Below are positions 1 to 64,000 of a DNA stretch of 64,000 nucleotides, in pieces (the first letter of the stretch is position 1; every line of letters begins with the position of its first letter). The position numbers and the translations under genes are program-made. The notes under the pieces are model-generated. The model did not search any database and had not been told where the DNA came from. It worked only from the letters and a program-made list of their open reading frames with translations. The stretch comes from an uncultured Actinomycetes bacterium (GTDB taxonomy: Bacteria; Actinomycetota; Thermoleophilia; RBG-16-64-13): assembly GCA_903873715.1 (NCBI GenBank), contig CAIQPS010000030.1, positions 22,253 to 86,252 on the forward strand, written 5' to 3'.

Positions 1-510
1 TCGTCCACCCGGGTGCCATTCGCCCTTTCGGAGGACGGCATGATGCCCAAGGCATTGGTGCGCGTCCATCGCAAATGGGGCACGCCGTTCATGGCGATCA
101 TCCTCTGCGGTGTGCTCTTCACGGTGTTCTCGGTCAACAAGTTCTCGAGTCTGGTGGTCATCGACGTGCTGCTGAACTCGCTGACGCTCCTGCTCCAGTT
201 CGCAGCGCTGTGGAGGCTCCGCTTCACCCGGCCCGACGTACCTCGCAACAAGATCCCCGGAGGGTGGGCCGGTCTGGTCATCGCCACCATCCTGCCCGCG
301 GCCATCATCTGCCTTGCGATCTACTGGCAGGTGCGGGACGAGGGGCTGTGGGCGATCTGGGGCGCTCTGATAACGGTCGGCGCAGGGATCGTCATGTATT
401 TCGTGATGAAGTTCTGGGTGAAGCCGGGTGTCCCGGACATCGACCCCTTCGTGCTCGGTGACGGTCACGGGGAGGCCGAGCCCGTGCCGGTGCGAGTCAC
501 GCCCCGCTGA
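1..510 (+). CDS. APC-family amino acid permease, C-terminal part (5' cut by window edge)
   Basis: The reading frame is open from base 1, so the N-terminal part of the protein lies outside the window. The visible part begins with a cytoplasmic loop typical of amino acid/polyamine permeases (SEDGMMPKALVRVHRKWGTP, a loop that normally precedes a late membrane helix). About four hydrophobic helices follow, roughly residues 29-45, 50-70, 85-105 and 115-135 of the fragment, and then a polar tail. The likely role is proton- or sodium-coupled amino acid or amine uptake; the substrate cannot be read from this fragment. It precedes two amino-acid-type enzymes on the same strand, so a shared role in amine or amino acid catabolism is plausible. 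Confidence 0.75.
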   Translation, partial: SSTRVPFALSEDGMMPKALVRVHRKWGTPFMAIILCGVLFTVFSVNKFSSLVVIDVLLNSLTLLLQFAALWRLRFTRPDVPRNKIPGGWAGLVIATILPAAIICLAIYWQVRDEGLWAIWGALITVGAGIVMYFVMKFWVKPGVPDIDPFVLGDGHGEAEPVPVRVTPR

Positions 511-554
511 TCTCTTTTGCTTCAAGCCACTGTCAACAAGTCGAGGAGCGTGTG

Positions 555-1766
555 ATGAAAGTCCTTCTGGTGGGTGTCGGCGGAGTGGGCGAAGCCCTGG
601 CAGTCATCTCCAAAGACAAGCCCTGGCTCGAGAAGCTCGTCCTGTGCGACTACAACGTCGAACGGGCCAGGGAGGTCCAGGCCAAGCTCGAAGACGCCGA
701 CCGTTTCCCCGTCGAGTTCATCGACGCGGGGAACAAGGACCAGATCGTCGCCCTGGCCAAGAAGCACGGGGTGGACCTCATCCACAACTCGGTGGACCCG
801 GTCTTCAACGAGGCCATATTCGACGCGGCCTACGAGGCCGGCTGCAACTACATGGACATGGCCATGACCCTGTCGACGCCGCATCCCGAAGACCCCTTCA
901 GCAAGCCGGGCATCAAGCTGGGCGACTACCAGTTCGAGCGCGCCGCCGACTGGGAGAAGAAGGGTCTCCTGGCGCTGGTCGGCATGGGTGTGGAGCCGGG
1001 TATGGCGGACGTGTTCGCCCGCTACGCAGAGAAGCACCTCTTCGACGACATCGAGGAGATCGGCATCCGCGACGGCGCCAACCTGGAGGTCCGCGGTTAC
1101 GACTTCGCTCCCAACTTCTCCATCTGGACGACCATCGAGGAGTGCCTCAACCCGCCGGTGGTGTGGGAGAAAGGCAAGGACTGGTTCACGACGCCGCCCT
1201 TCTCCGAGGGCGAGGTGTTCGACTTCCCCGAAGGCATCGGCCCGGTGGAGTGCGTCAACGTGGAGCACGAGGAGGTGCTGCTGGTGCCGCGCTGGGTCAA
1301 GTGCAAGCGCGTGACCTTCAAGTACGGCCTCGGCGACGAGTTCATCGGCGTGCTCAAGACCATCAAGATGCTCGGTCTGGACAACCGCTTCCCCATCGAC
1401 GTCAAAGGGGTGAAGGTCGCTCCGCGCGACGTCGTGGCTGCCTGCCTCCCCGATCCGGCCCATCTCGGCGACCAGATGTTCGGCAAGACCTGCGCCGGCA
1501 CGTGGGTCAAGGGCACCAAAGACGGCAAGCCGCGGCAGGTGTACCTGTATCAGGTGGCCGACAACGAGACCTGCATGCGAGACTATGGCGTTCAGGCGGT
1601 CGTCTGGCAGACGGCCGTCGGTCCGGTCATCGCTTGGGATCTGCTCCAGAGCGGGACTTGGCAGGGCAAGGGCGTGTTGGGTCCCGAAGCCTTCGATCCG
1701 GACCCGTTCATGGAGCTCATGCCCACCTACGATTTCCCGTGGGGGATGAAGGAGATGCCTGCGTAA
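555..1766 (+). CDS. Saccharopine dehydrogenase-like NAD(P)-binding oxidoreductase
   Basis: The 403-residue product starts with a Rossmann nucleotide-binding motif (MKVLLVGVGGVGEALA), followed by the NCDY-type second strand (LVLCDYNVERA) seen in saccharopine dehydrogenase and carboxynorspermidine synthase relatives. The C-terminal half matches the catalytic/dimerisation part of that superfamily. Members oxidise or reduce the C-N bond of saccharopine, lysine or related imino acids; the actual substrate is unknown. ATG at 555 is preferred over the in-frame GTG at 552, because a GAGGAG ribosome site at 543-548 is then correctly spaced. It is followed after 2 bases by a small unknown gene and then by a class III aminotransferase, suggesting an amine or amino acid pathway. 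Confidence 0.8.
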   Translation: MKVLLVGVGGVGEALAVISKDKPWLEKLVLCDYNVERAREVQAKLEDADRFPVEFIDAGNKDQIVALAKKHGVDLIHNSVDPVFNEAIFDAAYEAGCNYMDMAMTLSTPHPEDPFSKPGIKLGDYQFERAADWEKKGLLALVGMGVEPGMADVFARYAEKHLFDDIEEIGIRDGANLEVRGYDFAPNFSIWTTIEECLNPPVVWEKGKDWFTTPPFSEGEVFDFPEGIGPVECVNVEHEEVLLVPRWVKCKRVTFKYGLGDEFIGVLKTIKMLGLDNRFPIDVKGVKVAPRDVVAACLPDPAHLGDQMFGKTCAGTWVKGTKDGKPRQVYLYQVADNETCMRDYGVQAVVWQTAVGPVIAWDLLQSGTWQGKGVLGPEAFDPDPFMELMPTYDFPWGMKEMPA

Positions 1767-1768
1767 CC

Positions 1769-2029
1769 GTGAGCAGGGAGAAGGTACTGTTCCGCACCCA
1801 CTCGGCGCCCTTCCAGGCGCCGCAGTGGTCTGTGGGAAGTTTCGTGGACCATCAGGGCACCGTGTACAAGGTCACCCGATGGAAGGAACTGCGCCCCCTC
1901 TCGCTGGACCGCGGCGGCATGCTGCGGGAGTGGGAGGTCTACGGGCGCAAGGCCTCCAGCAAAGAGGTCAGTGACGATCTGATGAGCGGCTTGGAGGAGC
2001 TCCTGCGGGGCGAGGACGAGAAGGACTGA
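1769..2029 (+). CDS. Hypothetical small protein (86 aa)
   Basis: The GTG start lies 2 bases after the stop of the saccharopine-dehydrogenase-like gene, with AAGGAG at about 1749-1754 upstream, so the two are probably co-transcribed. The product is soluble and charged. It contains an SFVDHQGTVYKVTRW segment that looks like a small beta-rich module and ends in an acidic, lysine-rich helix. I do not recognise the family. A much longer reading frame through this point overlaps the upstream gene and is not real; only the part from 1769 has credible composition. The gene may be an accessory subunit for its neighbour, which is inference from spacing alone. Confidence 0.5.
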   Translation: MSREKVLFRTHSAPFQAPQWSVGSFVDHQGTVYKVTRWKELRPLSLDRGGMLREWEVYGRKASSKEVSDDLMSGLEELLRGEDEKD

Positions 2030-2084
2030 GTCCCGGCCGCAGGCGCCCGGGCCAGCGCGGCCGCCACTTTGCGGTGCCGTCTAG

Positions 2085-2096
2085 TATGATGGCCCG
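2085..2096 (+). promoter_or_regulatory. Putative -10 element TATGAT with GGCCCG discriminator
   Basis: A TATGAT hexamer at 2085-2090 is followed by the GC-rich stretch GGCCCG, and lies about 70 bases upstream of the class III aminotransferase gene. The identical 12-base string occurs directly before hyuA at 6683-6694. No good -35 box is visible at the usual distance. A TTGACA sits downstream at 2105-2110 but lacks a well-spaced partner. Confidence 0.4.
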
Positions 2097-2156
2097 GTCC
2101 CTGATTGACATACAGACCATCTACCTATTCGAACATGACCGGAGAGGGGCGATAGT

Positions 2157-3539
2157 ATGACGGGTTCAGCCAAAGTAGAGCGTTCGAGGATCGCTGAACT
2201 CATGGAACGCGAGGAGAAGCGTCTCGAGGATGCGACTCCCAAGTCGTTCGAACTGTACAAGCGGGCGGCGAAGTCGCTGCCCATGGGAGTCTCCTCGAGC
2301 TACCAGGCTCGCGACCCCTATCCCTTGTACTTCACTCACGGCAAAGGCTCCAAGATCTACTCGGTCGACGGGCTGGAGCTCAGTGACTTCCACAACGGCT
2401 TCGGCTGCATGGTCCAGGGCCATGCGCACCCGGCCATCGTGGAGGCCATCCAGAAGCGTTGCGAGCTCGGCACCCAGTTCGCGCTGCCCACGGAAGACTC
2501 CATCATCGTGGCCGAGACCCTGGCCCAGAACTTCAAGCTGCCCAAGTGGCGCTTCGTGAACTCCGGTTCCGAGGCCACCATGGACGCCATCCGCATCGCC
2601 CGCGCCGTCACCGGCCGCGACACGATCATGAAGATCTTCGGCTCCTACCACGGCCACCACGACTACGTCATGGTCAGCCTGGGCATCGCCGACTGGGGCG
2701 ACATCGGCCAGCGCGACAACTACAAGTCGGTCTCCTACGGCAAGGGCATCCCGCAGGCCGTCATCGACATGACCGCCGCGGTGCCGTTCAACGACGCTCC
2801 CATGATGGAAGCCCGCATCCAGCACCTCATCGACGAGGGCCGGAAGCCGGCGTGCGTGATCATGGAAGCCGCCATGATGAACCTGGGCGTCGTCCTTCCG
2901 GAGCCCGGATATCTCGAGGCAGTGCGCGAGATCACCAAGAAGCACGGCATCGTGCTCATCTTCGACGAAGTGAAGACCGGCATCTGCTCCGCCGCCGGCG
3001 GCGCGGTCGAGCGCTTCGGCGTCGTGCCGGACATGGTCACCCTCGCCAAGGCCCTGGCCGGCGGTCTGCCGTCGGGCGCTATCGGCGCGAGCGAGGAAGT
3101 CATGGCCGTGGTGGAATCCGGCAAGGTCTATCAGGTGGGCACCTACAGCGGCAACCCGCTGTCCATGGCCGCCGCCCGGGCCAGCCTCGAGCAGGTCATG
3201 ACCCCGGACGCCTACAAGCACCTCAACTACCTCAACGACCGCCTCATCACCGAGTGCGACGCCGTCTGCGCCAAGTACGACTTCCCCGGGTACACCGTGG
3301 GCATCTCGTCCAAGGGCTGCGTCAACTTCGCGAGCGGCAAGATCGTCGACTACGAGACCTTCATCAAGTATCAGGACTTCGAGCTCTGCAACCTCGCGTG
3401 GCTGTACAACATCAACCGCGGCGTCATCATGGCGCCCGGCCGCGAGGAAGAGTGGACCCTCTCGGTGCAGCACACCGACGCCGACATCGACAAGTACGTC
3501 AACGCGTTCGACGAGCTGATCCGGGACGTGACCGCCTAG
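2157..3539 (+). CDS. Class III PLP-dependent aminotransferase (glutamate-1-semialdehyde aminomutase-like)
   Basis: The 460-residue product has the full fold-type I class III layout. It contains a substrate-entry segment (LPMGVSSSYQARDPYP), a cofactor-phosphate loop (NSGSEATMDAIRIAR), the aspartate that pairs with the pyridine nitrogen (LIFDEVKTG) and the Schiff-base lysine at about K298 (TLAKALAGGLPSGA). Sequence style is closest to glutamate-1-semialdehyde aminomutases and related omega-aminotransferases. It is not beside heme genes, so a catabolic aminotransferase is as likely as hemL. A GGAGAGGGG ribosome site precedes the ATG. A strong terminator follows at 3565-3599, closing the unit. 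Confidence 0.85.
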   Translation: MTGSAKVERSRIAELMEREEKRLEDATPKSFELYKRAAKSLPMGVSSSYQARDPYPLYFTHGKGSKIYSVDGLELSDFHNGFGCMVQGHAHPAIVEAIQKRCELGTQFALPTEDSIIVAETLAQNFKLPKWRFVNSGSEATMDAIRIARAVTGRDTIMKIFGSYHGHHDYVMVSLGIADWGDIGQRDNYKSVSYGKGIPQAVIDMTAAVPFNDAPMMEARIQHLIDEGRKPACVIMEAAMMNLGVVLPEPGYLEAVREITKKHGIVLIFDEVKTGICSAAGGAVERFGVVPDMVTLAKALAGGLPSGAIGASEEVMAVVESGKVYQVGTYSGNPLSMAAARASLEQVMTPDAYKHLNYLNDRLITECDAVCAKYDFPGYTVGISSKGCVNFASGKIVDYETFIKYQDFELCNLAWLYNINRGVIMAPGREEEWTLSVQHTDADIDKYVNAFDELIRDVTA

Positions 3540-3564
3540 GCCTCCCGCGACATCCGCGACTGCT

Positions 3565-3599
3565 GGGGCTCCCCGCCGTGCCGGCGGGGAGCCCCTTTT
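3565..3599 (+). terminator. Rho-independent terminator after the class III aminotransferase
   Basis: A perfect 13-base inverted repeat (GGGGCTCCCCGCC, 3565-3577, with GGCGGGGAGCCCC, 3583-3595) has a 5-base loop and is followed by TTTT. It begins 26 bases after the aminotransferase stop codon. Confidence 0.92.
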
Positions 3600-3753
3600 C
3601 CATCCAGGCGGCGATCGCCGGTCAAGGTCGACCCCGGTCTATCCATCGACGGGTTTTCGGCCTAGAGTGGAGTCGTCTCCGTGGTCCGACACCGAGGGAG
3701 AAGACATTGGCGATCAGTCTGCGGCGCGTCCCCGAGCCCCGGGCGGTGCCTCG

Positions 3754-4284
3754 ATGATATGCATCGGGCTGTTGGGTCCCGAGGATGCACCGGAGTTGCT
3801 GCGGGCCATCGAGGGGAGCCGGGGCCTGCATGAGCCCTGGATCTACCTGCCCTCGACCGAACAGGCCCTGCGGGAGGACTTGGGGCGGCCCGCCGAGATG
3901 CGCCTCGGCTATGGTATCCGCGAGCCGGGAGGGCGTCTGGCGGGCGTGGTCAACATCAACTCGATCATCCGCGGGCCGTTCCAGAACGCGTTCCTCGGCT
4001 ACTACGCGCTGTCGCCGTTCGCGGGCCTGGGGTACATGCGCGCAGGTATGGCGGCCGTGCTCGAAAGGGCGTTCGGCGAACACGGGCTGCACAGGGTGGA
4101 AGCCAACATCCAGCCCGAGAACTTGCGTTCCGCCCGCCTGGTGCTGAGCCTGGGCTTCCGCCTGGAGGGGCGTTCACCCCGCTATCTCCAGGTGGGAGGC
4201 CGCTGGAGGGACCACGACCGGTACGCGCTCACCGCCGAGGAGTGGGCGGGGGCTGGGCCGGACGGGGGTCAGCCGGACGGATAG
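3754..4284 (+). CDS. GNAT-family N-acetyltransferase (RimJ/RimL-like)
   Basis: The product has the GNAT core: an acetyl-CoA-binding region around FAGLGYMRAGMAAVLERAF and the RimJ/RimL-style strand-helix pair NIQPENLRSARLVLSLGFRLEG near the C terminus. Such enzymes transfer acetyl from acetyl-CoA to the N terminus of a protein or to a small amine; the substrate is unknown. The reading frame is open from a GTG at 3667, but the conserved fold begins at the ATG at 3754 (MICIGLLGPEDAPELL), which I prefer, giving 176 residues. No strong ribosome site supports either start. It converges with the nitrilase gene, and the stop codons of both genes lie in one palindrome. Confidence 0.75.
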   Translation: MICIGLLGPEDAPELLRAIEGSRGLHEPWIYLPSTEQALREDLGRPAEMRLGYGIREPGGRLAGVVNINSIIRGPFQNAFLGYYALSPFAGLGYMRAGMAAVLERAFGEHGLHRVEANIQPENLRSARLVLSLGFRLEGRSPRYLQVGGRWRDHDRYALTAEEWAGAGPDGGQPDG

Positions 4285-4299
4285 CCGCCGGAGCGGCTA
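4282..4299. terminator. Palindrome holding the stop codons of two convergent genes
   Basis: TAGCCGC (4282-4288) and GCGGCTA (4293-4299) form a perfect 7-base inverted repeat with a CGGA loop. The left arm contains the TAG stop of the acetyltransferase, and the right arm contains the TAG stop (reverse strand) of the nitrilase. There is no U-tract, so a role in transcription termination is only suggested. Confidence 0.4.
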
Positions 4300-5340
4300 G
4301 CAGCAGCCGTCGCAGGGCTGGTCGCCGGCAGCCGGACCGTCGGGCGCCGCACCTCCCGGCGATATCTCCATCGTGTACGGGTTGTACAGCCTGGGCCGGC
4401 TCTCGTTCACGTAGAGCTGGAAGATGTCCGGCCGGTTGTAGTGCCCGGCGAAATCGTGGCGCAACTTGGTGGCTATGCAGAGTTCCAGGTTGCAGTCGGC
4501 GTAGATGATGCCCTCTTCCGCTCCCATGGGACCGGCCAGGATGCGCTGGTTCGGGCCGACGATCACGGAGCCGCCGCAGCAGTCGGGGTCGCGCAGGAAG
4601 GCCTCACCCTCGGGGCCTACCTGGAGCTTGGCGATCATGTCCTCGTCGACCGTGCCGCAGGGGGAGATCACGAAGGCCTTGCTCATCTGCGCGAAGGCCT
4701 GCGAATCCACGGACACCCGGATGCGCATGGGGTCGCCGCTGGTAGGGAAGTGGTTGGGCCAGCTGCTGATGTGGAACCGCGTGCCCTGCGCGATGAACGC
4801 GAACGCCGCGAGCGGGTTAGAGTTCTCCCCGCAGATGAGTCCGCTGATGGGGCCGAACTCGGTGGGGATGGCCTTCATCGTGTCGCCGTAGCCCCCGGTG
4901 TGGACCAGGCGTTCGCCGACGGTGGGCATGACCTTCACGTGGCGCCCGAGGAACGAGCCGTCCGGGCCGATGAACAGCTGCGAGTTGTACATAGTGCCGG
5001 TGGTGTCGGGCAGCTTCTCGCACGCGCCCATGATCACGTAGGCGGCGGCTTCGCGCGCCGCGGCGCAGAGCTTGTCAAAATCGGGACTGGGCACTTCCAG
5101 CGAGTTCTTGAACAGCTCGACGGCCAGCTTGTTGGCGATGGCGCCCGTCGCCGGGTGGTGGTGATACCAGATGGGATGGGTGGGGATGAACCCTTCGGGG
5201 AAGGCGATGAGCTTCGCGCCGCCGGCCGCGGCCTCAGCGATCAGCCGGCAGGCCTTGTCCACCGAGGCTTCACGGTCGAGGAACACTGAGGCGGCCTGCA
5301 CCGCCGCGACCTTGACCACCGGATACACGTCGCCACTCAT
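4297..5340 (-). CDS. Nitrilase-superfamily carbon-nitrogen hydrolase (aliphatic/aryl nitrilase type)
   Basis: The 347-residue protein carries the Glu-Lys-Cys triad of the nitrilase superfamily: E49 in AFPEGFIP, K136 in GRHVKVMPT and C170 in GLICGENSNPLA. The catalytic cysteine is followed by GEN rather than the WEN common in many nitrilases, but the surrounding length and HPIWYHHHP segment fit branch 1 nitrilases (nitrile to acid plus ammonia) better than amidases. The ATG at 5340 is chosen because AAGGGAA lies just upstream; an in-frame extension to 5385 has no support. The C terminus is unusual in ending CDGCC. It is transcribed away from the nitroreductase gene and may belong to the same nitrogen-compound catabolism as the genes downstream. 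Confidence 0.85.
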   Translation of the reverse strand: MSGDVYPVVKVAAVQAASVFLDREASVDKACRLIAEAAAGGAKLIAFPEGFIPTHPIWYHHHPATGAIANKLAVELFKNSLEVPSPDFDKLCAAAREAAAYVIMGACEKLPDTTGTMYNSQLFIGPDGSFLGRHVKVMPTVGERLVHTGGYGDTMKAIPTEFGPISGLICGENSNPLAAFAFIAQGTRFHISSWPNHFPTSGDPMRIRVSVDSQAFAQMSKAFVISPCGTVDEDMIAKLQVGPEGEAFLRDPDCCGGSVIVGPNQRILAGPMGAEEGIIYADCNLELCIATKLRHDFAGHYNRPDIFQLYVNESRPRLYNPYTMEISPGGAAPDGPAAGDQPCDGCC

Positions 5341-5526
5341 GGCATTTCCCTTCAGTTTGCGGGGAGTCCTCCACGATGTTAGCACTCACTCACTTCTGCT
5401 GAGGGAGCGTCTGCGGTGCTCGGAGCGGGCAGGGGCTGCGATGACCGGCGCGCGGCGGGGTATCCTCATAGCGATACGATCAGCGAGCGCGCGCCACACC
5501 GCGGCGCGCCCGGACACGGAGGACGG

Positions 5527-6027
5527 ATGGAGGAGATCTTTACCCGCCGCAGCATCCGCAGGTACATGGCGGAGCCCGTCTCCGACGAGCAGGTGACCGA
5601 TATCATCCGCGCCGGCATGGCCGCGCCGTCCGCGGGCAACCAGCAGCCTTGGGCGTTCGTTGTGGTGCGCGACCAGGCGGTGCGCGACGTCATAGCGGAC
5701 GCCAATCCATACGGTGGCATGGCCAGCGACGCCCCCGTGGTCATCGTGCTGTGTGCCGACATGAGCAGGGACAACCGCCCCGGCTTCTGGCCCCAGGATT
5801 GCGCCGCCGCCACGCAGAACATGCTCCTCGCCGCCCACGCCATGGGTCTGGGGGCCGTCTGGTGCGGCACGTATCCCCGGGAGGAGCGGATGGGTCCCAT
5901 CAAGGAAGTGCTCGGGCTCCCCGAAGGCATCATCCCGTTCTCGGTCGTCCCGGTGGGGTATCCGGCCGAGCATCCCGCTCAGGCGGACCGCTTCGACGCC
6001 CGCCGCATCCATTACGATCGTTGGTAG
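5527..6027 (+). CDS. Nitroreductase-family flavoprotein
   Basis: This short (166-residue) nitroreductase-family protein begins MEEIFTRRSIRRYMAEPV, the FMN-phosphate-binding R-R-S-x-R segment, and continues with APSAGNQQPWAFVVV, the conserved flavin-site loop. Family members use NAD(P)H and FMN to reduce quinones, nitro groups or semialdehydes; RutE of pyrimidine degradation is in this family. GGAGG at 5519-5523 fixes the ATG at 5527, against an upstream in-frame extension. The flavin reductase gene follows after 10 bases, so the two are probably co-expressed and may share flavin chemistry. The true substrate cannot be inferred. Confidence 0.85.
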   Translation: MEEIFTRRSIRRYMAEPVSDEQVTDIIRAGMAAPSAGNQQPWAFVVVRDQAVRDVIADANPYGGMASDAPVVIVLCADMSRDNRPGFWPQDCAAATQNMLLAAHAMGLGAVWCGTYPREERMGPIKEVLGLPEGIIPFSVVPVGYPAEHPAQADRFDARRIHYDRW

Positions 6028-6037
6028 GGAGGAAGAC

Positions 6038-6619
6038 ATGAAGAAGTCGCTCGGCCCCGGTACCTGGCTGTATCCGACCCCTGTGTTCGTGGTGGGCACC
6101 TACGACGCGGCCGGCAAGCCGAACGTCATGACCGTCGCGTGGGGCGGTATCTGCTGCAGCAAACCGCCGTGCGTGGCCATCTCCGTGCGAAAGGCCACCT
6201 ACACCTACGCCAGCCTCATGGAGAAGAAGGAGTTCACCATCAGCATCCCCACCGAGAAGCAGGTGGTCCCAGCGGACTTCTTCGGCACGGCCTCCGGCCG
6301 CGACACCGACAAGTTCGCCGCCGCCGGGCTGACGCCGGTGCGCAGCGAGCTGGTGCATGCGCCGTACGTCGGCGAGTTCCCCTTCGTGCTTGAGTGCCGG
6401 ATCGTCCACGTGGCCGAGCTCGGCCTGCACACGCTCTTCGCCGCCGAGATACTGGACGTCAAGGTGGACGAGTCCTGCCTGGACGAACGCGGCCGCCCGA
6501 CCGCGGCGCTCATGAGACCCATCTGGTGGGGTCCCAGCGAGAACCGGTACTACGGCACCGGGGAGGATCTGGGCAAGGGCTTCGCGGTCGGCCGGGTGTT
6601 GCAGCCGGGCGGCGACTGA
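6038..6619 (+). CDS. Flavin reductase/flavoredoxin-like FMN-binding protein
   Basis: The 193-residue protein belongs to the split-barrel flavin reductase family (DIM6/NTAB, flavoredoxin-like). It opens with YPTPVFVVGTYDAAGKPNV and has the TVAWGGICCSKPPCVAISV strand pair that forms the FMN site, then an F(F)GTASGRDTDKF loop. Flavoredoxins from anaerobes and RutF-type NADH:flavin reductases both belong here; the sequence style resembles the flavoredoxin branch. Two adjacent cysteines (ICCSKPPC) near the flavin site are a visible peculiarity. It is 10 bases downstream of the nitroreductase and just upstream of the hydantoinase run, so it may supply electrons within the same pathway. Confidence 0.82.
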   Translation: MKKSLGPGTWLYPTPVFVVGTYDAAGKPNVMTVAWGGICCSKPPCVAISVRKATYTYASLMEKKEFTISIPTEKQVVPADFFGTASGRDTDKFAAAGLTPVRSELVHAPYVGEFPFVLECRIVHVAELGLHTLFAAEILDVKVDESCLDERGRPTAALMRPIWWGPSENRYYGTGEDLGKGFAVGRVLQPGGD

Positions 6620-6682
6620 CGGCTGGCTCGAGCAAACGCTTGTTGGGGACCGCACCGCTTCCGTAGCGAGCGCTTACTAGGT

Positions 6683-6694
6683 TATGATGGCCCG
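6683..6694 (+). promoter_or_regulatory. Putative leaderless promoter -10 for hyuA
   Basis: TATGAT at 6683-6688 is followed by six bases (GGCCCG) and then the hyuA ATG at 6695. This matches the TANNNT-to-start spacing of leaderless actinobacterial transcripts. No purine-rich ribosome site is present between the hexamer and the start. No clear -35 is visible. Two CpG-centred dyads lie upstream, at 6633-6642 and around 6671. Confidence 0.5.
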
Positions 6695-8785
6695 ATGAGA
6701 CACCGGGTCGGGGCAGATGTCGGGGGAACCTTCACCGATCTCGTCGCCATGGATGAGGCTGGTCGCATCACCGTGGCCAAAGCCCCCACCACCCCGGAAG
6801 ACCAGTCGGACGGTGTGCTCGACGCAGTGGCGCAAGCCGGTGTCGACCTTGCGTCCGTCGACTTCTTCTCGCATGGCACCACGGTGGGGGTGAATGCGGT
6901 CATCGAGAACAAGGGCGCCCGGGTGGCCATCATCACCACCGAAGGCTTCCGGGACGCGCTCGAGTTGCGTCGGGGGCAACGGGTCATCGACGACCCGGAC
7001 GACATGTACGACCTGCAGATGGACCTCCCGCAGGACTACGTCGGAGGCTACGACCCTCTGGTAAGGCGTCCGCTGCGCTTCGAAGTCCCGGAGCGCCTGG
7101 ACTACCAGGGCAGGGTACTCAAGGCTCTGGACGAGGACGTCGTGAGAGGCATCGCTGCCGAATTGCTTCGCATGGACGTCCAAGCCGTCGCCATCTGCTA
7201 CCTGTTCTCCTTCATGAACCCGGCCCACGAGCAGCGCACCGCTGAGATCCTCCGCGAGGAGTTGCCCGGGCTGCCCCTGTCGCTCTCGAGCGAGATCCTG
7301 CCGGTGATCCGGGAGTACGAACGCCTCAGCACGACGACCATCAACGCATACGTCATGCCGGTCATGCAGTCGTACCTCCGCCGGCTGCGCGAGAGGCTCA
7401 AGGAACTGGGGTTCGGCAACGAACTGTTCCTCATGCAGTCCAGCGGGGGGATCATGTCGGCCGCCGTGGCCGCCAACCGGCCCGTCTACACCATCGATTC
7501 GGGTCCGGCCGGCGGCGTCTCGGCAGCGGCCCGGTTGGGTGTCTCTCTCGGCTACCCGGACGTCATCTCCTTCGATATGGGCGGGACGACGGCCAAGATC
7601 TGTGTGATCCGCGGCGGCGAGCCCGTGGTGACCACGCGCTTCTGGTTGGGCGGACGCTACTTCATGGGCGTGCCGGTCATGGACATGGTCGAGATAGGTG
7701 CCGGTGACGGCAGCATAGCGTCTGTCGACGCAGCGGGCGCGGTCCACGTCGGGCCGCGGAGTGCGGGGTCCGTGCCGGGCCCGGCCTGCTACGGCAAGGG
7801 TGGCGACGAGCCCACCGTCACCGACGCGGATCTGGTCCTCGGCTACATCAACCCCGGCTACTACCTGGGCGGTGCCCTCACCGTCGACGTGGAGGCTTCG
7901 CGGGAGGCGATCCGGCGGAAGTTGGCCGAACGGTTGGGAGTCGGCATCGCGGAGGCCGCGCACGGCGTGTACCGGCTCGTGAACGCCAACATGATCGGGG
8001 CGACGCGGGTGGTGACGGTCCAGCGGGGCCATGACCCCCGGGACTTCACCCTCGTCGTGTCCGGGGGGACGGCCGCGATCCACGCGGTCCGCATGGCGCA
8101 GGAGTTGCGAATACCCAGGGTCGTGGTGCCCCTCAACGCCGGCGTCTTCTCCGCCGTGGGGCTCATCAGTGCCGACACCCGCTACGACGTGCATCGCTCG
8201 TACGTGGTGCGGCTGTCGCAGGCCGACCCGTCGAGGCTCGAGACGATCTTCGCGGAGCTCGCCGCTGAAGCGTCGGCCAGGATCGAGGAGTCCGGCTGTC
8301 CGCCCGAGCGCGTGGTGCTCCACAGGCACGCGGACATGCGCTACCTGGGGCAGGCCCACGAAGTGCCGGTGGAAGTGCCGGAGAGCATGGTGCTGCGCAT
8401 GGACGCCGCGGCTGTCGAACGGCTGGGGAATCTCTTCCACGACAAGCACATGCACCTGTTCGGTCACGACTCCCCGGGGTCCGAGGTCGAGTTGATGACC
8501 CTGTCCGTGTCCGCGGTCGGGCCGTTGGGCCTCACTCCCATGGCCGAGATAGCGGTGGGAGGCCCAGACCCGTACGAGGCGCGCAAGGGCCGCCGGCAGG
8601 TGTTCTTCGAGGAGGCAGGCGGCTACGTCGAGTGCGAGACGTACGAGCGGCTGCGCCTGTTGGCCGGCAACGTGGTCGCCGGACCCGCGGTGGTGGAACA
8701 GATGGACACCACGACGGTCATCCCGCCGGGGGAGACGGCCGTCGTGGACCGTTTCGGGACGCTCGTCGTGGAGTTGGCGCAGTGA
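6695..8785 (+). CDS. hyuA: Hydantoinase/oxoprolinase subunit A (HyuA, ATP-dependent)
   Basis: The 696-residue protein has the actin-like ATPase fold of the HyuA family. The N-terminal phosphate loop is ADVGGTFTDLVAMDE, a second phosphate-binding segment is SFDMGGTTAKICVI near residue 293, and the IDSGPAGGVSAAARLG adenosine-site region precedes it. HyuA works with HyuB to hydrolyse cyclic amides with ATP (N-methylhydantoinase, 5-oxoprolinase); relatives act in acetone or acetophenone carboxylation. HyuB follows with a GTGA overlap, confirming the pair. It heads a co-directional run including a molybdenum hydroxylase and an amidohydrolase, which suggests ring opening of a heterocyclic amide. 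The start lacks a ribosome site and may be leaderless. Confidence 0.93.
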   Translation: MRHRVGADVGGTFTDLVAMDEAGRITVAKAPTTPEDQSDGVLDAVAQAGVDLASVDFFSHGTTVGVNAVIENKGARVAIITTEGFRDALELRRGQRVIDDPDDMYDLQMDLPQDYVGGYDPLVRRPLRFEVPERLDYQGRVLKALDEDVVRGIAAELLRMDVQAVAICYLFSFMNPAHEQRTAEILREELPGLPLSLSSEILPVIREYERLSTTTINAYVMPVMQSYLRRLRERLKELGFGNELFLMQSSGGIMSAAVAANRPVYTIDSGPAGGVSAAARLGVSLGYPDVISFDMGGTTAKICVIRGGEPVVTTRFWLGGRYFMGVPVMDMVEIGAGDGSIASVDAAGAVHVGPRSAGSVPGPACYGKGGDEPTVTDADLVLGYINPGYYLGGALTVDVEASREAIRRKLAERLGVGIAEAAHGVYRLVNANMIGATRVVTVQRGHDPRDFTLVVSGGTAAIHAVRMAQELRIPRVVVPLNAGVFSAVGLISADTRYDVHRSYVVRLSQADPSRLETIFAELAAEASARIEESGCPPERVVLHRHADMRYLGQAHEVPVEVPESMVLRMDAAAVERLGNLFHDKHMHLFGHDSPGSEVELMTLSVSAVGPLGLTPMAEIAVGGPDPYEARKGRRQVFFEEAGGYVECETYERLRLLAGNVVAGPAVVEQMDTTTVIPPGETAVVDRFGTLVVELAQ

Positions 8786-10656
8786 GCGCGGTCGCCTCCG
8801 GAGGCCGGGGGGCGGGCGCCGGTCCGCGGGACGCCTTCACGCTGGGCGTGCTGCGCAGCCTGCTCGAGTCCATACCGTTGGAGATGGCCGAGGTGCTCAA
8901 GCGCACCTCGTACCATCCCATCTTCAACGAGGTCCTCGACTTCTCCACGGCGCTGCTCGATAGGGAAGGCCGCCTGATCGCGTCGTCCATGGGGGTGACC
9001 GTCCATCTCGGCGCCTTGGAACTCAGCGCGGGAGCGATCATCCGCTTCTTCGGCCCGGCCGGGCTCGCTCAGGGTGACGTGGTCATCCACAACAACCCGT
9101 TCCCAGGGGGGACCCACCTGCCCGACGTCGACGTGGTCGCTCCGGTGTATCACGAGGGCGAGTTGGTGGCGTATGCGGTCGCGCGGGGTCATCACGGGGA
9201 CATAGGAGGCATGCATCCGGGGAGCTTCGCCGGCGACACGGTGAGCATCTTCCAGGAAGGGGTGCGCATCCCGCCGATCAAGCTCTACAAGGCGGGCGTG
9301 CTCAACGAGGGGGTCCGCGACCTGTTCTTGGCCAATGTGAGAGTCCCTCAGTTCTCCTGGGGCGACCTGCAGGCTCAGGTGGCCGGCTGCCGGCTCGGGG
9401 CGAAGCGGATCGGCGAACTGTTCACCAAATACGGCTCAGACGAGATGGTGGCCACCATGGACTGGGCCATGGACCACTCCGAGCAGCTCATGCGGGCGGA
9501 GATCGCGGCCATCCCCGACGGGGTGTACGTGTTCGAGGACTTCCTCGATAACGACGGTATCGATACCGAGCGGCCGGTCAAGATCCACGTGAGGATCACC
9601 GTGGCCGGCAGTGACATCACCGTGGATTTCAGCGGCTCCGACGCGCAAGTGAAGGGCCCGGCCAACTGCGTCCTCGGCGTGACCTATTCGGCCACGTATT
9701 GTGCCCTCTTCAATCTCACCGACCCCACCATCCCCAAGAACCATGGGTGCTATCGCCCGGTGACCATCGTGGCCCCGGAGGGACTGGTGGTCAACGCCCT
9801 GTTCCCCGCGCCGGTGGTGAGCGGCAATACCGAGACGTCCCTGAGGATCATCGACACGGTCAGCGCCGCGCTGGCCCGGGTGATCCCTGAGAGGGTCATA
9901 GGTGGGGATTCGGGCACGGCCACCGCGCACATCGCCGGCGGCTTCGACCCGCGTACCGGTGAGTACTACGCCTGGTACCTCGGATCCGACCCCACGGCGT
10001 GGGGCGCCCGGGCGACCAAGGACGGCTTCGAACTGGCCGGCGGCCCGCGCATCGGGGGCAGCGTGTCCCAGGTGTCGATGGAGGTGTTCGAGACCCGCTA
10101 CCCGTTCCTGGTGGAGAGTTACGCGTTCATGCCGGACAGCGGCGGCCCGGGGCGGTTCCGGGGCGGGATGTCGGGAGTGACGATCATGCGGCCGCTGGGC
10201 CACGAGTGCGAGGTGGGCGGCGCCAACGACCGGTGCGTGATACCGCCGTACGGGGTGTTCGGGGGCATGCCCGGGCTGCACGGCGAGAACAAGATCATCC
10301 ACGCGGACGGCGCGGAGACGCCTATCGACCGGGCGGGGGGCAAGATCGCCCGGCCGGGAGACGTCCTCTACTTCCGGGCTCCGGGCGGCGGGGGCTACGG
10401 CGATCCCCTCGACCGGGATCTGGACCGTCTGCAGCACGACCTCGACATCGGCCTGGTCTCTCCCGAGAGCGCCTCACGCGACTACGGAGCGGTGCTGGAC
10501 GACACCGGCAGTTCGATCGACAGGGCGGCCACCGAGGTCAAGCGGGCTGCGCTCAGGGGCGAGTGGATGCGGTCGCGCATCTTCATAGACCAGAAGACCC
10601 GGCCCTTCGCCCGGATACCCTTCCGTACGGTGGCCATGGACGAGCAGATCCCATAA
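8782..10656 (+). CDS. hyuB: Hydantoinase/oxoprolinase subunit B (HyuB)
   Basis: The 624-residue partner of HyuA has the conserved HyuB segments FNEVLDFSTALLDREGRLIA near the N terminus, NNPFPGGTHLPDVDVVAP, and the C-terminal glycine-rich stretch LYFRAPGGGGYGDP. In characterised systems this subunit carries the metal-dependent hydrolytic centre that receives the phosphorylated cyclic amide. The GTG start at 8782 overlaps the hyuA stop (GTGA), giving translational coupling; a longer in-frame extension into hyuA is rejected. The specific ring substrate (hydantoin, N-methylhydantoin, oxoproline or another) cannot be told from the sequence. Confidence 0.92.
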   Translation: MSAVASGGRGAGAGPRDAFTLGVLRSLLESIPLEMAEVLKRTSYHPIFNEVLDFSTALLDREGRLIASSMGVTVHLGALELSAGAIIRFFGPAGLAQGDVVIHNNPFPGGTHLPDVDVVAPVYHEGELVAYAVARGHHGDIGGMHPGSFAGDTVSIFQEGVRIPPIKLYKAGVLNEGVRDLFLANVRVPQFSWGDLQAQVAGCRLGAKRIGELFTKYGSDEMVATMDWAMDHSEQLMRAEIAAIPDGVYVFEDFLDNDGIDTERPVKIHVRITVAGSDITVDFSGSDAQVKGPANCVLGVTYSATYCALFNLTDPTIPKNHGCYRPVTIVAPEGLVVNALFPAPVVSGNTETSLRIIDTVSAALARVIPERVIGGDSGTATAHIAGGFDPRTGEYYAWYLGSDPTAWGARATKDGFELAGGPRIGGSVSQVSMEVFETRYPFLVESYAFMPDSGGPGRFRGGMSGVTIMRPLGHECEVGGANDRCVIPPYGVFGGMPGLHGENKIIHADGAETPIDRAGGKIARPGDVLYFRAPGGGGYGDPLDRDLDRLQHDLDIGLVSPESASRDYGAVLDDTGSSIDRAATEVKRAALRGEWMRSRIFIDQKTRPFARIPFRTVAMDEQIP

Positions 10657-10675
10657 AGCGAGCAAGGAGCGACGC

Positions 10676-11083
10676 ATGAAGAAGAAGACCTATCCGCTCT
10701 ACTACGGGGGACAGAAGCAGCGCTTCGCCCGGTCTGTCGTCGTCGGCGACCTGGTGTTCCTCTCGGGGATGAGCGGCCGGACGATGGAGACCGGCGATGT
10801 CTCGTCCGCCGACGTGAGGGAGCAGATGCTCGTGGCGCTCGACAAGGTCAAGGCGGCCCTTGAGGAGGCGGGTAGCTCGATGGACCACATCGTGAAGACC
10901 ACCATCTACCTGAAGGACGTCAAGGACTACCAACTGATGCGCGACACCGAGTGGGAATACTGGCAGAAGCACGCGCCCGGGCTCATCGAAGAACCGCCCG
11001 CGAGCACCTTCGTCATGCCGGCTTCGCTCGCCCGCTCGAGCATGCTCGTCGAGATCGACGTCGTGGCCTGCCTCAAGGACTGA
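10676..11083 (+). CDS. RidA family (YjgF/YER057c/UK114) deaminase-like protein
   Basis: The 135-residue protein has the RidA fold signatures: VVGDLVFLSGMSG near the N terminus, DKVKAALEEAGSSMDHIVKTTIYLKDV in the middle and PASTFVMPASLARSSMLVEIDVVA at the C terminus. RidA proteins hydrolyse reactive enamines and imines; RutC in the pyrimidine Rut pathway belongs to this family. The canonical RidA active-site arginine appears replaced: the usual P-x-R-S/T stretch reads MPASLARSSM, so activity should not be assumed. It follows hyuB after 19 bases with an AAGGAG ribosome site and is almost certainly part of the same operon. Confidence 0.88.
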   Translation: MKKKTYPLYYGGQKQRFARSVVVGDLVFLSGMSGRTMETGDVSSADVREQMLVALDKVKAALEEAGSSMDHIVKTTIYLKDVKDYQLMRDTEWEYWQKHAPGLIEEPPASTFVMPASLARSSMLVEIDVVACLKD

Positions 11084-11140
11084 ACCAAAGATGTTCGCAA
11101 GCCGGCGGCCGTACGGCGCCGGCGCCGACAAGGAGCTGAC

Positions 11141-12001
11141 ATGAGCATGAAGCTGTACATCCTGGACGGCGGCCAGATGTGGGTCGAACGCGGGTTCCTA
11201 TGGCACTTCGGGGACGGTGCCGCTACCGGTGAGGAATACCACGAAGGCCCGTTCGGTATCCGCAACATCCAGTTCTTCATCGACCACCCGAAAGCCAAAG
11301 TGGTGTTCGACCTGGGCTTCACCAGCGAGTGGTTCGACCGACTCCCCGGCTTCCCGCATCGCCGGGGGCCGCACGGCCACCATCTCATGAAGACGCCCGA
11401 CCAGAACCCCGTGAGCCAGCTTGCCAAGATAGGCGTGAAACCTGATGACATCGACTATGTGGTCATCTCCCACCTCATGAGCGAGCATACGGGGTACCTG
11501 CCCGAGTTCGCCGGCACGAAGGCCAAGATCGTCGTGCAGGAGGCGGAGATGGAGTACGCGAGCCGGATCGGCACGCCGCCGCGCCCGGGTGACGAGCCCG
11601 CGGTGGAGCAGTTCCATACCTGGATGTACGTCCGCGACTACTTCGAGAAGAAGGGGCTCGACTACCTCTTCATCGACGGCGACTACGAGTTGCTGGGGAG
11701 GGACGTCGAGATACTCAGCCTGCCCGGCCACACGCCCGGCTTCCAGAACGTCATGGTGCGGTTGCCCAAGACCGGCCCGGTGTTCCTCTCGGCGTGCGAA
11801 CACCGCGGCATGTACTACGACGTCCCGGTGAACGGCTACGCGCCGGGCATCCCGCACGCCTTCACCTGGTCGGCGGCCGGTGAGCTTTGGAGTTTCAAAC
11901 GAGTGCGCGACCTTGTGGAGAAGGAAGAAGGCCAGATCTTCTTCGGTCACGACCAGGAGCAGTTCGAGACGCTCAAGGCCTGCCCGGAATACTACGAGTA
12001 G
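11141..12001 (+). CDS. Metallo-beta-lactamase-fold hydrolase, lactonase-like, with altered metal site
   Basis: The 286-residue protein resembles acyl-homoserine-lactone lactonases of the MBL superfamily in length and order: an N-terminal strand pair, VVFDLGFTS, VVISHLMSEHTGYLPEF, ILSLPGHTPGFQ and a final FFGHDQEQF. The hallmark HxHxDH is changed to H111-L-M-S-E115-H116, so the second histidine is missing and the aspartate is glutamate. The bridging aspartate region (normally GDA) reads SACEH. H197 and H270 remain. It may therefore bind one metal or a different one. Its place in the hydantoinase/molybdenum hydroxylase run suggests hydrolysis of a cyclic intermediate, but the function is unproven. 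Confidence 0.82.
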   Translation: MSMKLYILDGGQMWVERGFLWHFGDGAATGEEYHEGPFGIRNIQFFIDHPKAKVVFDLGFTSEWFDRLPGFPHRRGPHGHHLMKTPDQNPVSQLAKIGVKPDDIDYVVISHLMSEHTGYLPEFAGTKAKIVVQEAEMEYASRIGTPPRPGDEPAVEQFHTWMYVRDYFEKKGLDYLFIDGDYELLGRDVEILSLPGHTPGFQNVMVRLPKTGPVFLSACEHRGMYYDVPVNGYAPGIPHAFTWSAAGELWSFKRVRDLVEKEEGQIFFGHDQEQFETLKACPEYYE

Positions 12002-12052
12002 AAGCGTGCGGGCCTCGGCCGCGACCGCCGGGCCCGGGCAAAGGGGGAGACC

Positions 12053-12955
12053 ATGCACCGCGCGTTGTTGCCCTTCGAGTTCTCCGAGCCGGCATCCGTG
12101 GAGGAGGCCGTCGCCCTCGTCGACGGCGGCCGCGCCCGGGCGCTGGCCGGCGGCGTCGACCTGGTGCTGAAGATGCGGCTGCGGCAGGAGACGCCGGAGC
12201 GGGTGGTGAGCCTCCAGAAGATCGCCGGCCTGGACCACGTCCGCGTTGATGCCCATGGCGGCGGGGCGCTGCACATCGGAGCGCTCGCCACTCTGCGCCA
12301 GGTGGAGCAGTCGGCTGCGGTGACACAAGGCTGGCCGCTCCTGGCGGAGGCCATCGCGTCGATCGTCTCGATGCAGACCAAGGTCATGGGGACACTCGTG
12401 GGCAACCTGTGCGTGGGCACCCCCGCCTCCGACGTGGCGCCCGCGCTGTTCGCGCTGGGCGCGCGGGTCAAGATCGCAGGTGTCGGCGATGAGCGGGACA
12501 TCGCCGTCGAAGATTTCTTCCTGGGGCCGGGGGTCACCGCAGTCCGGCCTCATGAGCTGGTCACCGAGGTCGTGGTGCCCGCCCGGCCGGTGGGCAGTGC
12601 GGGCCGGTTCCTGAAGCTGTCCAAGACGGCTGATGATATCGCCAAGGTCAACGTCGCCGTCTCGGTGGCGTTCTCCCGCGGGACGTGCGCGCATGCGCGC
12701 ATAGCGATCGGGTCTGCTGCGCCGACGCCCGTCAGGGCCGTGGCCGCCGAAGAGTTGTTGTTGCGAGAAGATTGGTGCCCCGCGACGGCGAAGGCTGCAG
12801 CGGAGGCGGCTGCGCGGTCGGTCCGCCCGATCTCCGACGTGCGCTCCACCGCGGACTACCGGGCGGAGATGGTGAAGGTGCTCGTGCGGGACGCTCTGAC
12901 GCAGGCGGCTGATGGGGCCGGCGTACTCGACGGCCACGACGGGAAGGAGGCGTGA
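12053..12955 (+). CDS. Molybdenum hydroxylase FAD-binding subunit (CoxM/XdhB-like)
   Basis: The 300-residue protein is the medium subunit of a xanthine dehydrogenase-family enzyme. It has both FAD pyrophosphate-binding segments: ARALAGGVDLVLKMRL near residue 30 and TLVGNLCVGTPASDVAPAL near residue 115. The C-terminal CO-dehydrogenase flavoprotein domain follows (FLKLSKTADDIAKVNVAVS). It passes electrons from the 2Fe-2S subunit to NAD or another acceptor. The gene overlaps the next one (TGA/ATG), so the three subunits are made together. Confidence 0.92.
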   Translation: MHRALLPFEFSEPASVEEAVALVDGGRARALAGGVDLVLKMRLRQETPERVVSLQKIAGLDHVRVDAHGGGALHIGALATLRQVEQSAAVTQGWPLLAEAIASIVSMQTKVMGTLVGNLCVGTPASDVAPALFALGARVKIAGVGDERDIAVEDFFLGPGVTAVRPHELVTEVVVPARPVGSAGRFLKLSKTADDIAKVNVAVSVAFSRGTCAHARIAIGSAAPTPVRAVAAEELLLREDWCPATAKAAAEAAARSVRPISDVRSTADYRAEMVKVLVRDALTQAADGAGVLDGHDGKEA

Positions 12956-13440
12956 TGGCCAAGGAGATCGCGACCTTCATCGTCAACGGTCAGGGATACG
13001 AGGTGATCGTCGAGCCGCACATGCTTCTCATCGACGTGTTGCGGGACTCCATCGGTCTCGTCGGCACGAAGTACGGCTGCGGCGCCGGCGACTGCGGGGC
13101 ATGCACCGTGCTGCTTGAGGGGAAGCCGGTGTTCGCCTGTCTCACCCTTGCCGTGACGGCCAGGGACAGGAGCCTGACGACCATCGAGGGACTGGCGGAC
13201 GGCGCCGGACTGCACCCGATCCAGCAGGCCTTCGTGGACGCCGGGGCCGTTCAGTGTGGTTTCTGCACGCCGGGTATGGTGCTCACCACAAAGGCCCTGC
13301 TCGACGAGAACCCTGAACCGACGCGCGGAGAGATCAAGGCCTTCCTGGCCGGCAACCTGTGCCGGTGTACCGGCTATGTCAAGATCGTGGAGGCTGTCGA
13401 ATCGGCCGCGGGCATACTCAGGAACGGGGGTGCGCGATGA
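12955..13440 (+). CDS. Molybdenum hydroxylase 2Fe-2S subunit (CoxS/XdhC-like)
   Basis: The 161-residue protein has the two [2Fe-2S] clusters of the family. The plant-ferredoxin-type site is YGCGAGDCGACTVLL with a fourth cysteine in VFACLTL. The helical-domain site is QCGFCTPGMVL with NLCRCTGY. It relays electrons from the molybdenum cofactor to FAD. ATG at 12955 is favoured over GTG at 12952, with GGAGG just upstream; it overlaps the preceding stop and the following start (ATGA). Confidence 0.95.
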   Translation: MAKEIATFIVNGQGYEVIVEPHMLLIDVLRDSIGLVGTKYGCGAGDCGACTVLLEGKPVFACLTLAVTARDRSLTTIEGLADGAGLHPIQQAFVDAGAVQCGFCTPGMVLTTKALLDENPEPTRGEIKAFLAGNLCRCTGYVKIVEAVESAAGILRNGGAR

Positions 13441-15764
13441 CCAACGAGCCTCACTCCGAGTTCTCCTCTGTCGGCAAGTCTCTGGCCCGTCCGGATGTGG
13501 CGGCAAAAGCGACCGGTGCGGCCAGGTTCAGCGCCGACATCGCTCTGCCCGGCATGCTCATAGGGCGTATCCTGACCAGCCCGCACGCCCATGCCCGCAT
13601 CGTTGCCATCGATACGTCGCGGGCCAAGGCCCTACCGGGCGTGGCCGCGGTGATCACTCACGCCGACGTGCCGAAACGGGGCTTCACCCGCTCCGTGATG
13701 GCCGAAGGCCTGCCTCCGTTCGCTTACGAGACGGAGAACCTGGACCAGTACATCCTGTCGGACAAGGCCCGCTACATCGGGGACTGGGTCGCGGCCGTCG
13801 CAGCCGTCGACCTCTACGTGGCCGAACGGGCTCTGGACCTCATCGAAGTGGAGTACGAAGTGCTGCCGGCCGTCTTCGACCCCGAGGACGCGCTCGCGCC
13901 AGGCGCCCCGGTGGTGCACAAGGGCTGGAAGGACAACGTCGCCGGAGTCATCGAGCACCCGTTCAACCGGGGCGATCTGGATGCGGCGCTGGCCTCTTCC
14001 GCCCATGTCGCCGAGTTCTCGGGCCGCAATTCGCGGCAGAAACAGGCCCACATGGAGCCGGACGCCGCCATCGCGTCATGGGACGACAAGGGGCGCCTGA
14101 CGGTGTGGTCCCCCAGCCAGAACGCCCATCTCGCGAAGAAGGCGATGGGCCGCCGGGTGTTCGACATCGGCGAAGGCAACGTCCGCTGGATCACCCCGGC
14201 GGTCGGCGGCGGCTTCGGCGCACGCCTGTCGTTCGGCGTCGAGCCGGTGGCGGCGATGCTGGCGAAGGTCACCGGTAGACCCGTGAAGGTCTTGGTCACG
14301 CGTGAGGAAGACTTCAACGGTTGGAACAGCCGTACGGAGCAGAGGCAAACGATCCGGGTCGGCGTCGGCGAGGCCGGGGAGATCACGGCCATCGAGCAGG
14401 ACGTCCTGTCGGATTCCGGTGCCTACTTCTCGCACAGCGGCACGATCAGCGCCGTCAACATGCAGTCCACACTGGGCGTCATGCGTTCCCCCGTGGTGCG
14501 AGGCAAGGCGCTGATGGTGTACACCAACAATCCGACGGCCAGCGGCATGCGTGGCTACGGCAACCCGGAAGGCTCGTTCATACTGCAGCAGGCCCTCGAC
14601 ATAGCGGCCGAGAAGTGCGGCATGGACCCGGTGGACTTCCGGCTCAAGAACGCGCGCGGGCCGGGTGAGCCGAGTATGTGGGAGCCGCAGGCCATCACCA
14701 CCTGCGCGTTGCCGGAGTGCATCCGTCGCGGGGCCGTGGCCATAGGGTGGGACCAGAAGTGGCACGGCTGGGGTGCCGGCAAGGAGGGCCGCTACAGGCG
14801 CGGAGTGGGCATGTCCATCATGACGCACGCGAGCGGCGCAGGCGGGTTCCTGCTGGAGCATTCCACTGCGGTCATGAAGTTGGACGAAGACGGAACCGCC
14901 AGTCTCTCCGTGAGCCCCTGTGAGATGGGGCAGGGCATCCTGGGGGTCCTCGCGCAGATCGCGGCCGAGGGGGCCGGCCTCCGCTACGAGGACGTCCGGA
15001 CAGTCACCGGCGACACCGACGTGACGCTGTTCGACATCGGGACCCATGCCAGCCGTTCCACGTATGCCATCGGCAACGCGGCGCTCGATGCGGCGCGCAA
15101 AGTCAAGGCGATCGTGGTGGAGCGCGCGGCCCGCATGCTCGGGGTCGAGTCCGAGGGACTCGACGTTCGCGACGGCCGCGTCTTTGCCGTCGCCGACTCG
15201 AGCGTGGGCGTGAGCGTGGCCGAGGTGGCTCATGCGGGGATCTACGAGTACGGCACCGACGCCCGGCATATCATGGCCACCGGCAAGCATCAGAGTGTCA
15301 TGCATTGTCCCAACTTCCAGGCCGGTTTCGCCGAGATAGAGGTGGATGTCGAGACCGGTGTCATCAAGGTGCTCAAACTTGTGATCGCGCACGACATCGG
15401 CCGGGCCATCAACCCGCTGACGGTCGAGGGTTGTCTCGAGGGAGGGGCCGCGCAGGGTCTGGGCTACGCGTTGACCGAGGACCTCGTCATCGACAAGGGG
15501 ACCGGCAAAGTGGTCAGCGACAGCTTTGCCACGTACAAGATGCTCTCCGCACTCGACATGCCCGAAGTCGAGGTGATCCTGGTCGAGGAACCCGACCCCA
15601 CAGGCCCGTTCGGAGCCAAGGGGGTGGGCGAGACCGGTATCACGAACGTCGCTCCCGCGATAGCCAACGCCCTCTACGATGCCGCCGGTGTGCGGGTCCA
15701 TTCTCTGCCGATCACACCGGAGAAGGTCTTGGAAGCTCTGCGGGCGCACGGGGCGGGAGCGTGA
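13437..15764 (+). CDS. Molybdenum hydroxylase large (molybdopterin-binding) subunit, xanthine dehydrogenase family
   Basis: The 775-residue catalytic subunit binds molybdopterin cytosine dinucleotide or a similar cofactor. Visible signatures include VGGGFGARLSFGVEPVAA, the ASGMRGYGNPEGSF segment that contacts the cofactor and substrate, and GAKGVGETG near the C terminus, which holds the catalytic glutamate. The active-site loop of form I CO dehydrogenase (AYxCSFR) is absent, so this is a hydroxylase of a heterocycle or aldehyde rather than a CO dehydrogenase. The ATG at 13437 overlaps the upstream stop. Context (HyuAB, an amidohydrolase, RidA) points to ring hydroxylation of an N-heterocycle; the exact substrate is inference. 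Confidence 0.92.
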   Translation: MTNEPHSEFSSVGKSLARPDVAAKATGAARFSADIALPGMLIGRILTSPHAHARIVAIDTSRAKALPGVAAVITHADVPKRGFTRSVMAEGLPPFAYETENLDQYILSDKARYIGDWVAAVAAVDLYVAERALDLIEVEYEVLPAVFDPEDALAPGAPVVHKGWKDNVAGVIEHPFNRGDLDAALASSAHVAEFSGRNSRQKQAHMEPDAAIASWDDKGRLTVWSPSQNAHLAKKAMGRRVFDIGEGNVRWITPAVGGGFGARLSFGVEPVAAMLAKVTGRPVKVLVTREEDFNGWNSRTEQRQTIRVGVGEAGEITAIEQDVLSDSGAYFSHSGTISAVNMQSTLGVMRSPVVRGKALMVYTNNPTASGMRGYGNPEGSFILQQALDIAAEKCGMDPVDFRLKNARGPGEPSMWEPQAITTCALPECIRRGAVAIGWDQKWHGWGAGKEGRYRRGVGMSIMTHASGAGGFLLEHSTAVMKLDEDGTASLSVSPCEMGQGILGVLAQIAAEGAGLRYEDVRTVTGDTDVTLFDIGTHASRSTYAIGNAALDAARKVKAIVVERAARMLGVESEGLDVRDGRVFAVADSSVGVSVAEVAHAGIYEYGTDARHIMATGKHQSVMHCPNFQAGFAEIEVDVETGVIKVLKLVIAHDIGRAINPLTVEGCLEGGAAQGLGYALTEDLVIDKGTGKVVSDSFATYKMLSALDMPEVEVILVEEPDPTGPFGAKGVGETGITNVAPAIANALYDAAGVRVHSLPITPEKVLEALRAHGAGA

Positions 15765-16141
15765 CACTGCCGCGGGCGCGGACGGCGCTTCGGCGGGAAC
15801 TGAGCGGCCGGGGGTTTCCTGTCGCCGAAGACACGGTATCCCTGCGGAAGGAAGTCTACGTGTGGGGCGAAGGCGACCGCGCCGCCGCGGTGTTCGAGTT
15901 CAAGGCGACGGCGGTAGAAGCGGCCGAGACCATGTACCAGGGAAGGTGGACCAGCGATCTGCCACCTCGGTTCGCGGTGATGCCGGCCACGGAGCAGGAC
16001 GCCCCCGAGGCGGACTTCCTGCAGCAGGCGGGGTACAGTGTGCTCTTCTTCACGGGGGACGGGCAGGATATCCTGTTCATCGACCTCGAGAAAGCTCTCG
16101 AGAAGATAGGGCGGCCCGCCTCGGCGCCGCCGGCTACCTGA
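15761..16141 (+). CDS. Hypothetical protein translationally coupled to the molybdenum hydroxylase
   Basis: The GTG at 15761 overlaps the stop of the large subunit gene (GTGA), so this 126-residue protein is clearly part of the operon. I do not recognise the family. The chain reads as alternating strands and helices: SLRKEVYVWGEGDRAAAVFEFKATAVEA, then PPRFAVMPATEQDAPEADFLQQAGYSVLFFT. The VFEFKATA strand preceded by an acidic turn is reminiscent of a PD-(D/E)xK-type core, but the similarity is weak. It is not an obvious molybdenum-cofactor chaperone (no XdhC or MobA motifs). A pathway-specific accessory role is possible. Confidence 0.7.
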   Translation: MTLPRARTALRRELSGRGFPVAEDTVSLRKEVYVWGEGDRAAAVFEFKATAVEAAETMYQGRWTSDLPPRFAVMPATEQDAPEADFLQQAGYSVLFFTGDGQDILFIDLEKALEKIGRPASAPPAT

Positions 16142-16152
16142 GGAGACGGACG

Positions 16153-16860
16153 ATGACCGAGCAGAACAGCGGCTGCACCACCAAGCTGGTGACCATCCCG
16201 GCGCGGCCCGGCCCCATCGAGATCGACCTGGCGCGCACCGCCGTCATCGTCGTGGACATGCAGCACGCGTTCGTGAGCCCCGGCGGCATGTTCGCCGAGG
16301 CGGGGTACGACATCTCGGGCGCTCCGGCGTGCATCGACAACAACGCCCGCCTGCTGCCGGCGCTGCGCGCGGCGGGGGTCAAGATCGTGTACCTCATGAT
16401 GAGCTACAACCCCGACTACTCCGACTCCGGCGGACCCGGCTCGCCCAACTACCACAAGGAACTGGGGATGGCCCTCATGACGGCCGATCCAGCCAAGTGG
16501 GGCAGATACGTCACCTACGGCACCTGGGACGAGCGCATCGTCGACGAGATCGCTCCGCAGCCGGGCGATATCGTGGTGCGCAAGCAGCGGTACTCGGGCT
16601 TCGCCGGGACGAACCTGGACATGATCCTCAAGACCCACGGCATCAAGTACTGCTTCTATACGGGAGTCGCCACCAACGTGTGCGTGGAGACCACGCTCCG
16701 GGACGGCTACCTGCTCGACTACTGGCCCATCATGGTCTCGGACGCCTGCAACAACTCCGGGCCCGAGCACAACCGGCTCGCCACCGAATGGAACGTGGAG
16801 CACGCGTTCGGCTGGCTGGCCACGACCACTGATGTGATCACGGCGGTATCCGGGCACTGA
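16153..16860 (+). CDS. Isochorismatase-family cysteine amidohydrolase, RutB-like
   Basis: The 235-residue protein has the D-K-C triad of isochorismatase-fold hydrolases: D35 in VIVVDMQHAF, K144 in IVVRKQRYSGF and C177 in GVATNVCVETTLRDG. The length and the GTNLDMILKTHGIKYC and GVATNVCVETTLRDG segments resemble RutB (ureidoacrylate amidohydrolase) and N-carbamoyl amidohydrolases. It probably hydrolyses a linear amide or carbamoyl group released after ring opening. A GAGGAGA-like ribosome site precedes the ATG. The gene lies between the molybdenum hydroxylase unit and the DUF5661 gene on the same strand. Assignment as RutB itself is not justified because RutA is missing. Confidence 0.87.
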   Translation: MTEQNSGCTTKLVTIPARPGPIEIDLARTAVIVVDMQHAFVSPGGMFAEAGYDISGAPACIDNNARLLPALRAAGVKIVYLMMSYNPDYSDSGGPGSPNYHKELGMALMTADPAKWGRYVTYGTWDERIVDEIAPQPGDIVVRKQRYSGFAGTNLDMILKTHGIKYCFYTGVATNVCVETTLRDGYLLDYWPIMVSDACNNSGPEHNRLATEWNVEHAFGWLATTTDVITAVSGH

Positions 16861-16871
16861 AGGAGGCCGAC

Positions 16872-17153
16872 ATGAGCCACCCGCATCATTTCGAACTCGA
16901 AGACGCCAAGAAGGTGGGCGACCGCCTGGGTGTCGACTGGAGCAGCGTCGAGGTGGAGCAGTTCCGCCGAGGTCTCGAGTTCGAGTTCGAGCACGGGACC
17001 GTGTATCCCGAGACCAACGTCACCGGTGACGACCCTCTTCTCACCGGCAAGATAGCCTGGGCACACCTGAAGGACATCCCCGACTATTACGACCGGCTCG
17101 AGGACATGGTCGCAGAGGCACAAGCATACTGGGAAGCCGCAAACGCCGGATAG
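16872..17153 (+). CDS. DUF5661 family protein
   Basis: The 93-residue protein matches the DUF5661 pattern: FELEDAKKVGDRLGVDWS, an acidic FRRGLEFEFEHG segment, then TNVTGDDPLLTGKIAWAHLKDIPDYY. Members are small, soluble, mostly helical and of unknown function. It sits 11 bases after the amidohydrolase gene and 9 bases before the aldolase gene, with an AAGGAGG ribosome site, so it belongs to this operon. No catalytic motif is recognisable. Confidence 0.75.
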   Translation: MSHPHHFELEDAKKVGDRLGVDWSSVEVEQFRRGLEFEFEHGTVYPETNVTGDDPLLTGKIAWAHLKDIPDYYDRLEDMVAEAQAYWEAANAG

Positions 17154-17162
17154 GAGCCATCG

Positions 17163-18110
17163 ATGATCGTCACCACCAAGCAACTGTTCGAAGTGGCCTA
17201 CGGCAAGTTCGCCGTCGGGGCCTACAACATCAACAATATGGAACAGACCCTGGGACTGTTCCGGGGCAACATCGATTCTCAGGCTCCGTTCATCATCCAG
17301 ATCTCCAAGGGCGCCCGCTCGTATGCCGACAAGCGCATGCTCGAAGCCATGATCAAAGCGGCCGACGAGATCTTCCCCGAAGCCATCTTCGCCGTGCATC
17401 TCGACCACGGCGACTTGCCCACGGCTCTGGATTGCATCGAGAGTGGCTTCTACTCCTCGGTGATGATCGACGCCTCCAGCCAACCGCTCGAGGAGAACAT
17501 CCGCATCACCCGGCAGGTCGTGGAAGCGGCGCATGCCCGGGGGATCTCGGTGGAGGCCGAACTGGGCCAGCTCGGCGGGGTGGAGGAGCACGTGCAGGTG
17601 GAAGAGAAGAACGCCCACCTCACCGACCCGGACGAGGCCGCCATCTTCGTTAAGGAATCGGGCTGCGACAGCCTTGCCGTGGCCATCGGGACCAGCCACG
17701 GCGCCTACAAGTTCACCGGAGCCCAAGGTCTGCGCCTCGACGTGGCGGCCGAGATCCAGAAGCGCCTGCCCGGCTTCCCGCTGGTCATGCACGGTTCCTC
17801 CTCGGTGCCGCAGGAAGAGGTGGCCCGCATCAACGCCGCCGGCGGCGACCTGAAGGGCGCCAAGGGCGTGGACGAGGACGAGTTCGCCAAGGCTGTGCCG
17901 CTGGGGGTCACCAAGGTCAACATCGACACGGACGGCCGCCTGGTGTGGACCCGTGTGCACCGGGAGTTCTTCCGCGATCACCCGGAGAAGTTCGACCTGC
18001 GCGACCCGGGCAAGGTCTTCATCGCCGAGTACGCGAAGTTCATCGCCCACAAGAACCTGAAGCTGCAGTCGGCCGGCACCTTGGAGATGGTGCGCAAGCA
18101 CGTGGCATGA
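17163..18110 (+). CDS. fba: Class II fructose-bisphosphate aldolase-family protein
   Basis: The 315-residue TIM barrel carries the class II zinc ligands: FAVHLDHGD near residue 82, the AIGTSHGAYKF histidine and the LVMHGSSSVPQEE histidine. The phosphate-binding stretch VTKVNIDTDGRL and the glutamate-rich VEAELGQLGG are also present. Class II aldolases cleave fructose-1,6-bisphosphate or related ketose phosphates. As the only aldolase in view it could be glycolytic fba, but its position at the end of the catabolic run leaves open a retro-aldol step on a pathway product. GGAG at 17154-17157 supports the ATG. Confidence 0.88.
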   Translation: MIVTTKQLFEVAYGKFAVGAYNINNMEQTLGLFRGNIDSQAPFIIQISKGARSYADKRMLEAMIKAADEIFPEAIFAVHLDHGDLPTALDCIESGFYSSVMIDASSQPLEENIRITRQVVEAAHARGISVEAELGQLGGVEEHVQVEEKNAHLTDPDEAAIFVKESGCDSLAVAIGTSHGAYKFTGAQGLRLDVAAEIQKRLPGFPLVMHGSSSVPQEEVARINAAGGDLKGAKGVDEDEFAKAVPLGVTKVNIDTDGRLVWTRVHREFFRDHPEKFDLRDPGKVFIAEYAKFIAHKNLKLQSAGTLEMVRKHVA

Positions 18111-18112
18111 GG

Positions 18113-18124
18113 TAGAGTGGCGCC
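18113..18124 (+). promoter_or_regulatory. Putative -10 element TAGAGT with GGCGCC discriminator
   Basis: TAGAGT (18113-18118) followed by GGCGCC lies directly after the aldolase stop and about 40 bases before the DAK2-DegV gene. It follows the same hexamer-plus-GGC layout as the elements at 2085, 6683, 40280 and 45278. No convincing -35 is seen. Confidence 0.3.
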
Positions 18125-18159
18125 ATATACGGGGGAGCCGCAAGGAAGGCGAGAGCGCT

Positions 18160-20007
18160 TTGCACGTGTTCGGGGGTCACAGCTTCGCCGACAGTCTGAA
18201 GTCGGGGGCGTACGCGGTCGTCAAGGGGCAGGCGACGCTCGACAGGATCAACGTCTTCCCGGTGGCGGACGCTGATACCGGGGCCAACCTCGCCGCTACG
18301 CTGACCGCTGCGGCCGCGGGACTGGGACGCACGCCCCCTCCGAGCATCGGCACGGCGGCGCGCCTGGCGGCGGATGCCGCCCTGGTGGGCGCCCGCGGTA
18401 ACTCCGGGGCGATATTCGCGCAGTTCCTCCACGGCCTGGCAGACGGGCTGCGTCACAAACACGACGTTGAGGCCCGCGAGTTCGCCGTGGCCGCGGCCGG
18501 AGGAGTCGATTCCGCCTACCTTGCGGTGCAGAACCCGCGTGAGGGCACCATCCTCACGGTCCTGCGGGCGTGGGCGCGCGAGCTGGCCGACAGCGCCGAA
18601 CGCTTCCCCGATTTCCGCGAACTCATGACCCATGCGCTCGGCGCCGCCCAGGCGGCTCTGGCCGCCACACCGTCTCAGTTGCAGGTCCTGGCCCGCAGCC
18701 ACGTCGTCGACGCGGGCGGACAGGGGTTCGTGTACTTCCTGGAGGGGATGCTCGATCCCTTGCGGGCGCACCGAGGCGGGCACTCCGTCGCGCTCGACCC
18801 TCTGACGTTCCCCGCGGCCTACAGGGGACTGGACGTGTCCGCGACGGACAGCGGCGGCGCCTTTTTCGCAGCCGGCCCGGGCGGTCACGCAGGCGCCCGC
18901 GGAGCCGAGACCGATGAGCGGTTTCGCTACTGCACCGAGGCGCTGCTGACGGGGCAGTCGCTCGAGCGGGCAGTGATCGAGCGGGCGGTCGGAGCACTCG
19001 GGGAGTCCCTCGTGATCGCCGGTGGCGGCACGTATATGCGCGTCCACCTGCACACCAACGAGCCGGCCCGGTTCCGCAGCGCCCTGCAGAGCGTGGCCGT
19101 GGTGGAGAGCTTCAAGGTCGACGACATGGTGGCCCAGCAGCAGGCGGCGAAGTCCGCGACGATCGCGCTGGTGACCGACTCCACCGTCGATCTGCCGGAG
19201 GCCGCCCAGTTGCGGTCGGGGATGATCATGGTGCCGCTGACGGTGTCGCTCGGCGGGCGCACCTATCTCGACAGGGTGGAGCTGGGTTCGCAGGCCTTCT
19301 ACGGCCTGCTCCGGCAGACCGGCGAGATGCCGCGTACGTCGCAGCCGAACAGAGAGGCCTTCCGCAGGGTCTACGAGACCCTGCTTTCCACGCATGAGAG
19401 CATCGTGTCCATCCACCTGTCGCCGCGCATGTCGGGCACGGTTCAGTCCGCCCAGAGCGCGGCAGCGGATGTGGACCCGCGGAGGGTCCGGGTGGTCGAC
19501 GCCCGCCATCTGTCGGTGGGGCTGGGGCTCGTCGTGGAGGCCGCGGGCGACGCCATCCAGGCCGGCGGGTCGCTCGACGAGGTGGTCGCTGCCGCCGAGG
19601 ACGCGGCCCGGAACACGCGGGTCTACGGAGCCACTCCCTCCCTTGACTTTGCCGTGCAGGGCGGCCGGGTGAGCGCCAAAGTGGCCCGCATAGCAGGCCT
19701 GATCGAGCTCCATCCCGTCATCCTGTTCGACGAGGAGGGGGCGGCGCACACCGATGGGGCCGCTCTGGGTTTCAACCGGACGCTGCGGGGCCTGGCAAGG
19801 CGCGCCGCGGAGTTCGCCGGGGGCGGGCAGGTGCGCCTGGCGGTGGCCCACGCCGATTCGCCGTCAGCCGTGGCCTACACCCTGCAGCAGTTGCGCAAGC
19901 GGTTCGGCCCGGACGTAGAGATCCCCATGATGGAATGTGGCGCGGTGCTGGCCACTCACACCGGCATCGGCGCGATAGCCGTGGCAGTGCGAAAGGTGGG
20001 CGGATGA
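18160..20007 (+). CDS. Fused DAK2 (FakA-like) and DegV (FakB-like) protein
   Basis: This 615-residue protein joins two halves of the fatty acid kinase system. Residues 1-195 are a DhaL/DAK2 nucleotide-binding domain with RINVFPVADADTGANL (Mg-binding aspartates kept as D-A-D) and VGARGNSGAIFAQFL. Residues about 245-330 match the FakA middle domain (MRVHLHTNEPARF). Residues about 335-615 are a DegV/EDD lipid-binding domain with ALVTDSTVDLP and SIHLSPRMSGTVQSA. FakA phosphorylates a fatty acid held by FakB, giving acyl-phosphate for phospholipid synthesis; here both may act in one chain. The TTG start at 18160 is uncertain (GTG 18166 is alternative). It overlaps the next gene by ATGA. Confidence 0.85.
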   Translation: MHVFGGHSFADSLKSGAYAVVKGQATLDRINVFPVADADTGANLAATLTAAAAGLGRTPPPSIGTAARLAADAALVGARGNSGAIFAQFLHGLADGLRHKHDVEAREFAVAAAGGVDSAYLAVQNPREGTILTVLRAWARELADSAERFPDFRELMTHALGAAQAALAATPSQLQVLARSHVVDAGGQGFVYFLEGMLDPLRAHRGGHSVALDPLTFPAAYRGLDVSATDSGGAFFAAGPGGHAGARGAETDERFRYCTEALLTGQSLERAVIERAVGALGESLVIAGGGTYMRVHLHTNEPARFRSALQSVAVVESFKVDDMVAQQQAAKSATIALVTDSTVDLPEAAQLRSGMIMVPLTVSLGGRTYLDRVELGSQAFYGLLRQTGEMPRTSQPNREAFRRVYETLLSTHESIVSIHLSPRMSGTVQSAQSAAADVDPRRVRVVDARHLSVGLGLVVEAAGDAIQAGGSLDEVVAAAEDAARNTRVYGATPSLDFAVQGGRVSAKVARIAGLIELHPVILFDEEGAAHTDGAALGFNRTLRGLARRAAEFAGGGQVRLAVAHADSPSAVAYTLQQLRKRFGPDVEIPMMECGAVLATHTGIGAIAVAVRKVGG

Positions 20008-20792
20008 TGGGCATCTGGACGGCGTTGGGCATCACCCTCGCGGTGCTCTTGGTGTACATGACCCTCATCTGGCTGCTCAGTCTCGTCCGTCACGACGCCA
20101 GCGTGGTCGACCCGTTCTGGGGCGTGGGGTTCATAGTGGCCGCGGCCTCGTACCTGCTCCTCACGGACGGGTATGCCTACCGGGTGGTGCTCGTGGTGGC
20201 CCTGACGTGCGCGTGGGGGCTGCGGCTGTCCATCTATCTCGTGATACGCAACCGGGGGCGGGGCGAAGACCCTCGCTATCAGGCGATGCGCGCCAAGCGG
20301 CCGCGGACCTTCTGGTGGTACAGCTACGCCCAGGTGTTCGTTCTGCAGGCCATCTTGCTCTGGTTGGTGGCGGCGCCGCTGGCCGCCGCGGAGGGGGGAG
20401 CCCTCCCGGACCGGTTGACGGTCCTCGACTACGTGGGCCTGGCCGTATGGCTGGTGGGGTTCTTCTTCGAAGTGGCCGGAGACACGCAGTTGGCCCTCTT
20501 CAAACGCCGTCCGGAGAACAAGGGCAAGGTGCTGGACGGCGGTGTCTGGCGATATACCCGCCATCCCAACTACTTCGGCGAGGCCGTCATGTGGTGGGGC
20601 ATCTGGCTGATCGCGGCGGCGGCTCACGGGTACTGGTCGGTCTATGGCCCGGTGATCATCACTCTCCTGTTGCTGCGGGTGTCGGGGGTGACCCTGCTCG
20701 AGAAGAGCCTCAAGGAGTCCAAGCCCGGTTACGCCGACTACGTGAGGCGCACGAGCGCGTTCGTCCCCTGGTTCCCGAAGAAGTCGGCCTGA
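20004..20792 (+). CDS. DUF1295 (steroid 5-alpha-reductase-like) membrane protein
   Basis: The 262-residue protein has about six hydrophobic helices and the DUF1295 signatures: HDASVVDPFWGVGF near the N terminus, WYSYAQVFVLQAILLW in the middle, and the C-terminal GGVWRYTRHPNYFGEAVMWWGIW typical of steroid 5-alpha-reductase and isoprenylcysteine methyltransferase folds. Bacterial members are mostly uncharacterised; reductase or methyltransferase activity on lipids is possible. The start overlaps the DAK2-DegV stop (ATGA), so a joint role in lipid metabolism is suggested. Confidence 0.85.
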   Translation: MMGIWTALGITLAVLLVYMTLIWLLSLVRHDASVVDPFWGVGFIVAAASYLLLTDGYAYRVVLVVALTCAWGLRLSIYLVIRNRGRGEDPRYQAMRAKRPRTFWWYSYAQVFVLQAILLWLVAAPLAAAEGGALPDRLTVLDYVGLAVWLVGFFFEVAGDTQLALFKRRPENKGKVLDGGVWRYTRHPNYFGEAVMWWGIWLIAAAAHGYWSVYGPVIITLLLLRVSGVTLLEKSLKESKPGYADYVRRTSAFVPWFPKKSA

Positions 20793-21025
20793 GTCAAAAA
20801 CGCGGGACGGGGCGCTTCTCGCGTGCCTTCGGGCCGCACCGCATAGCGATACATGGTATTTTTTGTCACTGGCAGACTGCGCGGGGGGTGACCCAGGTCG
20901 ATCAACCGCGCCATTAGGCCGGTTGCGTGGCGAAAAGGTCACCCGCACCGGCCTTGTTGCGTTCTGCCACTGAATCAGAGACGAATCAGACGTTGGACAT
21001 CGGTTTTTCGAGGGAAGGAGAGAGG

Positions 21026-22837
21026 ATGGCGGGCGCGCTCGACGCGATCACACAGCACAAGGGTCTGTTGGCTTGGCTGACGGAAGTGGTGGAACTGCTC
21101 AAGCCGGACAGCGTGTACACGTGCGACGGCAGTGAAGAGGAATACAAGTACATGTGCGATCTCCTGGTCGAACAGGGGACGTTCACGCCTCTCAACCAGA
21201 CCCTCCGCCCCGACTCCTTCCTGGCCCGCTCCCACCCGAGCGACGTCGCGAGGGTCGAAGACCGCACGTTCATCGCCGTCGCGGACATGAACGAAGCCGG
21301 CCCCACCAACAACTGGGTCCCGGCGCGCGACATGAAAGACAAGATGCTCCGGATCTTCAAGAACTGCATGGAAGGCCGGACCATGTACGTGATCCCGTTC
21401 TCCATGGGCCCGGTCGGCTCGCCGTTCTCCAAGATCGGCATCGAGGTGACCGATTCTCCGTACGTGGTGGTCAACATGTCCATCATGACCCGCGTGGGCC
21501 TTCCTGTCCTGGAGGCGCTCGGCGAGTGCGGCGACTTCATCCCGTGCATCCACTCCATCGGCGCTCCGCTCGCCCCGTTCCAGGCCGACGTGCCCTGGCC
21601 GTGCGAGCGTGATCCCAAACACAAGTACATCGTCCACTTCCAGGAAGAGCCGTCCATCTGGTCGTACGGATCCGGCTACGGCGGCAACGCTCTCCTCGGC
21701 AAGAAGTGCCTCGCCCTGCGCGTGGCCTCATCGATGGCCAAGAAAGAGGGCTGGCTGGCCGAGCACATGCTCATCCTCGGTCTCACCTCGCCCGAGGGCA
21801 AGACCCATTACATCGCCGGCGCGTTCCCGAGCGCCTGCGGCAAGACCAACCTCGCCATGATGCTCCCCACGCTCCCCGGCTGGACCGTCACCTGCGTGGG
21901 CGACGACATCGCCTGGATGCGACTGGGCGAGGACGGCCGTCTCTACGCCATGAACCCCGAGACAGGCTTCTTCGGCGTGGCTCCCGGCACCTCCTACGCG
22001 TCCAACCCGAACGCCATGGAGAGCGCCAAGTCCAACACCATCTTCACCAACACCGGCCTCACCGACGAGGGTGACGTGTGGTGGGAGGACATGGGCGTCG
22101 CGGCCCCGGCCCATCTCATCGACTGGGAAGGCAACGACTGGACCCCGGAGGACGGCCGCAAAGCCGCTCATCCGAACTCTCGCTTCACCGCTCCGGCCCG
22201 CCAGTGCCCGGTGATCGACCCGAAATGGCAGGACCCGGCCGGCGTGCCGATCTCCGCGTTCCTGTTCGGCGGCCGCCGCGCCAGCACCATCCCGCTCGTC
22301 AACCAGGCGTTCGACTGGGAGCACGGCGTGTTCATGGGCTCGGCCGCAGGCTCCGAGACCACGGCTGCCAACCTCAGCAAGACCGGCGTGCTCCGGCACG
22401 ACCCGTTCGCCATGCTGCCGTTCTGCGGCTACAACATGGGCGACTACTTCTCTCACTGGCTCTCGTTCGCCGGCCGCACCGACGCGGAGAAACTGCCCAA
22501 GGTCTTCTTCGTGAACTGGTTCCGCAAGGACGACGACGGCAAGTTCCTCTGGCCGGGCTACGGCGAGAACAGCCGCGTGCTCAAGTGGATCTTCGAGCGG
22601 GTCGAAGGCACGGGCGAAGCGGTCGAGACCCCGATCGGCTATCTGCCGGCGCCGGGCGCTCTGGACCTCTCGGGCCTCGATATCTCCGACGATGCCATGA
22701 AGCAGTTGCTGGCCGTCGAGAAAGAGGGCTGGCTCAACGAGGTCGACGGTCTGTCCAAGTACTACGACGAGTTCGGCGACCGCTTGCCGGCGGAACTGCG
22801 CAAGCAGCTCGCCGCCCTCAAAGAACGCCTCGGTTGA
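21026..22837 (+). CDS. pckG: Phosphoenolpyruvate carboxykinase (GTP)
   Basis: The 603-residue protein is a GTP-dependent PEPCK, interconverting oxaloacetate plus GTP with PEP, CO2 and GDP. It has the substrate loop [13 protein letters not shown], the phosphate loop with reactive cysteine [14 protein letters not shown], the metal-site VGDDIAWM and the guanine-site [27 protein letters not shown] directly before the ATG at 21026 fixes the start; an in-frame extension to 20927 has no ribosome site. The 233-base gap upstream probably holds its promoter, but I find no clear -35/-10 pair. An aminotransferase gene follows after 41 bases, linking oxaloacetate/PEP with amino-group metabolism. Confidence 0.97.
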
Positions 22838-22878
22838 TCGGATAGCGCACAACAGGTCGAGAACAGGTAGAGGTGCTC

Positions 22879-24180
22879 ATGAACCCCTTGGCAGTAGAAC
22901 TCAACCAGACCATCGAGCGGGAAGCCCCGGCCATCATGCGGATGCTGTCCGATCTCGGCCGCGAGCTCTACTTCCCCAAGGGGATCCTCACCCAGACCGC
23001 TGAGGCCAACCAGAAGGCCCACCGGTTCAACGCCACCATCGGCGAAGCCCGGGAGGCCGGCAAGTCGATGGGGCTGGACGCCATCCTCTGCCACTTCAGC
23101 GACCTGAAGGCCGACGACGTGCTCCCGTATGCTTCCTCCGCCGGCCGGGCCGACATGCGCAAGGCCTGGCAGGCGGAGATACGTGCCAAGAACCCCTCGC
23201 TCGGCGACACACCCATCAGCCTCCCGGTGGTCACCAGCGGCATCACTCACGGTCTGAGCACCATCGCCGACATGTTCGTCGACGAGGGCGACGTCGTCCT
23301 CTTCCCGGACAAGTTGTGGGGCAACTACCTCCTGGTGTTCTCGGTCAAGCGCGGCGCCAAGGCCGGCCGCTATCCCTTGCTCGACATCGGCAAGGGGCTG
23401 GACGTCGAGGGTCTGCGCAAGGCCATCGCCGACAACGCCGCCAAGGGCAAGCTCATCGTGTTGTTCAACTTCCCGAACAACCCCACCGGTTACTCGATCA
23501 CCGAGGCCGAAGCCGACGCCATCAGGGACATCCTGGTGGCGACCGCCGAGGGTGGCTGCGACGTCGTGGCCCTCTGCGACGACGCCTATTTCGGCCTGTT
23601 CTTCGACGAAGAAGTGATGAAGGAGTCGCTCTTCACGAAGCTCGCCGATGCCCACGAGCGCATCCTGGCCGTCAAACTGGACGGCGCCTCCAAGGAAGAC
23701 TTCGCCTGGGGCCTTCGCCTGGCGTTCATGACGTACGGCATCAAGGGCGGCCAGGGCGCGTACGAGGCTCTCGAGAAGAAGACCGGCGGCTGCATCCGCG
23801 GCACTATCTCCAACTCCCCGAACGTCTCGCAGGAACTGCTCATGCGGGCCCTGAAGGACCCGGATTACGCGGCTCAGAAGGCGGAGAAGTTCGAGGTGCT
23901 CAAGCGCCGGGCCACCATCGCTCGCAACACTCTGGCCGATCCCAAGTTCGCCGAGGCGTGGACGCTGTACCCGTTCAACTCGGGCTACTTCATGTGCGTC
24001 AAGATGCACGGGCTGGACGCCGAAGCCTACCGGCAGAAGCTGCTCAACGACTACGGCGTGGGCGTCATCTCCACGAGCGACACCGACATCCGCGTGGCGC
24101 ACTCCTCCGTCGACGAAGCGGACATCCCCGCGCTGTACGACGTCATGCTAGAGTGCGCGCTGGAGATGCGAAAAGGCTGA
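22879..24180 (+). CDS. Class I/II-fold PLP-dependent aminotransferase
   Basis: The 433-residue protein has the class I/II aminotransferase order: YASSAGRADMRKAW (substrate loop), VTSGITHGLSTIADMFVDEGD, NFPNNPTGYSIT (cofactor and substrate asparagines), ALCDDAYFGLFF (cofactor aspartate and tyrosine) and VKLDGASKEDFAWGLRLAF, where the lysine in ASK is the likely Schiff-base residue. That motif differs from the usual S-(F/L)-S-K and marks a less-studied branch; the amino donor is unknown. The ATG at 22879 is preferred over the GTG at 22873 for spacing to AGAGGTG. It follows pckG and is likely in the same operon. Confidence 0.82.
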   Translation: MNPLAVELNQTIEREAPAIMRMLSDLGRELYFPKGILTQTAEANQKAHRFNATIGEAREAGKSMGLDAILCHFSDLKADDVLPYASSAGRADMRKAWQAEIRAKNPSLGDTPISLPVVTSGITHGLSTIADMFVDEGDVVLFPDKLWGNYLLVFSVKRGAKAGRYPLLDIGKGLDVEGLRKAIADNAAKGKLIVLFNFPNNPTGYSITEAEADAIRDILVATAEGGCDVVALCDDAYFGLFFDEEVMKESLFTKLADAHERILAVKLDGASKEDFAWGLRLAFMTYGIKGGQGAYEALEKKTGGCIRGTISNSPNVSQELLMRALKDPDYAAQKAEKFEVLKRRATIARNTLADPKFAEAWTLYPFNSGYFMCVKMHGLDAEAYRQKLLNDYGVGVISTSDTDIRVAHSSVDEADIPALYDVMLECALEMRKG

Positions 24181-24229
24181 TCCGCACTGTGCCCAGGGGC
24201 GCGGCGCGGGCCGGCCGCCTGGGGGCATC

Positions 24230-24604
24230 ATGGCAAAGACCAAAGGGCAACTGGAAGCCGAGATCAGCGACGCCATCGTCCGCTTCGAGCTCGACTACAT
24301 GGGCCGGGGGCCGGAAGAGGCGCGCACGTACATCGTGGACGACCTGGTGCTCGTGCGCCTGCGGGGTGTCCTCACGCCCGCGGAGCGCCAGCTCGCCGGA
24401 CCGGACGGCACCACCCAGGGCCGCGAACTCGTCAAGCAGATCCGCCGGGAGCTCATAGAGAAGGCCAGGCCGCTGCTCGAGACCATAGTGGCGGACATCA
24501 CCGGCCAGGGCGTCCGGAGTGTCCACACGGATATCAGCACTATCTCCGGCGAGCGCATCATCGTGTTCTCGCTCGCCGGCCCGGTGCGGCTGCCGGTCGA
24601 CTGA
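24230..24604 (+). CDS. DUF2294 / MpsC-like protein
   Basis: The 124-residue protein matches the DUF2294 (MpsC-like) pattern: KGQLEAEISDAIVRFELDYMGRGPEEARTYIVDDLVLVRLRGVLTP, then TQGRELVKQIRRELIEKARPLLETIVADITGQGV. Some members are called subunits of a sodium-translocating membrane-potential system, although the protein is soluble and the function is poorly established. No other mps gene is adjacent. It lies 49 bases after the aminotransferase gene. Confidence 0.75.
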   Translation: MAKTKGQLEAEISDAIVRFELDYMGRGPEEARTYIVDDLVLVRLRGVLTPAERQLAGPDGTTQGRELVKQIRRELIEKARPLLETIVADITGQGVRSVHTDISTISGERIIVFSLAGPVRLPVD

Positions 24605-24707
24605 CAGGGGGTCCGGCGACCGGACGAGGGTCGAGGCGGCACCCGCCGGTGCAAGCGGGCCCGGAGTGTGAGGCAGCGGGCGCGGCGCCAGAACGGAGGC
24701 GGCCCAC

Positions 24708-25493
24708 ATGGCCATCGTCCACATCCGCTTCTACGCCGAACTGGGCGATCTTCTTCCGCCCGAGCAGCGCTTCCGCGATGTCGAGCGGACACTCTTTCGC
24801 GGGCAGACCGTCAAGGACCTCGTCGAATCGATGGGGGTGCCACATACCGAGGTCGACCTCATCCTCGTGAACGGTGAGCCGGTGCGGTTCACCCACCGCC
24901 TCCAGGACGGCGACCGGATCAGCGTCTACCCGGTGTTCGAGGGCTTGGACATCGCGCCCGCGTCGCTGCTGCGGCCCAGGCCGCTGCGCGTCACCCGGTT
25001 CGTGGCCGACGTCCATCTCGGCCGTCTGGCGCGCCATCTGCGCCTTCTGGGCTTCGACACGTCGTACCGGACCGACTGGACCGACCAGGCGTTGGCGGAC
25101 GTCGCGATGGGGGAGGGGCGCATCCTCCTCACCCGGGACCGGGGGCTGCTGAAGCGCAGCGCAGTGGACCACGGCTACCTGGTCCGGAGCGACGACCCAC
25201 CCGCCCAGTTGACCGAGGTGCTCGACCGGTTCGACCTGCGCGCGAGTCTGCGGCCCTTCACTCGCTGCCCCGCCTGCAACGGAGAGGTCGCGGCGGTCGC
25301 CAAAGAGGCCGTGATAGACCGCCTGCCCCCGCGAACCGCCCTCTACTACCACGAGTTCTGGCGGTGCGGCACCTGCGGCAGGCTGTACTGGAAAGGAGGG
25401 CACTTCCGGTCGCTCGAGAGGTTGGTGGCGTCCGCCGCAGGGGACCCGGAAGGACGGGAGACTCCCACCGCGCGGCAGGAGGACAGGAGCTGA
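24708..25493 (+). CDS. ThiS/MoaD-like domain fused to Mut7-C RNase-like domain and zinc ribbon
   Basis: Residues 1-80 form a ubiquitin-like ThiS/MoaD fold (VHIRFYAELGDLLPPEQRF through DGDRISVYPVFEG), without the C-terminal GG used for sulfur transfer. Residues about 95-180 are a Mut7-C domain, a PIN-like nuclease core with the acidic residues in FVADVHLGRLARHLRLLGFDT and LLTRDRGLLKR. Residues about 185-240 carry a zinc ribbon with two CxxC pairs (RCPACNG and RCGTCGR). This three-part design is widespread and predicted to act on RNA; no substrate is known. It ends 1 base from the convergent transporter gene. Confidence 0.85.
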   Translation: MAIVHIRFYAELGDLLPPEQRFRDVERTLFRGQTVKDLVESMGVPHTEVDLILVNGEPVRFTHRLQDGDRISVYPVFEGLDIAPASLLRPRPLRVTRFVADVHLGRLARHLRLLGFDTSYRTDWTDQALADVAMGEGRILLTRDRGLLKRSAVDHGYLVRSDDPPAQLTEVLDRFDLRASLRPFTRCPACNGEVAAVAKEAVIDRLPPRTALYYHEFWRCGTCGRLYWKGGHFRSLERLVASAAGDPEGRETPTARQEDRS

Positions 25494-25494
25494 C

Positions 25495-26835
25495 TCAGCG
25501 CTCTTCGTGCTCCGAAGCGGCCACCCCTGTGGGTGCCGGGATGGCCTGCTGGGTGCGGGAGTCCGGGCCGGCGCCGAGCCGCCACCTCATGAACAGCGGT
25601 GCCCCGATGAGGGCCAGGACCCCCATAGCGGCCATGCCTGCGGCGGTCGATCCGCTGCCGGTGGCCGCGCCGGCGAGAGGGGAGAGCAGGGCGCCCAGAC
25701 CCTGGGAGACGCGCTGCACCGCGCCGTAAAGGCCGAACGCGAGCGCCTGGTAGTCGGAGGGGAAGGTCTGCGCGTACGCCGCCCGGATTGTGGGGGTCAG
25801 CGCTCCCGACAGCAGGCCGTGCAGCGAGGCGCAGAGGACCACGAGGGGCAGTGTCCGCATCAGGCTGAAGACCAAGGCGTTCAACCCGAGGAGGACGAGG
25901 CCCACAATCACGATGTGCCGCGCCGTGCGCCTGTCCGGCCGCAGCACGGCGACGATCGTCGCTCCCACGGCAGACATCGGCACCACCACGGCGAAGACGG
26001 CCAGCAGCTTGAGGCCCTCGAAGCCGGTGATGTTCCTGATGTGGAGCGGCAGGTACAAGGTGAGGCCCATCACCGACGAGTTGAGAGCGAAGTATCCCGC
26101 CAGGAACCAGCCGGCCCGGTATTCGCTCGACGACTCCCTCCAGAGTTCGAACATGCGGTGATGCAGACGGCCAGTCGGGCGCTGGGGAACCGAGGTCTGC
26201 TGGCTCCAGAGTCTGGGCGCCAGGATCCCCGGTACGGAACAGGCGAGGAAGACGACGGCCGCCGGCAGCATGGCGTAGCCGCGGCCGGTCACTCCCGGGA
26301 CGAGCCGCCCAGAGACGACCAGTTCCATGATGCCCACACCAGCTGCTCCACCGAGGAAACTCAGGGCCATGCCGCGCGATGACAGGCTGACGATGTTGTC
26401 GCCCTCGGCAGCGTTGATCATCGACGCGTTGTAGATGAGGCTGGTGAGTTGGAAGGCGTAGTTGCCGAGCATGGCCACCACGATCAGCACGGCGAGATCG
26501 GAGCCTCCGGCGTGGGGGAGTAGACTGAGAGAGCCGAGCAGCAGCGTCGCCACCACCATCGCCAAGGTGAACCAGAGGCGCCGGGTGCGCCGTTCGTCCG
26601 CCCAGACCCCTATGTAGGGGCCGCTCAGGCCGATGGCCCAGGAGGAGACCGCCGAGGCCAGGCCGAAGACCCAGGCCTTGACCCCGAGATCGCTCACGAG
26701 CCAGACGGTCAGGTACAGCGGGATGGCGAACTCTATGGCCGTGTTGCCGAAGTCGTAGGAGTACCAGGCCCAGCGGGTGCGCCGGGCGGAGCCGTGTGGG
26801 CCCTCCGGGGTGGGGACTGGTAGGTCGGCAGCCAT
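25495..26835 (-). CDS. MFS transporter, Atg22/UMF1-like
   Basis: The 446-residue membrane protein has about twelve hydrophobic helices. It begins WAWYSYDFGNTAIEFAIPLYL, a version of the W-x-Y-D-F-(A/G)-N start typical of the Atg22/UMF1 branch of the major facilitator superfamily. A loop IGVWADERRTRRLW between helices 2 and 3 resembles the MFS signature. Members export amino acids or unknown metabolites. The gene is transcribed opposite to its neighbours, with its start facing a DUF6141-like gene, so the 53-base gap at 26836-26888 must hold one or two promoters. Confidence 0.83.
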   Translation of the reverse strand: MAADLPVPTPEGPHGSARRTRWAWYSYDFGNTAIEFAIPLYLTVWLVSDLGVKAWVFGLASAVSSWAIGLSGPYIGVWADERRTRRLWFTLAMVVATLLLGSLSLLPHAGGSDLAVLIVVAMLGNYAFQLTSLIYNASMINAAEGDNIVSLSSRGMALSFLGGAAGVGIMELVVSGRLVPGVTGRGYAMLPAAVVFLACSVPGILAPRLWSQQTSVPQRPTGRLHHRMFELWRESSSEYRAGWFLAGYFALNSSVMGLTLYLPLHIRNITGFEGLKLLAVFAVVVPMSAVGATIVAVLRPDRRTARHIVIVGLVLLGLNALVFSLMRTLPLVVLCASLHGLLSGALTPTIRAAYAQTFPSDYQALAFGLYGAVQRVSQGLGALLSPLAGAATGSGSTAAGMAAMGVLALIGAPLFMRWRLGAGPDSRTQQAIPAPTGVAASEHEER

Positions 26836-26888
26836 AGCCGGGCTAGTGTACTATCTGTCCTCCTCGAGGCCAGGAAGGAGTGCCGCAC

Positions 26889-27425
26889 ATGCAGGATCAG
26901 AGCGACAAAGGGGCGCAGCGCGCGATGCCCGTGCTCTTCCGCGAGGTCCAGCATTTCCGCATGTGGATGTTCTGGGTGCCCATCCTGATCATCACCGGAC
27001 TCGTCTGGTACGAGTTCTATCAGCAGATCATCAACGACAATCCTGCCGGCTCCCAGCCGCTCCCCGATTGGGCGGCCTGGGTCCTCACCATCGTCTTCGG
27101 CGTGGGCTTCCCGGTGTTCGGCTACGTGCTGCGCCTGATCACGGAGGTGCGGCCCGGGGAGGTCCGCGTCAGGCTCTACCCCTTCCGGGGCCCTACCATC
27201 GCAGTGAGGGACATCGTGGAGGCAGAGGTGCGGGAGTACTCCGGTCAGCGCGAGTATGGAGGCTGGGGCGTCCGCACCACGCCGAAGGCCGGTAAGGCCT
27301 ATACCGCATACGGCAGACAGGGGATGCAGATGTGGCTCGAGGGCGACGAGCGTGTGCTCATAGGGACACAGCGGCCTGAGGAGTTCGCGGAAGCGCTGCG
27401 GGCCGCGGGCGCGTTCGTACGCTGA
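26889..27425 (+). CDS. Hypothetical membrane-anchored protein (DUF6141-like)
   Basis: The 178-residue protein has two N-terminal membrane helices (roughly [18 protein letters not shown] and [20 protein letters not shown]), then a soluble beta-rich domain with [24 protein letters not shown], a [19 protein letters not shown] loop and a final [12 protein letters not shown] helix. This pattern resembles PH-like bacterial domains of the DUF6141 type. Function unknown. ATG at 26889 is chosen for the AAGGAG at about 26875-26880; it is followed 19 bases later by the carbamate kinase gene. Confidence 0.72.
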
Positions 27426-27444
27426 AGCGGGGGTCGGAGGTAGC

Positions 27445-28392
27445 GTGAGGATCGTCGTGGCACTCGGCGGTAACGCCCTTCTCAAGAGGGGAGAGGCGCT
27501 CACCGAGCACAACCAGCGGGAGAATGTCCGGGTCGCCGCCCGCGCGCTTGCGCCGCTGGCGCGGGACAATGCCCTGGTCATCACGCACGGCAATGGTCCC
27601 CAAGTGGGTCTGCTGGCCCTGGAGGCGGCCGCGGTCGCGGGAGTCCAGCCCTTCACGCTCGACGTCCTCAACGCCGAGTCCGAGGGCATGATCGGCTACA
27701 TGATCGAACAGGAACTGGGGAACGTCCTGCCTGAGGAAGTCCCCTTCGCCACCATCCTCACCCAGGTCGAGGTCGACCCCGCCGACCCGGCCTTCCAGAC
27801 CCCGACCAAACCCATCGGACCGGTCTACAGCCGCGAGGAGGCCGAAGCCCTCGCGCGGCAGCACGGTTGGACCGTCGGCCCCGATGGAGACAAGTGGCGC
27901 CGCCTGGTGGCCTCGCCCCGGCCGTTGCGGATCTTCGAGTTGCGGGTGGTCGACTGGCTCGTGGAACGTGGTGTGGTGGTCATCTGCACCGGCGGGGGAG
28001 GTATCCCCACGCGGCTCACGCCGGACGGGGTTCTGATGGGCGTCGAAGCGGTCATAGACAAGGATCACGCCGGCTCGCTGCTGGCCCGGTCTCTGGGCGC
28101 GGAGGTGTTCCTCATGCTCACCGACGCGACCGCGGTCTGGGCCGGCTGGGGCACCGAACGGGCCAGGGCCATCAGGAGGGCTTCCCCGGACGCGCTCGGG
28201 GAGTTCCAGTTCGCTTCCGGCTCCATGGGGCCGAAAGTGGAGGCGGCCTGCGAGTACGCCCGGGCCACCGGTGGCAGGGCGGGGATAGGCGCGCTGGAGG
28301 ATGCTGAAGCTATCGTCAGTGGCCGGGCGGGCACCCTGATCTCCACCGAGTTCGAGGGGATCGAGTACTGGCCGACACTCTTCGATCCGTGA
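27445..28392 (+). CDS. arcC: Carbamate kinase
   Basis: The 315-residue protein is an amino-acid-kinase-fold carbamate kinase. It has [14 protein letters not shown] at the N terminus, [36 protein letters not shown] and [12 protein letters not shown]. It makes ATP from carbamoyl phosphate and ADP, releasing ammonia and CO2, or the reverse. No arginine deiminase or ornithine transcarbamylase gene is adjacent, so it may serve other carbamoyl-phosphate-yielding catabolism, such as that of ureides. GGAGG precedes the GTG start by 4 bases; the stop overlaps the protease start. Confidence 0.93.
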
Positions 28393-29648
28393 TGACGGTC
28401 AACGGGTACTTCCTGATAGCCCTGGTCGGTCTGCTCGCGACCGAGGGGATCGACTGGGCTGCGCGGCTCCTCAATGTTCGGGCCCTCCAGCCGGAGTTAC
28501 CGTCCGACTTCGCCGATGTGTACGACGCCGAGGCCTACCGCCGCTCTCAGGACTACACCCGGGCCAACACGCGCTTCGGTCTCATCGAGAGCGCGTTCGA
28601 CCTGGCCGTGCTGTTGGCGTTCTGGCTGGCCGGAGGCTTCGGCTGGCTGGACGGGGTGGTCCGCGGGTGGCAACTGAACCCTGTCTGGGCGGGCATCGTC
28701 TTCTTCGTCATCCTGATGGCGGCCCGGGGCGTGCTCGCGATTCCGTTCAACGCCTACGCGGTGTTCGTCATAGAGGAGCGGTTCGGCTTCAACCGCACCA
28801 CGGTGTCCACCTTCGTGCTCGACATGCTGAAGGGCGTCCTGGTGGGCGCCATCATAGGGCTGCCCCTCATGGCCGGGTTCCTGGCTTTGTTCGCGTACGC
28901 GGGCGGTCTGGCCTGGGTCTACGCCTGGGTGGTTGTGGTGGCGTTCTCGTTCCTCATGCAGATCATTGCTCCGGCAGTGATCATGCCGTTGTTCAACAAG
29001 TTCACCCCGCTCCCCGAAGGTGAACTCAGGGACTCCGTCCTTTCGTATGCCGAGCGCATCCACTTCCCGCTGGAGGGGGTGTTCACCCTGGACGCCTCCC
29101 GACGGTCCAGCAAGGGCAACGCCTTCTTCACCGGCTTCGGGAGACACAAACGGATCGCGCTGTTCGACACCCTGGTCGAGCGCAGCCCCGTGGAGGAGTT
29201 GGTGGCCGTACTGGCCCACGAGGTAGGGCATTACAAGAAGCGCCACATCCTCATAGGGACCATCGCGTCGGCGTTGGAGACGGCGCTCTTCCTGGGCCTG
29301 TTCTCGCTGTTCCTGGACCAGGCCGCCCTGTTTCGGGCCTTCGGGGTCGACAGCCCCGACATCTGGACGGGGGTGGTGTTCGTCGCGATACTGCTCACGC
29401 CGGTCCAGACCGTCCTGTCCGTCGCCGGGGCCGCCCTGTCCCGCCGGCAGGAGCGCGAGGCCGACCGGTTCGCCCTCGACACCACCGGGCGGGCCGACCT
29501 GCTCGTCTCCGGCCTGAAGCGCCTCTCCAAGGACAACCTCAGCAATCTCACACCGCATCCGTTCTACGTGTTCATGAACTACTCCCACCCGCCCACGTTG
29601 GAGAGGGTCAAGGCCCTCGATGCTGCCGCGCAGCGGTCGCGAGCCTGA
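28389..29648 (+). CDS. M48-family membrane metalloprotease (Ste24/CAAX prenyl protease-like)
   Basis: The 419-residue protein has the Ste24 layout: several N-terminal helices, the [16 protein letters not shown] loop, then the zinc motif [13 protein letters not shown] and the more distal glutamate in [28 protein letters not shown] is also a family hallmark. It cleaves peptides near the membrane, probably for protein quality control. The GTG at 28389 overlaps the carbamate kinase stop (GTGA); the adjacent ATG at 28392 is equally possible. Confidence 0.92.
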
Positions 29649-29679
29649 CCGCCGCCTGCGCCGCTGCGCCGTTAGCCCC

Positions 29680-30651
29680 ATGGGCCAGCCGCGGTATTCG
29701 TCCGGCCTTCTCAGGATCGGCCTGGCGGGCGTGGTGTGGGGCTCGATCCCGCTCCTCATACGGATGGTGCACGTGTCTCCGTTCGTGCTCGTCTTCTGGC
29801 GGGTCGTTTTCGGAGGGGCCGCCGCCCTGGCGTACCTGCTGATCACCGGCAGGCTGGGTGCTCTGCGGCGGCTGACCCGGCGGGACGTCTTGGCGTTGAT
29901 CGCGGTGGGAGCGCTGCTCGCGGGGAACTGGGTGCTCTTTCTCGGGGCTCTGGCGATGACCCGCGTGGCGGTAGCCGAGTTGCTCGGCTACACGGGCCCT
30001 GTCTTCGTGGTCGCGCTGGCTCCGCTCGTCAGCCGCGAGGCGTTCGACCGGCGCATAGTCGTGCCGCTCGTCCTCGCCCTCGGAGGCACTGTGGTCATCC
30101 TGGGGATGAACGGCCTGACCTTGGGCGGAGGCAAGAGCCTTCTGGGGGCCGTGATGGCGTTCTGCTCGGCCATAACCTACGCGGGGCTGATGCTGACCGG
30201 GAAGAAGCTCATCCACAGCCTGGAAGCGCCGGTCATAGTGTTCGGGGAATACGTCGTGGCGGCGGTCCTGCTGCTGCTGGCCGCGCTGCTTCTGCGGGGT
30301 CCGGTGGGGGGTCAGGAATGGGGCGCCCTGGCCACCCTCGGCCTGGTCCACACGATGCTCGCCACGGTCATCTTCTTCTCGGGCCTCAAACACGTCCGCA
30401 CCGACCACGCCGCGGTGTTCATGTATGCGGAACCCGTGACCGCGGTCGTCTTCGCGGCGGTCTTCCTGTCGGAGCCGGTCGGGTGGGCGACAGCGGCCGG
30501 AGGGGCGGCCGTCGTGGCTGCCGGTGTGCTCGTCGCCCGGATGACGTCGCCTTCGGCTCCGGCGGGCAGCCTGGAAGTCCCGGCCGCGTTAGAATCTGAC
30601 GGTCAACACAGCTCGACCGGCCGCGCAGACGGGCCGCAGCAGGAGGGATAG
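29680..30651 (+). CDS. EamA/DMT-superfamily transporter
   Basis: The 323-residue protein has about ten helices in two EamA repeats, for example GLLRIGLAGVVWGSIPLLI at the start and MYAEPVTAVVFAAVFLSEPV in the second repeat, a typical DMT feature. Such transporters usually export amino acids or metabolites. The ATG at 29680 is preferred because an upstream in-frame start at 29620 would overlap the protease gene and add a charged, non-membrane stretch. The formyltransferase-like gene begins at the next base after its stop. Confidence 0.85.
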   Translation: MGQPRYSSGLLRIGLAGVVWGSIPLLIRMVHVSPFVLVFWRVVFGGAAALAYLLITGRLGALRRLTRRDVLALIAVGALLAGNWVLFLGALAMTRVAVAELLGYTGPVFVVALAPLVSREAFDRRIVVPLVLALGGTVVILGMNGLTLGGGKSLLGAVMAFCSAITYAGLMLTGKKLIHSLEAPVIVFGEYVVAAVLLLLAALLLRGPVGGQEWGALATLGLVHTMLATVIFFSGLKHVRTDHAAVFMYAEPVTAVVFAAVFLSEPVGWATAAGGAAVVAAGVLVARMTSPSAPAGSLEVPAALESDGQHSSTGRADGPQQEG

Positions 30652-31557
30652 ATGAAGATCGCGCTCATCGGCCAGGCGGCCTTCGGGGAAAAGGTGCTCA
30701 AGGCGCTGGCCGAGGCCGGTGAAGAAGTGGCCGTGGTCTACATGCCCCCGGACGGCGGTAAACCGAACTCCTTCCGGGAAGCGGCGGAGACGCTCGGCAT
30801 CCCCGTGCGCCAGCACGCCCGCATGCGCGATCCCGAGGTGTTCGAGGAGTACAAGACCTTCGGTGCGGACCTCAACGTCATGGCCTTCGTCACCGATATC
30901 GTGCCACTCAGCATCCTCAACCACCCCCCGAAGGGGACGATCCAGTACCATCCCTCGCTCCTGCCCCGCCACCGCGGCGCCAGCGCCATCAACTGGGCGG
31001 TCATCAACGGCGAGCCGAAGACCGGCCTGACCATCTTCTGGCCGGACGAGGGCCTGGACACCGGCCCCATCCTGCTCCAGAAAGAAGTCACCATCGAGCC
31101 CGACGACACCATCGGCTCCGTCTACTTCAACAAGCTCTTCGATCTCGGCGTCGCTGCCATGCTCGAGTCGGTGCAGATGGTCAAAGCGGCCACCGCGCCC
31201 AAGATCGTCCAGGACCTCGGTCAGGGCGAGTACGAGCCAGTGTGCAAGCGGATGGTGATCGACTGGAGCTATCCCATCGGCGTCGTCTACAACGTCATCC
31301 GCGGGTGCAACCCCTCGCCCGGCGCCGTCACCGGCTTCAACGGGCAGGAGTTCAAGATCTTCGACTGCGAGCGCCGGCCCGAGAGTGGGGCTCAGGCCCC
31401 GGGCACCATCCTGGAGGTCACCGCCGAGGGCTTCCTCGTCTTGGGTTGCGGCGGCAGTATCTTCGTAAAGCGCGTCCAGCCGGCCGGCTCCGGCAAGGTG
31501 GCGGCTGCGGAGTTCGCAGCGAATGTCGGTCTCGCGGCGGGCGTCCGTCTGGGCTGA
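30652..31557 (+). CDS. Formyltransferase-fold protein like the 10-formyl-THF hydrolase domain of ALDH1L
   Basis: The 301-residue protein has an N-terminal Rossmann-like formyltransferase domain with IQYHPSLLPRHRGASAINW and FWPDEGLDTGPILLQKE, then a C-terminal barrel of the Fmt type. The catalytic pair H100 and D136 is spaced as in the hydrolase domain of 10-formyltetrahydrofolate dehydrogenase (ALDH1L), to which the motif wording is closer than to methionyl-tRNA formyltransferase: QYHPS replaces the N-x-H of Fmt. The expected reaction is release of formate, or formyl transfer, from 10-formyl-THF. It stands alone without the acyl-carrier and aldehyde dehydrogenase domains. The start directly abuts the EamA stop. 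Confidence 0.82.
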   Translation: MKIALIGQAAFGEKVLKALAEAGEEVAVVYMPPDGGKPNSFREAAETLGIPVRQHARMRDPEVFEEYKTFGADLNVMAFVTDIVPLSILNHPPKGTIQYHPSLLPRHRGASAINWAVINGEPKTGLTIFWPDEGLDTGPILLQKEVTIEPDDTIGSVYFNKLFDLGVAAMLESVQMVKAATAPKIVQDLGQGEYEPVCKRMVIDWSYPIGVVYNVIRGCNPSPGAVTGFNGQEFKIFDCERRPESGAQAPGTILEVTAEGFLVLGCGGSIFVKRVQPAGSGKVAAAEFAANVGLAAGVRLG

Positions 31558-31620
31558 GACAACCGCCCTGGAGGCTCCGCGCCGAGTGCTCGCTAAAAAG
31601 TGCGGGAGCACCTATGATGC

Positions 31621-34600
31621 GTGCAGAAGTCGGTGGAGGCGACTCCCGGAGCTAGGACGACCATGACGATCGCCGACCAGAGCTGGTCTACCGTTATCGA
31701 CCATCTGAGAGAGGGTGTGGTCGTCTGCGGGCCCGATGCCAGGGTCGTGACGGCCAACCAGGCCGCCTGCCACTTCCTCGGCAAGGACCGGAGCGAACTG
31801 GTGGGTGCGGCAGCCCGGGAGGTCGATTGGGGCATCAGCCCGCGTGCCGAAGACCCCGATGACGAAGGCGGCCCCGGACCCGACGGGCCGGTGGGGCGCG
31901 CCATCTCACAGCGCGCGACTCTCCGTGACATCCCTGTCGAAGGGGCGTGGTCCGGCGGGGCGCAGGCCGGCAGAGGCTTGCTGAGCGTGTTCCCGGAGGC
32001 GGGCCCGGATGGCCGACTCGAGCGGGTGGTGGTGAGCATCGCCCCGGTCCACGACAGCGCCGCGCCTTCCGCGGGGCTACACACCGACGAACGAGGGCTC
32101 GCCGCCGTCTTCGTCTCCAGCCCGGTGGGCGTGTTCGCCATGCGGGTAGCCGACGACGTGCTGATCGATGCCAACGATGCCCTCTGCGAGATCCTCGGTC
32201 TGAGTCGTTCGGAGGTGGTGGGCCGCAGTGTGCGCGACCTCGTGCTGTGGGGCTCCGGTGAGGGGGGAGGCGGTCTTCTGCAGCGCTTGGGCGCGCAGGG
32301 CCGGATCAAGAACCTCGAAGTCGAGTTCGGGCCGGCGAACGGGGCGCGTGGGGTGGGCCTCATCTCCCTGGAACTGGTCGACGTGGCCGGAGAACTGTGC
32401 GTCCTCGGCTTCATGATCGACATCACCGACCGGAAGGTGGCCGAAGAGGCGCTGCGCGAGAGCGAGGAACGGTACAGGGTCATCGCCGACAACGTCTCGG
32501 ATGTGATCTGGCTGCTCGATCTCGCCGAGGATCGGTTCGTCTACGTGAGTCCGTCTGTGGAGCCGCTGCTGGGGTATACCGTGGAGGAGACCCTCCAGAT
32601 GTCGATGCAAGACACGGTGACGAGCGAGGACTGGGCCGGGCTCTCCAGCATCCTCCCCCCAAGGTTGGCAGCGTTCGCGGCGGGTGACGAGGCGGCGCGG
32701 TCGATGTCACGCGAGATAACCCAGAGACGTAAAGACGGGGCGTCAATACCCACCGAGGTCGTCACGACGTTCATCACCGATGGGAACGGGGCCGTCACCC
32801 ACATCCAGGGCGTCACTCGGGACATGAGCGCCCGCAAGCGGGCCGAAGAGGACCTGCGGTTCCGGGAAGCGATGCTGGAGGAGACAGGCCGCATAGCCAA
32901 AGTGGGTGGCTTCCGCTTGGACACGGTCACCGGGGAGGGCTTCTGGACCGACGAAGTGGCCCGCATCCACGACGTGGACCCGGCCGATCCCATCTCCCGC
33001 GACAAGGGCATCGACTGCTACGTGGGGGAATCGCGCGGCAAGATCGCGTCTGCGGTGAGGGATGCGGTGGAGAGCGCGAAGCCTTACGACCTGGAATTGG
33101 AGATCGAGACCGCTGCCGGCGTGCGCAAGTGGATCCGCACCCTTGGCCGCCCGGTGCTCGAGGATGGGCGGGTCGTGTCCATCCTTGGGTCGATGCAGGA
33201 CATATCCGACCAGCGCCGTGCCGCGCACGAGTTGGGGGAGAGCGAGACGCGGTTCCGGACGCTCATCGACAGCGCGCCCGACGGCGTCCTGGTGCATGTG
33301 CGGGATCGCATCGAGTTCGCGAACGAGGCGCTCTGCCGCATGGTGGGGGCCGCCTCGGACGACGAGTTGATCGGCAGGAGCATCTTCGAACTGGTCGCCT
33401 CCGAGCACTGGGAGGCGGTGCGCGAGAGGATGACGATGGTCGACGCAGGCTGGAACGCGCCGCCCATAGAACATGCCTACCTCCGTCTCGACGGCTCGCG
33501 GTTCCCTGTGGAGGCGACCGCGGTGTCGCTGGCAGGGAACGTTCCCGGCACCCATCTGGTGTTCGTGCGTGACATCTCCGACCGCAAGTACGCGGAGAGC
33601 GAGCGGGAGAACCTGCAACGGCAACTGCAGCACGCCCAGAAGATCGAATCCGTAGGGCAGCTGGCGGGCGGGGTGGCGCACGACTTCAACAACATCCTGA
33701 TGGTCCAGAAGGGCTACTGCGAGCTGATGAGAGCCGGTCTCCGGCAGGGGGACCCGCTGCTCCAGGACGTGGCTCAGATCGAGGCCTGCACGGAGCGGGC
33801 CACGGCTCTCACCAGGCAATTGCTGGCGTTCAGCCGCAAGCAGACCCTGCAGCCCCGGATGATCGACGCCAACAGTCTGATCGCCAATCTCAGCGGCATG
33901 CTCCGCAGGCTCATCGGCGAGGACATCGAGCTGCATACCGCGCCCGCGCCCGCCCCGGCGCTGCTCAAGGGCGACCCGGGGCAACTGGAGCAGGTGCTCG
34001 TCAACCTCGCGGTGAACGCGCGCGACGCCATGCGAGCGGGCGGGGCCCTGACCATCTCGGTCACGCACACCCGGCTGGACTCCGCGCCCGGCGACGCAGA
34101 CGACGCCTTCGTCCCCGGCCGGTACGTCGTCATCGCGGTGAGCGACACGGGGGGCGGCATGGACGCCAAGACCATGGCCCGCGTATTCGAGCCGTTCTTC
34201 ACCACCAAGCCGGAAGGGAAGGGCACCGGGCTGGGGTTGGCCATGGTCCACGGCATCATCCACCAATCGGGTGGAGACATATCGGTGTCCAGCGAGGTGG
34301 ACCGGGGTACGACCGTCACCCTCTACCTGCCGGCCACCGACGAGGAGCCCGCCGCCCAGCCAGCGGCACAGGGTGCGGTCGAGCGCGGCTTCGGGCAGTT
34401 CGTACTCGTGGTGGAGGACGAGCGCCCGCTTCGGCGGCTGGCCGTCACCATGCTGGAGAAGCTCGGCTACCGCGCGGTCGCCGCTGAGAACGGCGGGTCG
34501 GCGCTCATGATGGTCGAAGACGAGGGGCTGCGCCCGGACCTGGTCCTCACCGACGTGATCATGCCCGGCATGCGCGGAGGCCTGTTGGTCAAGCGCCTGC

Positions 34601-34764
34601 GCAAGACGATCCCCGGCCTGCGGGTGGTGTACATGTCGGGCTATACGGATGATGCCCTCAAAGAGGACGACGTACTGGAAGCGGGGCACTTCCTCCAGAA
34701 GCCGTTCTCCCTGGCAGGCCTGTCGGCGGCGGTGAGGGCCGCCCTCGAAGACCGCCAGACTTGA
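31621..34764 (+). CDS. Multi-PAS hybrid sensor histidine kinase with receiver domain
   Basis: The 1047-residue protein has no membrane helix. Five PAS-type sensor segments occur at about 17-80, 157-270, 282-400, 417-530 and 540-660. A HisKA domain follows with H687 in GGVAHDFNNILM. The HATPase domain has VNLAVNARDAMR, SDTGGGMD and GTGLGLAMVHGI. A C-terminal receiver has the phospho-acceptor D978 in LVLTDVIMPGMRGG. This resembles CckA-like hybrid kinases. Signals are probably cytosolic (redox, gas or small ligands); no cofactor site is certain. The ATG at 31663 is an alternative start, because a TATGAT hexamer at 31614 would put transcription onset past the GTG at 31621. No partner regulator is adjacent. 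Confidence 0.9.
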   Translation: MQKSVEATPGARTTMTIADQSWSTVIDHLREGVVVCGPDARVVTANQAACHFLGKDRSELVGAAAREVDWGISPRAEDPDDEGGPGPDGPVGRAISQRATLRDIPVEGAWSGGAQAGRGLLSVFPEAGPDGRLERVVVSIAPVHDSAAPSAGLHTDERGLAAVFVSSPVGVFAMRVADDVLIDANDALCEILGLSRSEVVGRSVRDLVLWGSGEGGGGLLQRLGAQGRIKNLEVEFGPANGARGVGLISLELVDVAGELCVLGFMIDITDRKVAEEALRESEERYRVIADNVSDVIWLLDLAEDRFVYVSPSVEPLLGYTVEETLQMSMQDTVTSEDWAGLSSILPPRLAAFAAGDEAARSMSREITQRRKDGASIPTEVVTTFITDGNGAVTHIQGVTRDMSARKRAEEDLRFREAMLEETGRIAKVGGFRLDTVTGEGFWTDEVARIHDVDPADPISRDKGIDCYVGESRGKIASAVRDAVESAKPYDLELEIETAAGVRKWIRTLGRPVLEDGRVVSILGSMQDISDQRRAAHELGESETRFRTLIDSAPDGVLVHVRDRIEFANEALCRMVGAASDDELIGRSIFELVASEHWEAVRERMTMVDAGWNAPPIEHAYLRLDGSRFPVEATAVSLAGNVPGTHLVFVRDISDRKYAESERENLQRQLQHAQKIESVGQLAGGVAHDFNNILMVQKGYCELMRAGLRQGDPLLQDVAQIEACTERATALTRQLLAFSRKQTLQPRMIDANSLIANLSGMLRRLIGEDIELHTAPAPAPALLKGDPGQLEQVLVNLAVNARDAMRAGGALTISVTHTRLDSAPGDADDAFVPGRYVVIAVSDTGGGMDAKTMARVFEPFFTTKPEGKGTGLGLAMVHGIIHQSGGDISVSSEVDRGTTVTLYLPATDEEPAAQPAAQGAVERGFGQFVLVVEDERPLRRLAVTMLEKLGYRAVAAENGGSALMMVEDEGLRPDLVLTDVIMPGMRGGLLVKRLRKTIPGLRVVYMSGYTDDALKEDDVLEAGHFLQKPFSLAGLSAAVRAALEDRQT

Positions 34765-34938
34765 TGTCCTTGGTCGTCGCGACAGGGTCGCGGTTGGTGA
34801 TCGAGCGCGTCCCTTCACTGTCGCCGGCGGTCCGGCGGACGGCCTGGTCGCTTCCCTCGCCCCGCCCGATACGGTAGGATTAGCCGACCGAAACCTTTAA
34901 TCGCGGCCAGAGAGCCCGAAAGGATGAGTGGCTGACGC

Positions 34939-38271
<3,333 letters not shown>

Positions 38272-38272
38272 C

Positions 38273-39196
38273 GTGGCCGGAGGGGCGCCCGCGGTGTGGC
38301 CGCCGGTGGCCGGCGCCGGTGCGGGCGGCGCGTTCGCCGCTCGGTGTCTGGGTGCCGTGGTAGAGAACCGTTCGCTGGGCAGCCTTGTGTGGCTCACCCT
38401 GGAGGTCCCCGGATGGCCAGGCGCAGTCCCGGGTCAGTTCGCCATGCTGCAGGCGCGGGATTCCGGCTGCTTCCTCGGCCGGCCGCTCTCCGTCTCCGCT
38501 CAGTACGGTGAGGTAGTGTCGTTCATGATCGCTCCCATCGGGGAAGGTACGCGCGAACTGTGCGCCCTTTCGGTGGGTGAGCAAGTGTGGGTGCTCGGTC
38601 CCCTCGGCAACGGGTTCGACCTGGACCTTCTCACTGCGGGCCCCGGTCGGACGGTGCTCGTGGGCGGCGGAGTGGGGGCCGCGCCCTTCCCGCTCCTCCT
38701 GTCGGCACTCGCGGCGCGGTATCAGCAGACCCCTCCGCCCGCGGACGCGCCAAAGCCCGAGGTGCTCGTGCTGCTCGGGTTCCGCGACGCCTCACAGGCC
38801 TGCGGAGCCGGGCCCTTGGCGGGCGCCGCCGAGGAACTTGAGGCCGCCGGCGTGTCGTGCCCCGGAGAGGTGGCCACGGAGGACGGCTCCATCGGCCGCC
38901 CGGAGAGAGTGACGGAGACCATGTGGCGCCAGGTGCGTCCCGGCGACCGCCTGGCCGTGTGCGGCCCCTGGCCCATGATCGAAGGCGTGGCAAAGGTCTG
39001 CGCCTGCATCCCTGACGTTCAGGTCTGGTACAGCCTGGAGGCGGGCATGGCCTGCGGCGTGGGCTCCTGCCACGGGTGCGTGGTCACCTTGGCCGACGGG
39101 AGCAGGGCGCGGGTGTGCAGGGAGGGCCCCGTCTTCTCGAGCGCGGCCCTCTTCGACAGGGGCTGCTTCGACGCCCCGGCGGGAGGTGCCTCATGA
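38273..39196 (+). CDS. pyrK: Dihydroorotate dehydrogenase electron transfer subunit
   Basis: The 307-residue protein is the FAD/2Fe-2S subunit of the class 1B dihydroorotate dehydrogenase. It has the flavin-binding FLGRPLSVSAQYG, the NAD-site VLVGGGVGAAPFPLLL and a C-terminal iron-sulfur cysteine cluster (MACGVGSCHGCVV plus a later RVC). It passes electrons from PyrD to NAD. The GTG start follows the carB stop with GGGGAGG upstream. The N terminus has a short Pro/Gly/Ala-rich extension (GAPAVWPPVAGAGAGG) unusual for the family. Confidence 0.93.
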   Translation: MAGGAPAVWPPVAGAGAGGAFAARCLGAVVENRSLGSLVWLTLEVPGWPGAVPGQFAMLQARDSGCFLGRPLSVSAQYGEVVSFMIAPIGEGTRELCALSVGEQVWVLGPLGNGFDLDLLTAGPGRTVLVGGGVGAAPFPLLLSALAARYQQTPPPADAPKPEVLVLLGFRDASQACGAGPLAGAAEELEAAGVSCPGEVATEDGSIGRPERVTETMWRQVRPGDRLAVCGPWPMIEGVAKVCACIPDVQVWYSLEAGMACGVGSCHGCVVTLADGSRARVCREGPVFSSAALFDRGCFDAPAGGAS

Positions 39197-40140
39197 TGCC
39201 GGTGCGACTCGGCCCGCTGCTCCTGGCCCACCCGATCATCAACGCCTCGGGGACCATGGAGATCCTCGACTTGGCCGAAGTCCTGGGGCCGGACGTCCTC
39301 TCCGTGCCGCCCGTAGCCGCCTACGTGCCCAAGACCATCACCATGGACGCCCGCACCGGGAACCCGGCTCCCCGCATACTGGAGACACCCGGGGGCATGA
39401 TCAACGCCATCGGGCTCGAAGGGGAGGGGCTCAAGGGGTTCGTGGCGGACAGGCTGCCGCGGTTGCTGGCCCTGCCGTGCCCCCTCATCATCAGCATCGG
39501 GGGGTTCTCGCTCGACGAGTACGTCGGACTGGCGGCGGGCCTTCGCGAGGCACTGGAGGCCGCTCTGGGCGACGGTTGGACGGCCAAGGCCGGTCTGGAA
39601 CTGAACATCTCCTGCCCGAACGTGCACAGCGGGTGCGTGTCCATAGGCAGCAACCCGGCGGAGACGGAGTTGGTGGTCGGGGCGGTGCGGAAGATCTGGC
39701 CGGGGTTGCTCATAGCCAAACTCACGCCGAACGTCACCGATATCACGGCTATCGCCCGGGCCGCCGAGGCCGCCGGCGCCGACGCGGTCGCAGCGGTCAA
39801 CACGTACAAGGGCCTCGTCATCGACCGGAAGACGCTCAGGCCGTACCTGGGCAACGTCACCGGTGGGCTTTCCGGCCCGGCCATCAAGCCGTTGGCTCTA
39901 CGAGCCGTCTACGAGCTCTACGAGACGGTGGGCATCCCCATCGTCGGCATGGGTGGGGTCGCGACCGCCCGCGACGTGCTGGAGTTCATGGCCTGCGGCG
40001 CCGCAGCCGTGGCGGTCGGCTCGGCCGCCTTCCGGGACCCGTCGGTGGGAGCTAGCCTGGCGGTCGACCTGTGGGACGAACTGACGGCGCGGGGCACATC
40101 GGTGGCCGACGTGGTAGGGGTGGCTCACAGGCCGGTCTGA
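39193..40140 (+). CDS. pyrD: Dihydroorotate dehydrogenase, class 1B catalytic subunit
   Basis: The 315-residue FMN barrel oxidises dihydroorotate to orotate. It has NASGTMEI near the N terminus, the catalytic cysteine loop NISCPNVHSGC, AAVNTYKGLVID and the phosphate-binding GMGGVATARDVLEFMACGAAAVAVGSA. The pairing with pyrK and the cysteine base identify class 1B, which uses NAD rather than quinones and suits low-oxygen life. The ATG at 39193 overlaps the pyrK stop (ATGA). The sequence VPPVAAYVPKTIT replaces the more common G-A-V-V-T-K-T-I/V wording, a modest divergence. Confidence 0.94.
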   Translation: MMPVRLGPLLLAHPIINASGTMEILDLAEVLGPDVLSVPPVAAYVPKTITMDARTGNPAPRILETPGGMINAIGLEGEGLKGFVADRLPRLLALPCPLIISIGGFSLDEYVGLAAGLREALEAALGDGWTAKAGLELNISCPNVHSGCVSIGSNPAETELVVGAVRKIWPGLLIAKLTPNVTDITAIARAAEAAGADAVAAVNTYKGLVIDRKTLRPYLGNVTGGLSGPAIKPLALRAVYELYETVGIPIVGMGGVATARDVLEFMACGAAAVAVGSAAFRDPSVGASLAVDLWDELTARGTSVADVVGVAHRPV

Positions 40141-40144
40141 GCTT

Positions 40145-40166
40145 CCTCCGCGGCCCCTCCGCGGCC
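40145..40166 (+). repeat. Tandem 11-base direct repeat
   Basis: CCTCCGCGGCC occurs twice head to tail (40145-40155 and 40156-40166), just after pyrD. Each unit contains the palindrome CCGCGG. No function is evident. Confidence 0.5.
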
Positions 40167-40257
40167 GAGTCGCGGCGGTGTGTACGATTGTCCAGCGATT
40201 GCTCAGTAGGTTATCCCGGCCCCGCTCAGCCGACCGGGCGATACACAAAAAAGCGAG

Positions 40258-40285
40258 TTGCGCTGGGAAAAGCCGTGTGTATAAT
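40258..40285 (+). promoter_or_regulatory. Promoter of mihF (TTGCGC, 16-base spacer, TATAAT)
   Basis: TTGCGC at 40258-40263 and a perfect TATAAT at 40280-40285 are separated by 16 bases. The predicted transcription start is near 40292, one base before the in-frame GTG at 40293. The ATG at 40284 overlaps the -10 box and so cannot be in the mRNA made from this promoter. Confidence 0.75.
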
Positions 40286-40292
40286 GGCGGCT

Positions 40293-40625
40293 GTGAATCA
40301 GCCGATGAGCATAGTCCCACAGACCCCTGAGCGGTCCCAGCAGCAGCGGATGGAAGCCCTCCGCCGCGCAAATGACATCCGCTCGGAGCGTGCCAGGCTG
40401 AAAGAAGCACTCCGCAACGGTGACGTGGCTATCGCCACCGTCCTTTCTGATCCCCCGCCGTGCGTCGCCACCGCCAAGGTGCTCGACCTCATCCTGGCGG
40501 TCCCCAAGTATGGCCGGGTCAAGGCCAACAAACTGCTCGAGCGGTGCAGGGTGAGCTCGTCCAAGACCGTCAACGGTCTGACTCCTCGCCAGCGCAAGGA
40601 ACTGCTCGAGTTGCTCGGCGCCTGA
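40293..40625 (+). CDS. mihF: Actinobacterial-type integration host factor
   Basis: The product of about 110 residues matches the mIHF family of Actinomycetota: a long charged helix (RMEALRRANDIRSERARLKEALRNGD), then the helix-two-turn-helix DNA-binding part VLDLILAVPKYGRVKANKLLERCRVSSSKTVNGLTPRQRKELLELLG. It is a nucleoid protein that bends DNA. The start is set by the promoter: an upstream ATG (40284) lies inside the -10 box. GTG 40293 would give a leaderless message and ATG 40305 a 12-base leader. The gene is followed by gmk, rpoZ and coaBC, the standard actinobacterial order. Confidence 0.9.
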   Translation: MNQPMSIVPQTPERSQQQRMEALRRANDIRSERARLKEALRNGDVAIATVLSDPPPCVATAKVLDLILAVPKYGRVKANKLLERCRVSSSKTVNGLTPRQRKELLELLGA

Positions 40626-40645
40626 GCAACCTGTCGGGAGACACC

Positions 40646-41233
40646 ATCTCCAGGCTCATCGTCATCTCCGGTCCGTCCGGCGCGGGCAAAGGCACGCTCA
40701 TCCGGCAAGTGCTCCCCCGTTTCCCTGAGCTCATCTGTTCCATCTCGGCCACCACACGCGAGCCGCGGGAGGGGGAGGAGGACGGCCGCGACTACTTCTT
40801 CGTCACGGCCGAGCAGTTCCAGCGTGACGTTGACGCCGGCGAGTTCCTGGAATGGGCGCGCTTCGCCGGCCACTTCTACGGGACGCCCAAGCGGTTCGTG
40901 GAGGAACAATTGGCCGCCGGCCGCGACGTCATCCTCGAGATCGAACTGGAGGGGGCGCGCCAGGTCCTGGAGAACCGGCCGGACGCTCTCATGATCTTCA
41001 TCACCCCGCCGTCGTTCGAAGAACTCCGTCGCCGGCTCGAGGCTCGAAAGACCGAGGATAGGGCCGCCATCGAGCGCCGTTTGGCCAGAGGGAAGGAAGA
41101 GATGGAGGCGGTGTTGAACAAGGTGTGGCAAGCTCCCCGGCAATTCGACTATGTTATAGTTAATGAACGCATCAGTGAGGCGAGCGACGAACTCGCCCGA
41201 GTACTCCAAATGACCAAGGAAGAGAATGGATAA
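40646..41233 (+). CDS. gmk: Guanylate kinase
   Basis: The protein phosphorylates GMP to GDP. It has the P-loop VISGPSGAGKGTL, the GMP-binding SATTREPREGEEDGRDYFF and the lid region RRRLEARKTED. The start is unusual. GGGAG at 40636-40640 is followed after 5 bases by ATC (40646), exactly where the homologous Met of an M-S-R-L-I-V-I-S-G start would fall, and no ATG, GTG or TTG occurs nearby. The nearest canonical in-frame codon is GTG 40544, inside mihF, which would add 34 unlikely residues. I annotate from ATC with low certainty about the start and high certainty about the gene. Confidence 0.9.
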   Translation: MSRLIVISGPSGAGKGTLIRQVLPRFPELICSISATTREPREGEEDGRDYFFVTAEQFQRDVDAGEFLEWARFAGHFYGTPKRFVEEQLAAGRDVILEIELEGARQVLENRPDALMIFITPPSFEELRRRLEARKTEDRAAIERRLARGKEEMEAVLNKVWQAPRQFDYVIVNERISEASDELARVLQMTKEENG

Positions 41234-41495
41234 GCCGACTGTCGACGAGGTCCTCGAAGGTCTGTCCGCGGCCCGCGAGCCCGAGACCGAAGAGCCCAAC
41301 CGCTACACCGCCGTCATGGTGACGTCCAGGCGCGCCCGCCAGATCAACTCGTACTACCACAGCCTCGGCGAGGGTGGTGGCCTCGACGCGTTCGCTCCTC
41401 CGCCGGTCGCCAACTTCACCAAGAACTATCTGAGCATCTCCATGGCCGAAGCGGCCAGAGGCGAGATCTCTTACAAGCTGCGCACGAACCGGTAG
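41226..41495 (+). CDS. rpoZ: RNA polymerase omega subunit
   Basis: The 89-residue omega subunit has the conserved NRYTAVMVTSRRARQINSYY helix near residues 24-43 and the C-terminal NYLSISMAEAARGEISYK segment. It helps assemble RNA polymerase. The ATG overlaps the end of gmk by 8 bases, with an AAGGAAGAG site upstream. Confidence 0.93.
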   Translation: MDKPTVDEVLEGLSAAREPETEEPNRYTAVMVTSRRARQINSYYHSLGEGGGLDAFAPPPVANFTKNYLSISMAEAARGEISYKLRTNR

Positions 41496-41516
41496 CCGCC
41501 GGAAGGAGCGCTCCAC

Positions 41517-42752
41517 ATGGCCGATCAGCCCGTCGTCCTCCTTGGGGTAACGGGGGGAATCGCCGCTTATAAAGCCGCCGAACTCCTGCGAGGCCTGCAG
41601 AAGGCCAACATGGACGTTCGCGTGGTCATGACCAAAGCTGCCACCCGTTTCGTGGGCCCCATGACGTTCGAGACGCTGTCCACGCACGCCGTGCGGCTGG
41701 ACGAGATCAGCGAACTCACCGCCGACTCGCGGATCACCCACATCGACGACAGCCAGGAAGCCGACATCATGGTGATAGCGCCGGCGACGGCGAACACCAT
41801 CGCCAAGATGGCCAACGGTATCGCGGACAACCTGCTCAGTTCCATGTACCTGGCCTTCGCCAAGACCGTCGTCGTGGCTCCCGCCATGAACACGAACATG
41901 TGGGAGCATCCCGCCACCCAGAGGAACGTGCTCCTGCTGCGGGAGCGGGGCGTCTTCGTCGTGGAGCCGGGGGCGGGCGAACTGGCCTGTGGCGACTACG
42001 GCTCCGGCCGCATGGCCAACCCCGACAGTATCGTGGCCGAGGTAAAGCTCCGGCTTCAGGTGCAGCGCAAGCGCGACCTGCGGGGTATGCGAGTGCTCAT
42101 CACCGCGGGCGGCACGCGGGAACCCATCGACGCGGTGCGCTTCATCGGCAACCGCAGTTCGGGGAAGATGGGCTTCGCCCTAGCCAGGGCCGCGTTCGAC
42201 CGGGGCGCGCACGTGGATCTCATCCAGGCCAACGTAGACATGCCGGACGTGCCCGGTGTGCGCCAGGTGGAGGCGTCCACCGCCGCCAAGATGCACGCTC
42301 AGGTGATGAAGCGCCTGCCCGACATCGACATCCTGATAATGGCTGCTGCCGTCGCCGACTATCGGGTGGCGGACGGGCCGGCCGGGGGCAAGGTCGGCAA
42401 GGGCAAGGACGAGTGGTGCATCGACCTGGCGGCCACCACCGACATCCTCTGCGACGTCGCGGAACACCACAAGGGCCAGTATCTGGTTGGCTTCGCGGCC
42501 GAGTACGGGCTGGAGGGCGTCGCCCGGGCGCGAGGCAAACTGGAGCGCAAGAAGCTGGACATGATCGTCTTCAACGACATCTCCCGCACCGACATCGGGT
42601 TCGACTCCGACTACAACGAGGTGCGCATCCTCACCAAGGATTCCGAGGTGTTGCTCGGCCGGGCGCAGAAGGAGACCATCGCCGAACTGATCCTCGACAA
42701 CGTCGCGCAGGCGGTGCGGTCGCGGATAGGGGAGGGCTCGCTGCCGGCTTAG
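41517..42752 (+). CDS. coaBC: Bifunctional phosphopantothenoylcysteine decarboxylase/phosphopantothenate-cysteine ligase
   Basis: The 411-residue coenzyme A enzyme has the CoaC flavodoxin-like half (VLLGVTGGIAAYKAAELLRGL, APAMNTNMWEHPATQRN with the catalytic asparagine, and ACGDYGSGRM with the active cysteine). The CoaB half follows (LITAGGTREPIDAVRFIGNRSSGKMG, AAAVADYRV). It adds cysteine to phosphopantothenate and decarboxylates the product. GGAAGGAGCG precedes the ATG. A bidirectional terminator separates it from the convergent rpoD gene. Confidence 0.96.
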   Translation: MADQPVVLLGVTGGIAAYKAAELLRGLQKANMDVRVVMTKAATRFVGPMTFETLSTHAVRLDEISELTADSRITHIDDSQEADIMVIAPATANTIAKMANGIADNLLSSMYLAFAKTVVVAPAMNTNMWEHPATQRNVLLLRERGVFVVEPGAGELACGDYGSGRMANPDSIVAEVKLRLQVQRKRDLRGMRVLITAGGTREPIDAVRFIGNRSSGKMGFALARAAFDRGAHVDLIQANVDMPDVPGVRQVEASTAAKMHAQVMKRLPDIDILIMAAAVADYRVADGPAGGKVGKGKDEWCIDLAATTDILCDVAEHHKGQYLVGFAAEYGLEGVARARGKLERKKLDMIVFNDISRTDIGFDSDYNEVRILTKDSEVLLGRAQKETIAELILDNVAQAVRSRIGEGSLPA

Positions 42753-42771
42753 GACGCCTTTACGGGCCTCG

Positions 42772-42806
42772 AAAAAAGAAAGGGCGCACCTGGGTGCGCC
42801 CTTTTT
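42772..42806. terminator. Bidirectional terminator between coaBC and rpoD
   Basis: GGGCGCACC (42782-42790) pairs with GGTGCGCCC (42793-42801), extended by A/T pairs. TTTTT follows on the plus strand (42802-42806), and an A-rich run precedes it (42772-42781), which serves as a U-tract on the minus strand. It sits between the two convergent stop codons. Confidence 0.9.
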
Positions 42807-42832
42807 GTTCTGTGTCCCGGCTGGGAGGGATC

Positions 42833-43921
42833 CTACGCGGTCTCCCTCATGGCCTGGATCTCTTCGGAGGCCTTGATCTGCTCGAGGGCCTTGGCTTCGA
42901 TCTGGCGGATGCGCTCGCGGCTCACGTTGAAGCGGCTGCTGACCTCGGCCAGGGTCCGCGGGTGCTCGCCCTTGAGGCCGAACCGCAGTTCGACCACCTT
43001 GCGCTCGCGCTCGTCCATGGCTTTGAGCACCCGGTCGAGGCTCTCCTTGGCGATGATGCTGGAGACCACGTCGGCCGGGTCGGGAGTGGAAGCGTTCTCG
43101 ATGAAATCGCCCAGTTCCGCGTCTTCCTCGTCGCCGATGGGGGTCTCGAGGGAGGTGGTGCGCTGCGCGATCTTGCGCATCTCCTGCACTTCCGCCGGAT
43201 CGATGCCGAGCTCCATGGCGAGTTCGTCGTCGTTGGGCTCCTTGCCGGTCTCCTGGAGCAGCTTCCGCTCGGTGCGCACCATCTTGTTGATCTTCTCGAT
43301 CATGTGCACCGGGATGCGGATGTTGCGGTCCTGGTTGGCGATGGCCCGGGTGATGGCCTGGCGGATCCACCAGGTGGCGTAGGTGGAGAACTTGTAGCCC
43401 TTGCGGTAGTCGAACTTCTCGACGGCGCGGATGAGGCCGGTGTTGCCCTCCTGGATGAGGTCCAGAAGGTCCATGTCCTGGGTGTAGTAGTTCTTGGCGA
43501 TGGAGATGACCAGGCGGAGGTTGGACTGGATCATCCGGTCCTTGGCCCGCTTGTCACCGGCTTCGATGCGCTTGGCCAGCTCGATCTCCTCGTCCTTGGT
43601 GAGCAGGGGGATCTCCCCGGCTTCCTTGAGGTAGAGGCGCAGCGGGTCATGCGTGACGGTCTCGATGGACAGGTCGAGAGCCGGCTCGGTGGGCTCGAGC
43701 ACCCCGGTGCTGACCGGGCTCTGCTCGTAGATCTCGATGGACTGGTCGAAGAGCTGCGAGTACAGATCCTCGATCTCCTCCATGGTCATGTCGTAATCCT
43801 CGACGAGGGCCATGATCTCGTCGCTGGTGACGTATCCGCGGTCCTGTCCGGCGAGCAGGAGGTCCTGCACGTCGACTATGCGGCGGGTCTCGAAAGTGGA
43901 TGTGTCGCTATCTTTGTGCAC
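42833..43921 (-). CDS. rpoD: Primary RNA polymerase sigma factor (RpoD/SigA)
   Basis: The 362-residue protein is a group 1 sigma-70 factor. Region 1.2 begins [20 protein letters not shown]. Region 2 has [11 protein letters not shown], the -10 recognition helix and [20 protein letters not shown]. Region 3 includes [13 protein letters not shown], and region 4.2 has [21 protein letters not shown] for the -35 box. A shortened acidic region 1.1 of about 75 residues lies at the N terminus. The GTG start has AGGGGACC directly upstream. Its promoter lies in a 40-base imperfect palindrome at 43961-44000. Confidence 0.97.
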
Positions 43922-43960
43922 GGTCCCCTGCTATCCTTACGAAAGACTGATTCTTTCTTC

Positions 43961-44000
43961 GTGTATACCATCTTGTGGCGCAAACCACAACAATATACAC
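43961..44000 (-). promoter_or_regulatory. rpoD promoter embedded in an imperfect palindrome
   Basis: On the minus strand, TTGTGG (43985-43990) and TATACA (43962-43967) are separated by exactly 17 bases, giving a good sigma-70 promoter for rpoD with a start near 43955. The whole segment is an inverted repeat: GTGTATA (43961-43967) and TTGTGG (43973-43978) on the left mirror CCACAA (43985-43990) and TATACAC (43994-44000) on the right. The plus strand therefore also shows TTGTGG-15-TATACA facing plsX, though with a short spacer. Confidence 0.7.
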
Positions 44001-44166
44001 GTTCCCTGCATGAGCGTCAATCCCTTCCCACGCTCTCCTCCGTCCCATTGTAGGGAGCCATGGCGGGAAAGGCAAGTACTGTGATAACCATTTTACGCTT
44101 TCCTTACACGGCTCACTGTGAGACATTCTCCGCGTCGGCCTCCATGCCTTCGAAAAGGAGACCAGA

Positions 44167-45213
44167 TTGTCCGTCGACGTAACGAGAACAACTCACCAGG
44201 GGCCCGTCACACTGACTCTCGACGCCGAGGGAGGCGACAACGCTCCTGACGAGATAGTCGCCGGGGCACTCATGGCGGCCTCTGCAGAATTGCACGTGCT
44301 TCTCGTGGGGCGGCCCGAGATAGTGGAGCCGCTCCTCGGTAGCTCTGACCACCCGTACATAGAATCGGTTCCGAGCGCTTCGGTGATCAGCTTCCACGAC
44401 GAGCCGGCCGGCGCGGTCAAGTCCATGACCGACTCGTCGATAGTCGTCGGGGCCCGCACGGTGGCTGAGGGCCGGTCGCAGGGATTCATATCGGCGGGGA
44501 ACACCGGGGCCATGACCGCCGCAGGTCTGCTCATCGTCAAGAGGCTGAGCGGCATCCGCCGTCCCGCGATCGTGACGATCCTGCCTGGTCTGGAGGGTCC
44601 GGTGCTGTTGCTCGACTCGGGCGCCAACGCCGACTGCCGGCCGGAGCATCTGCTCGAGTTCGGGGTCCTCGGCTCGGCCTATGCGCGGACGGTGCTCGGC
44701 ATGGCCTCGCCCAGGGTGGGATTGCTCAACATCGGCGAGGAGGACAGCAAGGGCAGCGAGTTGGCGCGGTCGGCCCACGGGATGCTCGCCGCCTCCGGGT
44801 TGAACTTCATCGGCAACGTCGAGGGGCGGGATCTCCTCAGGAACCTGGCCGACGTGGTCGTGACCGACGGCTTCACCGGGAACGTGGCCCTCAAGCTGCT
44901 CGAGGGCTGCGCGTCCTCGTTCTTCACGCGCGTCCGGGCGGCGGCCAAGAGCAGCACCAGGGCCAAGATCGGTGGGATGCTTCTCAAGCCCGCACTGCGT
45001 GGCCTGCGGTCGGCGCTCGATCCCGAGGAGGTCGGCGGCGCCTGCCTTCTGGGTCTGAGAGGGTTGGTCGTGATCAGCCACGGCAGCTCGTCCCGCCGCG
45101 CCATCTCCAACGCCTTGCTGTTCGGGGCGGACGCCGTGCGGAAGGGTATCGTCCCCGGGGTGGTGGCGGAATTGGAGCGCGCGGGCGTCGCGTCTGGCGA
45201 GCGGGAGGGCTAG
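44167..45213 (+). CDS. plsX: Phosphate acyltransferase PlsX
   Basis: The 348-residue protein makes acyl-phosphate from acyl-ACP and phosphate for phospholipid synthesis. It has LDAEGGDNAPDEIVAGAL at the start, SMTDSSIVVGARTVAEG, FISAGNTGAM, LLNIGEEDSKGSE and VTDGFTGNVALKLLEG. The usual D-x-M-G-G-D reads DAEGGD here. The TTG start is supported by AAAAGGAG at about 44152-44160. acpP follows after a 128-base gap, and the order plsX-acpP-rnc is classic. No rpmF or yceD precedes it. Confidence 0.95.
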   Translation: MSVDVTRTTHQGPVTLTLDAEGGDNAPDEIVAGALMAASAELHVLLVGRPEIVEPLLGSSDHPYIESVPSASVISFHDEPAGAVKSMTDSSIVVGARTVAEGRSQGFISAGNTGAMTAAGLLIVKRLSGIRRPAIVTILPGLEGPVLLLDSGANADCRPEHLLEFGVLGSAYARTVLGMASPRVGLLNIGEEDSKGSELARSAHGMLAASGLNFIGNVEGRDLLRNLADVVVTDGFTGNVALKLLEGCASSFFTRVRAAAKSSTRAKIGGMLLKPALRGLRSALDPEEVGGACLLGLRGLVVISHGSSSRRAISNALLFGADAVRKGIVPGVVAELERAGVASGEREG

Positions 45214-45277
45214 CCTCCAGCCTGTTCTCTGGGGTCGGTTCCCCGGCGAACCCCTATGGCATCTTCGACCTCACTGG

Positions 45278-45289
45278 TACAATGGCCGC
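45278..45289 (+). promoter_or_regulatory. Putative -10 element TACAAT upstream of acpP
   Basis: TACAAT (45278-45283) is followed by the GC-rich GGCCGC, 58 bases before the acpP start. It resembles the hexamer-plus-GGC pattern elsewhere in the window. The -35 position (about 45255) has no good match, so it is uncertain. Confidence 0.4.
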
Positions 45290-45341
45290 GTCGCGGAGTT
45301 GGGCGCGACATTCGTCCTTTTGATTGCATAAGGAGCAACAC

Positions 45342-45581
45342 ATGACCAAAGACGAGATCCTCGCCAAGTTGCGCGACATCCTGGTCGACCAGGTCGACGC
45401 GGATCCCGCCAAAGTAACGATGGATGCCACCTTCCAGGATGACCTCCAGCTCGACAGCCTCGACCTGGTCGAGCTGATCATGGAACTGGAAGACCAGTTC
45501 GGCATCAAGATCTCGGACGAGGAAGCTCAGACTCTGACCACGGTCGGCGAGGCCGTCGAGTTCATCGCCGCCCGCAGCTAG
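45342..45581 (+). CDS. acpP: Acyl carrier protein
   Basis: The 79-residue acidic protein has the phosphopantetheine attachment serine in LQLDSLDLVELIMELEDQFGIKI. It carries growing acyl chains in fatty acid synthesis and supplies PlsX. The ATG at 45342 has AAGGAG 5-10 bases upstream; an in-frame extension of six residues is less likely. Confidence 0.96.
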   Translation: MTKDEILAKLRDILVDQVDADPAKVTMDATFQDDLQLDSLDLVELIMELEDQFGIKISDEEAQTLTTVGEAVEFIAARS

Positions 45582-45607
45582 CTTTTCGTCGGAGGAGAGG
45601 ATCTGAC

Positions 45608-46411
45608 GTGCGGGGACTGCCGGCTTTGCTGCGGGCAGTCCCCGCAACGTTTCTGCGGCGCCGCACTGCGGCCGGCCGCAGGAGCGGTGCTCCCGCACTC
45701 GCGTCCGGGCAGGCCGCGTCGCGCGGACCCGAGACGCTCGCGGACCTCATCGCCGGGCTCCCGCCGGAGCTCCTTCAGCGCGCCCTGACCCATTCGTCCT
45801 GGGTGGGCTCCCGTACCGGTTCCTATGAGCGCCTGGAATTCCTGGGGGACAGCGTGCTGGGTCTCGTGATCGCGTCGGCGCTCTACGACCGTTTCCCGGA
45901 CAGGGAGGAAGGCGGGCTGGCACGGCTCAAGGCGTTCGTAGTCAGCCGCGCCAGTTGCGTGCAGGTGGCCGAGCAGATAGGGCTTTCCGATCTCGTTCTG
46001 GAGTATGCCCCGGCCTCCGAGCGGCGCCGCCGCGACGCGGCGCGCAGCCCCAGCATGCTGGGCGACATGCTCGAGGCGGTCATCGGGGCCGTGTACATGG
46101 AGTTCGGGTTCGAGCAGGTCAGGCCGGCCGTCGTCGCCGTGTTCGAGGAACAGATGGAGTACGCCGTCACGGCGCACGTGGATCACAAGACCGCCCTTCA
46201 GGAACTCGTCGCCCCCCGCGGCCTGCAGCCCGCGTACCGGCTCGTCGAGGAGACAGGGCCGGCGCATGCGCGCGTGTTCACATCCGAAGTATCCATCGAC
46301 GGCGCCGTGCGGGGCACGGGTACCGGCACCACCATCAAGATGAGCGAGCAGGCCGCCGCTCAAGAGGCCCTCACCTCGTTCGGGGCCCGGACGGACGGCA
46401 CCCGTGGCTGA
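45608..46411 (+). CDS. rnc: Ribonuclease III
   Basis: The 267-residue enzyme cuts double-stranded RNA during rRNA and mRNA processing. The catalytic signature is YERLEFLGDSVLGLVIA, the second acidic site is MLGDMLEAVIGAVYME, and a C-terminal double-stranded-RNA-binding domain begins at HKTALQELVAPRGLQPAY. An arginine- and alanine-rich N-terminal extension of about 40 residues is longer than usual. GGAGGAGAGG precedes the GTG start. The smc gene begins inside its last codons. Confidence 0.95.
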   Translation: MRGLPALLRAVPATFLRRRTAAGRRSGAPALASGQAASRGPETLADLIAGLPPELLQRALTHSSWVGSRTGSYERLEFLGDSVLGLVIASALYDRFPDREEGGLARLKAFVVSRASCVQVAEQIGLSDLVLEYAPASERRRRDAARSPSMLGDMLEAVIGAVYMEFGFEQVRPAVVAVFEEQMEYAVTAHVDHKTALQELVAPRGLQPAYRLVEETGPAHARVFTSEVSIDGAVRGTGTGTTIKMSEQAAAQEALTSFGARTDGTRG

Positions 46412-49400
46412 GATGCCCCGCCTGCTCTCGGTGCGCCTGCGGGGCTTCAAGACCTTCGCCAAACCCACGGAACTCTCGTTCGAGCCCGGGGTCACCGTGA
46501 TCATCGGACCGAACGGGAGCGGCAAGAGCAACATCGCTGATGCCGTCCAGTGGGTGCTTGGCGAGCAGAGCCCCACGAACCTGCGCGGGCGCAGCATGCA
46601 GGACGTGATCTTCTCGGGCCCCGACGGCAAGCGTTCGAGCGCTGTGGCCGAGGTGAGCCTGGTGTTCGACAACGACCATGGACTAATGCCCATCGACACG
46701 GCCGAGGTGGAGATCACCCGGAGGCTCGAGCGCGACAGCGCCTCCGACTATCGGGTCAACGGCAGTTCGTGCCGCCTTCTCGACGTGCAGGACCTCATCG
46801 GGGCGCTTGGGATCGGCCGGGAGATGCACAGCGTCATCGGCCAAGGCAAGGTGGACGCCCTGCTCAGTTCCACGCCGGAGGCCCGGCGGGCCATGGTGGA
46901 AGAGGCCGCAGGTCTGGGGCGGTTCAAGAAGCGCCGCGAGCGGGCGCAGTCCAAGTTGGAGAAGACGCGGCAGAACCTCGTGCGGATGGCCGACATCGAG
47001 CGCGAGGTGAAGAGTGCCCTGCGCCCTCTGCGTCAGCAGGCGCAGGCCGCCGGACGGTTCGCCGAGGCCAAGGAGGAGTGGGCTCTCGCCAAGACCCGCC
47101 ACCTGGTGGCTCAGGTGGCGGCCCTCAGGGAGGCCGCGGCCGCCACCGAGAGCGAGTTGAAGGCGCTGAGCGAGCAACGTGCGGCCATCGAGGCGACGTT
47201 GACAGAACTGCGGCGCGAGCGCGCGGCCGAGGAGGACCGGTTCGCCACCGCTCTCCAGGAGCGGGAGCAAGTGGGCACGTTGCATCACCAGTTGTCGGTC
47301 GAGTCCGAGCGGGTGCAGGGCAAGGCCGCGTCGCTCCGGCAGCGGGTCGCGCGCATCGAGGCCGATCTGGACAGGACCCAGAGGCGCCGGGAGGCCGCCC
47401 GGGCGGACGTCGGCTCCCTGGGCGCGCGCCTCGAAGAGGTCTCGGCCCGCACTGCGGATGAGAGTCGCTTGGAGCGCGTCGGAGGATGGAACCAGACCCT
47501 GCGGGCGGCCCTCGACGAAGCCATGACCGCTCTGCGCGCCGAAGCCGCCACCGAAGACGAACTGAAGGACGCCGCGTTCGAGATGGAGAGCGGCAGGGCG
47601 CGGGCGTTGCAGGACAAGGAGTTCCTGCGTCGCGAGATAGAGGCCCGGCAGAGGATCGACAAGGAACTGCGGGCCATGGTCGAGGACATCGCCGCCCGCA
47701 TGGCGGGTCTGGAGTCCGAAGCCGCCGAGCACGCCAAGGCGCTGCAAGCCGCCGAAGGGGCCGTAAAGACTACTGGTACATACATGCAGGCTGCGCTGAC
47801 CGCCCGCGAGACCGCCCGCGAGGAGGCCTCCGGTGCGGCGAGCCGGGAGGCGGCTTCCATAGAGGCGCTCAGCGGTCTCGAGACGAGGCAGGCCGTGCTC
47901 GAAGACCTGGTCGCGCGCCGCGAAGGGACTCCCGCGGGAGCGCGGGAACTCATGGCTCGGGCCAAAGGCGTCCGGCTACTCGCGGAGATCATGACCGTGG
48001 AGCCCGGCTACGAACGTGCCGTCGCCGCGGCGTTGGGACCGTTGTCGCAGGCAGTCGTGCTGGATGCGCCCGGCGATCTGCGGCTGGTGCTCGACGGGGA
48101 CGACGTGCTCGAGGCGCTCGTACTCGACGGGGACCGGCCGGCCGGCCGGCCGGAAGGGGCGCCACCCACTGGTACCCGGGAGTTGTGGGACTTCGTCTCG
48201 GGCCCGGACCGGGTGGTCGCGGCGCTCCGCGCTCTTCTGCCGGCGACGGCTGTGGTGGTGGACGACACGAGGCTGGGTACCGACCACGTGGCTGCGAGCC
48301 GCGGCACTCACCGGCTCGTCAACCGGCGCGGCGAGATCCTGCAAGGTGGCGTCCATGTGGCTCGACGGCGGGAAGTCGGGGTGGAGACGCTCCTGCGCGC
48401 CCGCAACGAACTGCAGGCCGTGGCAGGGGAGCGGGCCGGGGCCATCGCGGCCCGGGAAGAGGCGCGGGCGGCCGCAGCAGCGGCCGCAGAGGCCCTGCGG
48501 GCCGCGGAGGCGCGGGTCCGGGAGACCCAGGAGGCTCTGCAGCAGGCCGAGAGGGCCCTCGCAGGCGAGCGCAACGACGGCGAGTTGTGCGGCCGCCGTC
48601 TCGAGGAGGCGCGGCGCCAATCCGCCGAGGTACGGGCCCGCGAGGAGCGGGAGGGCGGACTGGCCGGCAAGATGGCCGAGCAGCTCGCCGAGGTCGAGAG
48701 GAAGATAGCCGGGCAGGAGGCCGATCTGGAGGCGGCACGCGCCGAGGTGCGTGCCGTACAGGCCCGTCTGGAGAAGTCCCGAGAGACGGTGACCGGCCTG
48801 GAGCAGAAGAAGGCGCAGGCCGGCCTCGTGGAAGTACGGCTGCGGGAGCGTTGCCGCGCCCGGGAGGGCGAGCGCGACCGGGTCACCGCGCAACTGCGCG
48901 CGGCGGCGGCGGGTGTGGAGCGCTGGGAGCGCAGGACGCGGATACTGGAGCATTACCTGCCCCTGCTGGTCGATCTGCTGGGCGCGGTGGAGGGTCTGGC
49001 GGAGCACAGCCGGGTGGTGAGGTCGGCCTACGAGGTCCGCCTCGAGGAAGCGCGTGCGGCGGCCGAGGGCGCCGCACGGCTCATGCGCGACACCGCGGGT
49101 TCGGAGACGGGCCTGGCCCAACGATACGAGGGGATGGGCCCCCGCCTCACAGAACTGCAGGTGGAGCAGGCCCGCCACGAGGACCGGCGGGCCGTGCTCG
49201 ACGAGGAGATCGCGGAACTGCGGCGGCGGCACTCGTCCCCGCGGTCGGTGACCGTGGCCGACGTGACCGGCGAGAACCTGGAACTGCTGGCGGCCGCTGC
49301 CGAGCGCGCGGAGCGCCGGGTGGAGAAGATAGGGCCCATCAACCCGTTGGCCGAACAGGAGTGCGCGGAACTCGAGGAGCGGGCCGGCTTCCTGGCGGAG

Positions 49401-49997
49401 CAGCGGCGCGACCTGGAGGCGTCCATCAGCGAACTGCAGCAGGTGGTGGACGACCTCGATCAGCATATCGAGACCTCGTTCGGCGAGATATTCGAGATCG
49501 TCCGGGAGAACTTCTCGGGCGTCGTAGCCACGGTGTTCCCCGGGGCGAAGGGGAGCCTCAAGTTGGTCGAGGGCGCGGCTGCCCGTGCCGACGAACCTGC
49601 GTCCGCCGAAGCGGAGGACACGCTCCTCGACGAGCCGAAACCTGTGGCTCGGGGCATCAGCCTGGAAGTGAAGTTCGCCAACAAGTCGCCGCGCAGTCTG
49701 AGCCTGCTGTCCGGGGGCGAGAAGGCGATGACGGCCATCGCGTTCCTGTTCTCGCTGTTCCTGGCCCGCCCGGCGCCGTTCTACATCCTGGACGAGGTGG
49801 AGGCGGCCCTCGACGACACCAACATCCGCCGCTTCCTATCGCTCGTGAGGCGGTACCGGGAGCGCACGCAGTTCATCATCATCACGCACCAGCGCCAGAC
49901 GATGGAAGTGGCCGATACCCTGTATGGGGTCACGCTGGAGAGCGACGGGACGTCGCGTATCCTGTCGAGGAGACTGGCCGCGGCGAAGGGCGCCTGA
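46404..49997 (+). CDS. smc: Chromosome segregation protein SMC
   Basis: The 1197-residue protein has the SMC plan: an N-terminal Walker A (VIIGPNGSGKSNIADAV), a long coiled coil (about 170-500), a hinge (about 510-660, with LMARAKGVRLLAEIMTVEPGYERAVAAALG), a second coiled coil, and a C-terminal ABC signature plus Walker B (LSLLSGGEKAMTAIAF, APFYILDEVEAALDDTN). It compacts and separates chromosomes with ScpA and ScpB, which are not in view. The GTG at 46404 overlaps rnc by 8 bases; the ATG at 46413 is the alternative. The coiled coils are very rich in Ala, Glu and Arg. Confidence 0.96.
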   Translation: MAEMPRLLSVRLRGFKTFAKPTELSFEPGVTVIIGPNGSGKSNIADAVQWVLGEQSPTNLRGRSMQDVIFSGPDGKRSSAVAEVSLVFDNDHGLMPIDTAEVEITRRLERDSASDYRVNGSSCRLLDVQDLIGALGIGREMHSVIGQGKVDALLSSTPEARRAMVEEAAGLGRFKKRRERAQSKLEKTRQNLVRMADIEREVKSALRPLRQQAQAAGRFAEAKEEWALAKTRHLVAQVAALREAAAATESELKALSEQRAAIEATLTELRRERAAEEDRFATALQEREQVGTLHHQLSVESERVQGKAASLRQRVARIEADLDRTQRRREAARADVGSLGARLEEVSARTADESRLERVGGWNQTLRAALDEAMTALRAEAATEDELKDAAFEMESGRARALQDKEFLRREIEARQRIDKELRAMVEDIAARMAGLESEAAEHAKALQAAEGAVKTTGTYMQAALTARETAREEASGAASREAASIEALSGLETRQAVLEDLVARREGTPAGARELMARAKGVRLLAEIMTVEPGYERAVAAALGPLSQAVVLDAPGDLRLVLDGDDVLEALVLDGDRPAGRPEGAPPTGTRELWDFVSGPDRVVAALRALLPATAVVVDDTRLGTDHVAASRGTHRLVNRRGEILQGGVHVARRREVGVETLLRARNELQAVAGERAGAIAAREEARAAAAAAAEALRAAEARVRETQEALQQAERALAGERNDGELCGRRLEEARRQSAEVRAREEREGGLAGKMAEQLAEVERKIAGQEADLEAARAEVRAVQARLEKSRETVTGLEQKKAQAGLVEVRLRERCRAREGERDRVTAQLRAAAAGVERWERRTRILEHYLPLLVDLLGAVEGLAEHSRVVRSAYEVRLEEARAAAEGAARLMRDTAGSETGLAQRYEGMGPRLTELQVEQARHEDRRAVLDEEIAELRRRHSSPRSVTVADVTGENLELLAAAAERAERRVEKIGPINPLAEQECAELEERAGFLAEQRRDLEASISELQQVVDDLDQHIETSFGEIFEIVRENFSGVVATVFPGAKGSLKLVEGAAARADEPASAEAEDTLLDEPKPVARGISLEVKFANKSPRSLSLLSGGEKAMTAIAFLFSLFLARPAPFYILDEVEAALDDTNIRRFLSLVRRYRERTQFIIITHQRQTMEVADTLYGVTLESDGTSRILSRRLAAAKGA

Positions 49998-50020
49998 GGG
50001 CGCGAAGGGAGCTTTGAGAG

Positions 50021-51025
50021 TTGAGCCATAACTGGTCTGACGTGTTCATCGGCGTCGAGGGGAGGACCATCCCCGACCCGGTCGACGTGGAGCAGCAGAA
50101 GCGGGGCGGCTGGCTGGCGCAACTGCGCGACGGCCTGGCCAAGAGCCGCAAGGCGCTGCAGCAGCAGTTCGCTTCGGTCATGTTCGACCGCTTCGACGAC
50201 GACCTCTGGGAGAAGATCGAGGAAGCCCTCATCTATGCCGACGTGGGCATCGACACCACGGTGTCCATCGTGGAGAAGCTGGAAGCCGAAGCGGATTCAG
50301 GGGCCATCAAGGACTCCACCGGCCTCGTCACCCGGCTTCGTGAGGTGACGGCCGAGCACTTCTGTCAGGACGACCGGCGGATCGACGTTGCTCATACCCC
50401 GGCGGTGATCCTCATGGTGGGGGTGAACGGCACCGGCAAGACCACCACCATCGGGAAGATAGCCTGGCACCTGAAGCAGCTCGGCAAGGAGCCGCTGCTG
50501 GTCGCCGGGGACACGTTCCGCGCCGCCGCGGTGGAGCAGCTCAGCGAGTGGGGCAGCAGGGTCGGCTGCGAAGTGGTAAAGCACGAGCGGGGTGGGGACC
50601 CCGCGGCTGTGGTCTACGACGGCATCGCGGCAGCCGAGGCGCGCAAGGCGGATGTTGTGATCATCGACACCGCCGGCCGCCTGCACACCCAGGTGAACCT
50701 CATGAAAGAGCTGGAGAAGGTCGCCCGGGTCATCAAGAAGCGCATCCCCGAGGCCCCGCACGAGGTGCTTCTGACGATCGACGCCACCACGGGACAGAAC
50801 GGCCTCATCCAGGCGCGGATGTTCAAGGAAGCGGTGGACATCACCGGCGTCGTGCTCACCAAGATGGACGGCACGGCAAAAGGCGGCATCGCGCTGGCCG
50901 TGTCGCACGAACTGGACGTGCCAATCAAGCTCATCGGGACAGGGGAGAAGCTGGAGAGCCTGCAGCCGTTCGACCCGGCCGAGTTCGCGCTCGAACTGTT
51001 CGGCGAGTCGCTGGGGCGCAGCTGA
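50021..51025 (+). CDS. ftsY: Signal recognition particle receptor FtsY
   Basis: The 334-residue SRP GTPase docks ribosome-SRP complexes at the membrane. It has the NG domains: a helical N domain, then the G1 loop VGVNGTGKTTTIGKIAW, GDTFRAAAVEQL, IDTAGRLHTQVNLM and TKMDGTAKGGIALAV. The acidic A domain of enterobacterial FtsY is absent, as usual in Gram-positive relatives. The TTG start at 50021 with AGGGAG upstream is the best available; it lies 23 bases after smc. Confidence 0.94.
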   Translation: MSHNWSDVFIGVEGRTIPDPVDVEQQKRGGWLAQLRDGLAKSRKALQQQFASVMFDRFDDDLWEKIEEALIYADVGIDTTVSIVEKLEAEADSGAIKDSTGLVTRLREVTAEHFCQDDRRIDVAHTPAVILMVGVNGTGKTTTIGKIAWHLKQLGKEPLLVAGDTFRAAAVEQLSEWGSRVGCEVVKHERGGDPAAVVYDGIAAAEARKADVVIIDTAGRLHTQVNLMKELEKVARVIKKRIPEAPHEVLLTIDATTGQNGLIQARMFKEAVDITGVVLTKMDGTAKGGIALAVSHELDVPIKLIGTGEKLESLQPFDPAEFALELFGESLGRS

Positions 51026-51088
51026 GCTCCGGCCGCGCCGTCGAGTCGCCGGCCGGGGCCGCGACTCCGGCGGGCGCCCGGCAGTCGT

Positions 51089-51117
51089 TTGACGCCCGGA
51101 TGCACGACCGGTAAACT
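51089..51117 (+). promoter_or_regulatory. Promoter of ffh (TTGACG, 17-base spacer, TAAACT)
   Basis: TTGACG at 51089-51094 and TAAACT at 51112-51117 are 17 bases apart, with a predicted start near 51124 and a leader of about 68 bases before ffh. The surrounding 166-base gap has no recognisable SRP RNA or tRNA. Confidence 0.75.
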
Positions 51118-51191
51118 CCCTCATTCGCGGCCCGTGGAGGGCCGAGGTCCACTGGTGCCCACAAGGGCCCCACATGACGACAGGGTGATAG

Positions 51192-52526
51192 TTGTTCGAA
51201 TCCCTCTCAGATAAGCTGCAAGGCGCTCTCGACGGCCTCAAGGGCCAGGGCAAGCTCACGGACAAGGACGTGGAGCGGGCCGCCCGTGAGATCCGTTTGG
51301 CGCTGCTCGAGGCCGACGTCAACTTCAAGGTCGTCAAGCAGTTCGTCGACAAGGTGAAAGAGCGCGCCATGGGGGCGGAGGTGCTGGAAAGCCTCACCCC
51401 GGTGCAGCAGTTCGTCAAGATCGTCAACGAGGAACTGACCGCCATCATGGGGTCGGCGTCCACCAAGCTCACCTTCTCGCCCCGGCCGCCCACGATCATC
51501 ATGATGGTCGGTCTGCAGGGCTCTGGTAAGACGACGGCCTGCGGCAAGCTGGCCAAGTTCCTCATCTCCGAGGGCAAGAGCCCGGCCATGGTGGCCGGCG
51601 ACGTCTACCGTCCCGCCGCCATCGACCAGCTGAAGACGTTGGGCGAATCGCTGAACGTGCCGGTCTACGACGAGGGCGACAAGGCCGACCCGGTCGACAT
51701 CGCCAAGCACGGCGTGGAGTGGGCGCGGCAGAAGGGCCGCGACGTCCTCATCATCGACACCGCCGGCCGTCTGCACATCGACGAGAAGCTGATGGACGAG
51801 ATTCATCACATCCGCAACACGGTGAAGCCGCACAACATCCTGCTCGTGCTCGACGCCATGACCGGCCAGGACGCCGTCAACGTGGCCCTGCAGTTCCAGG
51901 AGAAGGTGCAGTTCGACGGAGTCATCCTCACCAAGATGGACGGGGATGCCCGCGGAGGCGCCGCCCTCTCGGTGCGGGCCGTCACCGGCAAACCGATCAA
52001 GTTCGCTTCGAGCGGAGAGAAGCTCGACAACTTCGAGTACTTCCATCCCGACAGGGTCGCCTCGCGCATCCTGGGGATGGGGGACGTCCTCTCGCTCATC
52101 GAGAAGGCCGAGAAGACGATCGACCAGAAGAAGGCGCGCGAACTCGAGCAGAGGCTGCGCAAATCCACCTTCACGTTCGACGACTTCCTCGACCAGATCC
52201 AGCAGGTGCGCAAGATGGGCTCCATCAGCAGCCTGCTCGGCATGATCCCCGGGATCCCCTCGGCCAAGCTCAAGGGCCTGCAGGTGGACGACAAGGCGTT
52301 CGACAAGATCCAGGCCGTCATCCAATCGATGACGCCCGAGGAGCGCCGCCATCCGGAGATCATCAACGGGAGCCGCCGCAAGCGCATAGCCGCGGGCGCA
52401 GGCTCCGACATCCACCAGGTGAATCAGCTTCTGAACCAGTTCAAGCAGGTACAGAAGATGATGAAGCAGCTGGGTTCGGGCAGGATGCCCAAGAACCCGT
52501 TCCAGATGTTCGGCAACCCGAGTTGA
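51192..52526 (+). CDS. ffh: Signal recognition particle protein Ffh
   Basis: The 444-residue SRP GTPase binds signal peptides and SRP RNA. It has the G domain (VGLQGSGKTTACGKLAKFL, GDVYRPAAIDQL, IDTAGRLHIDEKLM, TKMDGDARGGAALSV) and a C-terminal methionine-rich M domain ending in MKQLGSGRMPKNPFQMFG, with the RNA-binding segment GSRRKRIAAGAGSDIHQVNQLL. The TTG start is inferred from homology; the ribosome site is weak. It has its own promoter and is followed by rpsP after 17 bases. Confidence 0.95.
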   Translation: MFESLSDKLQGALDGLKGQGKLTDKDVERAAREIRLALLEADVNFKVVKQFVDKVKERAMGAEVLESLTPVQQFVKIVNEELTAIMGSASTKLTFSPRPPTIIMMVGLQGSGKTTACGKLAKFLISEGKSPAMVAGDVYRPAAIDQLKTLGESLNVPVYDEGDKADPVDIAKHGVEWARQKGRDVLIIDTAGRLHIDEKLMDEIHHIRNTVKPHNILLVLDAMTGQDAVNVALQFQEKVQFDGVILTKMDGDARGGAALSVRAVTGKPIKFASSGEKLDNFEYFHPDRVASRILGMGDVLSLIEKAEKTIDQKKARELEQRLRKSTFTFDDFLDQIQQVRKMGSISSLLGMIPGIPSAKLKGLQVDDKAFDKIQAVIQSMTPEERRHPEIINGSRRKRIAAGAGSDIHQVNQLLNQFKQVQKMMKQLGSGRMPKNPFQMFGNPS

Positions 52527-52543
52527 CAGGGAGGAGGTGACCA

Positions 52544-52786
52544 ATGGCGACAGCGATCCGGCTCGCCCGCAGGGGCAGCAAGAAACATCCCACGTACCGC
52601 ATCGTGGTGGCGGATTCGCGGCGTGCGCGTGACGGCCGTTTCATCGACAGCATCGGCTTCTACAACCCGCAGAGCGAACCGTCCATCATCGAAGTGGACG
52701 AGACCAAAGCCAAGGAGTGGCTCAAGACGGGGGCTCAGCCCTCCGACACTGTGCGCAAACTCTTCGCGGTGAAAGGCATCCTCTAG
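52544..52786 (+). CDS. rpsP: 30S ribosomal protein S16
   Basis: The 80-residue protein has the S16 signature [38 protein letters not shown]. It stabilises the body of the 30S subunit. GGGAGGAGGTGA just upstream is an excellent ribosome site. It overlaps the KH-domain gene by 1 base. Confidence 0.97.
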
Positions 52787-53016
52787 TGAAAGAGCTGCTC
52801 GAATTCCTGGCGAAGTCGCTTGTAGACCAGCCGGACCAGGTCCGGGTGGAACAGTTCGACTCGCCAGACGGCGTGCTCTTGAGGCTGACCGTGGCCAAAG
52901 AGGACGTCGGCAAGGTCATCGGCAAGCAGGGCCGCATAGCCCGGGCCATCAGGACCGTGGTCAAAGCGAGCGCCGTCCGTGACGGCAGGCAGGCCACCGT
53001 CGAGATCGCGGATTAG
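52786..53016 (+). CDS. khpA: KH-domain RNA-binding protein KhpA
   Basis: The 76-residue single KH domain has the KEDVGKVIGKQGRIARAIRTVV loop (G-x-x-G as GKQG). KhpA-type proteins bind RNA and are encoded between rpsP and rimM in Gram-positive bacteria, as here. The GTG at 52786 overlaps the rpsP stop. Confidence 0.93.
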   Translation: MKELLEFLAKSLVDQPDQVRVEQFDSPDGVLLRLTVAKEDVGKVIGKQGRIARAIRTVVKASAVRDGRQATVEIAD

Positions 53017-53033
53017 GACCGCGGGGCGCAGCC

Positions 53034-53705
53034 ATGCCTCGGCCTGAGTGGATCGAAGTGGGGCGCATATCGCGTCCCCACGGGGTACACGGCGAGGTCC
53101 GGGTGGCGCTCGACTCCGATAATCCCGAGCGCTTCGTCCCAGGAGCCACGCTGCACGCGCGGCCCGGCCGCAAAGGTGTGGCCGGATCGCGGCTGCGCGA
53201 GCAGGTGCGGCTCACCATCGAATCCGTCCGCGGGGACGACGATTTCCCCATCGTGGCTTTCGAGGAGATCCCCGACCGCGACAAGGCCGAGGCCTTCAGC
53301 GGTTACGTCCTGGAAGTCGAGGGCAGCAGACTGCCCGACCTCGAAGACGACGAGTTCTACCCGTTCGATCTGATAGGCCTGGAAGCGCGCGACCCGGGAG
53401 GGTCCGTGCTGGGCAAGGTCAGCGACGCTCTGGACTCGCCGGCCCATTCCATACTGGTGATCGCCCTCGCCGGCGGCGGGGAGGCCTTGGTGCCGTTCGT
53501 GACGGCAGCCGTGCCCACGGTCGACATCAAGGCCGGTCATGTAGTGGTCGGACCAGGGTTCCTCAGCGAATCCCTGGCGGCGCCGGCCAAGGGCCGCAGC
53601 AAGGGCCCAAAGGCGGCGCGAGCCGCCGTTGCGGGTGAGGAGCCTGGCGGAGACCCGGGCGACGGCGAGGACGGCGGGCCGCTCCCCGAAGACGGCGGCG
53701 CATGA
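53034..53705 (+). CDS. rimM: Ribosome maturation factor RimM
   Basis: The 223-residue 16S rRNA-processing factor has the N-terminal barrel VGRISRPHGVHGEVRV and the PRC-like C domain (LEDDEFYPFDLIGLEA, LVPFVTAAVPTVDIKAGHVVV). A tail of about 45 residues, basic then acidic (KGRSKGPKAARAAV to GDGEDGGPLPEDGG), extends beyond the usual 165-175 residues and looks disordered. The stop overlaps the trmD start by 4 bases (ATGA). Confidence 0.93.
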   Translation: MPRPEWIEVGRISRPHGVHGEVRVALDSDNPERFVPGATLHARPGRKGVAGSRLREQVRLTIESVRGDDDFPIVAFEEIPDRDKAEAFSGYVLEVEGSRLPDLEDDEFYPFDLIGLEARDPGGSVLGKVSDALDSPAHSILVIALAGGGEALVPFVTAAVPTVDIKAGHVVVGPGFLSESLAAPAKGRSKGPKAARAAVAGEEPGGDPGDGEDGGPLPEDGGA

Positions 53706-54403
53706 AGCGCGTCGACATCTTCACGCTCGTCCCCGACGCGTTCGACTGGTTCGTCGAGCAGCACCCCATCTCCACGGCCATCGATTCCGGTTCGGTCTCG
53801 ATAGCAATCCATAACATCCGGGAATACAGTCCGCTGCCGCACCACGAGGTGGACGACACGCCGTACGGCGGAGGTCCGGGTATGGTGACCCGGGTCGACA
53901 TCGTTGGTCTGGCTCTGGAAGGAGTCTTCGGCTGCCCGCCCGGCGAGGTGCGCGAGAATAGGGACGTGTACGTCCTGGCCGCCGGAGGCCGGCCCCTCGA
54001 TCACGATCTGGCCGTCTCCCTGGCGCAGAGCGAGCGGGACCTCGTGCTCCTCTGCGGCCGTTTCGAAGGTTTCGACGCCCGTGTGGAACAGTTGTTCGCC
54101 ACCGGGTCCCTGTCCATCGGCCCGTACGTGCTGGCCGGGGGAGAGGTGCCCGCCCAAGTGGTGCTCGAAGCCGTGATCCGTCATCTGCCCGGATCGCTGG
54201 GCAACGTGGGCAGCGTCCTCGAGGAATCGTTCAGCCCGGGACTCGACGGGATGGTCGAGTACCCGCACTACACGAGGCCCCGTGAATATCAGGGGGCCGA
54301 GGTGCCCCCCATCCTCCTGAGCGGGGATCACGGCGCGATCGCGAAGTGGCGCCGGCAGAGCGCGCGGCCCTCGCCCTGGACGAGCGAAGTGGACCGGTCA
54401 TGA
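53702..54403 (+). CDS. trmD: tRNA (guanine-N1)-methyltransferase TrmD
   Basis: The 233-residue SPOUT methyltransferase modifies G37 of tRNAs. It has DIFTLVPDAFDWF, the knot segments HEVDDTPYGGGPGMV, LLCGRFEGFDARVEQ, and IGPYVLAGGEVPAQVVLEAV, and the C-terminal YPHYTRPREYQGAEVPPILLSGDH. The ATG overlaps rimM, and its own stop overlaps lepB (ATGA). Confidence 0.95.
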   Translation: MKRVDIFTLVPDAFDWFVEQHPISTAIDSGSVSIAIHNIREYSPLPHHEVDDTPYGGGPGMVTRVDIVGLALEGVFGCPPGEVRENRDVYVLAAGGRPLDHDLAVSLAQSERDLVLLCGRFEGFDARVEQLFATGSLSIGPYVLAGGEVPAQVVLEAVIRHLPGSLGNVGSVLEESFSPGLDGMVEYPHYTRPREYQGAEVPPILLSGDHGAIAKWRRQSARPSPWTSEVDRS

Positions 54404-55032
54404 CAGACGACGTGCCGGCAGGCCGGCCGCCGGAGGCGGAGAGCGCCGGCGCCGGCCCTGGGCCTGCCGCTGGTGAGAGTCCGGCTGCCGGCCCGGGACC
54501 CGTCGACGAGCGCAAAAGACCCGGATTCATCAGGACGATCGTCGAGATCGTCGTGATCGTCGCGGCGGCCTTCGCGCTGGCCTTGCTGGTCCAAGCCTTC
54601 CTGGTGAAGCCGTTCACCATCCACCAGGTCTCCATGCGCCCCACGCTGGAGGAAGGCGACAGGGTCCTGCTCAGCCGCATCACCTACCATTTCCGCGAGC
54701 CGGCCCGGGGCGACGTCGTAGTCTTCCATTCGCCCATAAATGCGGGCGAGGACCTGGTCAAACGGGTCGTGGGGACTCCGGGAGACCGCATCTCCGTGGG
54801 GGACGGCCGGTTGTATGTCAACGGGGTGGCTCAGTCGGAGCCATACCTGCTCGAGCCGGACTTCGCCGGGGAGTTCCCGGAGACAGTGATCCCCGACGGG
54901 GAAGTCTTCGTCATGGGCGACAACCGGAACAACAGCGGCGACAGCCGGCTCTTCGGCCCCATAGCGCAGAGCAGCATCATCGGCACGGCATTCTGCGTAT
55001 ACTGGCCCTTCGGCCACTGGAAGGGATTGTAG
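54400..55032 (+). CDS. lepB: Signal peptidase I (first copy)
   Basis: The 210-residue membrane protease cleaves Sec and Tat signal peptides outside the membrane. A disordered Pro/Gly/Ala-rich cytoplasmic N terminus of about 45 residues precedes one membrane helix (IVEIVVIVAAAFALALLVQAF). The catalytic serine is in HQVSMRPTLEEGDRV, the general-base lysine in DLVKRVVGTPGD and the final box in VFVMGDNRNNSGDSR. The ATG overlaps trmD. A second signal peptidase gene lies just beyond rplS. Confidence 0.94.
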   Translation: MTDDVPAGRPPEAESAGAGPGPAAGESPAAGPGPVDERKRPGFIRTIVEIVVIVAAAFALALLVQAFLVKPFTIHQVSMRPTLEEGDRVLLSRITYHFREPARGDVVVFHSPINAGEDLVKRVVGTPGDRISVGDGRLYVNGVAQSEPYLLEPDFAGEFPETVIPDGEVFVMGDNRNNSGDSRLFGPIAQSSIIGTAFCVYWPFGHWKGL

Positions 55033-55074
55033 GCGGTCTTTCGCCCCGCGACGGGCCCGCGCCTTCCTTGGGGG

Positions 55075-55103
55075 TTGCAAACCGTCCCCCGATGCTTTAA
55101 AGT
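55075..55103 (+). promoter_or_regulatory. Promoter upstream of rplS (TTGCAA, 17-base spacer, TAAAGT)
   Basis: TTGCAA at 55075-55080 and TAAAGT at 55098-55103 are separated by 17 bases. Transcription would start near 55110, inside a short hairpin-like TGGC-TTTTTT-GCCA segment at about 55108-55121, and give a leader of about 55 bases for rplS. Confidence 0.6.
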
Positions 55104-55164
55104 CTGCTGGCTTTTTTGCCAAGTGGCGTATTCAGGCTTGAGGACGAAGGTCAGGAACAAAGAC

Positions 55165-55506
55165 ATGGGCGTTATTGAAGAATTCGAACGGGCGCAACTC
55201 CGCGAGATCCCCGTTTTCAAATCCGGCGATACCGTCCGGGTGCATTTCAAGGTCATCGAAGGTACCCGGGAGCGCATCCAGGTCTTCCAGGGCTTCTGCA
55301 TCAGCCGTTCCGGCCAGGGTGCCCGCGAGACGTTCACCGTCCGCAAGCAGTCCTTCGGTGTGGGCGTCGAGCGTACCTTCCCGGTCCATTCGCCCAAGAT
55401 CGACAAGATCGAAGTGATCGCCATCGGCGACGTGGCCCGCGCCAAGCTGTACTACCTGCGCGACAAGCTCGGTAAGAAAGCCCGCGTCAAAGAGAAGCGT
55501 ATCTGA
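55165..55506 (+). CDS. rplS: 50S ribosomal protein L19
   Basis: The 113-residue protein has the L19 pattern [27 protein letters not shown], then [31 protein letters not shown] and [18 protein letters not shown]. It sits at the 30S-50S interface. The ATG at 55165 is preferred; a 30-residue upstream extension has no ribosome site. It is flanked on both sides by signal peptidase genes. Confidence 0.96.
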
Positions 55507-55525
55507 CGAAGGGAGTAGGAGCCGG

Positions 55526-56128
55526 ATGGTCGATACCGATCCCGGCTCTCTCACCGCCTCGGAGACCCCTGGCGGAGAGGAAGCCCCGCACATAGTTCCG
55601 GACAAGACCCGGAGCAAGACGCTTCGTTGGGTGATAGAAGTCGTCGTCATCGTGGCGGCGGCTTTTATTCTTGCGCTGCTGGTACAGGCGTTCATCGTCA
55701 AGCCGTTCGCGATCCCCTCTCCGTCGATGGAGAACACGCTCCTCGAGGGCGACCGCGTGCTGGTCAACCGGCTCGTATACCACTTCCACCCGCCGCATCG
55801 GGGCGACATCATCGTCTTCCACCCGCCCGGACGCCCGGGCTCTGACCCGTTCATCAAGCGCGTGGTCGCCATCGCCGGTGACACCATCGCCGTGCACGAC
55901 GGGCAGCTATACCTCAACGGGGTGGCTCAGGACGAGCCGTACGTGAAGGAATACCCGATCGACGGGGACTATCCCGAGACCAAGATCGCCGACGGATATG
56001 TCTGGGCCATGGGGGACAACCGCAACAACAGCGGTGACAGCCGGGTCTTCGGGCCGGTGCCTCTGGACGCCATCATGGGTGAGGCCTTCGCCATCTACTG
56101 GCCGCTGAACCATATCGGCGGACTGTAG
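55526..56128 (+). CDS. lepB: Signal peptidase I (second copy)
   Basis: The 200-residue second signal peptidase has the same plan: a short polar N terminus, the membrane helix VIEVVVIVAAAFILALLVQAF, the catalytic serine in PSPSMENTLLEGDRV, the lysine in PFIKRVVAIAGD and the box VWAMGDNRNNSGDSR. It is clearly similar to the first copy in the helix and C-terminal box but has a shorter, less Gly/Pro-rich N terminus and different substrate-binding residues. The pair most likely arose by duplication across rplS and may divide substrates. Confidence 0.94.
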   Translation: MVDTDPGSLTASETPGGEEAPHIVPDKTRSKTLRWVIEVVVIVAAAFILALLVQAFIVKPFAIPSPSMENTLLEGDRVLVNRLVYHFHPPHRGDIIVFHPPGRPGSDPFIKRVVAIAGDTIAVHDGQLYLNGVAQDEPYVKEYPIDGDYPETKIADGYVWAMGDNRNNSGDSRVFGPVPLDAIMGEAFAIYWPLNHIGGL

Positions 56129-56185
56129 CTCCGGCCGCGTGGCTCCGGACAGGGCTACAGGGCTGCTGAACGGAGACGTCTCGTC

Positions 56186-56893
56186 GTGAAACAGGCTTCT
56201 TCCAAGGGCCGGAGGGTCTCCAACCCGTTCCGTTTCGACCGCAATCTCCTCGATGAGGCCGCCTCCGGCGCGCCTGTCCGTGACCTGCGTGTGGCCGGCA
56301 CCGACGAGGCGGGAAGGGGATGCCTGGCCGGTCCGTTGGTGGCCGCGGCGGTGGTGTTCGACTACTCGGGCACGCCCTTCAAAGGGCTGGAGCGTCTCAC
56401 CGATTCCAAGCTGATGACCCGGGAGGGGCGGGAAGCCGTCTACCCGTTGGTGCTGGCGCGTGCGGCGAGGGTGTCGTGTATCGCGGTTTCGCCGGCGACC
56501 ATAGACCGGGTCGGCCTGCACCGCTGCAATCTAGCCGCGTTGGCGGATTCGCTCGCTTCGCTGGATGGCGAGTACGCGTTGGCGGTGGTCGACGGGTTCG
56601 ACCTGAAACGCCCGGAACTGCGGGCCCGGGCCATAGTGGGCGCTGACTACAAGAGCGCAGCGGTGGCCGCCGCGTCGGTGGTGGCGAAGGTGGTCCGGGA
56701 CCGGCTCATGCGGTCGCTTGCAGCCGACTATCCGGCGTACGGCTTCGAGGAACACGTCGGGTATGCGACCGACAGACACCGCACGGCATTGCGCGCGCAC
56801 GGCCCGTCGGCCATCCATAGGCTGAGCTTCCAAGGGGTGGCGAGCCCGCAGCTGGGGCTGTTCGACCAGGACGAGCAGTCCGGCGCGGAGTGA
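56186..56893 (+). CDS. rnhB: Ribonuclease HII
   Basis: The 235-residue enzyme removes ribonucleotides from DNA-RNA hybrids. It has the first catalytic pair in VAGTDEAGRGCLAGPLVAAAV, a middle aspartate in LAVVDGFDLK and the last in VGADYKSAAVAAASVVAKVVRD. GTG at 56186 is the listed start. The N terminus is basic and about 30 residues longer than the domain needs. Confidence 0.94.
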   Translation: MKQASSKGRRVSNPFRFDRNLLDEAASGAPVRDLRVAGTDEAGRGCLAGPLVAAAVVFDYSGTPFKGLERLTDSKLMTREGREAVYPLVLARAARVSCIAVSPATIDRVGLHRCNLAALADSLASLDGEYALAVVDGFDLKRPELRARAIVGADYKSAAVAAASVVAKVVRDRLMRSLAADYPAYGFEEHVGYATDRHRTALRAHGPSAIHRLSFQGVASPQLGLFDQDEQSGAE

Positions 56894-56956
56894 CCTCCGG
56901 GTGGGTCCGCGGCTCCTGCCTGCCGATGTGGTGCCACCGGCCGCGCAGGCGGCCGG

Positions 56957-57838
56957 TCACTCGCTGATATCGTCCTGCGCCGACCCGGCGATGCGGTAGG
57001 CGGTCCCCGTCTTCTCCAGGAATCCTTCGCGAGCGAGCTCGTCGGCGATGTCCGCGAGCTCCTCCGGCGCACGTCCAAGGGCGTCGAGCAGTTCGGGCAG
57101 CCGCGAGACCTCCACCGCGGCGGGCGTGGCCGCCAACACAGCCTGCAGCACCCCGGCCCTCACTTCACGGCGGGAGCCCGCGAACCGCGACTGCACGGTG
57201 TGGTGTCTGCTGCGGCGGCTCGGGTTGCCGTAGGTCCGTTTGACCCACACCCCGTAGTCCATGAGCGCATAGAACCACTCGCGCGGGTCGTCGGGGTCGA
57301 TGGTCGCCTGGACGAGCGGGAGGATGGCGGCGTCCGGTATGCCGTCCTGACCCGGGAAGAAGAAGTGGATGTAGGCAGCCCGGATGTTGGTCTCGATGAA
57401 GGGTTGGCCGCGGCCGAAGGCGAAGGCGCTCACGGCTGCGGCGGTGGCCTCGCCGACCCCTGGAAGCTTACGCAGCCCTTCCACCGTGTCCGGGAACGTG
57501 CCCCCGTGTTCTTCGACTATGGCCTTGGCGGCCCGGTACAGCGCCAGGGCCCTGCGGTTGTACCCGAGACCCTGCCAGACGGCCAGCACGGCCCCGACGT
57601 CGGCGGAGGCGAGCGCCGCCACCGTGGGAAAGGCGCTCAGGAACAGAGGGTACTTGTCGAGCACCCTGGCGACCTGCGTCTGTTGGAGCATGATCTCCGA
57701 GACCAGGATCTCGTAGGGGTCGAACGTGCAGCGCCACGGTAGGTCCCGGCGGCTCTCCCGGTGGTGGTCCCACACCTCGGCCACGAAGTCGTCGAAGATC
57801 GCCTGACTGGGACCAAAGTCTGACCTGCGCTCGTTCAA
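56957..57838 (-). CDS. MutY-like HhH-GPD DNA glycosylase lacking the iron-sulfur cluster
   Basis: The 293-residue protein has the helix-hairpin-helix glycosylase core: LPWRCTFDPYEILVSEIMLQQTQVARV, VWQGLGYNRRAL, then the hairpin LRKLPGVGEATAAAV. Where MutY has D-G-N-V with its catalytic aspartate, this protein reads PFIETNIRAAYIHFFF, and the hairpin lacks the lysine of bifunctional enzymes. No C-x6-C-x2-C-x5-C cluster follows. This fits a MutY-related mismatch glycosylase branch. TTG at 57838 is preferred, with GGAGG 11 bases upstream; the frame extends to GTG 57904, but that would overlap the divergent yraN start. Confidence 0.8.
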   Translation of the reverse strand: MNERRSDFGPSQAIFDDFVAEVWDHHRESRRDLPWRCTFDPYEILVSEIMLQQTQVARVLDKYPLFLSAFPTVAALASADVGAVLAVWQGLGYNRRALALYRAAKAIVEEHGGTFPDTVEGLRKLPGVGEATAAAVSAFAFGRGQPFIETNIRAAYIHFFFPGQDGIPDAAILPLVQATIDPDDPREWFYALMDYGVWVKRTYGNPSRRSRHHTVQSRFAGSRREVRAGVLQAVLAATPAAVEVSRLPELLDALGRAPEELADIADELAREGFLEKTGTAYRIAGSAQDDISE

Positions 57839-57893
57839 CGGTGCATTAGCCTCCGCTGCGAAGAGATGCGATCCGCCAAGGAGGGGAGAGACC

Positions 57894-58286
57894 ATGAGCG
57901 ACACCGTCGGTCTGGAGCGCGCCGCACGCGGGCGAACGGGCGAACAACTTGCCGCTTCCTTCCTTGCTGAGAGAGGGTACCGCGTGCTGGCCAGGAATCA
58001 ACGCACTCCGCTCGGCGAGTTGGATCTTGTCTGCCGGACGCAGTCCCAGGTCGTGGTCGTGGAAGTGAAGGCCCGCTCCGGGGACGAGTACGGGACGGCC
58101 CTCGAGTCCATCGGGCCGCGCAAGGCGCGCAGGCTGAGGGCGGCGGCCATCTGGTGGCTGTCGGACCGGGGCATGCTCCCCTGCGCCCTCAGGTTCGACG
58201 CGGTGGTGGTGGCCCTCGACGGGTCGGGGGCGCCGCGCAGTCTGGAGCACGTCAAGGACATCCTGGGCGAAGGGGTGGGGTCGTGA
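57894..58286 (+). CDS. YraN/UPF0102 family endonuclease-like protein
   Basis: The 130-residue protein has the UPF0102 pattern: RTGEQLAASFLAERGYRVLARNQRTPLGELDLVC, then VVVEVKARSGDEYG and RKARRLRAAAIWWL. The E-L-D and E-V-K residues form the PD-(D/E)xK nuclease core. Function is unclear; it is often encoded near rnhB and dprA and may act in DNA processing. The ATG has GGAGGGGAGAG upstream. It is divergent from the glycosylase gene and co-directional with comM. Confidence 0.9.
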   Translation: MSDTVGLERAARGRTGEQLAASFLAERGYRVLARNQRTPLGELDLVCRTQSQVVVVEVKARSGDEYGTALESIGPRKARRLRAAAIWWLSDRGMLPCALRFDAVVVALDGSGAPRSLEHVKDILGEGVGS

Positions 58287-58320
58287 GCCTGGCGGAGGGG
58301 CGGCGCGAGGGGCGGTCGTC

Positions 58321-59847
58321 GTGGCGGTAGCTTCGACGTGGGGGTTCGCGCTGGTCGGCATCGAGGCGGTGCCGGTGCGGGTGGAGGCGCACGCACGGAG
58401 CGGGCTGCCCGGAGTCGCCATCGTCGGTCTGCCGGGGGCGGCTGTCCGGGAGGCACGGGAGCGCGTGCGGTCGGGTGCCGCGTCGTGCGGGTTGCCGTTG
58501 CCGCCGCGCCGGATAACGATCAACCTCAGCCCGGGCGACGTTCCCAAGGAAGGGTCCGGGTTCGACCTGCCGGTGGCGCTGGCTACGCTGGCTGCCTGTG
58601 GCTACCTTCCGCCGGATGCGGTGCGCGATGTCGGCGCGCTGGGAGAGGTGTCTCTCGACGGCGTGGTCCGGCCGAGCCGCGGGATGGTGTCGGTCGCGGA
58701 GACGGCGGGCGCGATCGGGGTGAGGTTGCTGCTGACACCCATCGAAGGGCTGCCGGCCGCCTCTGAAGTGGCGACCGTGCCGGTGGCCGGAGTGCGCTCG
58801 CTTGCCGAAGCGGTGATGGTCATCAAGGATGCGCGGGCCAGAGAGCGGCTCCTGGAGCGGGGACGGCGTTGGCTGCGGTGCCGCCCGGGGGACCCCCGCA
58901 CGGTCGAGAGGGAGACCCTCGACCTCGGCCAGGTACTGGGGCAGCACCAGGCGAAGCGGGCCCTGGAGATAGTGGCGGCGGGAAGCCACCACCTGTTGAT
59001 GATCGGTTCACCCGGTGTGGGCAAGACCATGCTTGCCGGCCGGCTCCCCGGGATACTGCCCGGGCTCACTCGGGAGGAGGCCATCGACGTGACGCGCGTG
59101 TGGAGCACCGCTGGTGTCCAGGCGGCGGGGACGGGTCTCGTCAAAGACAGACCGTTCCGCGCTCCCCACCACACCGCATCCCGGGCCGCGCTGGTGGGCG
59201 GCGGTCTCTTGAGCCGTCCCGGAGAGGTGAGCCTGGCCCACCGGGGCGTGCTCTTCCTCGACGAGTTCCCAGAGTTCTCGCGTGACGCGCTCGAGTCGTT
59301 GCGCCAACCGCTGGAAGAAGGGCGGGTCGTGATCTCGCGCCGCACTGGCACCGCGGTGTTCCCAGCCGCATGCACTCTCGTCGCCGCGATGAACCCCTGC
59401 CCCTGCGGGTTCCTGGGGCACCCGGTGAGGCCCTGCCGCTGCTCGACGACGGCGATCGAGCGGTACCGCTCGCGAGTGAGCGGTCCCCTGCTGGACCGCG
59501 TCGATGCGCTCATCGAGGTGCCTCCGCTCACCCTGGCTTCGCTGGACGATACGAGCGGGCTGGAGCCATCCGCGGCGGTCCGTGCCCGGGTGGCCCAAGC
59601 GCGGGAGTTCCGTCTGCAGCGGTCGACCGGGAAGGAGACGGAGAGGGCGTGCGCGCCGTCCCGGGAGGCGCAGTCGCTGCTGCGCGAGGCCCTGGTGCGG
59701 GACGGACTGAGCGGTCGTGGCTATGCGCGTGTCATGGACCTGGCCCGGACGATCGCCGATCTGGACCAGGCGGCCCAGGTGTCGGCCGAGCATCTCGCGG
59801 AGGCTCTCTCGCTGAGACTCGACCAGAGGAGGTTGTTGTTCGCATGA
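58321..59847 (+). CDS. comM: ComM/YifB family Mg-chelatase-like AAA+ ATPase
   Basis: The 508-residue protein has an N-terminal Lon-protease-like domain (TWGFALVGIEAVPVRVEAH and INLSPGDVPKEGSGFDLPVAL). The AAA+ module has Walker A MIGSPGVGKTMLAGRLPGILP, Walker B LFLDEFPEFS and a cysteine pair-rich insert NPCPCGFLGHPVRPCRC. A C-terminal Mg-chelatase domain closes it. ComM promotes branch migration during natural transformation in Gram-negative bacteria. GTG at 58321 is the start. dprA overlaps its stop (ATGA), supporting a role in DNA uptake or recombination. Confidence 0.92.
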   Translation: MAVASTWGFALVGIEAVPVRVEAHARSGLPGVAIVGLPGAAVREARERVRSGAASCGLPLPPRRITINLSPGDVPKEGSGFDLPVALATLAACGYLPPDAVRDVGALGEVSLDGVVRPSRGMVSVAETAGAIGVRLLLTPIEGLPAASEVATVPVAGVRSLAEAVMVIKDARARERLLERGRRWLRCRPGDPRTVERETLDLGQVLGQHQAKRALEIVAAGSHHLLMIGSPGVGKTMLAGRLPGILPGLTREEAIDVTRVWSTAGVQAAGTGLVKDRPFRAPHHTASRAALVGGGLLSRPGEVSLAHRGVLFLDEFPEFSRDALESLRQPLEEGRVVISRRTGTAVFPAACTLVAAMNPCPCGFLGHPVRPCRCSTTAIERYRSRVSGPLLDRVDALIEVPPLTLASLDDTSGLEPSAAVRARVAQAREFRLQRSTGKETERACAPSREAQSLLREALVRDGLSGRGYARVMDLARTIADLDQAAQVSAEHLAEALSLRLDQRRLLFA

Positions 59848-61007
59848 AGGACGCCGAAGAGAAGACCTACCAGGCGGCCCTCGGGATCGCCTATGCGCGT
59901 CCGGAGTGCGGCAGCCCCGTTCTGCGGCTGCTCAGAGGGTACGAGCCGGAACAGGTCTGGGCAGCCGGACAGCGGCGGTTGGAGGAGATGGGCATGCCCA
60001 AGTTGCCGGCGGAGCGGTTCCTGATGGCGAGGCGCCGGGTCATGCACGGGGGCATGCCCGCCGATCCCGAAGCGGCCCTCGAGGAAGCAGGCCTGTGGTT
60101 CGTCCCGCATGGTTCTGCCCTGTACCCAGCCCAACTGAAGGATCTTTCCCATCCGCCCTCCGGACTGTTCGTAAGAGGGGATCCCGGCCGACTGCGCGAC
60201 CTCATCGGTTGCCCGCGCGTGACGGTGGTGGGTACCCGCAAGGCTACCGCCTACGGCAATCGGGCCGCCAAGGACTTCGCGGGGCAGTTCGCCTCGCGTG
60301 GCATCGCCGTTGTGAGCGGGATGGCGCTGGGCGTGGACGGCAGGGCGCACGAAGCTGCACTGCACGCCGGCGGGCTCACGGTGGCGGTGCTGGGATGCGG
60401 CGCGGACGTGCCGTATCCGCCACGCCACAGAGGGCTCTACGAGTCGATAGTGCGGGATGGGCTCGTGATGAGCGAGTTGCCCCCGGGGGCCGGTCCCACC
60501 AAGTACACGTTCCCGGACCGGAACCGGTTGTTGGCGGCTCTCGGCGATGGAGTCCTCGTGGTAGAGGGCTCCGTCACCAGCGGCGCCATGCAGACCGCCG
60601 AACAGGCGGCCCACCTCGGCAGACCGGTCTTCGCGGTTCCCGGTCCCATCTACATCGAAGGCCATCGGGGCTGCAACCTGCTCATCCGCGACGGGGCCAC
60701 TCCCGCCATCTCCCCGGACGCCACCGTGGAGGAGTTCATCCTCCAAACAAGAATCGAAAGGGGAGAGCGTCGTCCTTCTCGGGCGGCCGATCCGCCGGTC
60801 CGGTCCCGCCAGGACCCCTTCCGGGAACTGGTGTCCTCCGGCAGGGAGACGATCATCGAGGCGATGGGCCAGCAGGCGTGTTCCATCGACGCCTTGGTGC
60901 TCCGGACGGGTCTGGCCGCCAGGAATCTGACGGCAGCTCTCGCTGAACTGGAGCTCGCGGGGTTGGTGACGCGGGCCGGCCCAGGGTTGTACATCAGGGC
61001 CCCGTAG
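59844..61007 (+). CDS. dprA: DNA processing protein DprA
   Basis: The 387-residue protein loads RecA onto incoming single-stranded DNA. Its Rossmann-like core has RVTVVGTRKATAYGNRAAKDF, VSGMALGVDGRAHEAAL, VLGCGADVPYPPRHRGLY and YTFPDRNRLLAALGDGVLVVEG, the last a variant of the usual F-P-x-R-N-R-I-I-A. A short N-terminal SAM-like and a C-terminal winged-helix domain flank it. The ATG overlaps comM. Together they hint at competence, although no uptake pilus genes are in view. Confidence 0.94.
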   Translation: MKDAEEKTYQAALGIAYARPECGSPVLRLLRGYEPEQVWAAGQRRLEEMGMPKLPAERFLMARRRVMHGGMPADPEAALEEAGLWFVPHGSALYPAQLKDLSHPPSGLFVRGDPGRLRDLIGCPRVTVVGTRKATAYGNRAAKDFAGQFASRGIAVVSGMALGVDGRAHEAALHAGGLTVAVLGCGADVPYPPRHRGLYESIVRDGLVMSELPPGAGPTKYTFPDRNRLLAALGDGVLVVEGSVTSGAMQTAEQAAHLGRPVFAVPGPIYIEGHRGCNLLIRDGATPAISPDATVEEFILQTRIERGERRPSRAADPPVRSRQDPFRELVSSGRETIIEAMGQQACSIDALVLRTGLAARNLTAALAELELAGLVTRAGPGLYIRAP

Positions 61008-61027
61008 GGTCGACGCGATGGAGGGCG

Positions 61028-62023
61028 ATGGAGCAGGAGACTGCGGCACTGGGAGCGGGCACACCGGCGGAGGTCGAAGAGGCCGTCGCCGCGTTCCTGC
61101 GCGGGCTCATCGCCGCCGACTACAGCCTGCGCACCGTGAAGGCCTCGGCCATCGACCTGGAGCAGTTCGGACGCTTTCTCGGGGCTCGCGGCGTGGAGCG
61201 GCCGGCGGCGATAACCCGCCAGGACGTCAGCGACTTCGCGGCTGCGCTGTCCGAGGCCGGCAGGGAGGGTCTGCGCCAGGACGCCCGCCCGGGCTCCGCA
61301 CGGGCGCAGGAGGGCTCCAAACCCTACGCGCGGAGCAGCATAGCCCGCAAGCTGTCGGTCATCCGCAACTTCCTCAACTTCTGCCAGGACAACGGCCTCA
61401 TAGAGACCAGCCCGGGCGCCGGAGTCAAGTCGCCCAAGGTCCCGCGCCGCCTGCCGCAGGTGCTCACCCCGGTCCAGGCGGGCGACCTCCTGAGCGTCAT
61501 CGGCAACCAAAAGCCGCTGGAAGTGCGGGATAGAGCCCTTTTCGAGTTGGTATACTCGAGCGGCTTGCGCTGCCAGGAGGTCCTCGACTTGAGGTTGCGC
61601 GACATCAATCTGGGTTCGCGTGAGGTCCGGGTCAAAGGCAAGGGACGAAAGGTCCGAGTGATACCTGTGGGCGAGGTCGCGCTGGAAGCACTGGAAAGCT
61701 ATCTGGGCGAGGTGCGCTCCCGGCTGCTCAAGGATCCCTCTTTGGAAGACCACGTGTTCGTGAGCCGCACCGGCCGCCCGCTGTCCTCCTCGGACGTCCA
61801 GCGCCGGTTGGCGAGATATCTGGCGCGCGCCGGCGCCCCCCTGGGAACGTCACCCCACACCCTGCGCCACTCCTTCGCCACCCATCTGCTCGAAGGCGGC
61901 GCCGATCTGCGGGTCATCCAGGAGATGTTGGGGCATTCCTCTCTGCGGACCACCCAGGTCTACACGCATGTTTCAGCGGCCCATCTGCGTAGAGCCTACC
62001 GAAAAGCCCACCCGCGGGCGTAG
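61028..62023 (+). CDS. xerC: Tyrosine recombinase XerC-like
   Basis: The 331-residue recombinase resolves chromosome dimers at dif. Its catalytic residues are R181 in SSGLRCQEVL, H277 and R280 in PHTLRHSFATHLL, H303 in MLGHSSLRTTQ and the nucleophile Y312 in QVYTHVS. It is about 30 residues longer than usual, because of a Gly/Ser/Arg-rich insertion (REGLRQDARPGSARAQEGS) in the N-terminal core-binding domain. The neighbours dprA and rpsB match the usual xerC location. Confidence 0.93.
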   Translation: MEQETAALGAGTPAEVEEAVAAFLRGLIAADYSLRTVKASAIDLEQFGRFLGARGVERPAAITRQDVSDFAAALSEAGREGLRQDARPGSARAQEGSKPYARSSIARKLSVIRNFLNFCQDNGLIETSPGAGVKSPKVPRRLPQVLTPVQAGDLLSVIGNQKPLEVRDRALFELVYSSGLRCQEVLDLRLRDINLGSREVRVKGKGRKVRVIPVGEVALEALESYLGEVRSRLLKDPSLEDHVFVSRTGRPLSSSDVQRRLARYLARAGAPLGTSPHTLRHSFATHLLEGGADLRVIQEMLGHSSLRTTQVYTHVSAAHLRRAYRKAHPRA

Positions 62024-62036
62024 ACTGCAAGGTGCG

Positions 62037-62837
62037 ATGATAGTCGACCCTTCAAAACAGCACGATATCGCCGAGTACTGGCGCCTTTACAAAGAAGAAG
62101 GCGACCAGAAGGCGCGCGACCAGCTGATCATCGCCTACTCGCCGCTGGTCAAGTACGTGGCCGGCCGTATGAGCAGCGGCCTGCCCGCGCACATCGAGGA
62201 GGCCGACCTCGTGTCGTATGGGCTTCTCGGTCTCATCGGCGCCCTCGAGCGTTTCGACCGGTCGCGGGCCATCAAGTTCGAGACCTACGCCATCTCGCGA
62301 ATCCGCGGCTCCATAATCGACGAACTGCGCGCCCTCGACTGGGTGCCGCGGTCCGTGCGGAGTTGGGCCCGGAAAGTGGAGGCGAGCATCACCCGCCTGG
62401 AGAACCAGTTGAAGCGGGCGCCCAGCGACGAGGAGATAGCCGCCGAGCTCGGGATCGACGTGGACGAGTTCCAGGACATCCTCAACCAGATCAGCTGCGC
62501 GTCTGTAGTGGCGTTGGACGAGTTCTGGGATTCGCCCAACCAGGGCCAGGACAAGATCAACCTCATCGACACGATCGAGGACACGGACGCCCCCGACCCT
62601 TCGCGCGCGTACCGGCAGCAGGCGGTCAAGGAGATCCTGGCGTCGGCCATCCAGCGCCTGCCCGAGCGGGAGCGCATCGTCATCGGCCTGTACTACTACG
62701 AAGGCCTCACCCTCAAGGAGATCGGCGAGGTGCTGGGCGTCACCGAGTCGCGCGTGTCCCAGCTCCACACCAAGGCCATCCTGCGGCTGCGCGGCCGCAT
62801 CAAGGAAGACCTGGACCTCGACGCGCTGGTGAAGTAG
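62037..62837 (+). CDS. whiG: WhiG/FliA-type RNA polymerase sigma factor
   Basis: The 266-residue group 3 sigma factor has region 2 (DLVSYGLLGLIGALERFD and KFETYAISRIRGSIIDELRALDWVPRSVR, with the D-W-V-P-R hallmark of FliA/WhiG), region 3 and region 4 with LTLKEIGEVLGVTESRVSQLHTKAILRLR. No flagellar genes are nearby. The position between xerC/dprA and rpsB is that of whiG in streptomycetes, so WhiG is preferred over FliA; its targets are unknown. The ATG at 62037 is supported by AAGGTG. Confidence 0.92.
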   Translation: MIVDPSKQHDIAEYWRLYKEEGDQKARDQLIIAYSPLVKYVAGRMSSGLPAHIEEADLVSYGLLGLIGALERFDRSRAIKFETYAISRIRGSIIDELRALDWVPRSVRSWARKVEASITRLENQLKRAPSDEEIAAELGIDVDEFQDILNQISCASVVALDEFWDSPNQGQDKINLIDTIEDTDAPDPSRAYRQQAVKEILASAIQRLPERERIVIGLYYYEGLTLKEIGEVLGVTESRVSQLHTKAILRLRGRIKEDLDLDALVK

Positions 62838-62907
62838 AGGCGCCGTCTCGCTCGTCCTGCGGCCGCACAGATCCCGTGCGCAACCCCTTCGCCTGCCTTT
62901 CTTGTGG

Positions 62908-62993
62908 TAAACTGCCTGCGCTTGAATCCCGACTAGCCTGAGGACAAGGCGCGCCGGTGGTGCCGGATTACCGGTTCCGGAGCGAACCTCAGG
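62908..62993 (+). promoter_or_regulatory. rpsB upstream region: TAAACT hexamer and structured leader
   Basis: TAAACT at 62908-62913, preceded by GG as in the ffh promoter, is a plausible -10, although no clear -35 is visible. Downstream, CCTGAGG (62937-62943) and CCTCAGG (62987-62993) form a perfect 7-base stem closing 43 bases that are rich in CCGG repeats able to form an inner hairpin. The structure ends about 33 bases before the rpsB ATG and could be an S2-autoregulatory leader. Confidence 0.45.
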
Positions 62994-63026
62994 GGATAGA
63001 AACAGAACCAAAAGAGAGGTTTTCGC

Positions 63027-64000
63027 ATGCCCGCAGCTTCCATGAAGCAACTGCTCGAGTCCGGGGTCCACTTCGGTCATCAGACCCGCCGCTGGAACCC
63101 CAAGATGAAGCCCTACATCTTCACCGAACGGGGCGGCATCCACATCATCGACCTGCAGCAGACCACCGTCCTCCTGGACAAATCCTATGACTTCGTCCGC
63201 AACATCGCGTCCCGCGGCGGCACGGTCCTGTTCGTGGGTACCAAGAAGCAGTGCCAGGACGTCATCAAGGAAGAGGCCACCCGCGTGGGCATGCCCTACG
63301 TGTCGCATCGTTGGCTCGGCGGCCTGCTCACCAACTTCAGCACCATCGAGCGCCGTATCGAGCGTATGCACGAGCTCCGCAAGCTCAAGGACGAGGGCCA
63401 GCTCCAGCTGCTCCCCACCAAAGAGCGCATGGGCATGGAGCGCGAACTCGAGAAGCTCGAGATCAACCTGGGTGGCGTCAGCAACATGACCCGCCTCCCG
63501 GACGCCGTGTTCGTCGCCGATCCCAAGCGCGAAGCCATCGGCACCAAAGAAGTCAACAAGCTGGGCATCCCGCTCATCGGCCTGGTGGACACCAACTGCG
63601 ACCCGGATGAAGTCGACTACCTCATCCCGGGTAACGACGACGCCATCCGCTCCTGCGGCCTCATCATCAAGACCCTCGTGCGCGCCGTCGAAGAGGGCCG
63701 TGCCAAGTTCCAGGTCTCCGACTTCCTGCGTGAAGAAGCTGCGCGCGAAGCCGCTGCTGCCGCCGCCAGGGCTGCCGCAGAAGAAGGCCGTGACGAGCGC
63801 GGTGGCCGCGACTCCCGTGGCCGTGGCCAGCAGGGCGACCGCCGCGGCGGAGGCCAGGGTGGCCGCCGTGACGGTGGCAGCCGTCCGTACAGCAGCGACG
63901 CCCCCGGCCGCCCCGGTGGCCGTGACGACGCCCGCACCGGCGCCCGCCCGATGCCCGCGTCCCGCCGCCCGCGCCCGGCTGCGCCTGCCGCTGCTGCGGC
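63027..64000 (+). CDS. rpsB: 30S ribosomal protein S2 with RGG-rich tail (3' cut by window edge)
   Basis: At least 324 residues are visible, and the frame is still open at the window end. Residues 1-225 are a normal S2: [49 protein letters not shown], and [16 protein letters not shown] charged alanine-rich helix (about 230-250) follows, then a low-complexity tail with repeated R-G-G, G-R-G and D-R-R-G-G motifs and finally a Pro/Ala-rich segment. S2 is usually 235-270 residues, so the extension is large. AAGAGAGG precedes the ATG. Confidence 0.96.

What the first reader, a model, noticed from the sequence alone, without database searches (positions are those of the whole stretch)
5527..16860. 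A possible new nitrogen-heterocycle pathway combining Rut-like families with a molybdenum hydroxylase and HyuAB
Seen: one strand carries in order nitroreductase, flavin reductase, hyuA, hyuB, RidA, MBL-fold hydrolase, three molybdenum hydroxylase subunits, an unknown protein and an isochorismatase-fold amidohydrolase, with several stop/start overlaps. Known: RutE, RutF, RutC and RutB of pyrimidine degradation belong to the nitroreductase, flavin reductase, RidA and isochorismatase families. RutA is missing here. Inference: the molybdenum hydroxylase activates a ring, HyuAB opens a cyclic amide with ATP, and the MBL protein and amidohydrolase finish the hydrolysis, so this could be an alternative to Rut or a route for another heterocycle (hydantoin, creatinine, nicotinate- or purine-like).
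Basis: partly seen in the sequence, partly recalled or inferred. Interest (0 to 1): 0.8.

Follow-up and report, generated by a model that had tools for sequence, protein, structure and literature searches.

The report
Molybdenum and ATP ring-opening gene block
A bacterium carries a ten-kilobase block of nine genes, apparently inserted, that would likely break down a still unidentified nitrogen-containing ring without oxygen, a molybdenum enzyme being predicted to hydroxylate it and an ATP-using enzyme then to open it; its likeness to the known uracil pathway is mostly superficial.

Summary
Its boundaries and the Rut comparison do not hold. Nitroreductase and flavin reductase belong to an older neighbourhood kept in relatives that lack the rest; the unit is hyuA to the RutB-like gene, 6695-16860, between a flavin reductase and a DUF5661 gene whose matches are 78 bp apart in relative G008. 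In samples of 399 class genomes, this type of HyuB is in 3 and this type of CoxL in 2, both among those 3. In G004 hyuA-hyuB and Rid-coxM-coxS-coxL lie at the ends of two contigs. So HyuAB + Rid + molybdenum hydroxylase looks like a patchily inherited module; MBL and the u126/RutB-like pair look like add-ons. HyuAB keeps the ATP and metal motifs of lactam hydrolases. The RutB-like protein keeps the catalytic triad but is below the RutB cut-off; the Rid protein lacks the arginine that RutC needs; the MBL protein has changed metal ligands; no RutA was found in the genome. Best reading: molybdenum hydroxylation of an N-heterocycle to a cyclic amide, then ATP-driven opening by HyuAB, resembling the proposed indoleacetate route. 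Substrate unknown. New variant of a known kind, moderate interest.

The parts
6695..8785 (+). hyuA: ATP-dependent cyclic amidohydrolase, ATP-binding subunit (696 aa)
   Evidence: Pfam Hydant_A_N/Hydantoinase_A/Hydant_A_C; CapA model 607 bits, cut-off 1000; DxGGTxTD at residue 8 and DxGGT at 294; 72% in G004
8782..10656 (+). hyuB: metal-binding ring-opening subunit (624 aa), overlaps hyuA by 4 bp
   Evidence: Pfam Hydantoinase_B 6.6e-168; CapB metal ligands conserved as D53, H112, D115, H137 (alignment, positions); 85% in G004, 78% in G006
10676..11083 (+). Rid-family protein lacking the Arg105 equivalent (Ser110)
   Evidence: PF01042 6.4e-23; alignment with E. coli RidA and RutC; 78% in G006, 82% over 109 aa in G004
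11141..12001 (+). MBL-fold, AHL-lactonase-like protein with altered metal motif (accessory, not conserved)
   Evidence: Below all NCBIfam cut-offs it matches; HxHxDH reads HLMSEH; not between Rid and coxM in G004; only the own genome of 396 phylum genomes at E<=1e-50
12053..12955 (+). coxM: FAD subunit of molybdenum hydroxylase
   Evidence: FAD_binding_5 and CO_deh_flav_C; 58% in G004
12955..13440 (+). coxS: [2Fe-2S] subunit of molybdenum hydroxylase
   Evidence: Fer2 and Fer2_2; 66% in G004
13437..15764 (+). coxL: molybdopterin-binding catalytic subunit
   Evidence: MoCoBD_1/2; nearest NCBIfam models XdhA 625 (cut-off 780) and 4-HBCR alpha 551 (cut-off 995) bits; 77% in G004; 57% in Gemmobacter fulvus; GxGE Glu aligned
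15761..16141 (+). u126: small conserved protein of unknown function, possibly PD-(D/E)XK-like fold
16153..16860 (+). RutB-like cysteine amidohydrolase (isochorismatase fold)
   Evidence: RutB model 241.9 bits, cut-off 377.95; 42.9% identical to E. coli RutB (96 of 224 aligned); triad D35, K144, C177
5527..6619 (+). Nitroreductase (5527-6027) and flavin reductase (6038-6619): older neighbourhood, judged NOT part of the unit
   Evidence: Flavin reductase in 15 of 18 family genomes; synteny with FBA in relatives lacking the block
16872..18110 (+). DUF5661 (16872-17153) and class II aldolase (17163-18110): far side of the presumed insertion
   Evidence: In G008 the flavin reductase and DUF5661 matches lie 78 bp apart

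Best explanation
The nine genes at 6695-16860 form a block, apparently inserted, that would likely act as a catabolic operon in which a three-subunit molybdenum hydroxylase (CoxMSL) is predicted to hydroxylate an N-heterocycle to a cyclic amide with water and a two-subunit HyuAB enzyme would then open that ring at the cost of ATP. Shown by sequence: gene content, tight co-directional spacing, ATP and metal motifs in HyuAB, the catalytic triad in the RutB-like protein, HyuAB-Rid together in G006, HyuAB and Rid-CoxMSL at two contig ends in G004, and flanking genes that are nearly adjacent without the block in G008. Inferred: that CoxMSL and HyuAB work in sequence on one substrate; that the opened ring carries an amide or N-carbamoyl group which the RutB-like amidohydrolase removes; that the Rid protein, lacking the deaminase arginine, does something other than RutC's enamine deamination; that the MBL protein and u126 are accessory. 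No step consumes O2 in this reading, unlike RutA. The substrate is unknown; a ring with an N-CO-N group after hydroxylation (pyrimidine-, imidazole- or purine-like) fits an N-carbamoyl hydrolase best, but that is a guess.
For: Families and motifs. Linkage: G004 has hyuA-hyuB at the end of one contig (L026) and Rid-coxM-coxS-coxL, beginning inside Rid, at the end of another (L075), 58-85% identical. Restricted co-occurrence: in class samples of 399 genomes (own included), HyuB of this type (>=78%) in 3 (G000, G004, G006) and CoxL of this type (E<=1e-205) in 2 (G000, G004); all three are of one family, so this is not corrected for kinship. Insertion: in G008 the flanking flavin reductase and DUF5661 matches are 78 bp apart. 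Cofactor supply: MoaA C-terminal domain and XdhC_C domain in the genome. None of the block's proteins matched a carboxylase gamma model, and the caprolactamase models score far above the carboxylase models (u126 was scanned with Pfam only). Precedent: ring hydrolysis of 2-oxoindoleacetate proposed for the hydantoinase-like IaaCE, ATP-dependent (PMC8453981, passages; PMC5214803, passages). The nearest named CoxL found (57%) lies in a Gemmobacter fulvus cluster with a second molybdenum hydroxylase, a Rid protein also lacking the Arg, a VOC protein and a FAH hydrolase, which looks like a ring-degradation cluster.
Against: The Gemmobacter cluster has this CoxL type without HyuAB within 14 kb either side. 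G006 has hyuAB-Rid, then an opposite-strand gene and no coxL in the last 0.87 kb of its contig, and its best CoxL is 44%, so neither partner is strictly tied to the other. The two G004 contigs were not shown to be contiguous. The RutB-like gene is at a different place in G006, not found in G004 (76% complete), and in G001 stands without hyu or cox genes. Among 23 contigs of at least 8 kb in the HyuB type's listing (56 clusters), one shares its length with a contig of the RutB-like listing. XdhC_CoxI (PF02625) was not found in the genome. No transporter or regulator inside the block; no substrate evidence at all.
Confidence: 0.5

Rival explanations
1. Composite of two or three independent modules: HyuAB-Rid is a lactam or ureide hydrolase, CoxMSL oxidises something unrelated, and u126 with the RutB-like protein is a third unit; they are neighbours only through insertion and gene shuffling.
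For: u126 and RutB-like share contig lengths in 5 of 25 other u126 clusters against 0.41 expected by chance, and no u126 contig length appears in the HyuB listing; G006 has hyuAB-Rid with no coxL seen beside it, and its RutB-like gene on another contig with an XdhC_C gene; Gemmobacter has CoxL without HyuAB.
Against: CoxL of this type was found only in genomes that also have this HyuB (2 of 2, within 3 of 399) and in the window the genes from hyuA to RutB-like overlap or lie within 57 bp of each other.
Confidence: 0.3
2. One reading: an alternative Rut pathway. HyuAB hydrolyses uracil itself (or a pyrimidinone hydroxylated by CoxMSL) to ureidoacrylate with ATP, the RutB-like protein yields aminoacrylate and carbamate, Rid deaminates it.
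For: RutB-like is 42.9% identical to RutB with the triad intact and RutB is its best PDB match by far (211 vs 97 bits for the next protein); no RutA in the genome; pyrimidine biosynthesis genes and a carbamate kinase lie on either side, though this may be old synteny.
Against: Rid has Ser at the Arg105 position in all three carriers, and RutC R104A is inactive (PMC8113886, passages); RutB-like differs from RutB at Y29F, Y35M, N72M and W74Y (read by eye; not known to line the pocket) and scores below the RutB cut-off; nitroreductase and flavin reductase are not RutE or RutF by cut-off and not part of the block.
Confidence: 0.1
3. HyuAB is a carboxylase-type or 5-oxoprolinase-type enzyme and CoxMSL an aldehyde or purine oxidoreductase in general nitrogen scavenging.
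For: HyuAB belongs to the superfamily that includes acetone/acetophenone carboxylases and oxoprolinases; CoxL scores best against XdhA-type models.
Against: No gamma subunit seen; caprolactamase models score 607 and 348 bits against 358 and 135 for the best acetophenone carboxylase models. CoxL is below the XdhA cut-off (625 vs 780).
Confidence: 0.1

Closest known systems
Anaerobic indoleacetate degradation (hydantoinase-like IaaCE, Aromatoleum aromaticum)
   Same: ATP-dependent HyuAB-family hydrolase proposed to open the ring of a 2-oxo-N-heterocycle (PMC8453981, PMC5214803, passages read). That a molybdenum enzyme makes the 2-oxo compound is recalled from the original paper (PMC3370604, not held).
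   Different: No CoA-activating genes among the block's Pfam matches; instead Rid, u126, RutB-like and MBL genes. HyuAB was not compared directly with the IaaCE sequence.
Caprolactamase CapAB (Pseudomonas jessenii, PDB 6YRA)
   Same: HyuA and HyuB match the CapA/CapB models best; ATP and Asp-His-Asp-His metal motifs conserved
   Different: Below both equivalog cut-offs; vicinal Cys pair of the CapB pocket not present at the aligned place; HyuB about 40 residues longer; molybdenum hydroxylase beside it
Rut pyrimidine pathway (rutABCDEFG, E. coli)
   Same: A RutB relative (42.9%) with the catalytic triad, and a Rid-family protein
   Different: No RutA in the genome; none of the tested proteins reaches the RutB, RutC, RutE or RutF cut-off; Rid lacks the essential Arg; ring-opening would be by HyuAB, not a flavin monooxygenase
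N-methylhydantoinase plus N-carbamoylsarcosine amidohydrolase (creatinine route)
   Same: HyuAB followed by an isochorismatase-fold N-carbamoyl hydrolase (pathway recalled)
   Different: RutB-like protein is far closer to RutB (211 bits) than to N-carbamoylsarcosine amidohydrolase 1nba (54 bits); no molybdenum hydroxylase in that route (recalled)
Gemmobacter fulvus plasmid p1 molybdenum hydroxylase cluster
   Same: CoxL 57%, CoxS 62%, and a Rid protein without the Arg (Cys there)
   Different: No HyuAB in the 30 kb read; has a second molybdenum hydroxylase, VOC, FAH, cupin, CoxG, regulator and ABC transporter

Membership tests
Rut pyrimidine pathway | RutA pyrimidine monooxygenase | tested here: not met
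   TIGR03612: 0 matches in the own genome; control rang in 7 of 14 incl. E. coli
Rut pyrimidine pathway | RutB at equivalog level | tested here: not met
   241.9 bits against cut-off 377.95; triad present
Rut pyrimidine pathway | RutC with catalytic Arg | tested here: not met
   33.6 vs 169.1 bits; Ser at the aligned position
   31.8 vs 254.75 and 38.2 vs 152 bits
Rut pyrimidine pathway | RutD and RutG | not tested
   no search of the genome made for these
ATP-dependent cyclic amidohydrolase (HyuAB/OplAB/CapAB) | Two subunits with DxGGTxTD and DxGGT ATP motifs | tested here: met
   HyuA residues 8 and 294; Pfam
ATP-dependent cyclic amidohydrolase (HyuAB/OplAB/CapAB) | Asp-His-Asp-His metal site in the B subunit | tested here: met
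   D53, H112, D115, H137 aligned to CapB D41, H99, D102, H124
ATP-dependent cyclic amidohydrolase (HyuAB/OplAB/CapAB) | ATP-dependent ring hydrolysis | not testable with these tools
   needs an assay
Xanthine oxidase family molybdenum hydroxylase | FAD, 2x[2Fe-2S] and molybdopterin subunits with the active-site Glu | tested here: met
   Pfam; GVGE aligned with structures and E. coli XdhA; that this Glu is the catalytic one is recalled
Xanthine dehydrogenase proper | XdhA equivalog score | tested here: not met
   625 vs cut-off 780
Indoleacetate-type (Mo hydroxylase + IaaCE) pathway | CoA-activation and mutase genes in the same cluster | tested here: not met
   None among the Pfam hits for the genes of the block; feature recalled from memory
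Indoleacetate-type (Mo hydroxylase + IaaCE) pathway | Mo hydroxylase gene linked to HyuAB | tested here: met
   window; in G004 at two contig ends, join not shown
AHL lactonase (MBL) | HxHxDH dinuclear metal motif | tested here: not met
   HLMSEH; also an Asp aligned to Glu further on
RidA-type enamine/imine deaminase | Arg105 (S. enterica numbering) | tested here: not met
   Ser in window, G004, G006; about 10% of RidA have Ser (PMC4433059, passage); a nearby Arg120 is conserved in all three, role unknown
PD-(D/E)XK fold (u126) | alpha-beta core with D...ExK | tested here: inconclusive

The most novel reading that the evidence does not exclude
An oxygen-independent counterpart of Rut: a molybdenum hydroxylase makes a pyrimidine-type cyclic ureide, HyuAB pays ATP to open a ring that is hard to hydrolyse, a RutB relative strips the carbamoyl group, and an arginine-less Rid protein does a new reaction, giving anaerobes a route to ring nitrogen that Rut cannot offer.
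Probability: 0.13. Interest if true: 0.75.

Novelty: new variant of a known kind. Interest (0 to 1): 0.42.

Why it matters
If right, it shows a portable module (HyuAB + arginine-less Rid + molybdenum hydroxylase) that could open N-heterocycles without oxygen; close HyuB relatives (72-76%) are named as Dehalococcoidia and Deltaproteobacteria. It would also give a concrete setting for a Rid protein that lacks the deaminase arginine; the role of such proteins is open (PMC4433059 calls the arginine-less Rid4-7 subfamilies 'mysterious'; I did not assign this Rid to a subfamily). It also corrects a tempting misreading: adjacent nitroreductase and flavin reductase genes do not make this a Rut operon.

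Tried and rejected
Rejected: Rut membership (cut-offs); flavin reductase and nitroreductase as members; carboxylase reading of HyuAB (no gamma subunit seen, model scores); 4-hydroxybenzoyl-CoA reductase (551 vs 995 bits). Other HyuAB/CoxMSL neighbours in the family (G002, G007, G011) have HyuA, HyuB and CoxL 29-46% identical to the window's, some with biotin carboxylase or mutase-like genes by eye, and were not taken as the same system.

Led nowhere: genome-contig scan with the RutB-like protein gave 2 loci, one of them the same contig as G001 by length and coordinates, the other a 25% match in Brevibacillus; two viral-contig scans gave none; plasmid searches gave no HyuB, HyuA, Rid, MBL or RutB-like record at 60% or more, and of four hydantoinase contexts opened none lists a molybdenum hydroxylase in the stretch shown (that gene table is incomplete); the Shinella CoxL (42%) sits with a nucleobase symporter, amidohydrolases and UbiD-type genes and the Roseomonas RutB relative (48%) with a FAH-family gene, neither with HyuAB listed; the Niveispirillum record had no annotation. 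Paper searches with co-occurrence terms: no paper, two unrelated by title and abstract, two by uracil/hydantoinase/molybdenum terms that I did not open; some searches gave listings, from which I read passages of PMC5806882 (not used), PMC4433059, PMC5214803, PMC8453981 and PMC8113886. The library holds open-licence papers only. The u126 fold search gave no match that stands clear of unrelated ones; PF02625 was not found in the genome although XdhC_C was.

Limits: contig-length coincidence is a proxy, not a neighbourhood; lengths were copied by hand (120, 26 and 120 rows listed, of 2994, 26 and 1876; the first two with the window's own row). Of the 120 HyuB rows, the first 56 (full-length, >=62%) were taken as the type; 64 rows (lower identity, or partial, some of these partial rows at 59-86%) were set apart. 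One further length (4910) is shared with a 43% HyuB; 0.58 shared lengths are expected by chance for the full list, so the single 11,609-bp coincidence is weak. Genome samples are draws from larger groups, not complete; each report 399 genomes, which I take to be the same or nearly the same sample.
Full report
WHAT IS THERE. The window is part of an 86-kb contig of a 3.3-Mb, 96.9%-complete genome. All eleven genes of the finding are present in order on the + strand. Spacing is operon-like: four overlaps of 1-4 bp and gaps of 10-75 bp.

BOUNDARIES. The flavin reductase is in 15 of 18 family genomes and in 13 of 13 of good quality, and no match was found at that threshold (E<=1e-40) in G004 (76% complete), G006 (93%) and G013; G004 and G006 are the two other carriers of this HyuB. 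I looked at seven relatives' stretches around it: in six of seven it lies near the same aldolase with PEPCK or aminotransferase genes beyond (the seventh, G002, shares only the flavin reductase), and in none of the seven does the window's hyuA, hyuB, coxM, coxS or coxL match. In G008 the flavin reductase and DUF5661 matches are 78 bp apart; in the window the whole block 6695-16860 lies between them. In G015, G010 and G016 other DNA of 1.4, 3.2 and 5.8 kb lies there; in G017 DUF5661 was not found. In G001 only a RutB-like gene (70%) and a lipoprotein-like gene (by eye) lie between flavin reductase and aldolase. So nitroreductase and flavin reductase are old neighbours, not pathway members, and the unit is hyuA to RutB-like. 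Insertion and loss cannot be told apart with certainty, but the patchy spread favours gain.

WHAT RECURS. HyuB of this type (78% or more) is in 3 of 399 class genomes (16 genomes matched at E<=1e-125, the other 13 at 40-44%) and CoxL of this type in 2 of 399, both among the three. In G004, hyuA-hyuB runs to one contig end and Rid-coxM-coxS-coxL starts inside Rid at another contig end (L026, L075); there is no MBL gene between Rid and coxM there and no RutB-like match at E<=1e-30 in that 76%-complete genome. In G006, hyuA-hyuB-Rid are together, followed by an opposite-strand gene up to the contig end; its RutB-like gene is on another contig with an XdhC_C gene. The MBL protein has no relative at E<=1e-50 in 395 other phylum genomes. 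Across protein catalogues u126 has 25 homologues besides itself and shares contig lengths with the RutB-like list in 5 of 25 (0.41 expected by chance), while the HyuB type shares one (11,609 bp) of 56. The picture is a core (HyuAB-Rid, in two of three carriers with CoxMSL), plus a u126-RutB-like pair and an MBL protein.

NAMED RELATIVES. Among the ten best of 1234 plasmid records, Gemmobacter fulvus p1 stands out with a CoxL at 57%; the others are at 41-42%. There it sits with a second molybdenum hydroxylase, a Rid protein also without the Arg, VOC, FAH, cupin, CoxG, malonic semialdehyde reductase and an ABC transporter, but no HyuAB. In Agrobacterium salinitolerans and Sinorhizobium americanum an AHL-lactonase-family MBL gene lies between coxS and coxL, so MBL and molybdenum hydroxylases do associate elsewhere; those MBL proteins keep the metal motif.

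MECHANISM. The best reading is hydroxylation of an N-heterocycle by CoxMSL followed by ATP-driven lactam opening by HyuAB. The precedent for the second step is the proposed IaaCE reaction on 2-oxoindoleacetate (PMC8453981 and PMC5214803, passages); that a molybdenum enzyme makes its substrate is recalled. What follows (RutB-like amidohydrolase, Rid, MBL) is inference. The strongest results against are the CoxL type without HyuAB in Gemmobacter and the loose attachment of the RutB-like gene. A direct Rut analogue is possible but disfavoured by the Rid residue and the scores.

VERDICT. Observation confirmed; interpretation partly supported; a new variant of a known kind with unknown substrate. 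Confidence 0.5 in the sequential mechanism.

Noticed in passing
window 27445-28392, 34939-38271, 39193-40140; L001 8328-9248, 13912-15336, 15333-16538: Carbamate kinase, carB and dihydroorotate dehydrogenase downstream and pyrB, pyrC-type and carA upstream: the block lies between two halves of a pyrimidine-synthesis region. Could be old synteny.
   Followed up: partly
L120 (Gemmobacter fulvus plasmid p1, NZ_CP076362.1): Cluster with two molybdenum hydroxylases, an arginine-less Rid, VOC, FAH and malonic semialdehyde reductase: looks like a ring-degradation cluster in a named strain.
   Followed up: partly
L122 and L123, 10001-10762: AHL-lactonase-family MBL gene overlapping coxS and coxL in Agrobacterium salinitolerans and Sinorhizobium americanum plasmids.
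   Followed up: partly
L004 8812-9462: PEPCK in G001 seems degraded: two short pieces at 36% and 52% where four relatives have 74-80% over about 606 residues.
   Followed up: no
window 1763-2029: 88-aa protein with no Pfam match, conserved at 45-53% in four of seven relatives' stretches.
   Followed up: no
window 552-1766 and 2157-3539: Carboxynorspermidine-synthase-like protein (205 vs cut-off 800 bits) and glutamate-semialdehyde-aminomutase-like protein (350 vs 398) found together in four of seven relatives' stretches, in three with a permease: an unidentified amino-acid pathway.
   Followed up: no
window 4297-5343 (-): Nitrilase of the Nit6803 type, below cut-off (174 vs 503 bits), on the opposite strand and without a match in the relatives' stretches searched.
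   Followed up: no
G000:C18:53881-54549 (L051): Second RutB-like paralogue (50%) in the same genome, on another contig.
   Followed up: no
G000 genome: XdhC_C (PF13478) found but XdhC_CoxI (PF02625) not found: the maturation factor may be a one-domain form.
   Followed up: no
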